A stretch of 64,000 nt of DNA. Source: Impatiens glandulifera (lineage: Eukaryota; Streptophyta; Magnoliopsida; Ericales; Balsaminaceae). Below are positions 1 through 64,000 of the stretch, piece after piece. A model generated the notes under the pieces. It saw only the letters and a list, made by a program, of their open reading frames with translations. It was not told the origin of the DNA and ran no database searches. The stretch lies in the NCBI RefSeq assembly GCF_907164915.1, contig NC_061870.1:2401501-2465500 (forward strand), read 5' to 3'. The translations under genes were made by a program, and so were the position numbers. Each line of letters begins with the position of its first letter. Position 1 is the stretch's first letter.

Positions 1-332
1 AATAATACTTTCTAACTTATTGCATTTATATAAAACTGGTAAAACTTTAGCTCCTCTTCACGGGGAGCGAGTTCTGTTGCAGCAGGTAGAGGTGTTAGAA
101 CATTCACTATCTTCTTCCTATTTCTAACGTCGGTACTCATTCATGATTTGGTCGAGATAATCCTTCATGTCTTTTGGTATACCCATTTTGACCACATCGA
201 CTCAAGGTAGCTTGCAAAATCATTATGCTCGATTGGCGTGTCTATGACGACCACACAATCACGATAGGGAGGCATGTAGTCTCGTCCGAATTGCTTAAAA
301 TGTTCGCTGGTGTAGTAAGAAGTGATTCATTG
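1..332 (-). pseudogene. Ogre/Tat-like ORF fragment, downstream part
   Basis: Read on the minus strand this stretch is coding-like, with the segment YYTSEHFKQFGRDYMPPYRD followed by a short run to a stop near 108. There is a one-base frame change around the MWSK/KMGIPKD segment. Removing the 338-23052 insertion makes it continuous in frame with the ORF remnant at 23058-24040, so both are halves of one gene. I do not recognise the product. Its position just inside an Ogre-like primer-binding site suggests the first ORF of that element. The rest of the element lies outside the window to the left. Confidence 0.5.
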
Positions 333-337
333 AAGAC
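333..337. repeat. target-site duplication AAGAC, left copy
   Basis: AAGAC immediately precedes the TGTTGGGATC terminus of the leftmost LTR and is repeated at 23053-23057 after the rightmost LTR. A 5-bp duplication is the expected copia integration signature. It shows that the outer element of the 338-23052 block (E1) entered the Ogre-like ORF. Confidence 0.8.
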
Positions 338-2018
338 TGTTGGGATCGATGTTGACAATAGTGACTAGGGTCTTGCTATTGTGAACAACATACGATAAAC
401 TCTTCGATAGTAATCCTGTGAGGGATTAATATATGTTTCTAGTTTTTGCAAATCCTCCAAACTCTTGAAAAATGTTCACGTGCAGAACTATTCGTTGGAT
501 TTGAAGCTTTAGACAATTGAATGAAAATGGAAGAAAGTAAAGAACATAAGGAGTTTTATAAATGTTCGGAGATAAAACTTCTACGTCACCCCTTCTTCAA
601 AAACCGGAAGGATATCCACTAAAGACTTTGAATAAAATACAGCTCACTGATCTATCTAACTCTCTATTGAACAGAACAACCTTTGTTCAACTTACAATGT
701 TGAGGTTTCTCACAGAAAAGATAGTATGCTATTACAATTCCTCACAACTAGACAGTAAGAGAGATGTTCGCTTTTTCTTTTTAGACTTTCTTGAATAAAA
801 ATATTTGAAGTCGTTCGACGTTGTCCTTGAGCTTCTATATATAGTTGAAGTACACCAATGGTCAAATATTCGTTGTGGACACGTGGTATGTATCCGTTGG
901 ACGGCCTCCTTTAGTATGATAGTACAAAAGACTTTGAGAATTTGGATCGTGGCCATACCGAATAGGTAATGCGCCGAATATCCTATGATCTTGTCCTGTA
1001 CTGAAAATTTAAATGAGAGATATTCGCGTACGTGGAATTCATTCATTTAATGGAATTAGCTGGATTGTCAGACTGTTGAAAGAAGTGGAGCAGACAGCTA
1101 AGTGATCGTGGTTAGATAGATACTTCCTTCAAACAGCTGTTAAAGCAAGGCATCATATGTTCTTCTTTAGACCATGTCTAAAGGAGTTAGACGTCCTCGT
1201 CTAACTACGCATTACTTTAGATGGTGTCGAAAGGAGTTAGACATCCTCGTCTAATTACGCTTCCGTTTAGACAGCGTCTAAAGGAGTTAGACGTCCTCGT
1301 CTAACTACACATTCTTTTAGACCACGTCTAAATGAGTTAGATTTCCTCGTCTAACTACGCATTCCTTTAGACCGTGTCTAAAGGAGTTAGACGTCCTTGT
1401 ATAACTAAGCATTCCTTTAGACTGCGTCTAAAGGAGTTAGAGGTCCTTGTCTAACTACGCATTCATTTAGACCGGGTCTAAAGGAGTTAGACGTCCTCGT
1501 CTAACTACACATTCTTTTAGACATCGTCTAAAGGAGTTAGACGTCGTCGTTTAACTATGTTTCCCTTTAGACCGTGTCTAAAGGAGTTAGACTACCTCGT
1601 CTAACTACGTATTCCTTTAGACCACGTCTAAAGGAGTTAGACTACCTCGTCTAACTACGTTTCCCTTTAGACAGCGTCTAAAGGAGTTAAACTACCTCGT
1701 CTAACTACGTCTCCCGCGTCTAACTACGTTTGCCTTTAGGCAGCGTCTAAAGGAGTTGGACTACCTCGTCTAATTATGATTCCTTTTAGACAACGTCTAA
1801 AGAAGTTAGACTACCTCGTCTAACTACGTAAGACGTCTAAGACTATCTACTTCAGACCGCGTCTAAAGAAACAACGTTTTTTAGATTTATGCCTGCACAA
1901 AACAAATAGACAACTTAAATTAATCATAACTAAGTTTAACATATATCATCAAAATAATGTCATCATTAAATAAACTTATTTCCTTAGTTTATTTTAGTCA
2001 ATATGATTTGACCCAACA
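338..2018 (-). repeat. LTR-0: 3' LTR of E1
   Basis: It starts TGTTGGGATC and ends GACCCAACA in plus-strand reading. A TATA element (CTATATATAG on the minus strand) lies near 832-846, next to a GGACAACG motif shared by all LTRs of the family. Upstream in U3, at about 1146-1870, is an array with an approximately 60-bp period of paired AGAC/GTCT palindromes. The inner boundary is followed by a purine-rich tract. Confidence 0.8.
1146..1870. repeat. AGAC palindrome array in LTR-0
   Basis: About a dozen imperfect 60-bp units, each with two short inverted repeats: TTTAGAC-n3-GTCTAAA and TTAGAC-n5-GTCTAA. Arms are conserved while spacers vary. It lies in U3, some 300-1,030 bp upstream of the LTR TATA box. 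Apparent ORFs through it are by-products of the repeat. Confidence 0.85.
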
Positions 2019-2033
2019 ATTTTCCCCCTTTTG
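2019..2033 (-). other. polypurine tract of E1
   Basis: On the minus strand this reads AAAAGGGGGAAAAT directly before the LTR-0 terminus, the expected plus-strand primer site position. Equivalent tracts abut LTR-a (5664-5680) and, degenerate, LTR-b (12769-12784). Confidence 0.7.
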
Positions 2034-2355
2034 ATGATGTTAAAACTTAGTAGAACGATTAGGAAAGAGAACGAATCCATAAACAACAAAAGTTTATATA
2101 TATATATATTAGCAAAAATCCGGAAAGATTTGATTTAACATTTTTAGTAGATATTGCACCCCAAAACGATAAAAGTTGGATCTTTCCTATCCACCTCTAC
2201 CCTTGATTCCCCCTAGACATTAGGCCACTTCTTTCCCCCTTTTTGACATCATCGGAAAGAATGGAGTTCTAATCGTCTCTTTGATCTCTTTGAAGCACCA
2301 AATTTCTTCTTTTTAGCTTTAGTTTCCCAACCATAAGAACATAGTCAAGGACTCT

Positions 2356-3032
2356 TTAATAGTCTAAGACTCTAGAGGACTTAATGAGGACCCCATGTCC
2401 AACATTTGGAAGGAGAGAAGGGAGCATCATACTAAGCGGGGCAGCGTACCCATGTGGCCTCCTTTGATAAGAGATCATCTCTACCAAGTTTTTGAAAATG
2501 ATTTTTGACCAATTGATTGTTGTTCCCCTGGTGATAGAAATCATTATCTCGAATACCTTTTTCGAGTAGAAGTTGGAGCCGCCCTTAGCCAAGAGGGAAT
2601 TAGAGATGATATCGTTGAGGATGGAAAACTCAACTTTTAAAGAAGACTTCGGTCCATGAGTATCGACATGAAATGATTCCCTTCAGAAGATGTGTCTGAG
2701 AAGACAAGCCTTATTTCAGATAAGACTTCATCGGAAGATGTGGGGAACTCGGATAACCCCTCTGTTGGGAGGTTGAATAAATAAGCAAAAGATTCTTCAT
2801 AGAAACAAGCATGTTCTTCAAAAACAATTTCCACGACAAGCCTATTGTCGTATATCCTTCCAAATCTAAAGAATTCACGAACTTCAAGTTCACGAATGAT
2901 GACAGGAGCCCCAAGGAATTTCTCCAATCCTGAAGCCTTAAGAGTATCAAACATTGTGACCATTTCTGGAATAACCAAACTGGACACGGAGTCGAAGTTC
3001 ACTTGAAGAGTGGATGATGCAAGATATATCAT
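2356..3032 (-). pseudogene. E1 3' ORF (putative plant transposon / 'envelope-position' domain), frameshifted
   Basis: Two minus-strand frames (3032-2637 and 2592-2356) together give about 225 residues. They carry the motifs shared by all six copies of this domain in the window: EKFLG near the start, a central LPTEG segment, and a late block FEIMISITRG...INW. One frameshift lies near 2650-2670. A TATA-like CTATAAAGAG (minus strand) lies at about 3168-3177. The domain resembles what is annotated in plants as putative plant transposon or envelope-like protein; I see no signal peptide or transmembrane segment supporting an envelope role. The polypurine tract and 3' LTR follow it. Confidence 0.6.
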
Positions 3033-3459
3033 TTATTAACCAAAGAACGAGTAGAGGAAGTTCTAAAGGGTTTAGACACCTAAAAGTCACAAGAGTTTTT
3101 CTTAGTGAGAGAAAACATGTACTTAGAATCACAAAGAGGATAGATGGTCTATTCAGATGAATTACTCTTTATAGTGTGTGACTGAATCATCATTAAAAAT
3201 GAACTGTCATTTAATGTATAAAAGCGTGTTCCCAATAAAATTCATGAGTAAGAGACGTCAATTAAAATCTATCATGAACTCTATCATAATTTCAGAAGGT
3301 GGAAAGACATAAGCCTGTAGATATATTAGTCATATCTTTAACATTAAAAGACACGTGTCTTCAAGTTATTTGAGATATGACTTTTCACTTTCTGAGCGGA
3401 AAACGTACATAGAGAACTTATGAAATGATGTACAGTTGTCCTATTTGGTTGAAGATAAA

Positions 3460-3720
3460 TCGTCCTAGGGTACACGTAGTTAGACGTCTAACAAGCTATC
3501 CGCATACCTTGCATCTATGTTGGGCAGACGTCTATTTAGATGGTGTCTAACCACACGCGTTTACAAGCGTTTAACATGCGTCTATTTAGACGGCGTCTAA
3601 CCACACTTATTTACAGATGCTTTGGACGTCTAACCAGACTTAATTTGCAAGTTTCTTAAGCAAATACTCGTCTAAGTATGTAGTTCCTTTAGACAACTGA
3701 TTTGATTAGACCAATTAGGA
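3460..3720. repeat. AGAC palindromes in E1 internal spacer
   Basis: Degenerate AGACGTCT/GTCTAA palindromes lie between the pol remnant and the TATA box of the 3' ORF. They resemble the LTR U3 arrays but are shorter. Confidence 0.65.
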
Positions 3721-3778
3721 CCTCTATGTACACATGTCTATCCAATCATTTAAACAACAAATTCCCCCTCAATCTATA

Positions 3779-3889
3779 TCTTTTAAATTGGTCTTGGAGT
3801 TAGATGCCACACTTTATTTCTTTTAAATTGATTCAACTCCTCTTGCAATATATTGATCCAATCTAGATAAAGCAATACTTCATTAATCT
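3779..3889 (-). pseudogene. E1 reverse-transcriptase fragment
   Basis: About 110 bp aligns by eye with the start of reverse transcriptase in E2 (8940-9050), the region encoding the LTSRP-type segment and preceding residues. Upstream is lost at the LTR-a junction. Downstream RT and RNase H are also missing: the fragment is joined almost directly to the post-pol purine-rich site near 3758-3772. E1 pol therefore carries a large internal deletion as well as the truncation. Confidence 0.6.
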
Positions 3890-5663
3890 TGATAGGATCA
3901 GCGTAATTGATAGAGACGGGGTCTGGCTATTGATGATGGCTTAAGAAAAACGGTTTGATAGAAATCCTGTTAAGGATTTAAATCACTTTCTATTCTGAAC
4001 AAACCCTTGCAAACTCTTGAAAGATTCAAGTGCGGAAACGTTTGATTAGGTTTGAAGCTAAGAACTAAGGATGAGAAGATGAAAGAATGAAAAAGACACA
4101 ACAGTTTGTTTATGGATGTTCGGAGAAAAAACTCTCCTACGTCACCCCTTCTTACAACCACCGGAAGGATTCACTATACATTCGAATCAAATACGGTTGC
4201 ACGAATAGTTGACTATTGAACGGAATAGACTCTGTTCAACTTACAATATGATGAAAATATCAATTAGCTAAAACAATGCTTTGATTCTAACTCTCTCTTG
4301 ATAAACACATAGTAAAACTAGAAAGTTGTTCTCTCAATATGAATATTCGCATATATTTCTCAAATGTTCGAAAAAATTATGTTCTAGTTGTTCTTTCGTT
4401 GTCCTTCAGAATCGTTAAATAAGGAGTATGTATAAACGGTCGAATCTTTCATAATGACACGTGGTGAGCTTTCATTGGAACGCCTCCATAGTACATATCA
4501 AACTCTAAGTAATAGGATCGTGGTCATACCATTCTGGTAGTGCGTTAAATATTATTCAAGGATATTCCTACAAAAACAAGTAGTGGGAAGAATATTTGCA
4601 TACGTGGCATTAATCAATTGGTTGCAACTGGCTGTCGTACTAATCTTCACTAGAAAGTGGAGTAGGAGTAGCATACAGCTAGTTGATCGTAGATAGACGG
4701 GTGCTAGCTTCAAGCAACTGCTTAAGCATAGCATTAGACGTATTTCACTTAGACGACCTCGTCTAATGAAATTAGACGCCCACGTCTAATAGCAGGATCT
4801 ATTAGACCACCTGGTCTAATGGGATTAGACAATATGTCTAATAACACATCCCTTCAGAGTAATCTGAAGGAGTTAGACTACACGTCTAACTTCCATTAGT
4901 TAGACTGCACGTCTAACTTCCATTAGTTAGACTGCACGTCTAACTATACATCCCTTCAAACTAATCTAAAGGAGTTAAACGGCACGTCTAACTCTCATTT
5001 GTTAAACTGCACGTCTAACTATGTTTGTTAGACTGCACGACTAACTCCGTCTGTTAGACTGCACGTCTAACTCCGTTTGTTAGACTACACATCTAACTAC
5101 GTTTGTTAGACTGCACGGCTAACTACGTCTGTTAGACTGCACGGCTAACTACGTCTGTTAGACTGCACGTCTAACTACGTCTGTTAGACTGCACGTCTAA
5201 CTCCGTATCTGTTAGACTATACGTCTAACTACGTCTGTTAGACTGCACGTTTAACTCCGTATCTGTTAGACTGCACGTTTAACTACGTCTGTTAGACTGC
5301 ACGTCTAACTACGTCTGTTAGATTGCACATCTAACTCCGTATCTATTAGACTACACGTCTAACTATGTTTGTTAGACTGCACGTCTAACTACGTCTGTTA
5401 GACTACACGTCTAACTCCATATCTATTAGACTACACGTTTAACTACGTCTGTTAAACTGCACGTCTAACTACGTTTGACTCAATGCATCTAATGCCCAAT
5501 TAGTCTAATGAATCTCATTAAGACTTAATCTAATATAACCTGTTTTCGATACACCTGCACCAAAAATAATTAGACGGCTTAGATTGAGTTTTATATACAT
5601 TCATCATCAAAATTTCAATAGTCAAATTACTTTGACACTTAGTCAAAATATTTTGACCCAACA
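3890..5663 (-). repeat. LTR-a: 3' LTR of E2
   Basis: Boundaries are TGATAGGATC at the left and GACCCAACA at the right. The array at about 4735-5490 consists of 26-30-bp units, mostly GTTAGACTGCACGTCTAAC, distinct from the arrays of the other LTRs. It has no matching LTR within the window, so E2 has lost its 5' LTR. Confidence 0.8.
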
Positions 5664-5998
5664 ATTTCCCCCTTTTTGATGATGATGTTAAAACTTTGCA
5701 TAGGTAACAAATTAAACACCCACCATATAAAATAAAGAGTTAAACTTGTTCATCCATCTTACACAAACATTTTCTAAAACCAGTATTCAGAAACATCTAC
5801 CAATAATATCATTATCAGATAACAGCAAGATCAGTAGTGTTTTTCAAGAGGAATATAAAACGTCTTTCCAAAAATAACAAAACGAAATAAGTTCAGAATG
5901 ACACAAGATGAACCCAAAAATTTATATCCTCAACTCTCTATCCTCCTCCTTTCTCTCTTACTCATTTTTAACATCATCTGGAAAGAAGAATCTACAAC

Positions 5999-6735
5999 CT
6001 AAGAAATCTCTAAGACTACGGTTAGAGCGGAGTTGTAGACACCTTTGTCCCTTTTCTTTGATTTAAGCTTTTGCCTTTTCACCCTATGAACATAATCAAC
6101 AACCTTTTGGTTGTTTAGGGTTTTAGAAGATGAATGATACCCATGACCAGATTCATCGAGAAGACAACAAAGAAATGCGCAAAGTGGAGCGTCAAAACCG
6201 AAGATCTTCTTCTGGGCACAAAGCATTCTAACCAGGTTGCCGAAGAGGACCTTCTTCCAGTTGATGGCTACACCTCTTGTGATGGTCACCATCATCTCAA
6301 AGACTTTTGTACAGTAAATGTAGGAGGATTCTTTTGCAAGGAGGGATTTGGAGATGATGTCGCTAAGTAAGGCATACTCAACTTTCAAGAAGCTGCTCTT
6401 CCCATGATACTACACTGGAAGGGTCGCATCGGAGAAGACGTTCATCATCTCCGACAAAATATCAAGAGAGGAGGAAGGAAACTCATGGATTCCTACGGTT
6501 GGTAGAAGGAAGAACATGCCGAATGTATCTTCATCAAAATATATCATTCTACCGAGAACAATACCGCAGATATATTTGTCGTTGTAAAACTTGGCAGTTT
6601 CAAAGAATTCACGAATAATCTGTTCGTGATAAATGCAGTGGGGGCGAAGAAACTTCTTCAACCCAGAAGCTTCTAATGATTCAAACATTTGAACCATTTT
6701 AGGAATCAGTATAGTAGATACAGATTGGAAATCTA
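5999..6735 (-). pseudogene. E2 3' ORF (putative plant transposon domain), nonsense-interrupted
   Basis: One minus-strand frame runs through the shared motifs: LKKFLR, LLPTVG, FEMMVTITRG...INW, and a basic C-terminus KRQKLKSKKR. It is broken by an in-frame TAG at 6410-6412. An in-frame TAA near 6732 lies where E1 has a glutamine codon. A weak TATTTAAT-type box lies near 6861-6869. It matches the short, tail-less form seen in E1 and in alpha/beta of element B. LTR-a and its purine tract lie directly downstream. Confidence 0.6.
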
Positions 6736-7139
6736 CTTACAGAGATTTTGGAGAGAAGGAAGAAATTTCGACGAGATGAGCACAAGAATTTGACGATTAG
6801 AATTCTAGAGAGAGAGAGATACGAATTTGGGAGTACTCAACCATTTGAGTAATACCAGTCATTAAATATCAAAGACCTAACGTGTAATTAAGATCTAATG
6901 ATTATACCAACCGTCAAAGATTTATAAACCTATTCACAAGGAACACAACTGTTAATGTTAATCATGAAAACATGTTGTTAATGTATAGAGGAAATAATAT
7001 CAGAAATGTCAGTCACTTTTGACAAATTGGGAGACACCTGTCTTCAATTTATTTGAGAAGTGACTGGTTTATTTTGGGCAGGAAAAAGGTACATGGACAG
7101 ATTCATATGCAGATGACAGCTGTCCTGATAGCCAGAAGA

Positions 7140-7450
7140 TGAAAAGTCTAAGTACACAAGTAATTAGACGTTTATTCTACTTTTCACATTTTCACTTCTA
7201 CTCGGAAAATATGTCTATTAGACGACACGTCTAATTATGCATAAACAACATGTGCTGCATGTGTGTCTGGTTAGACGTGAGCCACCACTTGCTTTTGACA
7301 TAAACGTCTAACATCAATTAAACGTATACGTCTAACCTCATAGGTTAAAAACCAAGACATAAGTTCCCGAAAGAAGATGAAAACTGCTTGAGTAGACGTA
7401 TGTCTAAGTAGTTTTGCTTCTTAAACTTCTAGTCTATTTGATGTATTAAG
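7140..7450. repeat. AGAC palindromes in E2 internal spacer
   Basis: Several TTAGACGNNACGTCTAATT-type palindromes sit between the end of pol and the E2 3' ORF, in the same relative place as in E1 and E3. Confidence 0.65.
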
Positions 7451-7485
7451 ACCTTTGTCTTCTTGTCTGTCAAATTACGTTTCAA

Positions 7486-7505
7486 ACAACATGTTCCCCC
7501 TTAAT
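7486..7505 (-). other. second purine-rich (PPT-like) tract just downstream of E2 pol
   Basis: The minus strand reads TAAATTAAGGGGGAACATG right after the pol stop. E1 has TAGATTGAGGGGGAA at 3758-3772. Neither is next to an LTR. It may be a central polypurine tract or the remnant of an ancestral 3' end. Confidence 0.4.
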
Positions 7506-7522
7506 TTATGCACATAACAACA

Positions 7523-9291
7523 TCAATCAAGATCAATAAGATCTAAAATATTTATAAAATGAGAGAACTTAGCTTCGGACAGAGGCTTCGTGAAGATATC
7601 TGCTGTTAGTTGATCTATAGGAATATATTCAAGACAAATTTGCTTCTGATTGACATGCTCTCGGATAAAGTGATGCCTGATTTCGATATGCTTTGTCCGA
7701 GAATGCAAAACTGGATTATAGGTGATTGCGATAGCACTAGTGTTGTCGCAGAAAATTGGAGATTCTTCAGCCTCAATCCCATAGTCCCTGAGCTGTTATT
7801 GAACCGACAAAAGTTGAGAGCAACAACTTCCAGCAACAAGGTACTCTGCTTCAGCTGTAGACGTTGAAATCGACGACTACTTCTTGCTAAACCATGAGAT
7901 AAGACGATCTCCAAGGAACTGGCAAGTTCCACTTGTGCTTTTTCTATCAATTTTACACCCTGCATAATCTACATCTAAGAAACTGGTCAAATTGAAACTG
8001 GAATCCTTCGGATACCACAGTCCCACATTTTGAGTTCCCTTTAAATATTTAAGAATGTGTTTAACAGCAGTAAAGTGAGAAAGTTTAGAATTAGCTTGAA
8101 ATCTTCCACAGACACCAACAACAAATTAGATATCTGGTTTACTAGTAGTCACATAGAGCCAAGATCCGATTAGTCCTCTATAGGCTGTGACATCTACACT
8201 TTGGCCTCCTTCATCTTTATCAAATTTACTAAAGGAGCTCATTGGAGTGTCTGCGGTAGAGCAGTTCTCCATCCCAAACTTCTTTAGCAATTCTTTGGTA
8301 TACTTGGCCTGATTGATGAATGTTCCTTTTTCCAGCTGACGAACTTGAAGTCCGAGGAAGAAAGTTAATTCTTCCATCATGCTCATTTCAAATATGTCAT
8401 GCATCAGCTTCGCAAATTTCTCACATAATTTGGGATTAATTGAACCAAATATAATATCATCAACATATATTTGAACAAGTAGAATGTGAGAATCTTTAGT
8501 GAATCTAATAGTGTTTTATCCACAGTTCCAATAACAAAATCATGATCAAACAAAAATTCAGTCAAAGTGTCATACCAAACTCTAGGAGCTTGTTTTAGAC
8601 CATATAAAGCTTTATCAAGTTTAAAAACATGATTTAGTAAAGTATGATCTACGAAACTAGGAGGTTGCACAACATAAACATCTTCATTTAATTTACCATT
8701 TAAAAATGCACTTTTCACATCCATTTGAAAAACTTTAAAATTCTTGAATGATGCATACACTAGGAAGATTCTAATTGCCTCAAGTCTTTCTACAAGTACA
8801 AAAGACTCATCAAAGTCGATACCTTCCTCTTGTCTGTATCCCTGAGTAACTAAACGGGCTTTGTTTCTAATAACTAAGCCATCTTCACTAAGCTTATTTC
8901 TAAAGACTCATCTTGTTCCTATGACTGACTGGTTAGTCGGTCTAGAAGTTAGATGCCACATTTTATTTCTTACAAATTGGTTTAACTCCTCCTGCATAAC
9001 ATTTATCCAATCTGGATCAACCACTGCTTCACCAATTTTCTTGGGTTCAATCTGAGAAATAAAGGCAGAATTGGCCATTTCATCAATCAATTGACGTCTT
9101 GTCCTTCGAGGAGAGAAGGGATTTTCGATGATCAATTCTGGTGGATTGTTCTTGTTCCATCTGAAGTTGGATCCAAAGGGATTGGTCATCTGTACATGTG
9201 ACTCTGCGACGTCTGAACTCTCAACAGTTTGTTGAATAGGAGTTTGTACGTCTGGTTGAACCTCAACCGGATCAGCCACTGGGTCAGACAA
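7523..9291 (-). pseudogene. E2 reverse transcriptase and RNase H, decayed
   Basis: Reading down the minus strand: the RT start (INVMQEELNQF, SVIGTR), [31 protein letters not shown], a YVDD coding segment near 8459, FFLGLQVRQLEKG, and the RNase H end RTKHIEIRHHFIREH...ADIFTKPLSEAKF, stopping at 7523. The frame is broken by several stops and indels around 8404, 8760 and 7965, so no active polymerase is made. Order and motifs are those of copia pol. Confidence 0.85.
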
Positions 9292-9299
9292 CGAAATTC

Positions 9300-10146
9300 G
9301 TTTATCTAGAACTTCTTCATCACTTACAGACTCAAGACTTGTCGCTTTTAGTCTGTCAGCAAGGTCAATGGGATCAATGAATTTCTCTCAATAGGCTCAT
9401 CAAAGACTACATGGAGGGATTCCTCAATGGTTTGTGTTCTATTGTTGTATACTCTATAAGCCTTGCTTACAGAGGAATATCCCAACATGAATCCCTAATC
9501 TGCTTTAGCATCAAAAGCGGTCAAATAAACCTTTCCATTGTTATGAATAAAATATTTACACCCGAATACTTTAAAGTAAGAAACTGTGGGAATTCTCCCG
9601 TAATACAGTTCATAGGGAGTTTTATCAAAACGTTTGTTAATTATTTACCGATTTTGTGTGTAACACGTAGTGTTTATGGCTTCTGCCCAGAACCTGTAAG
9701 GTATGTCTAATTCAGCCAGCATAGATCTCGCTGCTTCCTCAAAGTCCTCACTCTTCTCTTAGCAATGCCATTCTGTTGTGGAGTTCTGATACTAGACAAC
9801 TCGTGCCTAATCCCAGATTCCTCTAGATAAGATGATAGGTATCTGTTAGTGAACTTAGTTCCCTGGTCACTTCTAATACATGCAATATTCAAAGATTTCT
9901 GATTCTGAATTCTTTTAAAAATTCTAATCATGTTTTCAGCAGTTTATCCTTTGATTGTAAAAATGCTACCCATGTAAATCGTGAAAAATCACCAATAACA
10001 ATTAGGGCAAATCTCATCCCTCCTAAGCTCTTTACAGGAAATGGACCAAACAGATCCATATGTAACAATTCTAAGCAACGACTGGATTGAGATTTCCCTT
10101 TACTTTTGAACGATGATCTGCCCTGTTTGCCTAACTAGCAAGCAGA
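9300..10146 (-). pseudogene. E2 integrase core, decayed
   Basis: The segment at 9931-9707 carries RSDQGTKF, with the second catalytic aspartate, and TPQQNGIAKRRVRTL. The third catalytic residue, Glu in TPQQNG--ER, reads Lys here. Many stops flank it. The copia-type link region follows toward RT. It is not functional as read. Confidence 0.75.
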
Positions 10147-10819
10147 TCATACCTTGTCCTTTGAAAACTGAAGTTTAGGTAAACCAATAACTAAATTGTT
10201 TGAACAAATTTTGTTGATGGTTTTAAAATTTAAATGGTTCAACCTTTTATGCCATAACCATTTCTGGTCATTCTTGGTAATCATGCACATAAGATCGGAA
10301 GATTCTTTTTGCCAATTCATTTTATATGAATTTCCTACTCTACTACAAGTTAATAAAGTATTGCCATGTTGATCCTTAACTAGGAATGCATGGGTTTGAA
10401 AATCAGCTGACAAACCATTATCACATAGTTGACTAATACTAATCAAGTTATAGCACAAATTGTCAACAAGTAGCACATCATTAATGGTTAGATTACCATG
10501 GATAATCTTACCCTTACCCATGGTCTTACCCTTCTTGTTGTTACCAAATGTGATCTTTGGTCCAGAACAATCTGCTATATCGGTGAGAAGCCGTCTTTTT
10601 CTTGTCATATGCCTGGAACAGCCGCTATCCAGATACCACACAGATTCTTCGAGACCATCATTCACTTGTACCTACACAAAACAATATTTACAATCTTTTG
10701 GTACCCACATTCAATTGGGTCATCGGTCAATCAGTCCCTTAGGAATCCATATTTGGGTTATTCTAATGGATTTTCCGTTTTGTTTTGTAATTAATGCATA
10801 TGATTTTGACATAGCATAT
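10147..10819 (-). pseudogene. E2 gag end, protease and pre-integrase region
   Basis: The 172-codon frame contains WYLDSGCSRHMT, the aspartic protease active-site motif of copia elements, and WLWHKRLNHLNF, the pre-integrase zinc-binding type segment. Upstream at about 10670-10760 is a stretch encoding QIWIPKGLIDR...MWVPK with a TGA before MWVPK. Gag sequence ends abruptly at 10819, where the next LTR starts, so the capsid part and primer-binding site are gone. Confidence 0.8.
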
Positions 10820-12768
10820 TGCTAGGATCGACTTTATCGATAGAGACGGGGGTCTGGCTAAGGATGAAAATTTATGAAAAACGGTTTGAAAGAAATCTTG
10901 TTAGGGATTTAATTCGCTTTCTATTCTACGCAAACACTTGTAAACACTTGAAATAAATTCAAGGCGGAATTGTTTACTTGGGTTTGAAGCACAAGATGAA
11001 ATATGAAAAGATGACAGAAATGAAAGAACACAGTAATTTGTTTATGGATGTTCGGAGAAACTCTCCTACGTCACCCCATCTTCCAACCACCGGAAGGATT
11101 CACTATAATATGATTCGAATCAAATACAGTTTACACACACTTAGCTCACTATTGAATAAAACACTTTCTGTTCAATTACAAGATGAAGAATATCACTCAG
11201 CTAAAGGTGTTTTAATTCTAGCTCTCTCTTGATTCACACACAGTACAATCAGAAAGCAGCTTCACAGTATGAGTTCAGTAAGCAAAATGATTGAGTAGTT
11301 TCTCTCTGCAAAATCAGATTGCTTGTTCGTTGTGTAAGGCTAATTCGTGAGGCACATTGTAAAATTCATTGCTTCGTCCGTTGTCCTTTAGATTTGTTAT
11401 ATACTGAGCAAGAGAGCTAACGGTCGAATCTTTTAGAGTGATACGTTGCACTCTTCCATTGGAAAGCCTCCATTGTGCACAGCAGGTTCTGAGCACAAAG
11501 ATCGTGGCCGTACAACACTGGTAGTGCGCCGAATATTCCATCAGGGATGTACCTGCAAAACAAGTAATGTGAGGAAAATTCCCTTACGTGGTATTCCTTG
11601 GTTGGTTTCATATAGCTGTTGTACTAATCTTCACTAGAAAGTGGAGCAGGAGTAGGGTACAGCTATAGCACGTGGGTTGGAGAAATGCTTGCTTCAAGTA
11701 TACTACTTAAACTGAGCATTAGACGTATTTCAATTAGACGGATTGTAAAATCAGTCTAATGAAATCACACATCTCCTTTTAATAAAAACGTCTATTAGAC
11801 CGCCTGGTCTAATAGAATTACACTTACGTCTAATTATCCAATAACCATTAGACAGTATGTCTAACTCCACTAAGTTAGACTACACGTCTAATTCCGGTTC
11901 TACCTCAGACTTGTCTGAAGGAATTAGACGCACGTCTAACTTTCACTAATTAGACCACACGTCTAATTATCCAATAACCATTAGACGGTACGTCTAAGTC
12001 CACCGAGTTAGACTACACGTCTAATTTCGGTTCTACCTCAGACTTGTCTAAAGGAGTTAGACGCACGTCTAACTTTCACTAATTAGACCACACGTCTAAT
12101 TCCAAACAAATTAGACTATCCGTCTAATTGTAAATATATTATACTACACGTCTAACTCCGGTGAGTTAGACGGTACGTCTAATTCCAAATATCTATTAGA
12201 CCATCCGTCTAATTACAAGTCTATTAAACTATACGTCTAACTCCACTGAGTTATACTGTACATCTAATTCCGAACATATTAGACTTACGTCTAATTCCGT
12301 GTATTCATTAGACTTACGTCTAATTCTTTACATTCATTAGACTACACGTCTAACTCCAATGAGTTAGACTGTACGTCTAATTCTATGCATTAGACTTACG
12401 TCTAATTCCGTGAATCTATTAGACCATCCGTCTAATTACACGTCTATTAGATTACACGTCTAACTTTGGTGAGTTAGACTGTACGTCTAATTCGATGCAT
12501 TCATTAGACTACACGTCTAACTCCGATGAGTTAGACTGTACATCTCATTCTATGCATTCATTAGACTACACGTCTAACTCCGATGAGTTAGACTGTATGT
12601 CTAATTCTATGCATTGAAGGAAAAAATCTATCTAATGACCCTCATTAGAGCCAAGTCTTATGAAATGTTGTTTCAATACACCTGCATCAAAACTCATAAG
12701 TCATTTCATCATCAAAATCTCAGTGGTTAAATTATTTTAACACTTAGTCAAAATAATTTGACCCAAGA
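10820..12768 (-). repeat. LTR-b: 3' LTR of E3
   Basis: It begins TGCTAGGATCGAC and ends GACCCAAGA. A TATA box (ATATAAC, minus strand) lies at about 11394-11405. Outside the array it closely matches LTR-c. The array at 11720-12620 contains only about two copies of the approximately 132-bp higher-order unit, against about nine in LTR-c. Confidence 0.8.
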
Positions 12769-12934
12769 ATTTCCCCATTATTGATGAAGAAATTGGAGAC
12801 CTGCATACATATACCAAAATATGCATTCATCATATAAATAGACAAAACCCTTGTTCACTTACATCATACATCCAAAACCAATATTCGAAAAACCATCAAA
12901 GAAACATTGTTCGATAAAAGTATAAGAAAAGAGA

Positions 12935-15900
12935 TCATTGTTCTTCCCTTTTAACTCGAGGATCGGTTGGACTCATTTCTTGATCGGGAAGAATGTTTAG
13001 ATAAGGAGGATAGCCGCGACCACCACGACCGCCTGCACTTGATCTTCCACCGCGTTCACCACCACTAGCACGTCCACCTTGATCAGCATTGGATAGCCTA
13101 CTCCGGCCACCACCACTTCGACCTCCACGCTCACCACCGCTTCGACCTCCACCTCTCTTGGTTGGCCTAGAATTGTCATTTGTGCTTGGAGCTCACCTGG
13201 ATCTAGTGCCGATTGACACACCATCATTTCTTCTACTTGACTCGCCTTGAGCGGGTCGAGATTGAGCACCTTCAGCATTGGCCATTGCATTCTCCTTTAC
13301 TTGAAACTTCCTTGCAATGGAGTTAGCAAACTCTTGTCGTTCATTGTCATTTCTACTCAAGCAACCCTGAATTTCCACCATCTGATTCTTCACTAGACTG
13401 AATTCTTCTAAGGTTTCTTTGTGGCGTTCATCATTGATTTGCCTTTCAATGTCCAATAATTCAGTTTGACGATTGATAAGTTGCTTTTCAAACTTTGAGT
13501 AGTTTATATTTGAGACATGAGTCTCATACGTGTTCTTCTTCAAGGTATTGTCCAACTCTTTGAGAACTTTGAGAATTTCAGCAAAGTCCTTTCTTTCTTC
13601 TTCCTGATTATTCAAGGACTTTATCATGCTCTTCTGAAGAGATGAGAGCACCGAACACATAGATTTTAACATCTTGTTGCCACCAGCAGAGGTTCCTTCA
13701 TTTGATGAATTCCCTTCAGACTCTGCTTCCATACTCTGAATTGGCTCAAAGTTTGTGTGAATCTACAAGGATTGCTCCAGTTGGTTCATTTCGGCTTTCC
13801 TAGCAGCTTCATCTCGCTCTTCTTCTTCAATATCTTCTTCAGCTCTCTGAAATCTCTGAAACAGATTTCCAGAGTAGTGAATAGGAATATTGATGTTTTC
13901 GTGAACATTTCCCACAATGGTGTCGGGAAATAGACGGGGCTTCTTATATGTAGCATTTTGATCCTGTTCATCCTTAGATGAGGAACTCCCTTCTTCAACA
14001 TTCTTCTCTTTGGAGGGTTCCCCCTCAGATCTGACAGTTTCTAGCTGAGTAACCTCGGCCACTTTCTCTTGAACAACCTCTGTTCTCGCAACAGGGGTTA
14101 TCGCAACATCTTCTTCAATAGGAGCTTTAAAAGCCTCCTCAATCACATTTTCTATAAGAACTTCTTCTTCATTTATCTCAAGAGCTTGTTCAGGCTCTTG
14201 GACAATCACTTCTTCTTCTTTTTCATTCGGAAACTCTTGAATAGTTTGATCTAAAATGCGTCTCTCTTCGGTAGAAAGATTCCCGAATTCGATCAAGAGA
14301 GCAGCATCTAGCTCATCAGCATCATTCTCAGCATCTAGAATGTCCATAGCTTCATCAACATTGAGAGGTTCTGCGCCAGAGCAATCGGCGCCATGAATAT
14401 ATCGAGAAGCTACAGAGACATGACTGTCCAAAATATCGTTCAGCTTTTTCAAAACCTTCATTTCCACTTCAGATCCTTTCTCAGTAGGATTGAAGTTTGC
14501 CTTCCTGGCTTCGAAGATTGGAAAGAGAGATTTTCCATATATGCAAGCTTCCACTAGATCTCTTCTCTTCAGAGCCTCAGCAACCTCTGAAGTTCTTGCC
14601 AATTTAAGAACCTTCTTTTCATTTGCAACCCTCCTCTTCCATTCTTTTGTTATAGCAGAGTTTGACAAAGATTCATTATACTTGGATGACAGTCTCTCCA
14701 GGGACCAAGATTCAAAGATCTCCACTTTTTCAGTTGTAACAACTTTAACTTGCTCTATGATGAGGTCAACAATCCCTATTGCCTCCGATACTTTTTCAGG
14801 AACTGGAGAAGCAATATCTTTACCTTTTCGAACAACCTCTATGGGTTTTAGAGCAGGTCTTGGTTCACCGATCACGATTCCACCTGTCTGTCTTCTGGAA
14901 TGCTTCAGTTCAAACGCAGATTGAGGTTTTTTACAGAGCTTAGCAGGAAGCTCCATACGAACAAATTTCCCAACTACCAATGAATCTTTAGGAATTGGAA
15001 TGGAAACTTCTCGTTCAACAGATTGACCAGAAACAAGGGTAAGAACAGCCCCTTGTTCTGGTTGAGATGACTCTGTAGCACCGACGGCTACAAGATCAGT
15101 TTGAACAACAGGAGACTCAATCCTGTCAAAAGTTTCATCATTTGGACCGGTTGACTCAACAGCAGACCCTTCAGCAGATTCTCTCAAGGGAGAGAATACA
15201 GATTCAGTTTGTTCCACTACGGGAACATTAAACTTAGGCACAACAACCAAAGATTTGTAAGACTTTACCTTTATAGATTTAGACGCGCGGGGCGCCTTTG
15301 TCTTCTTCTCCTTTGAGGCACGGGACCTCGAAGGTTTCCTCAAAAAGGTTGAAGGAGTGGATAATGTGGACATTGGAGTTGCAGCAAGTACGCCTGGACC
15401 TTGCTTCAACCTTGAATCGAAAGATTCAGAGTTCTTCTTGTTTGGACTCTTCAGACTGGAGGAACTGGCCTCCGATTCATTCACCGTTTTCGTTCTCTTT
15501 TCCCCTGTTGACAAAACAGAAGCATAAGGCTTGGATCAGGTAAAAGGCTTTCCACCGGTTTGTTAACTCGAAGCACCGGATGCAAATTCAAGGTTGCTCT
15601 TCAACCTCATCAGTGTGCTAGCCACTGTAAGAGCAGTAAATACTCTTGGAGAGTTGATCTGCACCGGTTCACCAACAGGAACCCCCAAATTCAACAGATG
15701 ACTCAGTTGAGCCGCATATGTTATGCTTTCCTTGTTCGTTTGACAGATAGAAAAGCACAAGTTCTGGAAAAGGGTATGAGCCCAGTTTACCTGGATTCAC
15801 TTTGAGATAGCACACATATAGTCAAAACGGTCTTGACTATAAAAATGGAAAGAGCCAGATTTCCCTTGTAGCGCCTTTGCCACCACGTCGTTCAGTAGAA

Positions 15901-16300
15901 TGAAATGCGGTTTGAATGCCTTCTTGAGTCCATTCACATGGATCATCGAACCGTCGGCAGACAAAGTTGTCTTCATCTCCTCCATGATTTTTGAAGAGAG
16001 GATCAAGTCGAATAAGTGTCCCTCCGTAGGAAGTTCAAAGAACTCTGTATAAACTGCTTCATCAAAAGAAAACTCCATTCCGTTGACGGTTGCTACGATG
16101 GAATCATCCACCATAGTTGCAGTTTTGAAGAACTCGCGAACTTCTTTTTCGTAGAATATGAACGGTCCGCCTAGATACTTCCTTAACCCAGAATCTTCTA
16201 GGGTTTAGAACATCTTCACCACCTTCGGTTGAACGAACATGTACACCGATGGAAAATCCACCTGCAAAGTACAGTGACCGAGAGTGATTTTCTTCACCAT
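12935..16300 (-). pseudogene. E3 3' ORF: long form, 1,122 codons with six in-frame stops and no frameshift
   Basis: From an ATG at 16300 to a TGA at 12935, a single frame is interrupted only by nonsense codons at 16205 (TAA), 15797 (TGA), 15563 (TAA), 15536 (TGA), 13763 (TAG) and 13193 (TGA). The N-terminal ~240 codons are the shared 3'-ORF domain (LRKYLGG, FFELPTEG, VNW). Next comes a long disordered, Ser/Lys- then Glu-rich segment, then a coiled-coil-like stretch (about 13700-13280). Last is an RGG-rich tail (about 13190-12990) with repeated GGRSGG and GGERGG. Coiled coil plus RGG suggests an RNA-binding assembly factor rather than an envelope; that is inference. No catalytic motif is visible. 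Confidence 0.65.
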
Positions 16301-16420
16301 TTTCGAAAGAATATGAACCGACACAGGATTTCAGAGAGATTTAGTGAGAGAAATGCAAAGAGAACTAGGGTTCTTAAGAATTTTGAAGGATTGAAAGCTT
16401 TCAAATTCATGCACTAATGT

Positions 16421-16430
16421 CCTTATATAG
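16421..16430 (-). promoter_or_regulatory. TATA box of E3 internal promoter
   Basis: The minus strand reads CTATATAAGG, 121 bp upstream of the ATG at 16300. An A/T/C-rich leader lies between them. Equivalent boxes precede the 3' ORFs of E1 and of B alpha, beta and gamma. Confidence 0.55.
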
Positions 16431-16479
16431 ATGGAAGAGGGAAATACAGAATAACCGTCTATTCTAGGGGTATGGCCCA

Positions 16480-17000
16480 TTAATAAATGTTAGACGTCCT
16501 TTTTCAAGAAGTCATCATTAAAAATGAGGGTATATCAGTCATTTTCTCTAAACTTGAAAGACACGTGTCTTCATGTTAATAAGAGATGACTGTTTGATAT
16601 TTTGAGCGGGAAAAGTAAATAACTCTCAATCGTGGGACATTTGTCCTTGATCAGTCTAATCGGCGCGTAGTTAGACGTTTTTCTTACTCCATAAATCCAT
16701 ATAACAAAACGTCTATTAGACGAATGAATCTATTAGAAGCATGCGTCTAATTCCGTGTTATAAAAATCCTTCTAATGTCTATTAGACGTGTACGTCTAAT
16801 TCCGCATAAACAACACGTGTTAGACGTGTGTTAATTAGACGTGAGCAACCTCTTGCTCATGACGTAAAAACGTCTAACGTCTATTAGACGTGTCCGTATA
16901 ATTGCGTAGGTATAACACCTCAACATATAGACTTAAATGAGTGGATTTTGAGAAAAAATACGTCTAAGTACACACTGTTTCTTTTAGACACCCTTGTCTA
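16480..17000. repeat. AGAC palindromes in E3 internal spacer
   Basis: Repeated TTAGACGNNTACGTCTAATT-type palindromes lie directly upstream of the internal TATA box, echoing the LTR arrays. Confidence 0.7.
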
Positions 17001-17314
17001 ATTAGACCGATTAAGGATATTCGTCTGAAGAGTATCTTTACTTCCAAAGTAATTTTCCCTCTCAGTATGTATATGGACATAGGAATGTAACAAATAATTT
17101 TTTTGGTCCAAAGACTAAAAATATTTTTAACAAATAAAAACATTTATTCTACTAAAATGGCAAATGCCATTGTTGATCTTCCAGGCTGTGTACTCAAAGA
17201 AGTACTCTTCTAGATTTCTTCCTGCAATCCTCCTGCATCACCTACAAAGAAACTATTTACACATTTTGGTACCCATACTCAATTGGGTCCTCGATCAATT
17301 AGTCCCTTAGGAAT
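17001..17314 (-). other. E3 gag-to-3' spacer junction, pol absent
   Basis: Just past the gag stop the sequence still encodes the IPKGLIDRGPN-stop-VWVP segment (about 17265-17315), as in E2. It then passes within about 200 bp into the post-pol spacer. Protease, integrase, RT and RNase H are all missing. The 17090-17190 part is AT-rich with nothing recognisable. Confidence 0.6.
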
Positions 17315-19063
17315 CTATATCTGAGTTATTCTGATGGACTTCTCATTTTGTGTTGTGATTAATGCATAAGATTTTGACTTAGCAGATGCCTTCTTGCTAG
17401 TCACTGATCCTTTAACTTTTGAAGAAGGTTTTCTTTTAAAACTCCTTGACTTAGAGTCGTGTTTTAGATTGTCAGACCTGTTAGCTGCTTCTAGCTTATT
17501 CTTAAGCCAGTTAACAATAGGCGGAACATAAACTATTTCATTTTTGAAAGTCACTTCTTCATGAATGGGATCAGATTCAATGTCAGTCACACTTCCTTTG
17601 ACAAAACTTATTGGCTTAAGTTTATTATATGGTTTTGACTTTTTACATGACAGATTAGGGTCATTGCTATCAAATCCCAATCCGGATCTAGATCCAGCAG
17701 GTTTCAACATGCTGATCTGATATTTGACAGCATCTTTAGACCTTGTCCATGCACAGACAACATAGTTTAACCTTTTGTTTTCAGATGAAAGGGTTTGAAT
17801 ATGTTCCTTGAGCATCTCATTCTCAGATGAGATCTCTTCAATCTTATTTTCAAAATCATTTGATTCTTCACCTTTATACATATTTGGTTTATTTACATCT
17901 GATGAAGATTTAGTTTCATTTAGAGATTCTGCTAGCTTTCTGTACTCAATGACCATGTCATCTAGTGCAGCTACCAGTTGTTCTCTTGAAAACCTTTCTA
18001 AAGAGAAGTCAAATACCTCAGTCTCCTGAGTTATTTCTTCATCTTCTCTTGCCATGAAGCAAGCCACCTCTTCTTCATCACTTTCACTGGATAAAAAGTA
18101 AGAGCCACGGCTGCTTCCTCTGTTCTTTCTGTCACCAGCCATAAGAGCCTTCAGCTCTTTTCCATCTTCCTTGGCATCTTCACGCTTTGGCTTCCGGCAT
18201 TCCGATGCATAATGACCTTTAATACCACAGTTAAAACAAGTAACATTAGCTTTAGATTTTCTATTATCATTAGAATTTGAAGAGTTTGAGTTAGAGTTGC
18301 TATTCTTCATGAAGTCGCCAAACTTCTTCACAAAGAGAGGCATGGCATCGCTGCTTTCCATCTTCACGTCCGGAGCGGTTGGTGGCTCTTCAGCAGTCAC
18401 CAGCGCCTTGGCAATGATAACGGACGTGGGTTGATCTTCTTCCATCCTACAGTTCAGCTCGAACTCATAGGCCTTGAGGTCAGCAAAGAGATCAAAGAGA
18501 GAGATCTTGTTAAGATCTTTGGATTCTCTCATCTCCATAGTCTTTATGTCCCATTCTCTTGGAAGAGCATGCATGACCTTGATAGCAAGCTCCCTGTTGC
18601 TATAGGTCTTGCCTAAGATAGACAGAAAGGAGACGATCTTGTTGAATCTAGTGTCGAAATCGTTCATTGTTTCACCAGGACGCATCTTGAAGCTGTCAAA
18701 CTGTTGAGTGGCAACCATGATCTTGTTTTCCTTGGTTTGCTTGTTGCCCTCGCACAGTTGAGTGAGTCTGTCCCAGACCTCTTTGGCAGTATTGCATTCG
18801 ATAATGTAGTTGAACATACTGTCATCGAGAGATCTGTACAGAACATCAAGAGCCATGTTGTTGAGGTTGTTCTGCCACTTTTCATCAGCAGTCCAGTCGG
18901 CCTTCTCCTTATCAATTTTGATAGGACCTTCTGTGACAACACTCCACATGTCATCATAAAGAGAAGAGAGATGAGCACGGACTCTTTTCTTCCAAACAAT
19001 GTAGTTTTCACGAGAGAAGGTTGGAATGGTTGTAGCACTGACATCTTTGGGTATGTTCGACAT
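17315..19063 (-). CDS. E3 Gag (UBN2-type capsid region plus CCHC knuckle)
   Basis: An open frame of 582 residues starts 32 bp inside the primer-binding site. The N-terminal ~240 residues form the copia Gag region (FSRENYIVWKKR, AKEVWDRL, ETMNDFDTRFNKI). A CCHC knuckle CFNCGIKGHYASEC (C-x2-C-x4-H-x4-C) lies near residue 280. A long acidic and Ser/Asn-rich C-terminal part follows. This is the best preserved retroelement gene in E1-E3. It stops at TAG where E2 reads Trp in the IWIPKG segment. With pol absent, E3 would depend on proteins supplied in trans for transposition. Confidence 0.8.
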   Translation of the reverse strand: MSNIPKDVSATTIPTFSRENYIVWKKRVRAHLSSLYDDMWSVVTEGPIKIDKEKADWTADEKWQNNLNNMALDVLYRSLDDSMFNYIIECNTAKEVWDRLTQLCEGNKQTKENKIMVATQQFDSFKMRPGETMNDFDTRFNKIVSFLSILGKTYSNRELAIKVMHALPREWDIKTMEMRESKDLNKISLFDLFADLKAYEFELNCRMEEDQPTSVIIAKALVTAEEPPTAPDVKMESSDAMPLFVKKFGDFMKNSNSNSNSSNSNDNRKSKANVTCFNCGIKGHYASECRKPKREDAKEDGKELKALMAGDRKNRGSSRGSYFLSSESDEEEVACFMAREDEEITQETEVFDFSLERFSREQLVAALDDMVIEYRKLAESLNETKSSSDVNKPNMYKGEESNDFENKIEEISSENEMLKEHIQTLSSENKRLNYVVCAWTRSKDAVKYQISMLKPAGSRSGLGFDSNDPNLSCKKSKPYNKLKPISFVKGSVTDIESDPIHEEVTFKNEIVYVPPIVNWLKNKLEAANRSDNLKHDSKSRSFKRKPSSKVKGSVTSKKASAKSKSYALITTQNEKSIRITQI

Positions 19064-19094
19064 ATTTCAGGAAAAGCTTAAGAATAGAAACAAT

Positions 19095-19106
19095 GCTCTG
19101 ATACCA
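19095..19106 (-). other. primer-binding site of E3 (initiator Met tRNA)
   Basis: The minus strand reads TGGTATCAGAGC two bases after the LTR-c terminus. This is the canonical copia site complementary to initiator tRNA-Met. It fixes LTR-c as the 5' LTR and the transcription direction as minus. Confidence 0.9.
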
Positions 19107-19108
19107 AT

Positions 19109-21859
19109 TGATAGGATCGACTTTATCGATAGAGACGGGGGTCTAGCTAATGATGAAGGCTTATGAAAAACGGTTTGATAGAAATCCTTTAAGGATTAAT
19201 ATCTCTTTCTATTCTACGCAAACTTGTGTAAACACTTGAAACAGATTCAAGGCGGAATTGTTTACTTGGGTTTGAAGCACAAGATGAAATATGAAAAGAT
19301 GACAGAAATGAAGAACACAATAGTTTGTTTATGGATGTTCGGAGAAACTCTCCTACGTCACCCCTTCTTCCAACCACCGGAAGGATTCACTATATGATGA
19401 GAATCAAATACAGTTTACACACACACTTAGTTCACTATTGAACAGAACACTTTCTGTTCAATTAAAAGAAGATGAAGAATATCACTCAACTAATGGTGTT
19501 TTGATTCTAGCTCTCTCTCTCGATTCACACACAGTACAGTCAGAAAGAAGCTTCACAAAATAAATTCAGTAAGCAAGATGATTGAGTAGTCTCTCTCTGT
19601 AAAATCAAAATGCTTGTTCGTAAGATTGGTTTTAAAAGATGATAAAATCGTTGCTTCGTCCGTTGCTCTAAGGATTGATTAAATACTGAGCAGGAGCTAA
19701 CAGTCGAATCTTTAAGAATGATACGTGGCGCTCTTCAATTGGAAAGCCTCCATTGTACACAGCAGGATCTAAGCACAAGGATCGTGGCCGTACCGAACTA
19801 GTAGAGCGGCGAATATTCCATCAGGGATGTACATGCAAAACGGGTAGTGTGAGGGAAATTCTCTTACGTGGCATTCCTTGATTGGATGCATATAGCTGTT
19901 GTACTAATCTTCACAGGAAAGTGGAACAGGAGTAAGGTACAGCTATAGCACGTGGGTAGGAGAAATGCTAGATTCAAGCGTACTGCTTAAACAGAGCATC
20001 AGACGTATTTCAGTTAGACGGATTTGGGAAAATCAGTCTAATGAAATAAGTCAAATCCTTCTAATCAAAAACGTCTATTAGACCGCCTGGTCTAATATAA
20101 TTAGACTCGCGTCTAATTTCAATAACCATTAGACGGGTACGTCTAACTCCACTGAGTTAGACTGTCACGTCTAATTCCGGTTCTACCTCAGACTAATCTG
20201 AAGGAGTTAGACTCACGTCTAACTTTCACTAATTAGACAGTCCGTCTAATTATAATAACCATTAGACCGGCACGTCTAACTCCACTGAGTTAGACTGCCA
20301 CGTCTAATTCCGGTTCTACCTCAAACTTGTCTGAAGGAGTTAGACTCACGTCTAACTTTCACTAATTAGACAACCCGTCTAATTATAATAACCATTAGAC
20401 CGGCACGTCTAACTCCACTGAGTTAGACTACCACGTCTAATTCCGGTTCTACCTCAGACTTGTCTGAAGGAGTTAGACTCACGTCTAACTTTCACTAATT
20501 AGACATCCCGTCTAATTTTAATAACCATTAGACCGACATGTCTAACTCCACTGAGTTAGACTGCCACGTCTAATTACGGATCTACTTAAGATTAATCTGA
20601 AGGAGTTAGACTCACGTCTAACTTTAACTAATTAGACAACCCGTCGAATTATAATAACCATTAGACCGGCACGTCTAACTCCACTGAGTTAGACGGCCAC
20701 GTCTAATTCCGGTTCTACTTCAGATTAATCTTAAGGACTTAGACTCAAGTCTAACTTTCACTAATTAGACAACCCGTCTAATTATAATAACCATTAGACC
20801 GACACGTCTAACTCCACTGAGTTAGACTGCCACGTCTAATTCTGGTTCTACTTCACATTAATCTGAAGGAGTTAGACTCACGTCTAACTTTCACTAATTA
20901 GATAACTCGTCTAATTATAATAACCATTAGACCGGCACGTCTAACTCCACTAAGTTAGACTGCCACATCTAATTCCGGTTCTACTTCAGATAAATCTGAA
21001 GGAGTTAGACTCACGTCTAACTTTCACTAATTAGACAACCCGTCTAATTATAATAACCATTAGACCGGCACGCCTAACTCCACTGAGTTAGACTGCCACG
21101 TCTAATTCCGGTTCTACTTCAGATTAATTTGAAGGAGTTAGACTGACGTCCAACTTTCACTAATTAGACAATCCGTCTAATTATAATAATCATTAGACCG
21201 GCACGTCTAACTCCACTGAGTTAGACTGCCACGTCTAATTCCGGATCTACTTCAGATTAATCTGAAGGAGTTAGACTCACGTCTAACTTTCACTAATTAG
21301 ACAACCCGTCTAATTATTACATTTATTAGACTTACGCGTCTAACTCCGATGAGTTAGACTGTACGTTTAATTCTATTAGAATTGCGTCTAATTCCATATA
21401 TTCATTAGACTACCCGTCTAATTCTTTACGCATCTATTAGACTTACACGTCTAACTCCGATGAGTTAGACTATACGTCTAATTCTATTAGACTTACGTCT
21501 AATTACGTGTATTCATTAGACCATCCGTCTAATTCTTTACACATCTATTAGACTTACACGTCTAACTCCGATGAGTTAGACTGTACATCTAATTCTATTA
21601 GACTTACGTCTAATTCTTTACACATCTATTAGACTTACACGTCTAACTCCGATGAGTTAGACTGTATGTCTAATTCTATTAAACTAGCGTCTAATTTTAT
21701 GCGAATGAAAATCAAGATCGGTCTAATGGCCCTCATTAGATTCAAGTCTAGAGATATGTTGTCTCAATACACCTGTATTGAAACTTATAAATTATTTCAT
21801 CATTAAAATATCAGGGGATAAATTATTTCAACACTTAGTCAAAATAATTTGACCCAACA
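19109..21859 (-). repeat. LTR-c: 5' LTR of E3, array-expanded
   Basis: TGATAGGATC to GACCCAACA, 2,751 bp, the longest uninterrupted LTR here. The extra length is the array at about 20000-21690, whose core (about 20120-21310) is roughly nine copies of an approximately 132-bp higher-order unit. A TATTTAAT TATA variant lies near 19677-19685. Confidence 0.85.
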
Positions 21860-23052
21860 CCTCCTATAGTACGAGAGTACAACATACTCTAAGAATTTGG
21901 ATCGTGGCCGTACCGAACAGGTAGTACGCCGAATATCCTCTAATCTTGTCTTGTAATGGAAATGTGAATGAGAGATATTCGCATACGTTGAATTCATTCA
22001 TTTTATTGAATTAATTGGCTTGTCAAACTGTTGAAAGAAGTGGAGCAGACAACTAAGTGATCGTGGTTAGACAGATGCTTCCTTCAGACAACTACTAAAG
22101 CAAGACATCAGACGTTCTTCTTTACACCGCGTCTAAAGAAGTTAGATGTCCTCGTTTAACTATGCATTCCTTTAGACCACCTATAAAGGAGTTAGACGTC
22201 ATCGTCTAATTACGCTTCCCTTTAGACAACGTTTAAAGGAGTTAGACGTCCTCGTCTAACTACGCATTCCTTTAGACTACGTCTAAAGGAGTTAGACATC
22301 CTCGTCTAACAACACATTTCTTTAGACTGCATCTAAAGGAATTAGACGTCCTCCTCTAACTACGCATTCCTTTAGACTGCATCTAAAGGAGTTAGACGTC
22401 ATTGTCTAACTACGTTTTCCTTTAGACCACATCTAAGGAGTTAGACGTCCTCGTTTAACTACGCATTCCTTTAGACTGTGTCTAAAGGATTTAGATGTCC
22501 TCTTCTAACTATGCATCCCTTTAGACAACGTCTAAAGGAGATAGACGTCCTCGTCTAACTACGTTTCCCTTTAGACCGCGTCTATAGGAGTTAGACTACC
22601 TCGTCTAACTACGTTTACCTTTAGAACGCATCTAAAGGAGTTAGATTACCTCGTCTAACTACGTTTCTCTTTAGAAAACATCTAAAGGAGTTAGACTACC
22701 TCGTTTAACTACGTTTCCCTTTAGACCGCGTCTAAAGGAGTAGACTACCTCGTCTAACTACGTTTCCCTTTAGATAACGTCTAAAGGAGTTAGACTACCT
22801 CATCTAACTACGTTTCCCTTTAGACAGCGTCTAAAAGAGTTAGACTACCTTGTATAACTACGTAAGACGTCTAAGACTATCTACTTCAGACCGCGTCTAA
22901 AGAAGAAAAGTTTTTTAGATTTTCTCCTACACAAAACAAATAGAAAAGTTACCTTAATCATAACTAAGTTTAACATAAATCATAAAAATAATATCATCAT
23001 TAAATAAACTTAATTCCTTAGTTTATTTTAGTCAATTCGATTTGACCCAATA
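21860..23052 (-). repeat. LTR-d: truncated 5' LTR of E1
   Basis: It begins at a point matching position 905 of LTR-0 and continues to a GACCCAATA terminus. It shares LTR-0's 60-bp palindrome units (about 22110-22900). Its R/U5 part is missing, lost at the LTR-c junction. It is followed by the AAGAC duplication. Confidence 0.8.
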
Positions 23053-23057
23053 AAGAC
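23053..23057. repeat. target-site duplication AAGAC, right copy
   Basis: It matches 333-337 and marks the right limit of the E1-E3 block. Confidence 0.8.
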
Positions 23058-24040
23058 CCATAAGCATGATTATGGGTTGGTCATACATTAGATAGACCAT
23101 CTTCTTAATAGCGTACATGGTAAAAGTTTGCATATGAAATCCTTATCATGGATGGATATCTCTAGTTTGGCACTCCTAATGCGTCGGAATTGGAGGGAGG
23201 CATTCATCTCATTATAGGGAAGCGGGGGATGTATGCGCTTCATCTTTTCCAAGAGCCATATGTAGAGAATTATTGGAGCCCCTGTCTTGTTGAGATAGTA
23301 AGTGAAATATGATTCATTTAAACTTAACAATATTTTTTTCTAGGATGATTGCAGTGGGATCCTTATTCCCTTCTTGAGGTGGTAAGCCACTTCTAGTATT
23401 TTGGAGGATGGTAGGAGGTTTCCTAACGGGGCGAGGAGAAAGTGGTCCATCATGATCATCATGGTCAGTAGAGAGGTACTAAAGTTCAGTGTAATTTCTC
23501 TCGTTTGAGTGACCATCTTTAACTAGCGTGGAATGTCCAAATATGTCCTTGCGAGCATCTTGTCTGCCATAGTTTTTGTATACCCGAACTCCTCATGAAT
23601 AAGGCGTTTGAGAGATATGGATTCCGTGTAAGGTTTGAGCCTTATGATGCTCGTGTTGTCGATCATTATGATGTTTTGAATTCCTCGATAGTTGGACAGA
23701 TTTGGCGATCATGTAAATTGAAGGCCCTATGTACCATATCCCACATTCGCTACATTTCCATCATAAAGTTATGATGGAGTTAGAAGTGAGTGTATTTGAG
23801 AGCGGTACTTAGACCGTAGCCTCGGTAGTACCATTACATTTTGTGGAAATGGTGCCTCTAGAGGAACATATATTCGTTCTCTAAAGGGGACATTATGTGA
23901 GTGTATAATCAACTTGACAAACATGTCGTTAGATTTTGATTAAAAATATGCTTAGAGATATTTATTATATCATTTATAAATGTATGCATGTATAATAAAT
24001 AATCACGTACATGTTGACTTGTCGAGGCTTTGTTGCTTGG
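23058..24040 (-). pseudogene. Ogre/Tat-like first ORF remnant (gag-region or DUF7745-like)
   Basis: Minus-strand frames between 24040 and 23058 carry coding-like segments broken by several stops and shifts. One at about 23698-23680 reads CPTIEEF, a motif I associate with plant retroelement ORFs of the DUF7745 type. Downstream are YTKTMADKML, TKTGAPIILYIWLLEKM and IHPPLPYNEMNASLQF. It continues in frame with 332-1 if the copia block is removed. It lies just downstream of the primer-binding site, so it should be the first ORF. Family assignment is from memory and uncertain. Confidence 0.45.
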
Positions 24041-24444
24041 GCAAGTCAAAAAACGATTGGGCAGAGTAACTAGGTTTTATGTGCTAAGGTTTAGTCAAAG
24101 TTTGGTTTGGAATTTCTCTCCACTATCGCTAAGGTCACATCTTGACGGATGTATCAAAGCTGAAGGGGGGGATCCATTTTGGGTTCCTAGTTTTTCCTCA
24201 CACAACATCTCTCGGTCATAGACTATATGATTAGTCTTTACGTAATTCGTAAAAGTACAAAGTTCTGATCTGGTACTTCTTCACATAGTCCCAGGTGATA
24301 TACCCGTATGGTTTTGGAAATTATTAGGATAGAGCCTAGGTACCTTTTGGGGTGATGAACCCTATAAGTTGGACTATCATGTAAGTTCGAAATGTTATAA
24401 ATAAAAATTTATATACCTAGAGTTTTATTTATAAATCATAATTT
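24041..24444 (-). other. Ogre-like 5' leader, no gene seen
   Basis: The stretch between the putative primer-binding site and the ORF remnant is AT-rich with no supported coding region. A 63-codon plus-strand ORF here has no recognisable features. Confidence 0.4.
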
Positions 24445-24465
24445 GTTCTCCAACAGAGTCGCCAA
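24445..24465 (-). other. putative primer-binding site, Tat/Ogre type
   Basis: The minus strand reads TTGGCGACTCTGTTGGAGA, the kind of sequence I recall following the 5' LTR in Tat/Ogre gypsy elements. Six bases separate it from an LTR-like terminus ending TTACA. Confidence 0.55.
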
Positions 24466-24471
24466 GAAAGG

Positions 24472-27400
24472 TGTAACCCCCGAAAATACCCTCCATAGCT
24501 TAACACGTGTCGAACGACACATGGTAATATGGGGAATCACGGAGAGGCTTGAGGTTTGATATATTTCAACATTGATTTGCATGCCAAACCTCTTTTTAAA
24601 TAAAACATTTATTTAAAAAGTTTTTGATAATACCTGGATTGCTTTACAAAATAACTATATAAAAATAATTAATTTTAATCGAATTTTAATAATCTGGTGT
24701 TCAAATAATAATTTGATCAAAGCCTGATTTAAATTAATCAAACATAATTAATTTTTAACAAAAGATTATTTATTTGAAAACAGATTTACCAAATGATTTT
24801 AAAAAATCAGTAAAATGTACGTGTATAAACGTACTTTATATCAGAGTTTCTATAAAAGGTTCGTTTTTTTGTTACGCTCAGGAAAAAGCTTTCATGTTAT
24901 GTCCTCCGTGCCTGTCGAATGCCAAATTTATTTTTTAAAAGTCTGGCTATAAAAAGATTTATTTATAAGATTTATTTTATTTAATTCATAGTCTGGGAAT
25001 CCTAAACAATGGTAGGTTTAGATTACGTAAATAATTGTACAAAATTATTTAAAAGAATGTACCTATGATTGCGTTGATATAAGACTGAGTAAAAACTCTA
25101 AAAAATATCAGAAAAGTATTAGAATTTAAAAAATAAATTCTAAACGGGTCCTTAGTCATAATATTTTGTGGAAATATTCTGAAAATATTAAAATATTATT
25201 TTATGACCTTTCAAGATTATTTGAAATGGATTAGGAATCCAAAATTACAAAAATAATTTTGGATTTTGAAAAGTGGAATCAAACAAGCCTTAGGACCGAA
25301 ATCCTAGGGTTTCGGTCCGATTTTAACCAATCTGGGTTCAGAAGGGCTCGGTCTAGACTAGGGTGATTTAAATTAGGGCTCGTGACACTCAGTCAAGGGA
25401 CTAGAGAGTTCAGTCCTAGGGTTCGGGAGGCTCGATCCTTAACTTAAGTTGCTCGGTCCTAGGTCTGGGAGTCTCGGTCCTAGATCTAGCTTCCTCAATC
25501 TTGAAACCTATGAGTCTCGGTTCTAGGTCAAACGTCTCGGTCCTAGGTTAGAATTCTTAGTCGGGTTCCTAAGTCCATTCTCAAGAACATCGGTCCTAAG
25601 TTTCTTTCCTAATCCAAGAACACCGGTCCTTAATCTCGATCCTAACTGAAGAACACCAGTCCTAGGTCGATTTTCTCGGTCCTCGGTCTCGTTCAGGACC
25701 AAGAGTTCTCATTCCTATTTCTCGGTCCTGGTCCTACAAGACTCGGTCGTCAGGAACCGAATGTTCTTCATTTGGTATGAAGAATTATAGGTTTGTATCT
25801 TTTGATACAGACCGTGAAATCATGATCTATAAGTTTAAAACAACTCATATGGATATAGGGATCATAATCCCTAACCCTAAACAAGATCAATCGAACGCAA
25901 TAACTATTGATTTTTCAAAATGATTTTTAAGGAAAAATTTGGGAACTTTTTATTTATATATGACCTAATTTTTGTTCCAATAACTTTGAAATTATGTTTA
26001 TAGTCGAACACAACCAAAACAATAACATCAATCAAGTTTTATAACAACTTTCAAAAATGAAACTCAAACTCATTTTTAAAATTTCAGTTGAATCAAACAT
26101 GATTGGAATGTTGATTATATGATTGGAAAATCATCCTAACATGTTTACAAACATGTTAGGCAACTATTTGAATAAAAAAATTCAAGATTAAAGTACAATA
26201 ACACAAAATTCAATTTTTTTAGATTTTCAAATTAAATTTGTTTTTTTATTAAGGTTGAATTGATCAAATTTCTTTCGATAGAAAACTTATATATCATCTA
26301 GGTAGTGATTTCAAACAAAGAAAACACAAAATTGAACTCTAAATATGATAACCCGATCAAACTTGGAAAAATCTAATTTAGAATCACAAATTGAATTGTA
26401 GCAAGTCTGGAAGCTTACTAACGATTAAAGATCACTCTAATGATGTATAAGAAGCTTTCCCAAGCCCTGGATCGAATCCTAAATCGATAGAGCAAATTTA
26501 AAAAAAAAATAGTTTGTCAGAGTTCTTTAATTCTTCAAATTATGATGTAATGTAGGGGTAATGATGGCGAGGTAGAGACGTGCTCGTGGTTAAAATCTAG
26601 AGGGATAATGATGGAAGATGGCGGAGATAAGGTTTGTGGAAGGTCGACGACGTCGATCGCGGCCTCCAGCAATTGTGAAGGAGACGAACAAAACAACGTC
26701 ATTTTGTTAAAAAGGAATGCTCTATTGCGTTCCATTGGTCACTAGGCGATTGGGCTAACAGAGTTAGCAACTTCGTTAGTTGTTCTAGTGTGGACCGGGC
26801 GCGCGCGTGCTTGGCGACAACCGGTAGGCGTGGTGTCTTCCTGAACGCTGAATTTTCATCTAACACTAATCCAATGGATAAGAATCCTGCTGTAGCTAAT
26901 TTTTTATTTACGGGTGCACTAGATTATCCATTTTATTTATATTAAAAAGGTTATTTTAAATCAAAATTTAACCCCTTTCTTTCATTTTTTTTCACGAAAT
27001 TAATAAACAAAATATTTTCAACATAATAAAAATTATGTTCATTTATTTTATTTTTGGGTATTTATTTAATTGTTTTAAACCATAAATTATATATAATTTA
27101 TGTTTAAAATCATAATTAAATAATTTCAACCATTTGGGGGTTTAATTTGGGTAAAAGAATACAATATTTTAACCTCAATTTATTTTTGAATTTTTAATTA
27201 ACTTTTCTAATTATGGTTTAATTATCACAATAATTAACTGTAATTTTATTTTATTTTCTTTGGTTATTTTGAATTAAAAATTTTAAAATATTATTTTAAT
27301 ATTAGTATAAATTAATAATATTATTATAAATTGTGTATGTCAAATTTTTATGTTTATAATATTGTACATTTAAAATTTAAAGAGAAAATATCAATTCTCA
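24472..27400 (-). repeat. putative Ogre-like LTR, outer end not determined
   Basis: It starts TGTAACCCCC (plus reading) next to the primer-binding site. The right end is uncertain; 27400 is only where similarity to the second copy (30226-30523 plus 33560-33800) fades. It includes the CTCGGTCC-rich repeat. A 66-codon ORF at 26535-26735 is not supported as a gene. Confidence 0.4.
25290..25760. repeat. CTCGGTCCTAGG-type interspersed short repeat
   Basis: At least fifteen degenerate copies of CTCGGTCCTAGG occur at irregular spacing of about 20-35 bp. The unusual density suggests slippage-derived repeats within the LTR. Confidence 0.6.
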
Positions 27401-27420
27401 CATCTTTTTAATTTATTAAA

Positions 27421-27421
<1 letters not shown>

Positions 27422-27486
<65 letters not shown>
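27422..27486. repeat. (AT)n microsatellite
   Basis: A near-perfect AT dinucleotide run of about 64 bp in AT-rich DNA. Confidence 0.95.
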
Positions 27487-27490
<4 letters not shown>

Positions 27491-28202
27491 TTTAAATATT
27501 TTGTATTGTTTGTCCAATTATTTATCTTAATAATATTTTTTAAACAATTAATTTTTATAAATTTATTTATTATTATTATTTTTTTTTGATAAATATCAAT
27601 TTTTACTAAATAGTCAAAATCAATATAAGATATAAAAAATGCAAATGAATGGGTTATGTGTTTTTTTAGTATTTTATTTTTTACATAAATAAGTCAATCA
27701 TAAGTAATATTAGACCAAATTAGAATTTTATATAATTTAATTGATAACTTGATTCAAAACTTAATAAATATTTGAAATATTTACAAAATTTATATATTTG
27801 ATCTATTTTTAAGTGTTTTTCAAATTAATATAAATTTTAAACTCATAAAAATTGATTTTTTTTTAATTTTAAACTCAAAGAAATGAGTCTGGTTAAGACA
27901 TTAATTACAAATTTCTATGAAGATAAAAATGACCTAAATTGAAGTAATTTATAATAATGAAGATATAGATAATATTTTAATTTATTTTTTAAAATGTGAA
28001 TGATAAATTTTATGGTATAGTAGAATGTTTTTATGTATTTTTAATTGTTTCATTTGTTATAACTATTTATGATTGAGATAATTTTATAAAAAAAAAATTA
28101 TTTATGTCATCTTTATCTTTTATTTATGTCCTCCCAATGAATTGAATTTCTATATCTTACTCATTTTTAATTAATTAATTTTTTTTATTATTTTCTCTCT
28201 CA

Positions 28203-28205
<3 letters not shown>
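27487..28205. other. AT-rich intergenic DNA
   Basis: Low-complexity A/T sequence. No coding region, RNA gene or clear repeat structure seen. Confidence 0.6.

Positions 28206-28290
<85 letters not shown>
28206..28290. repeat. (AT)n microsatellite at the edge of an inverted-repeat element
   Basis: AT dinucleotide run of about 80 bp ending next to the left inverted repeat of 28290-29330. Confidence 0.95.
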
Positions 28291-28294
<4 letters not shown>

Positions 28295-29330
28295 CGTATG
28301 TAATTATACAACTAACTCACTTAGACGTATGTACTAATAAAAATCATTTAAACATATATACTATCAATAATTTAATTGGCTCATTTAACTTATTTTTAGT
28401 AATTATGGTTAACTTTTATTTTTAAATTTATATATTTATTAATTAAATATTAATATATTTTCTCTTCCCTTCTTTTCATTAATTAAACTAGGTAATTTAT
28501 TTTATTCTTAATTTTTTTTATTATTTTAATATTAATTTTTCTTTATATGTTATCTTCTTTTTTTATTAGTTTTTATTTTTTATATTGGTTAAATTTTCAT
28601 TTTTAAAAAAAATTTAACAACTTATCTATAAATTTTATGTTTTACTGTAATATTTTTTTTAATAGTTTTTTCTTATTTAATTTAATATAAACAAGAATAA
28701 AAATAATAATTTTTTATTTAATTTTTATTCACGACTTATACTTATATACTTATAGTAGTAGTAAGGTGCATTGTTTTGTCTAATATTTAATTATTACTCT
28801 TTTGAGTTTGATGAATGAATTTTTATTATTATCTAATTTTTAATTCTTAATTAATTTATTTTTGTGTTGAAGATTTTTATTGTTGAAAGCATTTTCATTG
28901 TTGAAAGAATTTTCATTGTTATATTCAATCATTGGGATCAAATAGTTTTAAAATAATTAATAATCTATGTGAATATAAGAAAAAAATATAAAAAAGAAGA
29001 AAAAATATAAAATTAAAATAATTAATTATGAATACTCATATATATATAAAATAAAATTAAAATAATCAATAATAAATGTTCATAGAAATAATAAAAAATA
29101 TTAAAAAAAAATGAAGGGTCATCTATTAGTAATAAATGAAAAAGAATAAGAGAGAAAATATATTAATATTTAATTATTAAATATATAAATTAAAGAATAA
29201 AAATTAATCATAGTTTACTAAAAGAGCTAAATGAGTCAATTATTTATTGTACATACGTTTAAATATTCTTTTACTAGTACATACATTTAAGTGAGCTAGT
29301 TATACAAGTAGATACGTCTAAGTAAGTGAG
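28290..29330. mobile_element. non-autonomous element with ~200-bp inverted repeats
   Basis: The left arm (about 28295-28495) and the reverse complement of the right arm (about 29130-29325) share CTCACTTAGACGTATGTAC-like and TTTAAACATATATAC-like segments. They also share ATTTAATTGGCTCATTTA-like and ATTAAATATTAATATATTTT segments in the same order. The interior is AT-rich with no ORF. Exact ends and target duplication are obscured by the AT tract. A MITE or Mutator-like derivative is possible; the family is not recognised. Confidence 0.55.
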
Positions 29331-30225
29331 CTTTTATTAATAATTTTATATCTCAATTTCTTAATTTGTTTTACCTCTCATCATATATTATATATAAATA
29401 ATTTTATACCTTTCATAATTAATATTTTCAATTTTTTATCTCCTATTATATTTATATATATATATATATATATTATTTTTTATCATTAATTTTTTATAAA
29501 CATAATTTATCCAAGATTCATATAATTTATTATTTTTTATAATAAAACAATAATATATATATATAATTATGAATTTACTAATAATAATTCTTATTTTTTT
29601 CTCTCGAATTATATTATTTTTTTATCATAATTAATTTTATTACTCTCTCTTATCATAATCTACAAAATCATGAAATAATCTATATTTATATATATCAACA
29701 AAGTCCAACGGCAACAACCAACCAAGACAATGTTATTTTCTCTCTCCTCTCTCATAATCTATCTTTCTTAATTATTTATATATAAAATAAAATATATAAT
29801 AAATATTATATAAAATAAAATGTCATTATTTTTTTACAGATTTTCACTTTTTGAAGAATGTCCATTTCAATTTGTAAATTTTTACCTTTTTCATCATGTT
29901 TTTTTATTTCTTAATTAGTAATGAAAACATCATACATTTCCATATTATTTACGAGTTGGAAACATCAAATATACATGATTAAGAATTGTGTTAAACTTAT
30001 ATTTCCAAATTTCATAAAATATTTGATAAATTGTGACATAATTCAATATATTGTTTATAATTTAAGTAGGATGTGAAACAAGTACAATATTTAAAAATGA
30101 AAAATTATATACACTGTATTTTCCAAAAAAATAAATAAAAAATCTCTCTATATATATTTATTTTCTATATATTGTATTTTGTTTTGATTTTATATATTTT
30201 ATTTTCTATTTATATATATATTTAA
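29331..30225. other. AT-rich intergenic DNA
   Basis: A/T-rich low-complexity sequence with short (AT)n stretches. No gene or clear element identified. Confidence 0.6.
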
Positions 30226-30523
30226 CAAGAACCTCAAACTAACTCTTTAACAACTTTTAAAATTGAAATTCAAATTCATTTTTTTTAAATTTAAATTTGA
30301 TCAAACATAATCGGGATGTTATTTTTATAAAAGAGTTATTTGAAAACAAAATTTTAACCCTTTCTTTTATTTTCCTCACAAAAAATTTTACAAAAATATT
30401 TTTTAAAACATAATAAAAATAACTATATTTATTTTTGGGTATATTTTGGAAAATTTGGAGTATTTATTTAATTGTTGAAGCCATAAATTATACATAATTT
30501 AGTTTTAAAATCATAATTAAATA
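30226..30523. repeat. second copy of the 26.0-27.3 kb repeat, left part
   Basis: It matches segments of 26031-26120 and 26947-27140 with an internal deletion. It continues at 33560-33800 after the solo LTR. Together they form a paralog of the putative Ogre-like LTR. Confidence 0.65.
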
Positions 30524-33500
30524 TGTTGGGTCAAATTATTTTGATTAAGTGTTGAGATAGTTTGTCTATTAGAATTTTGATGATGAAGTGATGAATGGAT
30601 TATATATGCGTCTACTTATTTTTGATGCAGGTGTATCGAAATCAGATTTTATTAGACTTGGTTCTAATGAGGCTCATTAGACCGATTTGGTATTAGATGC
30701 ATGATATTAGACGTGCAGTCTAACTCATTGAGTTAGACGTGCAGTCTAATAGATTCGGAATTAGATGTGCAGTCTAACTCGTGGAGTTAGACGTGTAGTC
30801 TAATAAATCCGTAATTAGACGTGCAGTCTAACTCATAGAGTTAGACGTGCAGTATAATGTACTCGTAATTAGACGTGCAGTCTTACTCACGGAGTTAGAC
30901 GTGCAGTCTAATGAACTCGTAATTAGACGTGTAGTCTAACTCGTGGAGTTAGACGTGCAGTCTAATGGATTCGTAATTAGACGTGCAGTCTAACTCGTGG
31001 AGTTAGACGTGTAGTCTAATGGATTCGGAATTAGACATACAGTCTAACTCATAGAGTTAGACGTGTAGTCTAATGGACTCGTAATTAGACGTGCAGTCTA
31101 ACTCGTGGAGTTAGACGTGTAGTCTAATGGATTGTGAAAGTTAGACGTGTAGTCTAACTCCTTCAGACTAGTCTGAAGTGGAACTATAATTAGACGTACA
31201 GTCTAACTTATGGAGTAAGACATGCAGTCTAATAGAAAGAGAAAGTTAGACGTGCAGTCTAACTGGTGAAAGTTAGACGTGCAGTCTAACTCCTTCAGAT
31301 TAGTCTGAAGTGATTGTAATTTGACGTAAGTCTAATCCCATTAGACCAGGTGGTCTATTGGATTTTGTTATTAGACGGGGACGTTTGATTTCATTAAACG
31401 AGTTCGTCTAATTGAAATATGTCTAATGATTTTGTTAGATAAAATTAGACCGGTTAATAGAACTTAACACAAATAAACCTTCCATGCATGAACAAAGAAA
31501 CAGACCGGTCAAAGAAATCAACCGGTTAAGAAACTCAACCGGTCAAGCAATCAAACCGACCAGAAACATAACCGCACAAAGGAAGACAAGATCGGTCAAA
31601 AATTGAAGGCCGGAAACACCAGATAGTCGGTCATTAACCGACCAGAAGCCAAAGCAATAACCGGAAGCCATCCGGTTAACACAGATAACCGACCAGCATA
31701 AGAAGATACTTCGGGTATCTGTTGAGAATGATACAAAAGGAACAGACTGAACATTTCTATATTCATACAAGTCTGAGGAAAGTCTGCAGGCTGCAGAAGA
31801 CAGTCTTACAAGATCTTTCCACTTCAGGATAAATCAGAGACAATCTTCCAAGTACAGACAACTGTCTAACCTACAGTTACTACATTGAGTAAAAGACAAA
31901 CCTAGCTAGTTTGTCCTACATATTGGAAGAACAGACTGCCAATTCTGATAAGTTGACCGCCAAGTCTGAAAAGTTGACCGCCAGGTCTGAATCACTGAAC
32001 CTCTGCTCAGCCAATCAGATTCAAGGAAGTGAAATATGACCGTTGGCATATTTCACCTATAAAAGGAGCAGCTGAAGAAGAGTAAACGTGGGACAAGAGA
32101 GATTTTAAGTGGACACAGTGAACATTTAATCTACAAGTGAAAAGAGTGGATTCTCTCTCTAGAAAGCATAAGTGCTAAAGTTGAAGTGTGTATTTTACAA
32201 TTTCGGTGTAAATTGTAAGGGTGTTATCGAGCAGGAAATAAGTCTCGATCGGATTGTATTTGTATTCCTTAGTGAATATCCTTCTCGCGGTTTCAAGAGG
32301 AAGGGGTGACGTAGGAGCTTTATCTCTGAACATCTATAAAAACTTGTCTTGTTATTTTTACTTTCTGCCTGACTTACTTTATAACCGAGTTGTACCAACC
32401 AACCTACACCTTTTGACCGACTCTACACTATCTAAATCGAATCACCAAGTTACAAAAACCGACCCATCAATTTCCAAACCTGCCTTATATAAAAACCGGT
32501 TCTGCCTATCCTGTAAGTGTGCTGCTTCAACCTGAAACAAACCTCTTCCGCGCTTGAACCTGGTTCAAAGGTTTGTGACAGTTTGTGTAGTATTGAAATC
32601 CCGGTGTTAATCTCTAACCGGATTAATCACCACCATTTGAGTGAGACGCGCTAACCGGCCCAGACCCCGGTCCTCCAGCGGCGACCTAGATCCTAACAGA
32701 TTTGCTTAAGCAGTTGCTTGTAGCTAGCACCTACCTACCCACGTGCTATAGTTGTACGCTACTCCTGCTCCACTTTCTAGTGAAGATCAGTACGACAACC
32801 CGATGCAACCAATCAACCAATGACACGTAAGAGAATATCCTTTCCACAACTTTTTTGTAGGTAAATCTCTGAAGACTATTCGGCGTACTACATGCTGTGT
32901 ACGGCCGCGATCCTTGTATTCTGAGTCTGTTGTGTACAATGGAGGCGTTCCAATAGAAGAGTGCCACGTATCATTATGAAGATTCGACCGTTGGTATATG
33001 TGCCTTATTTAAAGATTCTAAAGGACAACGGACAATCCCTCGAGCATTCTATCTATCATTCACATTCTGAGAAGAATCAATGTGTAATCAAGCTTTTGAA
33101 TATTCAAGCTATTAGCTGCTTTCTTGATTGTACTGTGTGTTAATCAAGAGAGAGTTAGAATCAAAGCATCCTTTAGCTAAGTAATATTATTCATCTTGTA
33201 AGTTGAACAGAGTGTGTTCTGTTCAACAGTTAGTTAAGTGTGTGCAAACTGTATTTGATTCAAATCATATTATAGTGAATCCTTCCAGTGGTTGGAAGAA
33301 GGGGTGACGAAGGAGAGTTTTCTCCGAACATCCATAAACAAACTGCTGTGTTGTTCATTTCTGTGATTTTCTCATTCTTCATCTTAAGCTTCAAACCTAA
33401 GTAAACATTTCCGCACTTGATTCAGTTTCAAGTGTTTACAAGGGTTTGAGTAGAATAGAAAGTGAATTAAATCCCTAACAAGATTTCTTTCAAACCGTTT

Positions 33501-33559
33501 TTCATAAGCCTTCATCAATCTCTAAACTCCGTCTCTATTGATTAAGCCGATCCTATCAA
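30524..33559 (+). mobile_element. solo LTR of the AGAC-palindrome copia family, plus orientation
   Basis: TGTTGGGTCA to CCGATCCTATCA, flanked by AAATA at 30519-30523 and 33560-33564, with no internal region. It has a palindrome array at about 30655-31430 and a conserved R region near 33020. Without the nested LTR and its duplication it is about 1,765 bp, close to LTR-a (1,774 bp). Homologous recombination between two LTRs is the usual origin. Confidence 0.85.
31433..32698 (+). mobile_element. nested solo LTR of a B-like copia family
   Basis: TGTTAGATAA to GATCCTAACA, 1,266 bp, flanked by GATTT at 31428-31432 and 32699-32703. It is rich in ACCGGTT motifs. Its 3' end resembles the reverse complement of the LTR start of element B. 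It sits inside the outer solo LTR. Confidence 0.85.
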
Positions 33560-33800
33560 AATAATTTCAACAAATTTTTAGGTTTAGTTTAGGTAAAATA
33601 TATACATCTTAACCTCAAATTATTTTTGAATTTTTAATTAATTATTCTAATTAGAGTTTAATTATCACAATAATTAACTTTAATTTGATTTTTAATCTCT
33701 TTCGGTTATTTTGAATTTAAAAATTCAAAATATTATTTTCATTTAAATTAATAATATTATTATAAAATTATGGTATGCTATATTTTTATGCTTACAATTC
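33560..33800. repeat. second copy of the 26.0-27.3 kb repeat, right part
   Basis: It resumes the match to 27135-27360 directly after the AAATA duplication. Confidence 0.65.
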
Positions 33801-34439
33801 CATATATTGTATTTATAAAATTATGTAAAAATAAAATATGCGTGTTATTTTAATATATTATTTTATTTTAATTATTTAATTAAGTATTATTAATTTTAAT
33901 TATATATTTATATTTATATTTATATTTATAAAATAAAATAATTAATGAGTTTAAATATAGATATATATAATTAATAGAATTAGAGAAAGAGAAGAGTAAT
34001 TAGTAGTGTTATTAATAGATTTAGAGATGTATTTTGGAAAATGAAATGAAAATGTGGGTATTATGGGAAAATGAATTGAAACATGGGTAGACAAGGAATT
34101 AGTTCAAATTTGGAGGAGAGAATTACGTGATACAATTTGATTGGCTGAAAAATTAAAAAGATTTCTCTCTTACTACTGTTTTATTTTTTCAGCAAATGAG
34201 GTGATATCTTATCAATCTCTCATTCTCTTCCTTAATTTCTTACATCTATCACTATAACGTGATTATGTAATGAAAAAATTTAGAAAATTTAAAAAATTAA
34301 AATATAATAAACACTTGAATATAAAATATCATCAATATATTTATTTTTCATAATTTATAAGAATTTTAAGTTTATTTTTTTAAATAATATAAATTTTTAA
34401 TGTATATAATATTAAAAAACTATTTATATTTTCGTTTTG
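33801..34439. other. AT-rich intergenic DNA
   Basis: No coding or structured feature seen; mostly A/T-rich sequence. Confidence 0.5.
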
Positions 34440-34657
34440 CGATGGCTCTTCAATTAGTTTTTTGGGTGACGTATGGTGTAGTGTCAAAAGTCTTTCCACA
34501 TCATACCCGACCCTTTCCTCGATTGCTATATGTAGATATGCTATAGTCAAAGCCATGTTTGACGCGAGTTCTAATGGTTTTGCAATGAGAATCGGGTATA
34601 GAAGAAGACTATATGCTGAAGAGTTAGCTTCACATGATAGATTGTTGAACTTGGTGG
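34440..34657 (+). pseudogene. LINE ORF2 fragment, part 1
   Basis: The plus-strand frame from 34462 reads WCSVKSLSTSYPTLSSIAIC, then RRRLYAEE. This has the spacing typical of the segment upstream of the zinc-binding domain at the C-terminus of plant LINE reverse transcriptases (YP-L, RR-L--E, LL--L). It is interrupted by the hAT-like element and continues at 39343. Confidence 0.55.
34650..34657. repeat. 8-bp target-site duplication CTTGGTGG
   Basis: An identical octamer occurs at 39343-39350. Eight bases is the hAT signature. Confidence 0.85.
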
Positions 34658-34834
34658 TAAGGATGACAATTTGAAATCGCCCCACGAAAACCAAACAAAA
34701 TATCCCCGTTTGGGATAGTTTTCCCCCGAAACTGAACAGGGATGGGGCGGGGATGGTATTTGTGTCACCCGCCCCGATCTCACCCCTAGTTTGCCCCGAA
34801 CACTATAAACAAACACTAGTAAAAAAGAGGGTTT

Positions 34835-36710
34835 TACCGAAAGAACTTCCCGACAGATTTATAAATCTGTCGGTAAAGGTGCCAAAAGGAAGAAATGTAT
34901 TGTAAATGAGAAAGAAGGCCGACAATCTCTATATATCTTTCGGTAGTAGAACAAAATACCGAAAGATATAGTGTATATCTTTCGGCTTTGAGTACTTCAA
35001 AAAAATAATCTTTTTTTGAAGAGTGAATACCGAAAGATATATACTATATCTTTCGGTTTTAATCCCTCTAAAAAAAATCAGAAAAATGGCTAAGTGTGGA
35101 TTTTTCTATTATGGTTATAACGAAAGATATAGTGTATATCTTTTGGCTTTGAGTACTTCCAAAAAATAATCTTTTTTTGAAGAGTGATTACCGAAAGATA
35201 TATACTATATCTTTCGATTTTAATCCTTCTAAAAAAATCAGAAAAACCACTCAGTGTGGAGTTTTCTATTATGGTTATACCGAAAGATATAGTGTATATC
35301 TTTCGGCTTTGAGTACTTCAAAAAAATAATCTTTTTTTGAAGAGTGAATACCGAAAATATATACTATATCTTTCTGTTTTAATCCCTCTCAAAAAAATAA
35401 AAAAGACGGTTAAGTGTGGAGTTTTCTATTATGGTTATACCGAAAGATATAAGATATATCTTTTGGTTTTGATCCAATACTTCGTTTTTTGTTATTTGAA
35501 GGTCAATGCCGAAAGATGTAAGGTATATCTTTTGGTTTTAGTCCTTTACAAATTTCTTACCCCTCTTCCAATTATTGTCTAATTAGTTTCTAAGTACATG
35601 AATCTTGTTTAATTGTCCAATCATATCAATTGTGATTCAATATTCTAAATAGATGGATGGTGATTGAGTATATAAAATGTATACAAGCTTTATGTTTGAT
35701 CATGTTATATTTATACTTAACTAGAATGAGTGAATATGTTTTATATTTATATGTGTAGGGATTTGTGTTTGATTTATATGTATAGAATTGTGATTAGGTT
35801 TAAGGATAAAATATAATAATGGTTAAATCAAGTGAAAATAATAAATTGTAAAAGTTTAAATACCGAAATATTTAAGAGAAACTTTCGGTTTTGAAGGGTA
35901 AAACCGAAAGATTTATACAAATATTTCGGTCTTGCCCAATTTCTAGTACTTTGTTTTTTTTGTTTTTAAAGGTCAAAGCCGAAAGATTTATGTATATCTT
36001 TCGGTTTTGCCAAAGAATACCGAAAGATTTAGGGTAAATCTTTCGGTTTTGGCCCTTTACAAATTTCTTACCCCTCTTCCAATTGGTGTCTAAGTACATT
36101 AATCTTGTTTAATTGTCCAAGCATATCAATTGTATGTTATTAAATATTCCAAGTAGATGCAAGTATAAGATTTGTGTTAGAGTATATAAAATGTATACAA
36201 GCTTTGTGTTTGATCATTATATACTTAGAATGAGTGATTATGTTTTATATTTGTATGTGTAGAAATTTCTGTTTAAATTATATGTATAGAATTGTGTTTA
36301 GGTTTGAAGGATAAAATATAATAATGGTTAAATCAAGTGAAGATGGTAAATTTTAAAAGTTCAATTACCAAAAGATATAGAACAAATCTTTGGGTTTTGA
36401 AGGGTAAACCAAAAGATTCATATAAATCTTTCGGTTTTGCCCAATTTCCAGCACTTGGTTTTTTTGGGTGTTAAAGGCCAAAACCGAAAGATATTAATAT
36501 ATCTTTCGGTTTTCCTGTGGAATACCGAAAGATATACACTAAATCTTTCCGGTTTGCTTACTTTCCAACAGTTTTATGTTATTGAAGGCCAACACCGAAA
36601 GAAATAACTATATCTTTCAGTTTTATCCACAGCCGAAAGATTTAGACACAACTTTCGGGCACTATTAAATACCAAATACCGAAAGATATAGGTAAAACTT
36701 TCGGTATAGC
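34835..36710. repeat. CACTA left subterminal palindrome cluster
   Basis: Repeated ACCGAAAGATATA-n-TATATCTTTCGGT units, several as near-perfect palindromes, in two partly duplicated blocks (about 34900-35560 and 35860-36700). In En/Spm, subterminal repeats are transposase-binding sites. Confidence 0.8.
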
Positions 36711-36944
36711 CTTCATATATCATATCACACATCGGGCAGAAACCCTTTTCTTCTCTTTCTCTTCTGCGCGCCTCTCTGTTGAAACCCTCCGACGTCGCCG
36801 AAACCAACCGCAATCAAGAACACTTCCGCCGAATCCGCCAATCTTCCGCCTGATTGAAGATCTCCTCCACCTCTCTTCAGATTGAATCGCGAAGAATTGG
36901 TTTCTCTCTCTCTCTCTAGTCCGATTGAAGGACCAAGGCCCTAG

Positions 36945-37457
36945 TTGTCCGATACTGTCTACGTTGCTGTTGTCGATCACCAGGTAAATCATCATCTTCT
37001 TCTTTATGATCTGAATAACTGAACTTGATTCCAATCGAAATCGTACAGAACAATCCTCTTTACATTCAGAGTTTTACCGAAATAGATGACGCCCTAAAGC
37101 TTCATCACATAGTCCATTGCTCCCTTGACGTTGTTGATGAAAGAGGTCCCTTTCTCTCTTTCTCTTATATTATGCATTCCTTTTAGGGCTTCCATCTTTA
37201 GTATGATTGTGTTCTAATAAATGCTTTCAATTCAATTCAATTCCTGAAACATTTCAACTGTGTTCATTTTCATTGTAAATTACTTATTGATCAGATTTCA
37301 GTAAACATATTAAACTATGCTTGGTTGTGTTTATGTACAACTAGGTATGGATATTTGACCAATACTAAAGTGAAGTTTATTTTAGTGACAACCGATCTTG
37401 ATAATCAGAGCCTAGGTCGCGGCCTTCTTAAGCCATTTTCTGTCTCTTGCTTTAAAG
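36945..37457 (+). pseudogene. captured TRAPPC2L-like exons inside the CACTA element
   Basis: Three exon-like pieces match the start of a plant TRAPP complex subunit 2-like (Sedlin-fold) protein. The first, ending at 36983, reads VYVAVVDHQ before GTAAAT. The second, 37049-37145, reads NNPLYIQSFTEIDDALKLHH and then HCSLDVVDER, between AG and GT. The third, 37345-37457, reads YGYLTNTKVKFILVTTDLD. The initiator codon is not ATG, the segment between exons two and three is absent, and the C-terminus is missing. TRAPP subunits act in Golgi vesicle tethering; this copy cannot encode one. The 36720-36940 part looks like the donor gene's 5' leader. Confidence 0.75.
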
Positions 37458-37943
37458 GTATTTCATTTTATTTGATTTTTTCTTTTTTGCATGTTTAGGG
37501 GAGATTCTTGTTCGTGCAAAATCTTTGGATTTGATTAGGACCTTAAACTATATATATGTCTACCTAGGACTTCACACATCTATACCTTATTAGGGTAGAT
37601 TCTTGTTTGTTCAAATTTTTAATCATCAACAGGTCTCAAGCAGTAAGTATGTTTGAGATTTGTTCTATTCTTTATTTTCTTAGATACTAACACTAACTAT
37701 TGGTGACCTGATTGTGAGGAATTAAGTATGCTTTTGTATAATTCTGATTCTTTATATCTGTTAATGCTGGTTGCATATAAGTTAATTTATTTTCTTTTTT
37801 TAGTATTAAAATGAGATTATTTGTAGCTGTAATCTCTCTATGATCACTAACTGAATTAAAATGAGATCAATTTCTCTATTGAAGTATATTGAATTCATTG
37901 TTGCTATGACAATATTCTAATATATACTTAATTTTTTTGTAGG

Positions 37944-38142
37944 TCGCTTTCACGGTGATCGACGGAGGAGCGACAATTCTCAACGTGGAGGGTCGTCGTT
38001 AAGAGAAGAGAACCAACATCTCCGGGCGTGGGTCAATGAACTGGAAGAGATAGTTCAATTTAATAACAAAAACACGCAAACACAGATTGCAGAAATATTA
38101 GCAAGGATATCGAATCAACCACCACAGCCACCGCCGAGTTAG
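37944..38142 (+). CDS. exon-like C-terminal ORF of CACTA-associated protein
   Basis: After a pyrimidine-rich AG at about 37941-37943, an open frame runs 65 codons to TAG. It contains SLREENQHLRAWVNELEEIV, a coiled-coil-like stretch, and a proline-rich end NQPPQPPPS. It may be the last exon of the element's own second gene or another captured fragment. I do not recognise it. Confidence 0.4.
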
Positions 38143-38389
38143 TACGTTTATTATGTAGTTTTTGGATAATGTTATCGTGTTTGGAACAAGTATGTTGTAT
38201 TATGTTTTTGGATTATGTTTTGGATTAGTACACGTGTGTTTGTAACACGTGTTTGTAATACGTATTGATTTCGAATTTTGGAAAATGTAATGAATTTTTT
38301 TTATTATTGTATTTATTTGGTTTGACTGATAATTAAACAGGTTAAGGTATGTAAAAAACAAACAAAATATTCAAAATCTGTAAAGAGAA

Positions 38390-38960
38390 AATACCGAAAG
38401 ATATATGCATATCTTTCGGCTAAAGCAATAAAGCAAACCGAAAGATATGCATATATCTTTCGGTAAAAGTAATAAAGCAAAATCGAAAGATATATGCATA
38501 TCTTTCGGTAAAAGCAATAAAGAAAAACCGAAAGATATATGCATATCTTTCGGCAAAAGCAATAAAGCAAAACCGAAAGATATGCATATATCTTTAGTTA
38601 AAAGCAATAAAGCAAAACCGAAAGATATATGCATATCTTTCGGTAAAAACAATAAGGCAAAACCGAAAGGAAGTGAAGAATAGCCGAAAGATATGCATCA
38701 ATCTTTCGGCAAAAGGATGTGAACCAGAGCCGAAAGATATGCATGAATCTTTCGGGAAAGTAAGTAAAGCAAAACCGAGAGATATACATAGATCTTTCGG
38801 TAAAGGAAGTAAAAGCATTTCCGAAAGATTTCACTAAAACTTTCGGGAAAGGATATACCGAAAGATATGAGAACTATTGGGTTAGGTCTCTACACTTTTA
38901 CCGACAAGATCAATACCGACGGATGCCGACAGTCTGACAGGCTGTCGGGAAAAGACTTTT
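38390..38960. repeat. CACTA right subterminal palindrome cluster
   Basis: About eight ~56-bp units, each a CCGAAAGATATATGCATATC-type near-perfect palindrome separated by AAAGCAATAAAGCAAAA spacers. Open frames here (38313-38834) are by-products of the repeats. Confidence 0.85.
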
Positions 38961-39342
38961 ACCGACAAATATAGGGCTTTTACCGAGAGTTTATACATTC
39001 GATAAAAGACCTATTTTTACTAGTGATAATTAAATATATTAAATCATTAATGTATTTATTTATTCACTATAATATATAAGAGTTGTAAGTTTATTTCTTT
39101 ATAATAATATAAAATTTCAATATATTACAATATATGTTATATTAAATAAATTCGTTTATATAATTTCATTGTATAAATTTTTTTATTTTTTTAAATATTT
39201 TATTAACGGTGCCTTTCAGGGATTCCCCGAAATCGAACAAAATTGAACGGGGCGGGGATGTTATTAAAAAAATCTCGAAATAAAAACGAGATAGGGATGA
39301 TAACTACATTCCTCGCCCCGAACCACCCCATTGACATCCCTA

Positions 39343-39681
39343 CTTGGTGGGGGCATAAAGAGGTGAATCCTTCTTTGTGTGATATTTTGTGTTGACAAAA
39401 TATTGATAATTTTAAGGTTAGTCATTGTTACTCTATAATAGCGGATAATGCTCCTTACAGTCTCAAATGGGATAAATTGTGGGACTTTAAGTTCCTATCG
39501 AAGTTCTCATTCTTTGGATGGAGAGTCATGCATGGAGGGATTTTGACAGATGATAAGTGCATGAAAAAGGGTGTATTATGACAAGTATTTGTAGAATGTA
39601 TCATAAAGAAGTGGAATTGATGCCTCTCTTGCTCTTACACTATGATGGAGTGATTGCGATTTGGTGCTTATTATGGAACAT
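39343..39681 (+). pseudogene. LINE ORF2 fragment, part 2 (zinc-binding domain)
   Basis: The frame near 39469-39580 reads LWDFKFLSKFSFFGWRVMHG, then ILTDDKCMKKGVL. This matches the zf-RVT pattern of plant LINEs (W---P-K--FF-WR-----L-T---L--RG). Stops follow. It is the continuation of 34440-34657, split by the hAT-like insertion. Confidence 0.65.
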
Positions 39682-41018
39682 TAATGGATTAAATTAAAAA
39701 AAGTAAAGAGAAAATTAATTAAGAAAGAAATAATTAATTAACTTAAGAGAATATGCACAACATAATTTTGATTGTATACTTTGAATAAAACTAAGTTGGT
39801 TATTTGCCGTTGTGCAAGTACAGATCTAAAGAAGATTGTTTATTCGGACGTGGTCTAAAGAGTGCGCGAGTTAGACGCAGTCTAACTCCTTCAAACGTGG
39901 TCTAAGGAGTGCGCGAGTAAACATCGTCTAAGTCCTTTAGACATGGTCTAAGTAGTGCGTGAGTAGACGTCGTCTAACTCTTTTAGTTGTGGTCTAAGGA
40001 GTGCACGAATTAGACGTCGTCTAACCTTCTTAGACGCGGTCTGAAGAAGAAGTATAGTTAGACGTCGTTTAAACTTCTTAGACGCGGTCTAAAGAAGAAG
40101 CGTAGTTAGACGTCATCCGACTTGATCAGACGTGCGAAGGAGCGTCTATTTCTATACTCAGCTCATCTACAGTGTTCATTATCAGCAGTCTGACAAGCCA
40201 ACTGATCTTAACAAATGAGAAACTACCATGTACGCTATTATTCAAATTGCCCGCATGTGTTGTACTATCTAGTACAACACAATCTCAGAGAATATTCGGC
40301 GCACTACTTGTCTGGTACGGCCACGATCCCAATGCTCATGCTCTTCTGTACGTTTGTACTATCGGCGACTTTCACGTGTCCAAGTAGAAAATTTGACCGT
40401 TGGTGTACTTCAAGTATAAATAGAAGTTCAAGGACAACGGAAAAAAATAAGACTATTTTATAACTGATTTTCTTAAGCTCTTGAATCCTTACGAATTTGC
40501 TCTTGCTAACTGATTGCGTAATCTCTCTCAAGCTCAAGTGCGAATTAATTACTCACTATGTGATTACTCTGTAATTCATCTATTGTCTTTTCTGTGTTTA
40601 TTCTCAGTGTTGTAAGTTGAACATAGGTTGTTCTGTTCAACAAAGAGGTAACTAAAAGTTCAAAACAGGCAGCCAGTTAAGTCATGGGTTTCTGACTGGG
40701 TTTGTGCAGTCGCTATACTAAATCAAAGTCTTATAGTGAAAATCCTTCATGTTGAGGAAGAAGGGGTGATGTAGGAGTTTTATCTCCGCACATCCATAAA
40801 ACTCCTTGTGTTATTTACTTTCTGTCCATTGCATTCATATGTCTGACACTTCAAATCCAACAAACTATTCCTTACTTGAACTTGTTCAAGAGTTTGTGAA
40901 GAATATAAACATGTTTTAACTTTTAAAAAAGTTAAAATTGAATTGAAAGTCATAAACTGTTAACTGTAGTTAGACCGTAGTTAGACCCCCGTCTCTAGTG
41001 TTAACACTAATCCTAACA
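39682..41018 (+). mobile_element. solo LTR of the AGAC-palindrome copia family, diverged
   Basis: It starts TAATGGATTAAAT (degraded TGTTGGGTCAAAT) and ends AATCCTAACA, flanked by AACAT at 39677-39681 and 41019-41023. A short palindrome array occupies about 39850-40130. A TATAAATA box lies at about 40423-40430, just before the conserved AAGGACAACGG motif. It is inserted in the LINE fragment. Confidence 0.8.
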
Positions 41019-42420
41019 AACATAACTAGTATTTAGTGGGTTATATCGGAATCCATCATTAGTTGTTGGGAAATGTAGATAGAGACGATGAGTTCAGTTG
41101 GTCTGTGTTGTTGGACCCTTATCCCGCTTATCTTCTAGTGGACCATTTATTTTGAAAGAAACCGTAGAATGTTTAGTGATCATTATCGACCAATGCGTTT
41201 AATTCATAATTCTATTATTATGACAATCATGGAAGTTTCATTGGGTAAACCAGTTGAGGCAGTTGGAGACCTCATCTTGAAGATCTTTGTGCTCATTAAA
41301 TTTTTTTTCTTTTTGTTTGATCATTGATAAACTATTTTGTGTTGTGCCTTTTTTAAAAGTTTTTCTTTCAATTTTTGTAAAACTTTTGTCGTTGAGCTTA
41401 AATGACTTCCATCAAAAATTATTTGACTTCCTTATTCTTATTGTTTTTCTTTCTTCCCATTTTAATAAAGAACAGAACACAACAAATAATTAGAGCAATT
41501 ATAGAACATGGTACACTAGAAACCTTAACTATTACAAAAAAAACCATAACCTTTCAACCAAGCTTTGCATATGAATGACCGACCTATATATTAAATTCGA
41601 TACCGTACCGTTCATGTCGATCGTGTTTCAAACCGACAAATAAATCGTTATTATTGCAATTGCGGTAGAGGGTTGATCTTCTGAGTTATTATTTATGTTG
41701 GGTATGAGGGTGCGCACATTCTTGATTCGACAAGCGACCCTGAGCGACTAACAACCGCGAACACAATAAGAGAACCACGACCTTGTTACCATGTCGATCG
41801 TTCTATTCAAGCCAATCGTGTTTTCGTGATAAGAGAATTTATTTTTTATTTGCTAAATTTTATTTCGTTATGTTCTAGAAAATCTTGAAGCACTTTTTTA
41901 GAGTTAATCAAATAAAATTCTGAAAGTGAGTTTCTTGCTTACCCTACTAGATATACATTGAGCAACCAAAATTTCAATTTGAGAACGATTTCCTTTTAGG
42001 GTTTACCAAAATGAAAGTAAAAAATAAGTTTACTTTTTCTCTATTTTGTTTTCTATTACTACTATGAAAAGAATGATAGTTGAGATCAATAAAAAAAATT
42101 ATTTTTCTTGAAGCTTTGTGATTGGCTTCTCAAGAGGACCTCTATATGGAATTAAATTCTTGGAGCCCGTATTCAAGTATTATTAGGATATTATGTATAT
42201 TTGTAATTATTTTTTTTTGTTAAATTCTCAAAGATAAGTGTTAAAAAGAATAATTGAAAAAAGGAACTGATATTGAATATCGGCTTTGAGCTATGGCTAG
42301 ATCTCTTCGTTTATTATGATGTATGATAACTTCCTTTTTCTTATTGATTATCCAGTTGCATAGAAAACTTATGTAATTGAGTTTTGAGTGTCGAAGAGGA
42401 TGATTTATAATAATAATAAT
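41019..42420. other. no gene identified; possible LINE tail then unassigned DNA
   Basis: The first few hundred bases may continue the LINE (empty site GGAACATAACTAG). Beyond about 41290 I see only AT-rich sequence with no supported ORF. Confidence 0.4.
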
Positions 42421-42782
42421 TTGGCTTCCACCTTAGCGATGTTGAACGTTTTCAGACAGCTCAAAAAGGTTACCTTAGCGTATAAAGCTGAAGGATTTCA
42501 GAAAGATTTTGAGACTTACACCTTAAAGATGTTAAAAGATTTTAGACAACTCAAAAAGGTTATCTTAGGATTCTAAGATGAAGGATTTCAGAGAGATTTT
42601 TTGGCTTCCACCTTAGAATTGCTGAAGGGTATTGGACAACTCAAAAATGGTCACCTTCGCGTTCAGAGCTTAAAGTTTTCAGAGAGATTTCGAGGCTTTC
42701 ACCTTAGCGATGTAGAAAGGTTTTGGATAGTTGAAAAATGGCTATCTTAGTATTCAGAGCTGAAGGTTTCAAAGGGATTTTG
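42421..42782. repeat. 90-bp tandem repeat, four copies
   Basis: Units start near 42421, 42511, 42601 and 42690. Each runs from CCACCTTAGCGATG through ACAACTCAAAAAGG to a GATTTCAGAGAGATTTT-like end. Similarity between units is about 70-85% by eye. The period is a multiple of three, but only the first two units are open in one frame. Confidence 0.8.
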
Positions 42783-43927
42783 AGTATACTCATAATTTAA
42801 GACAGATCAATAGTCCAAATACCACAGGGTATACAAACATCCATAACCGCTGGGTTAAAGGGTATTGCATAAGAAGGTTTTGATGAATTTTTGAAAAATT
42901 TCCCTAGTGTAAACTAATGGTCCGATAAATGATCCATGCGAATTTTTTTAGTACAATAACTAGAAGACGAAATACATTATGTTCTCTAAATCTCTTTACA
43001 TGAAATTAGAGTTCTTTCATTCATAATGAATCGTGCTAAGGAAAGATTTGTAGCAACCAGACTACACATCTGGATGACTTTTCCACTAGGATGCTCCTAG
43101 TGGACTAGAACAATGGTTTGTAATCTGCTGAGGAAAACTTGTGACAACCGACATACGAGATATTCATTATTCATGCATGTTTCTCAAAAATGGGACTAAT
43201 ATGTTTGTGGGTTTAATGAATAATCTACAGAAGAGAGTATCCTTAGTGTAGGGACTAGAGGATACGAAAATCGCAACAATCCAAAAAGAATTACGAGTCT
43301 TGATGAATTTGGGATATTTCTAGTATGATCATGAATTTTGCATTATAATGCAACTTGCTAGAAAAAGATTCTTGAAAATCGGATTCAAGACATTCTTTCG
43401 AGAGCTTCAACATTTTGTCAATTAATAAATCAAATTTTTTTAATAAATTATAAATATGGTTTACAATATACCTAACAAACAAAAATTCACATAGAGAAAA
43501 CAAAACATAACGATAAGAAAAACATCCATCATCATAAGATATTAATTCCTTATATGTTAAGTGAGGGGTAATTGGCATTAGAATTGTCAATTTCAATTAT
43601 GTTATTTGTTAAGAATTAAATGTAATAATTAGATTTGAATTTTAAATTCAGATATAATTATAAATATTATGTTTGTTAAATTTTGAATTTTGTGTAAAAT
43701 TGGTAAAAAGTTGTATTTCTGTTTTTTTTCATCCCTATTTCCTTCTAACAATTCAATTTTAGTTCTTTCATTTTTTTCAAATTCTCTTATTTCTCTGTTC
43801 CATATATCTATCTCCCTTTTTAGTTTACAGTTTTTGTTACTATTTTTTTATGTTTATTTTTATTTTTAAAATATGAAATTTTTAAATAAAATGAATATTA
43901 ATTTTACTATGACAAAACTAGCTCTCA
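42783..43927. other. intergenic DNA, nothing recognised
   Basis: AT-rich sequence without supported genes. A 101-codon minus-strand ORF at 43291-43596 has no recognisable domain and is low complexity. Confidence 0.5.
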
Positions 43928-44039
43928 AGTCTTAACCAAATCAAAACCAAAATGGTTATAAAAAAAAAAGTTGTTTTGGATCGAGTCTTAACCAAATCAA
44001 AACCAAAATGGTTATAAAAAAAAAAGTTGTTTTGGATCG
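43928..44039. repeat. 56-bp perfect tandem duplication
   Basis: Two essentially identical copies, each from AGTCTTAACC to GTTTTGGATCG including an A10 run. The identity suggests a recent duplication. Confidence 0.9.
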
Positions 44040-44528
44040 ATTTGAATGAGGATAAACTTGAGGAGCCATTTAAAAAAAAAAAAGAGTGTGGAAATTTTTC
44101 TGATTTATATTGATTTCAATTTCAAATCAAATAATTATTTAAAGAATAAAATTTTTAAATAAAATTAATATTAATTTTAAACTTATCTACCTGATTTTTA
44201 TAATCTATCAATCAAATAAACTTTGATGCAAATCTTATTTAAAAAATATTAATATTAAAAAGGCTATAATTTAAAATAACAATGGAAAATGGTCAATCAA
44301 GAAGGTCAAAAGTCTCTATGTAAATTTTATTTTATAATTATTTGTAATAATTTTAAAAAAAATATATATTTAAATATAATAAATAATTTGTATTAATTTA
44401 CAAGTCTAAAAGATTGTTTTGAATTATTTAAATTTTCATTTCCTTTAAACATTTTGGGATTTGGGATTCTAATTTTGGTTTTCAAGTGGGAGAGAGCGCC
44501 ACATAGAAAACATTTGAAATTTGCAGAC
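44040..44528. promoter_or_regulatory. upstream region of the cyclin gene
   Basis: AT-rich sequence without a distinct core promoter that I can name. The transcript leader probably begins within the last ~150 bp. Confidence 0.3.
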
Positions 44529-44894
44529 ATGGCGGCTTCTCTGGCAACATGCCTTCTTATTCACCACCCTCCCAAATCACAGGCCATATCATCATCTCCT
44601 TCTTCATCGTCTTCTTCGCTTCTCCTGGTCTATCTTCTTCTTCTTTTAGGAAGAATCAATCATATAGGGCGTCGGGGTGCGAGAGAAATTAGGTATGACT
44701 GTCAAAGTAAACTCAGTGAGTGTTACTCGCTTCGGGAAGAAGAGGACAGCCGACACAATGGTCGGACAGGATTCTCATCTGCAGTCCCCCGCCAAGAAGA
44801 GATCCCTTCTCGATGGGATTTCCAATTTAAGTATTCCTACGGCTACCGATCTCGATACGGAACCTGGGAAGGTAAATTGCAAGGCTGTACGTGA
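44529..44894 (+). other. upstream ORF overlapping the cyclin start
   Basis: An ATG at 44529 opens a 121-codon frame beginning MAASLATCLLIHHPPKSQA, Ser-rich then Leu-rich. It ends inside the cyclin coding region in another frame. It could act as an inhibitory upstream ORF, or mark a leader acquired from a plastid-targeted protein gene. It has no domain and is not proposed as a separate gene. Confidence 0.35.
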
Positions 44895-45750
44895 AATTGA
44901 AGCTGCAGCCTCCAAGTTTGATGATTCTGAGATGTGCGATGGTTATGTAACTGAAATCTACGATTATCTTCATAACATGGAGAAAGAAGCAAAGAGAAGG
45001 CCGCTGCAAGACTATATCGACAAGGTGCAGAAAGATGTGACTGCAAACATGAGAGGGGTTTTGGTGGATTGGTTGGTGGAGGTTGCAGAAGAATACAAGC
45101 TTCAATCTGATACACTTTATCTTTCAATCACTTACATTGACAGATTCTTGTCTCTTAATCCTCTCAATAAGCAGAGGCTGCAGTTGCTTGGCGTTTCTTC
45201 AATGTCGATTGCATCAAAGTTTCAAGAGATTAATCCTCCAACACTTGATGACTTCTGCTACATCACAGATAACACTTACAAAAAGGAAGAGCTGGTGAAG
45301 ATGGAAGCCGATATACTTAAGTCTCTTCAATTCGAAGTGAGCAGCCCAACCATTAATACCTTCTTGAGAAGATTCTCCAGGATTTCTGAACAGGAACCCG
45401 AATATCCTGATTTGCAGTTTGAGTTATTGGGATGCTACTTGGCAGAGTTGAGTTTGCTGGACTATGGCTGTGTCAAGTTCTTGCCTTCCATGATTGCTTC
45501 TTCTATTGTATTTCTTTCCAGGTTTATGTTCCACCCTGATAAACATCCATGGAATGCAAACCTTGAAAAGTTTTCAGGATACAAACCTGCTGATTTACAG
45601 GAATGTGTTCTTCTTATACAAGACTTGCAGTTGGGTAAAAGAGAGGGCTCCTTGGTAGCAGTCAGAGACAAATACAACCAGCATAAATTCAAATATGTTG
45701 GCTTGATGAAGGGCCCTCTTCAAATACCCAATTTATACTTTGAAAGTTGA
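44695..45750 (+). CDS. A-type cyclin, CYCA3-like, intronless
   Basis: The ORF encodes 351 residues from the first in-frame ATG; the six codons before it start with GTG. Cyclins of this class bind and activate CDKs in S and G2 phase. Residues 36-44 (RSLLDGISN) fit the destruction box RxxLxxIxN. The cyclin N box (about 85-215) has MRGVLVDWLVEVAEEYKL at residue 119 and YIDRFLS. The cyclin C fold follows to about 340, including SPTINTFLRRF. The frame is uninterrupted, whereas plant A-type cyclins usually have introns, so a retrocopy is possible. The normally invariant IASKYEEI reads IASKFQEI. No poly(A) trace or flanking duplication was seen. Confidence 0.88.
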   Translation: MTVKVNSVSVTRFGKKRTADTMVGQDSHLQSPAKKRSLLDGISNLSIPTATDLDTEPGKVNCKAVREIEAAASKFDDSEMCDGYVTEIYDYLHNMEKEAKRRPLQDYIDKVQKDVTANMRGVLVDWLVEVAEEYKLQSDTLYLSITYIDRFLSLNPLNKQRLQLLGVSSMSIASKFQEINPPTLDDFCYITDNTYKKEELVKMEADILKSLQFEVSSPTINTFLRRFSRISEQEPEYPDLQFELLGCYLAELSLLDYGCVKFLPSMIASSIVFLSRFMFHPDKHPWNANLEKFSGYKPADLQECVLLIQDLQLGKREGSLVAVRDKYNQHKFKYVGLMKGPLQIPNLYFES

Positions 45751-46615
45751 AGAATGTTTGATTCTCGTCTTACTTTGTACCTATTTCTAGTTTAATAGTT
45801 TAGTTTCTAAATTATTCCCATTTAAATGCAATGAGATTAGATTTTTGTGTAAGTGATGGCTCTTAATTTTCTTATTTAAGTTAATGATGAGATCATGTTT
45901 AATTTTAGGCATTTGATTACGTTTAAACTAGGATGAACATGTTTATGATGATGGGTTTGAAAGTGTATAAACAGTTTGCAATTAAAGAAGAAATTGATTG
46001 AGATCTTGTGATTTTGATGAATAATTGAGCTATAATTTACTTTGATGCTTCTGATATCTGTAAAAATAAAAATAATTGACTTCATATACGTGGCTTTATT
46101 TGTAGCTGACACATAGAAGTTGAACAGGCTTTAAAGATTTGTCATGATGACTCTTATGGAGGAAGAAGAAGAGGTATTTTTGGATTTCGAAAAAGATGAA
46201 GATGAAGAGACTGACATTACAAATCAAATGTTGAATGTTATCATTGTCATGACTATGAACACTACATAGTTGAATGTCCTTCAAGAGAAACAGAGACAGA
46301 TACAATATGTATAAACTATTGAAGAAGATACAATATGTATAAACTATTGAAGAATATTTGTGGATGTTAAGTGTAGATGATTTGGATCAAAGTGAAAAAG
46401 AAATGAGGTACATTGACTATATCTGCATTAATGACATGACATGAAAAAATTTCAATAAAAATATTAATATATCAGTAAAAATGGGTGAACTCTCTAATTG
46501 GGGAATTTGATGAAATGGCCCTAATAAAGGGTCTAAATCCAAAAAAGGACCCCGCCTGATAAACTTTGTAAAAGTGGCATTTTTGCCCTGCAAAATGTCT
46601 GTCTTGTCTTTGTGA
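45751..46615. other. intergenic DNA between cyclin and repeat
   Basis: It contains the cyclin 3' UTR and AT-rich sequence; no gene seen. The 46490-46610 stretch looks repeat-derived but is not assigned. Confidence 0.45.
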
Positions 46616-46715
46616 CTCACTTACTCGAATTACACTTACTCGAATTACACTTACGCGAATTACACTTACGCGAATTACACTTACGCGAATTGAACTTACG
46701 CGAATTACACTTACG
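46616..46715. repeat. 15-bp tandem repeat ACTTACGCGAATTAC
   Basis: About six and a half copies of CACTTACGCGAATTA, the first two with TCG in place of GCG. It contains CpG sites in an AT-rich setting. Open frames across it merely repeat RVSVI. Confidence 0.9.
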
Positions 46716-46882
46716 CGTAATCCCGCTGCTCCGCTAAGGTAAGACATTCTCGTCACAATGTATTCTTATGTATTCTAGGGTTTTGAATATTATCCAAGTG
46801 ATATTATGTTGGATGCAAGATCTAGGGTTTTAAGGAAATCTTACAAGTTTATCTATGTAAAGATGTTGACAATCAACAAGAC

Positions 46883-47059
46883 ATGGGTTTGTACTTCATT
46901 GATCTATGGAAGCAGAAGTTAAACGTTTTGACGGATACGGAAATTGAAGAGGAGAATCCGACGAAGCTTAACACTCTCAACATCGGTAGAGGAAACTTGC
47001 GGACTGGTAAAGAGGAAACGTTTTGTTTTGATGATTTTGAATCTGAAACAGAGAAATGA
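46883..47059 (+). CDS. small acidic ORF of 58 codons, unidentified
   Basis: ATG at 46883 to TGA, containing LWKQKLNVLTDTEIEEENP and ending CFDDFESETEK. Its composition looks like a real exon rather than random AT-rich sequence. It could belong to the 5' end of the AGD12-like gene or to an unrelated gene fragment. No domain is recognised. Confidence 0.25.
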   Translation: MGLYFIDLWKQKLNVLTDTEIEEENPTKLNTLNIGRGNLRTGKEETFCFDDFESETEK

Positions 47060-47098
47060 GTAAATTAGGTATCTATTTGAGTTCAATCATAGTTTCAA

Positions 47099-47834
47099 AG
47101 GAGTAATTCATATCATTCCTTTTACTACTACTTGAAAGATCTGCAGATACAAAAGGATAATCGTTTTTGTGCAGATTGTGGCTCTCCAGACCCGAAGTGG
47201 GCGTATGTTTCTTACTTAGTATTAGATATTTTAAAAATGTTGATAGAGTTGTGATAAGAATTAAGAGGGTTGGTTGTTTCTACTTTCAGGTTAGTTAATA
47301 TTGGGGTTTTCATATGCTTAAAATGCTGTGGAGTGCACAGAAGCCTTGGAACACATATCTCAAAGGTGAAATGAGTGATGGTTATAAATGATTTATAGAT
47401 GAATTGGATAAAAAAAATGGTATGTCATAACTCATAAGTGATTTAAACAACAAGAACATGTGTTTTCGGTAACATTAGACGAATTGATAGAGGATGAAAT
47501 TGAGGCGATGATTGATGTTGGAGGAAATGCTTCTACTAATTCTATTTACCAGACTTATATTCTAGATGGTTTCTCAAAACCCAGGCTAGATTCTAGCCAT
47601 GAGGACCGTTCTAAATTTATCAAACCAGTTTTATGATCGATCAATCGGTGCAACTAAACTATCTTTGGTTAATATCTTGATCAAATCATTTAAATCCCAC
47701 CCACCTTTTCTTTGGTTTGTTTCTACTATAGGTCTAAGTATGAGCTGCAAGAATTTGTGAAGCCTAGCTTACGTATTTTTTCAAATTCCAACAAGAAGTC
47801 AAGCAGCAATTTGCAGTCTAGTTCATCTCATTCC
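47099..47834 (+). pseudogene. AGD12: AGD12-like gene, ARF-GAP exons with damaged splice sites
   Basis: Exon-like segments encode an ARF GTPase-activating domain. They are up to 47202 (RFCADCGSPDPKWA, with CxxC), 47290-47365 ([19 protein letters not shown], with the second CxxC and the arginine finger), 47460-47623 (SVTLDELIEDEIEAMIDVGG) and 47732-47834 (SKYELQEFVKPSLR). The first two join in frame with GT/AG. The acceptor expected before 47460 reads AT rather than AG, and the nearest AG leads to an immediate stop. The donor after 47623 reads AC. No initiating ATG is seen in the first exon. The locus is probably decaying or alternatively spliced. Confidence 0.6.
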
Positions 47835-47935
47835 GTAGTCATTCTCTATCCAAAGTTCTATATCTTTTTTGTGTGGTTAATTCTGTTCATACTAAATAAA
47901 TAATTATGAATTCATGATGGATGGATGGCAAAGAG

Positions 47936-48213
47936 GAATGGTGGAAATTATAGGAATGTTCAAGATAAAAGTGGTTAAAGGCACAAATTTAGTTGTCAAA
48001 GATATGTTGTCGAGTGATCCTTATGTTGTTCTTACTCTCGGACACCAGGTGAGTGAGTTGAGTCCAGTCCCGGTTTTTGTATCTTTTAAAAATGCTAATA
48101 TGATCAACTTTATATAGAAAGCGCAAACAACTATTATGATGAGTAATCTTAATCCTATATGGAATGAGGAGCTGATGTTTTCAGTGCCCCAGAATTATGG
48201 GCCGGTGCAATTG
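47936..48213 (+). CDS. AGD12: AGD12-like gene, first two C2-domain exons
   Basis: Exons at about 47936-48048 and 48118-48213 with canonical GT/AG sites encode the N-terminal half of a C2 domain. They read GMVEIIGMFKIKVVKGTNLV, KDMLSSDPYVVLTLG, then TTIMMSNLNPIWNEEL. The SSDPY and NP-W-E motifs include Ca/lipid-binding loop residues. In AGD12/ZAC proteins the C2 domain brings the ARF-GAP to phospholipid membranes. The exact start of the first exon is uncertain (47934 or 47936). The donor at 48214 begins the intron that contains element B. Confidence 0.75.
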
Positions 48214-48265
48214 GTAAAAAAAGAAGATTGCTTTGTGTTTTTAACAATTTTCGAAGATAATGAAA

Positions 48266-48270
48266 TTATA
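48266..48270. repeat. target-site duplication TTATA, left copy
   Basis: It precedes the left LTR of element B and is repeated at 62290-62294. Confidence 0.9.
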
Positions 48271-49497
48271 TGTTAGGATCGGGGACGCCCTTGGAGGACC
48301 GGGGTGTTTCCGGTTTCAGGAAGGGTGGCCGCTTACAACACACACACTACTTTGGTGATAGTCCGGTTAAAGACTAAAACCGTTCTCAGCACTGCACAAA
48401 CTGTCACAGACTCTTGAACCGGGTTCAAGGGCGGAAATGTCTGTTTCAGGTTGAAGCAACTTATGCGACTTTAGATGATGCAGGAGTCGGTTTTATGGAT
48501 ATGAGTGACCGGTTTTAGAAGTACGATTTGTTTGAGGTTTAGGTTAAGTAAGCAAGAAATGAAAGCAACGAAAGAACACGAGACAAGAATTTGTTTATGG
48601 ATGTTCTGAGCAAACCCTCCTACGTCACCCCTTCTTCTCAGGTTATGAGAAGGATCTCCACTAACTTTTATAGTTAACAACAGTACCTCCGGTCGAGCCC
48701 AACTTCGCTACTCGCCGGTTACACCAAACTCACACTTTGATGTAATACAACAACTTTACACAACAACACACAAAAGGCTTCCGGTTTTAGACACACCGGT
48801 TTTACAGTATAGGACTTTATCTCTCTAGAACTTAATGCTTTTCGTAATTCGTAGTGTACAACTTTCAGAACTGATGATGCTCACAACTACTGCATTAAAT
48901 GAAGACGTTTGATCTTCCTTTTATAGCTTAAAGTAGCCAACGGTTACTTTCTCCTCTCTCCTGCGGATTGGTCGATCATTATCACGCCTGATGCAGAAAG
49001 GTTGCTTGCACGCTTCATTTTCCTTAACACTTGGCAGTCATGCAGGCAGCTCTGAGCAGAAGATGACGTAGCCAGTTTTCAGATTTGGACACGTGTTGGG
49101 CATGCACCTCCGGTTGTCAACTTCGGATTAATAAAGCATCATTGCTTTCCTCGCATGCTTCTGATCGGATCCGATCTTCTTTTATTCTTTCAAGACACGT
49201 TTCTTCCGTCATGGTACGTCACTCTTGTAGTTTGAATATTCTGACTTTTATTCTGAACCTTCCGGTTTTTGTGTCTTGTGCAGTATGATCCGGTTGGAGT
49301 GAAAGTTTTTGTGTTGGCTAACCGGTCGCTTGAGAAAGTGAAAACCGGTTCCTCTGATCTTTTAACTTGATCACTTGAAACTGGTTTCTTTGAAGTATAG
49401 TAGCAACCGGTTTTGATCTGTACCTGCACATTAAGGTTAGCACCTGTTTAGTTCGTCTGGCCGGTTCCAAAAATTAATCTACTTAATTTTTCTATCA
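48271..49497 (-). repeat. 3' LTR of element B
   Basis: TGTTAGGATC to TTTTTCTATCA, the same length as the right LTR. A TATA box (CTATAAAAGG, minus strand) lies at about 48917-48926. It carries about sixteen CCGGTT-like hexamers and no AGAC array. Confidence 0.92.
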
Positions 49498-49752
49498 ATT
49501 TCTCTCTTTTTGATTATTTAGAATAAATATTCAAAAATTGTAATGTGTGGCCGGTTTAAAATTAATCTACTTAATTTTTCTATCAATTTCTCCCTTTTTG
49601 ATTATTTAGAATAAATATTCAAAACATGTAATATATGGCCGGTTTAGAAAAATTTGCTTACTAGCCAGTTAGAAAAATTAATCTACTTAATTTTTCTATC
49701 AATTTCTCCCTTTTTGATTATTTAGAATAAATATTCAAAACATGTAATATAT
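49459..49752. repeat. triplicated LTR-end plus polypurine-tract junction
   Basis: About 90-bp units begin near 49459, 49549 and 49664. Each contains GGCCGGTT, TTAATCTACTTAATTTTTC and TATCAATTTCTCCCTTTTTG. Each unit therefore reproduces the last ~35 bp of the LTR plus the polypurine tract. Only the first abuts the real LTR. A 27-bp partial unit lies between copies two and three. Confidence 0.85.
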
Positions 49753-49917
49753 GGCCGGTTTTGAAAAACATGTGTTCGATTGTTTTTGAAGAGGATTTTT
49801 CAAAAGCATGAGTTTGATTGTTTTAGCAAATATGTGAGAACCTATCAGAAAAAGCAAAGTAACCAAGTTCTGAAACATAGTAAGACATAATTGTTTGAGG
49901 TAAATAAAGGAAGAGAT

Positions 49918-52779
49918 TTAGGGCTTGGATGGTCCCCCCTTGTGTGGCTCCTTTTCCAGCTCCTTCTCCAACTGTCTTCTCTCTTCTTCTTTTCTTGCTC
50001 TCCACTCTCTATCACGTCTTTCGGCATCGATCAGCACACCGGCCCATACACTTGAGTGACCGGTGCCCTTATTCTTGAACCCGAAGTTGGCATAAACTGG
50101 TTTTGGTGGTGGAGGCGGTGGAGCATTCGAAGGTCTGAAGCTTGGAGTTGCGGTTGATCCTTCGGTTGTCCTTCTCTTTCGTTGATTAAGTTCCTCCGGG
50201 TCTTCTTCTTCTTCTTCATCAAGCGGTTGCGCATTTATCACGACCGGTAAATCTGTTTTCTGTTCTGCCCGCTTCATTACGTTCTTAACGGCGCTTCGCT
50301 TCTTCTTGTTCCTTGTATCCATTGAGTGGGACGATTGAACCGGTTGGAGTTTCTAGATGTTGGCCTGTTCTTCCTCGTTGCATTGTTGGGCAAGCGCGTA
50401 GTCTTTGTCTTCAATCTCCTTCTGTAACCGTTCCCTTTCTATCTCTTCCTCTTGCAATTTCTTTGCGGTTTCAGCATCCGTTTCGATTTGCGTTTGAGTT
50501 GTGCTGACTTGAACCTTGGACATTTCCCCGATTTGAATGGCCATTGCTTGCAGCATGTCCACTAATGGAGCGGTTGCGGTTTGGACGGACTCGGCGATCA
50601 AGGCTTTTATTGTTGTCTGCATGGCCGTGTCCATCATGGTCTTTAGAGAGTTTGACAGTTTATCTTCAGCCGTTGCAATTCTTTCGTCGGTTACGGTTTT
50701 AAAATTTCCAAGGCATGAGTCAACTGTTTCAGCCACCGCTTGCTTAATCTGATCAATTTCCGGAGCTTTGACCGGTTGAGGGGATTCTTGTTCCAGGTTT
50801 TCAGTGGTTCCGGATGTCTCTCCCCCTGTATAGAATGGCTTACTTTGATATAAGTCGGTATTGTTGAGTTGGCGTTAGCAACCTTTCCTCCATTGCATGT
50901 CAAAACGATCAAGATTTTGTACAAGCTGTTCTCGCACCGCAATAAACCGTTCGGCCATTCTCATTTCAATCGGAGATAGCGACTTTCCCTGAGTTTCTTG
51001 AAAGGCATTCTAAACTGCCTGTAACCGAGCGTTTTCAAGGATTACTGCAGCTTTGCTAAAAGCAGGTTGAATGAGGTTGGTGTTAGCTAACTGAAGTGCC
51101 CTCTCTTCCAGTTTGATGAGCCTGTCCCACTGTCTGTTACCACTTAAACCTGGAACCATGTCGGATAACTTGGTTTCGCATCTGAGCTTCACCCACAAGA
51201 TGTATGGAGCTAACGCATCACTCGCACCTTTGTTCATGTCTTGAATAAGTTCCTCGAAGATCTCATTTTCTTGCTCTGTGGTGTATGGACCCTCGTCTCC
51301 GGTTATGGCTTCTTGTTGAGGACAGGTTTGCAGCGTGCCCGTTCCGGTTACCGTTGTGTCTTCTATGAGAATCCCTTTGCCTTTGTTTACTTGAGTGGAA
51401 CCTTCAGGTGTTGTGGCTGGTTGGATTTCTGAGGTTGTCTTCCCTCCTGCGGAACCGGAAGGTTCCTGTTCTTCAAAATTTCCCTCCTGAGCCGGAGGTG
51501 TAATTTCTGTTGTATTGGTCGCCTCTTCGACCGGTTGAACTTCTGTCTGATCAGGTATCTCAGCCTGATCAACTGGCCTGCGACGACTTGACACATCGTC
51601 CTCTTCAGTTTCCCTTGCAATGTCTTGGATAACATCCTCAATTGCTTTGGAGGTGTTTAAGCCTACGTCGACTAGTACTTCTTCAATTCGCTTACTTGGT
51701 GATTTGGAGGTTTCAGAGTGAATGCCTACCTCTGCTCCCTCCTTGGAAACTGACTTGTTTATTTGGCTCCCCGAAGATTCGGTTTTCCTTGGAGAATGAG
51801 ATGGAATGAGAGTGGGGATAACTGTGTTGATGGGGATGGGTTGAAAGACATCTGCGGTTCTTTCCGGTGGATTGTCCGAGGAAAGCGTTTTCTCGGAGTC
51901 CGCCGGTTTCTTTGAACTTTTCTTCGCTGCTACCTTCTTCCTCCTCTTTGGTTCTGGTGGGGCTTCGGCTTCAACAGCTTTTCTTGCCGGTTTCTTCTGT
52001 CTGGTTTCTTCTTCAGCCGGAACCGAGGAACTGGCTCCCTTGGACGACTTTGTCCTTGAGGATTTGGGTTTGATCGTTTTCTCCGGTTTTTCGATCATAG
52101 ACTCTGAATCAAGAATGGTGGAGATCGGAAGCGGTTTGCCTTCACCTAGTTCCATATTGAGGAACTCAAGGATTTTAACGATTTGCATAGCAAAGGCCTG
52201 CACCCGGCCATCTTTCTTTATCACCATCTGGCAGAATTCTTCATAGATAACGTATCCCCAGTCCACCTTATCACAGCGAACAATGGCCAACAGCATTCTG
52301 AGCTTCAGTTTCGTTAGGTTGTCGAAATTGCCTCCCCTTCCCTAGATTGACCGGGCGATGACAGTCAACAACCATCTGTATTCTGGTTTGAGCTTAATCC
52401 TCTGGCTGTTGTGGATTACCAGATCCTGACCTGAGAGAGATACCACCAACCGGGCAGCATTTGATTCTGCATCGGTTAAGTCAATCTTTAGGTCCGAACC
52501 TGTGTTGGGCAGACCGAGAGCTTCAGCAAAAAGCTCTTTGGTGATGAGAATGGCCTTCCCGTTGACAGTCGCCGAGACCTTCCTCTTCGACAGTGTCGCC
52601 GTCGCCAAGAACTCCGTCACCGCCGCCGGATAGATGAAGAACGGGCCAGACAGAAACTTTTCCATCCCAGCATCCCTCAGAAGTTGAAGAACAGCCTTGT
52701 TCTTGTCTTCAGCATGTTCATCAATATCTGTGAAATCCACTTGTAACATCCATTGGAATGGAGCTTTGGTTAGATCCAT
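49918..52779 (-). pseudogene. element B gamma ORF: long 3' ORF, 954 codons with four in-frame stops
   Basis: One frame from ATG 52779 to TAA/TAG at 49918 has nonsense codons at 52342 (TAG), 51010 (TAG), 50875 (TAA) and 50353 (TAG) and no frameshift. The N-terminal ~200 codons are the shared 3'-ORF domain (GMEKFLSGPFFIYP, ALGLPNTG, MLLAIVR...VDWGYVIYEEF). Next is a long disordered Ser/Lys/Glu-rich segment, then a helical, Gln/Glu-rich stretch (about 50700-50360). The end is charged and proline-rich (PPPPPPKP; KELEKEP). The architecture parallels the E3 long ORF but lacks its RGG tail. Function unknown. Confidence 0.65.
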
Positions 52780-52892
52780 GATGAATTTGTGAAGAAGATA
52801 TGAAGATCGATGAAGATTGGAGAGATGAGCGCTTTGAAGATTTGAAGATTTGTAGAGAGAGAAAGCACAAGTGTTGAATATGATGATATGAA

Positions 52893-52902
52893 CTTATATA
52901 CA
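52893..52902 (-). promoter_or_regulatory. TATA box upstream of gamma
   Basis: GTATATAAG on the minus strand, about 115 bp before the gamma ATG, followed by a T/C-rich leader. Confidence 0.5.
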
Positions 52903-53278
52903 TGGCGGTTCTGAGCGGTTTGAAGATGAACCGTCAATTTGATACTTTTGGCGCCAACTTTCCCTCCAAAAGTTACTGCCGTAACTTTCGGCGGTAAAAG
53001 CGGAAATTCAATGGGCGGTAAAATTTGGGGGTAAAACCGTGGGCGGTTAATATTTTCAAATTTTCACTTTTGCTCGAAGTTCCGGTTTCACTTGAAGTCT
53101 TTGTTAACCGGAAGTTTTTAAGTTAACGTTAAGTTTTGGAAAACCGGAGGAAAGGATATGAGTAAATATTCGAGACTTTGGAAATTAACTGTTTCATTAA
53201 TAAAGTGAACATTAAGCGGTTCTGGTCGTACAGCAAAATGACCAGAAACCGGAAAGGAAAAATAGAAAAGTAAGAAAA
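52903..53278 (-). other. beta-gamma spacer
   Basis: Contains the putative gamma promoter region and the 3' end of beta; CCGGTT-rich, no ORF. Confidence 0.4.
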
Positions 53279-54040
53279 TTAATCTTCTGTGAACCAACCC
53301 CCTTCCATCCTCCTTTCATACCATTTTTCAATGGTGTTTTGAGGAAACCGTTCCTCAATTCTTGACAACCACCTATGAATCATGAGTATGGTGATGGTGT
53401 TGGATGGTCCAACCGGAACACCGGTTCTAAGGTTGCGACGTTTGGACATCAGAAACCGAGTGATTTGAGGAGCATAACTGATCCTTCCTCTTGCAGCGGT
53501 CATGAGCTGCTTCAGTTTGTTGTAGAGGTAAGATGCCCAGTTAATGGCTGAGTTGCGAATGATGGCTATCATAATGTCGAATGCTTCCCGGCTGTAGTTC
53601 TGGTTAGGCATCCGGCCTATGATAGACCTTTGGACCAAATCATGAAAGAGTTGGTAGTGAGGAGCGAGATTTTCTTTCTTCCCAAAGTCCTTGATAGGAG
53701 TGTAGGAAGAAGAAAAGATCTTGAAAAAGGTTTCCTTAGCCGGTAAGAACGGCGTTGGAAAATCAGAAAAACCTTCGGTCGGAAGGTGAAAGAAGGTGGC
53801 GAATTCCTCCTCGGTAAACTGGAAGAATTGGCCGTCGACGATGGTGCGGATGCTGCCATCATCCAAAATGTGACCATTGTTGAAAAATTCACACACCTCC
53901 TCTTCGAGGATGGTGTCTGAACCCTTAAGGAAACCTTGCAACCCAGAATCTATGATGTGCTGAAAAATGCAATCATAGTATGAGCTATCTTTGATATCCT
54001 CAAAGTCGATGATAAGGGTGTTTCTTAGTTCGGCAGACAT
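53279..54040 (-). CDS. element B beta ORF: intact 253-residue 3' ORF protein
   Basis: Uninterrupted from ATG 54040. It shares with E1, E2 and alpha the block order: DSGLQGFLKGSD, a central FFHLPTEGFSDFPTP, and FDIMIAIIRNSAINWASYLY, then a basic C-terminus. No signal peptide, membrane segment or catalytic motif is visible. In plants such proteins are annotated as putative plant transposon proteins. It sits between alpha and gamma with its own TATA box. Intactness alongside a broken pol suggests recent duplication or relaxed time for decay; expression is unknown. Confidence 0.7.
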   Translation of the reverse strand: MSAELRNTLIIDFEDIKDSSYYDCIFQHIIDSGLQGFLKGSDTILEEEVCEFFNNGHILDDGSIRTIVDGQFFQFTEEEFATFFHLPTEGFSDFPTPFLPAKETFFKIFSSSYTPIKDFGKKENLAPHYQLFHDLVQRSIIGRMPNQNYSREAFDIMIAIIRNSAINWASYLYNKLKQLMTAARGRISYAPQITRFLMSKRRNLRTGVPVGPSNTITILMIHRWLSRIEERFPQNTIEKWYERRMEGGWFTED

Positions 54041-54135
54041 GATGATGGAAGTTTGAGAGAGGATTTTTCTTAGCTTTCAAGTTTTAGAGAGAAGAAGTGC
54101 TTGGAGGCGTGTTTTGAAAATGAAAGATTGAGCCT

Positions 54136-54145
54136 CCTTTTATAG
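54136..54145 (-). promoter_or_regulatory. TATA box upstream of beta, LTR-like
   Basis: The minus strand reads AAGCTATAAAAGGAGG. The element's own LTR has AAGCTATAAAAGGAAG around its TATA box. It lies about 100 bp before the beta ATG, followed by a C/A-rich leader. Confidence 0.6.
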
Positions 54146-54459
54146 CTTGGAATGGATGAGAGCATTTAATGAGAGGATTTGAAAAATCTAGCCGTTTATG
54201 TCTAGTCATTAATATCTTTGTGATTTTCCAAGAGAATAAAGGCATGTCTTGTCTAGTCAAGTCAGGCATGCTTTTTGATAATGAGAATTTTTGTGTTTCC
54301 AAGAGTGATACGATTTATTTTGATATGGCACATTGAATATTTTAGATTTTGACTTGAAAGAGGAAAGAAATCTGATTCATTAATCGAGGTACAAAACCGG
54401 TAGTACAGCAAAATTACCGGTTTTGTGAAAAGAGATAAAAGGAAAGAAGGAGAAATAGG
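54146..54459 (-). other. alpha-beta spacer
   Basis: Short AT-rich spacer with the probable beta upstream region; no ORF. Confidence 0.4.
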
Positions 54460-55197
54460 TTAGACATTTGATGACTCAGCCGCTTGATTTCTTCTGGCTT
54501 TGACAGTTTCCCACCGGTCGATCATCTCTTGTACTCTTTCCTTGGTGAGCACATGCCTTGGGTGAAGAGTGACGAAGGGTCCAGAGTGGATGTCCAGACT
54601 TGCACAGAAACCGCTCAGCTGAGGGGCGTAGCCGGTTTTGTTGGATATGAGCATCTTCTTCAGGTTGCTGAAGATGATCCAGGACCAGTTAACCGGTGTC
54701 CCAACCGTTACAGCGATCATCATCTCGAAGAGCCTTTGAGTGTAATAGTAATTTTTCTCTCTGCACAAGACAGATTTTCCCAGAATCTCGCAGAGAAGCT
54801 GGTACTTATGAGAAAGTTGACTTTTGGCACCCCAGGGTTTAACCGGGATATCTGATCCTGAGAACCGGCGACACATCTCTTCCATTGTCACCGGGGAGTA
54901 TGTTAAGTCGGTTACCCCTTCATTGGGTAGACCGCAGTATACAGCGAAATCCGTCTCGCTGAATAGAAAATTTTGACCGTAAACTTGTGCAACGATGATA
55001 TCTCGGTGCACTTCCTTTCCGGTTTGGAAGAGTTCTTCGACTACGAGGTAGTCAAGGATGAATCTGTTCTCAAGAAAACTTCTTAGCCCGCTCCTTTCTA
55101 TGGCTAAGAACATTTCCTTGACTTCGTGATCTTCATATTGGTAGATTGAGTTAAAATCTGCCAATAGAATTTTCTTTGCTAAAGAGTTGGTGTTCAT
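54460..55197 (-). CDS. element B alpha ORF: intact 245-residue 3' ORF protein
   Basis: Uninterrupted from ATG 55197. Shared motifs: RSGLRSFLENRFI near residue 35, YCGLPNEGVTDL near 90, and RLFEMMIAVTVGTPVNWSWI near 160, followed by FSNLKKML. It is the first coding unit downstream of pol. Sequence divergence from beta and gamma is large (only motifs align by eye), so the triplication is old or the copies evolved quickly. No membrane segment is seen. Confidence 0.7.
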   Translation of the reverse strand: MNTNSLAKKILLADFNSIYQYEDHEVKEMFLAIERSGLRSFLENRFILDYLVVEELFQTGKEVHRDIIVAQVYGQNFLFSETDFAVYCGLPNEGVTDLTYSPVTMEEMCRRFSGSDIPVKPWGAKSQLSHKYQLLCEILGKSVLCREKNYYYTQRLFEMMIAVTVGTPVNWSWIIFSNLKKMLISNKTGYAPQLSGFCASLDIHSGPFVTLHPRHVLTKERVQEMIDRWETVKARRNQAAESSNV

Positions 55198-55277
55198 GTT
55201 CTTGAGAGAGAAGATTTATCTCAAGAATGATATTTGTGAATAGTGATCTTGTGAAGTTTTGTGAAGGATTAGGGGTG

Positions 55278-55287
55278 ATTTATATAG
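55278..55287 (-). promoter_or_regulatory. TATA box upstream of alpha
   Basis: CTATATAAAT on the minus strand, about 80 bp before the alpha ATG, followed by a leader rich in CTTCACAA and TCTCTCAAG. Confidence 0.55.
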
Positions 55288-55900
55288 CCAGGGGATTCGA
55301 CTAGGTTTTAATGAGTTTAAGCATGCCTGATGATGTCATCAGCTAATTAATAGACTTTAACTTGTTGAAGTAACTAATGGTTATTTCCAAGGTAAATCTA
55401 ATTATTACCAAGATAGCAATGATGAAAAATATCTATTGACAAGATGTGAGTCTCTCTCTCTTGATGATGGACACATGTCGTCATCTCGATTGTGGTAGAC
55501 TTGTTTTTATTAATTACAGGCTTCATTTGTCAAAGTATGCATGAAAACTTAGTCAGTCATCTCAGGTTAACCGGAAAAGTTCATTTTATCAGACCAGAAT
55601 GCATTTGTACTAAGCGGTTTTCCATGACCGGTTTTAGTAGGATATTTCCGTTTGTGAAGAAAAGTTGATTAGTGTCAACATTTGTTCAACTTTGGATTTG
55701 TCTTATCCACTTCAGCCCGGTTATTTCAACCGTATAGTAAACATACATTTTGATTCGAAATTATGAAGTAATCGGGCATAACCGGAGATTTCCTCCCGGT
55801 TAGCATATTTGATTTATTAATGGCCTATTTGAATATGGTTTGAGAAGCTTTAGCTTCTCCCTGAACACATATCCCAGTTTCTTCCATGCATACATGATGA
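55288..55900 (-). other. pol-alpha spacer of element B
   Basis: No ORF. AT-rich with a few CCGGTT motifs; unlike E1-E3 it lacks AGAC palindromes. Confidence 0.5.
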
Positions 55901-57961
55901 TTATATCAATTGATTAAGATTAGTAAGTCCCAAGATATTTCGAAAGTGAGAGAACTTAGTTTCCTGTAGCGGTTTTGTAAATATATCCGCTACTTGTTGC
56001 TCGGTCGAGACATATTCCAGCCGGATGTGTTTCTCCTGAACATGCTCCCGGATGAAATGGTGTCGGATGTCGATATGCTTTGTTCTTGAGTGCAACACCG
56101 GATTGTATGTAATCGCTATGGCGTTGGTGTTGTCACAAAAGATTGGAGACTCCTTGGATTCTATTCCGAAATCCCTTAGTTGCTGTTGGATCCAGAGGAG
56201 TTGTGCACAGCAGCTTCCAGCCGCTATGTACTCCGCCTCTGCGGTTGATGTTGCAACGGACGTTTGTTTCTTGCTGCTCCAAGTGACTAACCGGTCACCC
56301 AAGAATTGACAGGTTCCACTTGTACTCTTTCGGTCGATTTTGCATCCTGCGTAATCGGCATCTGAGTAGCTTATTAGATTGAAACTTGAGTCTTTTGGGT
56401 ACCAAAGTCCCACTTCTTGAGTTCCCTTTAGATATTTTAGAATTCTTTTGGCCGCCGTATAATGAGACTGCTTTGGATTTGCTTGGAACCTCCCGCACAC
56501 TCCAACCGCAAACAGAATATCAGGTCGACTAGCTGTTAGATATAGCAGCAATCCGATCATTCCTCGATATGCTGTGATGTCAACGGCTTAACCATCATCA
56601 TCTTTGTCCAGCTTCACGGAAGGACTCATTGGCGTAGCCGCTTCGGCACATGTATCCATCCCAAACTTCTTCAGCAGTTCGGCTGTGTACTTTGGTTGGC
56701 TTATGAACGTTCCGGCTTCAATCTGCTTAACCTGAAGTCTTAGAAAGAAACTCAATTCTCCCATCATACTCATTTGAAATCTATCAGTCATCATTTTCGA
56801 AAATTTATCACATAATTTTGGATCGGTTGATCCGAATATGATATCGTCAACATAAATCTGAACAAGTAGAATTTGTTCCTTCCTTTCAAATTTGAAAAGT
56901 GTTTTGTCTACCGAACCTATTGTAAATTTGTGATCAAATAAAAATTGTGTTAATGTATCATACCAAGCTCTTGGAGCTTGTTTCAAACCGTAAAGGGCTT
57001 TATTCAGCCGGTAAACGTGATTTTAATGTTCTGGATTTTTAAAACCTGGAGGTTGGTTAACATTCACCTCTTCATTTACCTTACCGTTTAGAAAAGCACT
57101 CTTAACATCCATTTGAAAGACTTTGAAATTTTTGAAAGCTGCATATGCTAAAAATATTCTAATGGCCTCAAGTCTAGCTACAGGGGTAAATGATTCTTCA
57201 AAATCAACGCCTTCTTCCTGTTTATAGTCTTGAGCCACTAATCGGGCTTTGTTCCTCGTAACTAAACCGTCTTCATTGAGTTTATTTCTGAATACCCATC
57301 GTGTTCCTATAACCGGTTTGTTTTTCGGTCTAGGGACTAGGTACCAGACTTTATTTCTCTCAAACTCGTTTAATTCCTCTTGCATTGCCAAGATCCAATC
57401 TGGATCTGACAACGCTTCATCCACCTTTTTTGGCTCAATTTGTGATATGAAAGCAGAGTTTCCATAGTAATCCAAATTTTGTTGCCTAGTTCGGACGGGT
57501 GAGGATATGTTACCTATTACTAGTTCAAGAGGATGATTTTTGTTCCTTCTGAGGTTAATCCGAGACGTGTCTACCAAGCTTTCGGTTGGCTGATCAAGGT
57601 TAGACTGATCGGTAGGCTGAACAGATTCAGACCGACCGATTTCTTCAGTAGAAACCGAAGCGTCAACTTTCTGCGGTAAGGCAGCTTGATCAGGCTGAGT
57701 TTCAGCATCAACCGCTTGGTCCTTGACAAAGCGTCTAAAAACCGGAACCTCGTCTTCATCATCAGAATAGATATTAAAATTTTCCATTCTGTTGTGAAGG
57801 TCGAAGGGTAATGCAGTGTTTCGCTCAACCGATTCATCGAAAACAACGTGTGCGGTTTCTTCAACTGTTAAAGTCCTAGTATTATATACTCTGTAGGCTT
57901 TACTCACAACTGAATATCCCAACATTATTCCCTCATCGGATTTAGCATCAAAAGCGGTCAA
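55901..57961 (-). pseudogene. element B reverse transcriptase and RNase H
   Basis: One frame with stops at 57023 (TAA) and 56588 (TAA). RT segments are [68 protein letters not shown] and the catalytic [10 protein letters not shown]. RNase H includes SYSDADYAGCKIDRKSTSG, STAEAEYIAA and TNAIAI, then HIDIRHHFIREHV and ADIFTKPLQETKF. The catalytic Asp residues are present. Only the two nonsense codons prevent translation. Confidence 0.9.
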
Positions 57962-58006
57962 GTAATTCTTGTCGTTATTGTGAACAAAACATTTACTACC
58001 AAAAAT

Positions 58007-58498
58007 TCAAAAATACCGTACACTTGGAACTTGATCAAAGTAAATTTCAAAAGGAGTTTTAGAAAACCGTTTAGTTACTAAAGATCGATTTTGTGTATAG
58101 CACGCGGTGTTGATAGCTTCAGCCCAAAACTTTTGAGCGATACCCGAATCGGCTATCATTGACCTTGCGGCTTCCTTGAGAGTTCGGTTTCTTCTCTCAG
58201 CCAGGCCATTTTGTTGAGGAGTTCTGGCACTAGACAACTCGTGCCTAATACCGGAATCATCAAGAAAAGTAGTTAAGTTACTGTTTATAAACTCAGTTCC
58301 TCTATCACTTCTGATTTTATTCACTCGAATAGATTTTTCATTCTGTATTCTCAAAATCAGTTTAATCAAGTTTGGAGTTGCTTGATTCTTAGAAGCTAGA
58401 AAAGTAACCCAAGTAAATTTTGAGTAATCATCAATAACTACCATAGTATAATGCATGCCTCCTAAACTAGTTACTTTAACCGGACCAAACAGATCCAT
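58007..58498 (-). pseudogene. element B integrase core
   Basis: An open stretch of 163 residues with the DDE residues visible: MVVIDDYSKFTW, IRSDRGTEF and TPQQNGLAERRNRTLKEAAR. A TGA at 58007 separates it from the downstream link to RT in the same frame. A frame change lies between it and the upstream protease region (58498-58558). Confidence 0.9.
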
Positions 58499-58557
58499 AT
58501 GCAGGAGTTCTAAGCATCGTTCAGATTAATAATTTCCTTTATTTTTGAAATATGATT

Positions 58558-59166
58558 TCACTTGTTTGCCCATTTGACATGCCCCGCACATACTTTGTCT
58601 TTTGAAAACTTAACATTTGGAAAACCGTGAACTAGTTCCTTGGAATAAATAAAGTTAATCGTTTTGAAATTCAAGTGGTTTAACCGTTTATGCCAAAGCC
58701 AGTTTGGATCATTTCCGGCTATCATACACACAGGTTTTTCGAAATTAGTTTTCCAATTTACTTTGTAAATGTTTCCTATCCGGTTACCGGTTAGCAAAGT
58801 GTCATTATCTTGATTTTTGACTAGGCATGAGTTTTTATGAAATTCAACTTTGTAGCCCACATCACACATTTGGCTTATGCTTAACAGATTAAAGCTTAGT
58901 TTTTCTACCAATAGTACATTACTTATGGATAAATCACCATGGACAATCTTACCCTTGCCCACGGTTTTACCTTTCGAGTTGTCTCCGAATGTGATGACTG
59001 CTCCGGTTTCGTACTTGATGTCGGTCAGTAGCTCCTTGTTTCCGGTCATATGCCTTGAGCATCCACTGTCCAAGTACCATTCAGAATTCTTTAACCGGTT
59101 GCTCCTCCTAACCTGTAACAAACAATTATTTACACCTTTTTGGTACCCACATTTAGTTGGGTCCAT
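58558..59166 (-). pseudogene. element B protease and pre-integrase region
   Basis: WYLDSGCSRHMTGNKEL carries the aspartic protease active site. WLWHKRLNHLNFKTIN and CAGHVKWANK form the pre-integrase zinc-binding part. The listed ATG at 59166 is internal to what should be a gag-pol continuation; the gag end and protease are in different frames here. Confidence 0.85.
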
Positions 59167-59262
59167 GGTTGATTAGTCCCTTTGGGATCCAGACTTGAAT
59201 GAGTCGGATCACTTTCCCGGTTATTGTTTTGATAATATTTGGCTTAACTTCTTGGCTGTTGC

Positions 59263-61017
59263 TCAAGAATGCCTTATGTGGTGATGGGCTTCTTTGATGT
59301 CGGGTTTTATTTGGTTTACTTGGTTTCCGGTTGATTTCCTTCTCTCAGGATGAAGCCATTTTTCAGATTCGTTAGGACTTACATACTTAAGCGTTTCTTC
59401 CGGTTTTAGGTCATTTTCGGTTTGTGAACTCTTGACAAATTTTATAAATGGAAGATTATTTTTCGTGAGTTTCATCCCGTTAGATTGTTTTGTTTCATTT
59501 TGTTTATTTGGTTCATAACCGATACCATACCTACACTTCGGATGTCTTTTATAGTTACACATTTGTTTCACTGCTTGACGTGATCTCTCCCACGCAGCCG
59601 TGACGTACATTGCTCGTTCATCGGTTTCGGTTACCGGTTGAACTGTCTTCTCATTGTCGGAGAATAGTTCATCCGGTTCATACATTTCGATTTCACATGT
59701 TTTATCATATACATTATTTGTTTGTTCGGTTTTAGGTTCTACAGGAGTTGGTATGTACGCAGATATGTTTCTAAACTCAACAACCATTTGGTTGAGTACA
59801 GAAACCAGATCTTCTTTAGTAAACTCATCAGAAGAGAAATCAAATACCTCTTTGTCGTTTGCCATGAAGCAGGTTACTTTCTCTTCACCATCTTCATTAT
59901 CGGAGTATGCCCACTCGCTTCCACCGTCGGATGCAATGAGTGCCTTTTGAATCTCCTTTCCTTCATCAGAATGTTGATCATCATTCCTCCGGTAGTCGTT
60001 TCGTTGGTTGTTAATATTTCCCCGATAGTTGTTCCCTTGGTAGTTGTTTCCCTAATACCGGTTGCCTTGATAGTTATTCCCTTGATAATTGTTTCATTGA
60101 TAGTTTCCTTCCGGTTTTCTATCGTCTCTTCTTGGTTTTCTACACTCTGACCTGAAATGTCCAAAACCATCACAGTTATAACATCTCTTGTTTGATTTAT
60201 CTACATAGTTATAATTAAAGTCATTATTAGATGGTGGTTGGCTCTTCTTCATGAATTTCCCGAATTTCTGAGCTAGCATCGCCATCACATCGTCGGTAAT
60301 TTGATCGGTGTTTTTGACTGGAGCCGGTGCGGTTGATACTTGGGCCGCCGGTTCCACCGATGTAACCAAAGCTCTAGTTGTGGTTGATGTGGATGCTTCA
60401 TCTTCGATCCGAGACTTGATCTCGAATTCGTAGGCTTTCAAGTCCTCGAACACATCATGCAACTTCATCTGCCCAAGGGTGCTCGATTCCCTCATCACCA
60501 TGGTCTTGATATCCCACGTGCTTGGCAAAGATCTTAGGGCTTTGATGATCACTTCTCGGTTGTCATACTTCGTTCCGAGTGTTTGAAGCTCGTTGACTAC
60601 ACTGGTGAACCGGTTGCTGAATTCCTTCATGTTTTCCCCCGGTTTCATCCGTATATTTTCATATTTTTGTGTAGCCACCAAGATTTTGTTCTCCTTGGTT
60701 CTTTCGTTTCCCTCGTGGATCTGAATAATCGTTTCCCAGGCTTCCTTTGCATTTTCACACTCTGATATTTTGTTCAAAGTGTTATTATCTATAGCCTTAT
60801 AGATGTGCCTCATGCAATGGTTGTCCAGGTTACTCCGTCTTCGATCTTCACTCGTCCATAGGTTTTCCTCCTTGTTGATCTTGATCGGTCCCTCTTTCAA
60901 GACTCGGCTCATCTCATCATCTAACGTAATCAGATGTAGATACATCTGTTTCTTCCAACTGCTAAACGCTTCGCTGTTTAGCATTGGCGGCTTGTCGCTG
61001 TGGGTCATGCTTCCCAT
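59263..61017 (-). pseudogene. element B Gag with CCHC knuckle and GNNYQ repeats
   Basis: ATG at 61017, 34 bp downstream of the primer-binding site. The copia Gag region (SWKKQMYLHL, NAKEAWETI, GENMKEFSNRF) is followed by CYNCDGFGHFRSEC near residue 275. Next is a glycine/asparagine/tyrosine/glutamine repeat (about 60110-60000) of NNYQG-type units. A C-terminal acidic region then resembles E3 Gag. TGA at 60094 and TAG at 60052 interrupt the repeat. A frame change lies near 59340. Confidence 0.85.
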
Positions 61018-61050
61018 CTTCGTTGGTTGTTTGAGTGCTAAGAACCTCGC

Positions 61051-61062
61051 TCTGATACCACT
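61051..61062 (-). other. primer-binding site of element B
   Basis: The minus strand reads AGTGGTATCAGAGC just inside the LTR, complementary to initiator Met tRNA. It defines the right LTR as 5'. Confidence 0.9.
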
Positions 61063-62289
61063 TGTTAGGATCGGGGATGCCCTTAGAGGACCGGGGTGTT
61101 TCCGGTTTCAGGAAGGGTGGCCGCTTACAACACACACACTACTTTGGTGATAGTCCGGTTAAAGACTAAAACCGTTCTCAGCACTGCACAAACTGTCATA
61201 GACTCTTGAACCGGGTTCAAGGGCGGAAATGTCTGTTTCAGGTTGAAGCAACTTATGCGACTTTAGATGATGCAGGAGTCGGTTTTATGGATATGAGTGA
61301 CCGGTTTTAGAAGTACGATTGGTTTGAGGTTTAGGTTAAGTAAGCAAGAAATGAAAGCAACGAAAGAACACGAGACAAGAATTTGTTTATGGATGTTCGG
61401 AGCAAACCCTCCTACGTCACCCCTTCTTCTCAGGTTATGAGAAGGATCTCCACTAACTTTTATAGTTAACAACAGTACCTCCGGTCGAGCCCAACTTCGC
61501 TACTCGCCGGTTACACCAAACTCACACTTTGATGTAATACAACAACTTTACACAACAACACACAAAAGGCTTCCGGTTTTAGACACACCGGTTTTACAGT
61601 ATAGGACTTTATTTCTCTAGAACTTAATGTTTTTCGTAATTCGTAGTGTACAACTTTCAGAACTGATGATGCTCACAACTACTGCATTAAATGAAGACGT
61701 TTGATCTTCCTTTTATAGCTTAAAGTAGCCAACGGTTACTTTCTCCTCTCTCCTGCGGATTGGTCGATCATTATCACGCCTGATGCAGAAAGGTTGCTTG
61801 CACGCTTCATTTTCCTTAACACTTGGCAGTCATGCAGGCAGCTCTGAGCAGAAGATGACGTAGCCGGTTTTCAGATTTGGACACGTGTTGGGCATGCACC
61901 TCCGGTTGTCAACTTCGGATTAATAAAGCATCATTGCTTTCCTCGCATGCTTCTGATCGGATCCGATCTTCTTTTATTCTTTCAAGACACATTTCTTCCG
62001 TCATGGTACGTCACTCTTGTAGTTTGAATATTCTGACTTTTATTCTGAACCTTCCGGTTTTTGTGTCTTGTGCAGTATGATCCGGTTGGAGTGAAAGTTT
62101 TTGTGTTGGCTAACCGGTCGCTTGAGAAAGTGAAAACCGGTTCCTCTGATTTTTTAACTTGATCACTTGAAACTGGTTTCTTTGAAGTATAGTAGCAACC
62201 GGTTTTGATCTGTACCTGCACATGAAGGTTAGCACCTGTTTAGTTCGTCTGGTCGGTTCCAAAAATTAATCTACTTAATTTTTCTATCA
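61063..62289 (-). repeat. 5' LTR of element B
   Basis: 1,227 bp, same boundaries and TATA position as the left LTR. Its plus-strand end, TACTTAATTTTTCTATCA, lies 16 bp from the AGD12-like exon and is T-rich. Confidence 0.92.
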
Positions 62290-62294
62290 TTATA
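62290..62294. repeat. target-site duplication TTATA, right copy
   Basis: Matches 48266-48270; followed by CATGCATGCAG, the splice acceptor of the last AGD12-like exon. Confidence 0.9.
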
Positions 62295-62305
62295 CATGCA
62301 TGCAG

Positions 62306-62587
62306 GAAGTGTATGACTATGATACATTTTATGCTGATGACATAATGGGTGAGGCAGATATTGATATACAATGGATGATAAGTTCTGCAATGGTATATGG
62401 GGATGCTGCAATGTTTGGAAACATGCAAATTGGGAAATGGCTAAAGGCGGATGATAATGCCCTCGTAGAAGACAACACTGTAAATATAGTCGATGGAAGG
62501 GTGAAGGAGGAAGTGAGTCTTAAGCTAGAGAATGTGGAATCGGGAGAGATTGATCTAGAACTAGAATGGATTCCTCTTGAGCAATAA
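62306..62587 (+). CDS. AGD12: AGD12-like gene, last exon (C2 domain end)
   Basis: Acceptor GCAG at 62302-62305. The 93-codon exon joins in frame to 48213 and reads EVYDYDTFYADDIMGEADID, MQIGKWLKADDNAL, VNIVDGRVKEEVSLKLENVE, ending DLELEWIPLEQ. The D-Y-D-----DD pattern supplies C2 calcium-binding residues. This is the typical C-terminus of AGD12/ZAC-type proteins. The C2 half is fully intact, unlike the ARF-GAP half. Its intron is now about 14.1 kb because of element B. Confidence 0.85.
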   Translation, partial: EVYDYDTFYADDIMGEADIDIQWMISSAMVYGDAAMFGNMQIGKWLKADDNALVEDNTVNIVDGRVKEEVSLKLENVESGEIDLELEWIPLEQ

Positions 62588-63634
62588 TCATCTTAGCTAA
62601 TCTTAAATATAATTAACTCTCTTACTTGTAATCAATAATAATAAGCTCTCAATTCTCATTGAAGCCATTTTGTATTGAGAATTCTAGTTTTGTAAATCAT
62701 TTACAGTTTTTTCCAGATTCTAAAATTCTTCACCTGTTTCTCCATCAAGATTTCTCTCTTGATGAAGCCAAATTTTCTTATTTTATAACACATGATTTGA
62801 CCTAAATTTATATATAGAGTTTCATAGGAATAGATGTGACTGACTTATACAAATTACTTTCTATATTTGTTACAAATTCTATTACAGTATGAGATTCTAA
62901 ATTTTGGGTTGGGTTTGTGTTTTGTTATGTATGGTGTCCTGTTTAATTGGACTAAGTTTTTTGTCATAAAGTTTTATTTTTTGTATGAATAGAATTAGTC
63001 ATGGATGAATCGTTCTCAATTGAGTCAACAATACTGTCTAAAGTGTCCGAATAATTTGACAAAACAATACCCAACCATGTTTAAACTCTGAAAATGATGA
63101 AGTTAATCTTTGATGAACTTAAATGGTCAGCTAAGAATGATGAAGTTATGATTACTTTAATCTTTGATGTACAAAAGGGCCAACAAGAGGACATGTGTTT
63201 ACTATTTCATCTCTCATTGATGAAATAAAATAATTGCATTTCTGTTGAAACTTCTACAATGTGAATTTAGTTATATTGTCTAAATATTATCTCTTAACTT
63301 TATATATTCAATTCATAATGAATTAAAATCATTTAAGTAGTTTTTTAATGTTAAAACTAAATATGAAACGAAAGAAAATCAAATTAGATAATAACAAAAC
63401 AGCTGAAGGAAAGGGGAAAAAACTCATTCCAACATTTAATAGTTTTAATTCAGCTGAAGAAGAATAAGTTCTTCCTTCTTTTTTGACCAAGTTTTGGTGG
63501 GTAAATAAGGATGAGTTCCATTATTTATTCTTAACCTAACAAGAACCAGGCTAAACAATAGACAAAAATGAGCAAAATAACACATAAGTCAAAACCCTTC
63601 TTTCTCGAAGATGGTCTGTTTTGGCTTCGTGGTT
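62588..63634. other. intergenic DNA between convergent genes
   Basis: AT-rich sequence holding the 3' UTRs of the AGD12-like and phosphoglycerate mutase genes; no ORF or repeat recognised. Confidence 0.5.
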
Positions 63635-63799
63635 TTAGTTGTCAACCACCTCAATTAGGGTAGTTTCATAGTCACTAGGTGCCTTAAATCCATGGATATT
63701 GATCATTGTGGCAGCCACATTTTCAAGTCCTCTAGTTGGAACATCCTTCATGTACCTCACACAAGCCGCCAAACCTGGCCCTCCAATTTTAATAGGCAC
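63635..63799 (-). CDS. 2,3-bisphosphoglycerate-independent phosphoglycerate mutase, last exon
   Basis: The final exon (54 codons plus stop) reads VPIKIGGPGL, DVPTRGLENVAATMINIHGF and APSDYETTLIEVVDN. This is the C-terminus of the plant cytosolic glycolytic enzyme that interconverts 3- and 2-phosphoglycerate. The acceptor (TTTTTACAG) is canonical and joins in phase 0 to the exon at 63894. It is convergent with the AGD12-like gene. Confidence 0.85.
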   Translation of the reverse strand: MPIKIGGPGLAACVRYMKDVPTRGLENVAATMINIHGFKAPSDYETTLIEVVDN

Positions 63800-63893
63800 C
63801 TGTAAAAATGCAACCAAACCCACAAATTATTTCTCGATTTTTCACCTCGATATAGTAATAATAATAATAATGGAGATTTAGATATGTTATTAC

Positions 63894-64000
63894 GGGTTCA
63901 AGAGTGTGAGAGGTCAAAATTTGAACATTTTCATTTTTATCAAGATCTGGCTCTCCTTTCTTGTTCCTTTTTACCATGTCTTTGCGTTTCCATGATCAGT
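63894..64000 (-). CDS. phosphoglycerate mutase, penultimate exon (partial, one-base frame break)
   Basis: It encodes MVKRNKKGEPDLDKNENVQ and LTSHTLEP before a GTAATA donor. At the window edge the metal-binding DHGNA segment is encoded in a different frame from the following DMVKR: one base appears missing near 63983-63985, and the continuing frame has a TGA. This may be an assembly or sequencing error, or a true lesion. The rest of the gene lies to the right. Confidence 0.75.

Follow-up and report, generated by a model that had tools for sequence, protein, structure and literature searches.

Element B, a complete LTR retrotransposon of Impatiens glandulifera, contains between pol and its 3' LTR three ORFs, alpha, beta, and gamma, that encode diverged copies of a single domain. 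It lies in the window analyzed here, a 64,000-nucleotide stretch of contig NC_061870.1 (positions 2,401,501 to 2,465,500). Purifying selection acts on the shared domains, and the ORFs recur together in other copies of the element. We propose, with about an even chance of being right, that the 3' ORFs of the B family are separate TATA-driven genes whose nuclear, VANC-like proteins bind the AACCGG motifs of their own element and counteract silencing of their own family. VANC proteins fend off the silencing that the host imposes on VANDAL transposons, or undo it. The proposal joins three questions, namely a VANC-like protein, the motif that it would read, and the presence of one TATA promoter per gene.

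Judged by its sequence, element B is a SIRE-type (Sirevirus) Ty1/copia retrotransposon. Its two LTRs are 99.02% identical over 1227 bp (12 mismatches), and the primer-binding site (PBS) read directly after the 5' LTR, TGGTATCAGAGC, presumably pairs with initiator tRNA-Met. The pol ORFs (58010-58525, 57026-58006, 56591-57022, and 55904-56587) follow the copia order, with integrase preceding reverse transcriptase and RNase H last, the domains being named by inspection. Three polypurine tract copies, in the variants AAAAAGGGAGA and AAAAAGAGAGA, precede the 3' LTR; the available text of PMC2829016 describes several polypurine tracts of the form AGGGGGAG, grouped 5' of the 3' LTR in Sireviruses. 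An Rfam search of 48200-62400 at the gathering score returned no match, and a tRNA scan found none.

Features of element B and the E-type domain copies (positions in the window)
Feature	Position	Strand	Details
Element B, complete SIRE-type copia LTR retrotransposon	48271-62289	-	14,019 bp; TSD TATAA on both sides
5' LTR	61063-62289	-	16 AACCGG sites
gag-pol region, frames interrupted	55901-61062	-	
RNase H, intact	55904-56587	-	
TATATAA, 89 nt 5' of alpha ATG	55280-55286	-	30/31 copies
alpha ORF, 245 aa	54460-55197	-	VANC21-like predicted fold
Hairpin 3' of alpha	54380-54460	-	12-nt loop AUUUUGCUGUAC; fold z -5.2
TATAAAA, 104 nt 5' of beta ATG	54138-54144	-	30/31 copies
beta ORF, 253 aa	53279-54040	-	VANC21-like predicted fold, match weaker than that of alpha
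Hairpin 3' of beta	53200-53280	-	same loop as after alpha, stems differ; fold z -4.1
TATATAA, 121 nt 5' of gamma ATG	52894-52900	-	30/31 copies
gamma ORF, 954 codons	49918-52779	-	four in-frame stops in element B
95-nt repeats (three), each a polypurine tract plus the first LTR bases	49470-49768	-	
3' LTR	48271-49497	-	16 AACCGG sites
E1 domain copy, two pieces	2308-3014		
E2 domain copy	6053-6763		
E3 domain copy	15596-16285		

The sizes that the initial annotation gave for the three ORFs, all on the minus strand, were confirmed, as was its claim that they are copies of one domain: alpha and beta share 29% identity over 225 columns (E 2e-28), and beta matches both the first piece of gamma (E 2e-9) and the gamma region of the window (E 8e-15). 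The motif order described for them (G-L..F-L, LP-[TN]-[ET]-G, and F..M...NW) is real, but gamma reads GM rather than GL and VDW rather than NW. One domain copy apiece was likewise found in the neighboring elements E1, E2, and E3. In element B, gamma is interrupted by stops at about 52342, 51010, 50875, and 50353; another copy of the family has an intact gamma of 947 aa. From its start, gamma consists of the shared domain, a long linker with the basic cluster KRRKK, a part that looks by eye like a coiled coil, and a basic proline-rich end.

The relationship of the copies is less simple than the single tandem triplication suggested initially. Alpha and beta are sisters with a support of 100 in both the whole-domain and half-domain trees. 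The whole-domain tree, from which E sequences are absent, places alpha, beta, and gamma together (support 93), whereas the half-domain tree groups gamma with E3 (support 83); both were built from short diverged domains with midpoint rooting, and the E sequences are partial. Gamma may thus be closer to E3, and therefore one triplication event does not follow. A limited literature search found no precedent for a comparable set of three homologous 3' ORFs.

Structure prediction gave alpha and beta models with an identical order of elements and a common best PDB match, the DNA-binding part of VANC21; the match is moderate and weaker for beta. No difference in fold was found between these two models, the pair compared. 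VANC21 was the only solved structure to stand out as a match to the predicted domain, and the models lend moderate support to a VANC-like DNA-binding fold in alpha and beta. Comparison with Pfam, as proposed in the initial annotation, yielded a mixed outcome: PF20167 (Transposase_32) matched uninterrupted gamma at 34.3 bits (E 2.8e-8) and beta at 13.5 bits, with no match in alpha, and none of the B-family proteins scanned reached the curated cut-off of 45 bits. This family was nonetheless detected at E 1e-3 or better in 32 of 61 aligned sequences. Neither DUF1985 nor DUF287 was found when the three ORF products were scanned against Pfam, or among the matches listed for the 61 aligned sequences (25 of 40 families). 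The best hit in a viral structure library had an E of 0.67, and a sequence search of the PDB gave nothing beyond a low-complexity match to TBP.

In 30 of 31 copies, a TATA box lies upstream of each ORF at a nearly constant distance. Identity within the boxes is 0.99 for all three ORFs, compared to 0.75, 0.70, and 0.73 in the stretches upstream of alpha, beta, and gamma, respectively. The hairpin loop found after alpha and beta occurs with at most two mismatches in all 31 copies.

The motif AACCGG occurs 85 times in element B against an expectation of 4.7 from order-1 models and shuffles. These were used instead of a Markov model of order k-2, which masked the enrichment because the sub-words of AACCGG are enriched too. 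The sites are conserved better than controls. Their density peaks in the LTRs, at 13 per kb, a distribution that would suit sequence-specific regulators of the element's own transcription, from the LTR and internal promoters, with no anti-silencing involved. Such regulators would draw on the same fold and motif evidence and on the TATA box upstream of every ORF, and repeated motifs 5' of the env gene are described for other Sireviruses in the available text of PMC2829016. We nevertheless consider this explanation unlikely: AACCGG is also enriched in the DNA that encodes gag, pol, and gamma, which exceeds what promoters need, and the sole outstanding structural match is an anti-silencing protein.

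A slightly less probable explanation is that a host factor recognizes AACCGG, or that the motif has a role in the RNA (packaging or export), with the ORF proteins doing something unrelated, such as RNA binding or chaperoning. The sense bias of the motif (58 sense, 27 antisense) and the structured hairpins 3' of alpha and beta are consistent with this. However, the antisense sites are enriched as well (27 against about 2.3, half of 4.7), the E-type families, with other ORFs, have a different motif (ACGTCTA in place of AACCGG), and the nearest fold is that of a DNA binder.

It is highly improbable that the ORFs encode envelope-like or movement proteins, as suggested for SIRE1-type elements, even though they occupy the location between pol and the 3' LTR reviewed in PMC7264820 (as far as its available text goes). 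The doubt already raised about an envelope role was borne out, since hydropathy revealed no membrane segment in the six ORF pieces (highest 19-residue Kyte-Doolittle mean 1.27). The basic clusters of gamma (KRRKK, KKKR, and RKRR) and the match to a DNA-binding fold also speak against it.

The B family is high-copy: RNase H matches were scored at 150 genome places, drawn from 22,553 first-look candidates. All three ORFs were present in 20 of 20 other copies of the host genome anchored on gamma and in 10 of 10 chosen by RNase H alone. Since the triplet occurs in 30 of 30 other copies, with no single-ORF relatives among those examined, a private rearrangement in element B, which the initial annotation had allowed for, is ruled out. 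The dN/dS values were 0.08-0.09 for alpha, 0.13-0.14 for beta, and 0.09-0.11 for the first piece of gamma, which holds the shared domain, compared to 0.06 for RNase H; later gamma pieces gave 0.16-0.17, 0.14-0.16, and 0.28-0.29. The idea that the ORFs are passengers that were captured or are decaying, with no role in the element, is scarcely credible despite the broken gamma and gag-pol frames of element B, given the triplet in all 30 other copies and the low dN/dS of the shared domains (0.08-0.14), which rules out neutral passengers. Among the Dorcoceras relatives listed (120 of 238, locus tags inspected by eye), no triplet was seen. One consecutive pair, F511_40010 and F511_40011, appeared among these matches, with contigs of differing size given. 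No relative in viral contigs was confirmed.

The B family resembles the VANC21 and VANC6 systems of Arabidopsis VANDALs, each with a family-specific short motif dense in its own element (PMC5735166, available text), in the predicted fold of its conserved domain and in the high density of its own motif. It differs in being encoded by an LTR retrotransposon with a PBS and 5-bp TSD rather than a VANDAL (Mu-like) DNA transposon, in having three genes, in lacking a DUF1985 or DUF287 sequence match, and in a motif that contains CG and extends into coding DNA. Like the Sirevirus envelope-like gene (eORF-3'F), which 74% of SIRE elements have (PMC6317226, in the text available), the B ORFs are sense and lie between pol and the 3' LTR; unlike it, they number three, are homologous to one another, and are each preceded by a conserved TATA box. 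The CGG-CCG motifs reported for Sireviruses (PMC2829016, same text) are palindromes confined to the LTRs and the linker 5' of the envelope-like ORF, whereas AACCGG is a half-site spread over the whole element. The gamma domain resembles PF20167/Athila ORF1-type proteins, a partial PF20167 match having been published for an Athila 3' ORF (PMC11728184, available text), although the B-family scores are sub-threshold. The TRP28 ORFs of Retand, probably able to bind DNA and with a proposed regulatory role (PMC11963269, available text), are also extra ORFs between pol and the 3' LTR, but they belong to Ty3/gypsy, run antisense, and have a different domain.

Under the anti-silencing proposal, the 3' region of element B would hold three small genes, each transcribed from a TATA promoter of its own. 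Their proteins, all built on a single VANC-like DNA-binding domain, would act in the nucleus, recognize AACCGG throughout their own element, and delay or undo host silencing of their family, analogous to VANC in VANDALs, perhaps with labor divided among the three. It is possible, though short of probable, that Sirevirus "envelope" genes are generally the counterpart of VANC, encoding family-matched motif binders (AACCGG in B, ACGTCTAA in its E-type neighbors), and that B has expanded these to three independently promoted genes with sites selected even in its own coding sequence.

The function of the extra 3' gene of Sireviruses is unsettled, and the available text of PMC2829016 leaves open both the factor that binds the repeated motifs and the existence of an internal promoter. 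The likeness of their predicted shape to that of a protein with which a transposon clears silencing marks off its own DNA would give these 3' genes a testable job. LTR retrotransposons account for a large part of the DNA in large plant genomes. If the proposal is true, sequence-specific anti-silencing would not be peculiar to Mu-like transposons and would also serve LTR retrotransposons.

Element B, a complete SIRE-type copia LTR retrotransposon, has LTRs with 12 mismatches over 1227 bp (99.02% identity) and the primer-binding site TGGTATCAGAGC. Its gag-pol, in which several frames are broken, is followed by three ORFs. The initial annotation had described these as alpha (245 aa), beta (253 aa), and gamma (954 codons), sharing a domain found once in each of the elements E1, E2, and E3; we confirmed the ORF positions, the homology (alpha-beta: 29% over 225 columns, E 2e-28; beta with the first piece of gamma, which holds the shared domain: E 2e-9), and the single related domain per element. 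Gamma of B contains four in-frame stops; another copy has intact ORFs of 253, 253, and 947 aa, so gamma is open outside B.

Features of the window, with coordinates
Feature	Position	Strand	Remarks
Element B	62289 to 48271	minus	LTRs 1227 bp; 5-bp target duplication TATAA
Repeat in gag of B	60015-60105		15/30-nt unit; encodes asparagine-rich NNYRGN-type stretch
Hairpin after alpha	54380-54460	minus	fold z -5.2
Hairpin after beta	53200-53280	minus	fold z -4.1
E3	10811-21857		flanking repeats 87% alike
E3 gag	17315-19066		
E3 gamma-like ORF	13196-16285		follows gag
ACGTCTA cluster ahead of E3 ORF	about 16490-16968		
E-type LTR-like tandem arrays	1156-1829, 4836-5474, 11827-12766, 20101-21676, 30519-31428		rich in ACGTCTAA
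Satellite-like stretch	33600-39800		GC 0.30; CGAAAG and CCGAAA 49 and 53 vs 2-3 expected
Two long ORFs	44454-45750	plus	amid CGCGTA-rich DNA

The triplet could have been a rearrangement private to B, a possibility raised in the initial annotation. Counting copies per element in the Impatiens glandulifera assembly (654 Mb) did not bear this out. Alpha, beta, and gamma were present in the same order in 20/20 copies anchored on a gamma probe (drawn from 39 other matched places; ranks 2-22, minus one on a short contig) and in all ten copies anchored on RNase H, which were taken stepwise down a list of 149 other scored places, blind to the sequence after pol. Since the ORF pieces of these ten copies are 69-95% identical to B at the protein level, the triplet is older than several subfamilies. 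For E2-type elements, no second domain was detected within 3.6 kb downstream of the ORF (E 1e-3) in any of four elements, picked for long open frames from 149 other matched rows, one with a foreign element downstream. Pieces of gamma and beta (53-96% identity) also lie inside two annotated Impatiens proteins, P0128 and P0129 (sesquiterpene synthase 2-like and acetylajmalan esterase-like), and are either parts of the element that became exons or artefacts of gene prediction.

We estimated dN/dS (Nei-Gojobori) over the 31 copies examined, including B; a copy was dropped for any piece in which it had a frameshift or at least three stops. Constraint on the three shared domains was almost as strong as on RNase H: values were 0.06 for RNase H (18 of 21 copies spanning it), 0.09 for alpha (28/31), 0.14 for beta (n = 28), and 0.11 for the first piece of gamma (n = 30), although these are not independent tests because the copies share descent. 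The later gamma pieces gave 0.17 (second, n = 23), 0.16 (third, n = 28), and 0.28 (fourth, n = 28). When B-like copies were compared with eight diverged ones (seven in the case of alpha), the values were 0.08 for alpha, 0.13 for beta, and 0.09, 0.16, 0.14, and 0.29 for the successive pieces of gamma.

Trees including 32 Dorcoceras relatives were built from the half-domain, with the E sequences, and from the whole domain, without these partial sequences. Alpha and beta were sisters in both (support 100). Gamma grouped with E3 (83) and E1 with E2 (99) in the half-domain tree, alpha, beta, and gamma formed one group (93) in the whole-domain tree, and branches were long. The tail of E3 weakly matches a gamma-type protein (E 2.7e-4). 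From these groupings and this match, alpha and beta seem to have arisen by duplication in situ, together with the hairpin that they share. Gamma may either have been present in this element as an earlier copy or have been acquired from an E3-like one. Between its gag and gamma-like ORF, E3 itself has no pol match; it appears to be a non-autonomous SIRE element that carries only gag and the 3' ORF.

VANC proteins, the anti-silencing proteins of Arabidopsis VANDAL transposons, bind words that are dense, and often tandemly repeated, in their own family (YAGTATTAY for VANC21, other words for VANC6; PMC5735166); we therefore searched B for over-represented words. AACCGG occurs 85 times compared to 4.7 expected (highest 10 in 200 dinucleotide shuffles). 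Its density in either LTR is 13 per kb, and gag-pol, every linker, and each of the three ORFs contain sites as well. It is not tandemly arrayed; the tandem repeats detected in B comprise those of the polypurine tract and LTR start, along with a short repeat in gag. AACCGG was the top hexamer in 31/31 copies, and the coding pieces of B hold 38 sites compared to 10.6 under synonymous-codon shuffling (sd 3.0, highest 21 of 2000). Between 21 B-like copies, including B, and eight diverged ones, 71% of AACCGG sites were shared. The figure for 305 control hexamers was 37%, or 41% when restricted to those containing CG; of 65 controls with at least five sites, one reached the AACCGG value. Sharing was 69% compared to 38% in coding DNA (0/41 controls as good) and 78% compared to 40% in non-coding DNA, but the six CG controls available in the latter reach 73%. 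Outside B, the window has 24 AACCGG sites compared to 8.3 expected, which weakens the B-specific contrast.

AACCGG is scarce in E-type stretches (E2 pol, 1; E2 3' region, 0; E3 gag, 0; E3 gamma-like ORF, 3; one LTR, 1), although six sites in one of four E2-type stretches, that with the foreign element, weaken the contrast with B. ACGTCTA replaces it, with 23 copies in that same LTR and six beside the E2 ORF; it clusters in LTR tandem repeats and ahead of the E3 ORF, and is absent from the E3 gag and gamma-like frames. ACGTCTAA occurs 123 times in the window, and its arrays are a second family-specific motif system alongside the AACCGG of B.

TATA boxes lie 87-100 nt upstream of alpha, 95-113 nt upstream of beta, and 112-129 nt upstream of gamma, each in 30/31 copies. 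Downstream of the boxes are pyrimidine-rich leaders. Identity between the B-like and diverged groups was 0.99 for the boxes compared to 0.75 (alpha), 0.70 (beta), and 0.73 (gamma) for the upstream stretches; 1/94, 2/144, and 0/144 windows, respectively, were better conserved. Judged by sequence, these boxes are candidates for the internal promoter hypothesised for the Sirevirus env gene, for which PMC2829016 reports no promoter found.

The hairpins after alpha and beta have an identical 12-nt loop and stems unlike in sequence. The loop is retained within two mismatches at both sites in 31/31 copies; the stem is poor in some (e.g., copy L034 after alpha). Covariation in the beta hairpin is mixed, since one base pair changed on both sides in four copies (L013, L017, L023, L038) and on a single side in four (L014, L019, L026, L027). 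Neither hairpin matched Rfam at gathering score. The loop contains UGUA, which we take, as a guess, to be the plant poly(A) upstream element, and the hairpins are possibly a 3'-end signal.

Plant elements may carry three additional env-type 3' ORFs, according to a secondary statement in PMC11728184. The ORF count in PMC6317226 is limited to at least 250 codons, and the 245-codon alpha would therefore escape it. Neither a triplicated SIRE 3' ORF nor an LTR retrotransposon with a VANC-type fold appeared among the matches listed, as judged from titles and abstract openings, with subscription literature mostly outside. PMC12844716 already raises the question of whether LTR retrotransposons influence their own methylation through extra ORFs, with VANC as an example. 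In PMC2829016, Sirevirus LTRs and the stretch before the env gene carry repeated motifs that are specific to each family and mostly built around a CGG-CCG core, and no binding factor is identified; the ORF product is a candidate for this factor. In the model that we propose, alpha, beta, and gamma would each be transcribed from their own promoter; gamma would enter the nucleus via basic clusters (KRRKK and others), and alpha and beta perhaps owing to their size. The shared domain would bind AACCGG throughout the element, where the density of sites would gather the proteins at copies of the family that encodes them. Methylation would be lost, and the LTR and internal promoters would remain active; the three proteins may cover site variants, form heteromers, or work at different stages.
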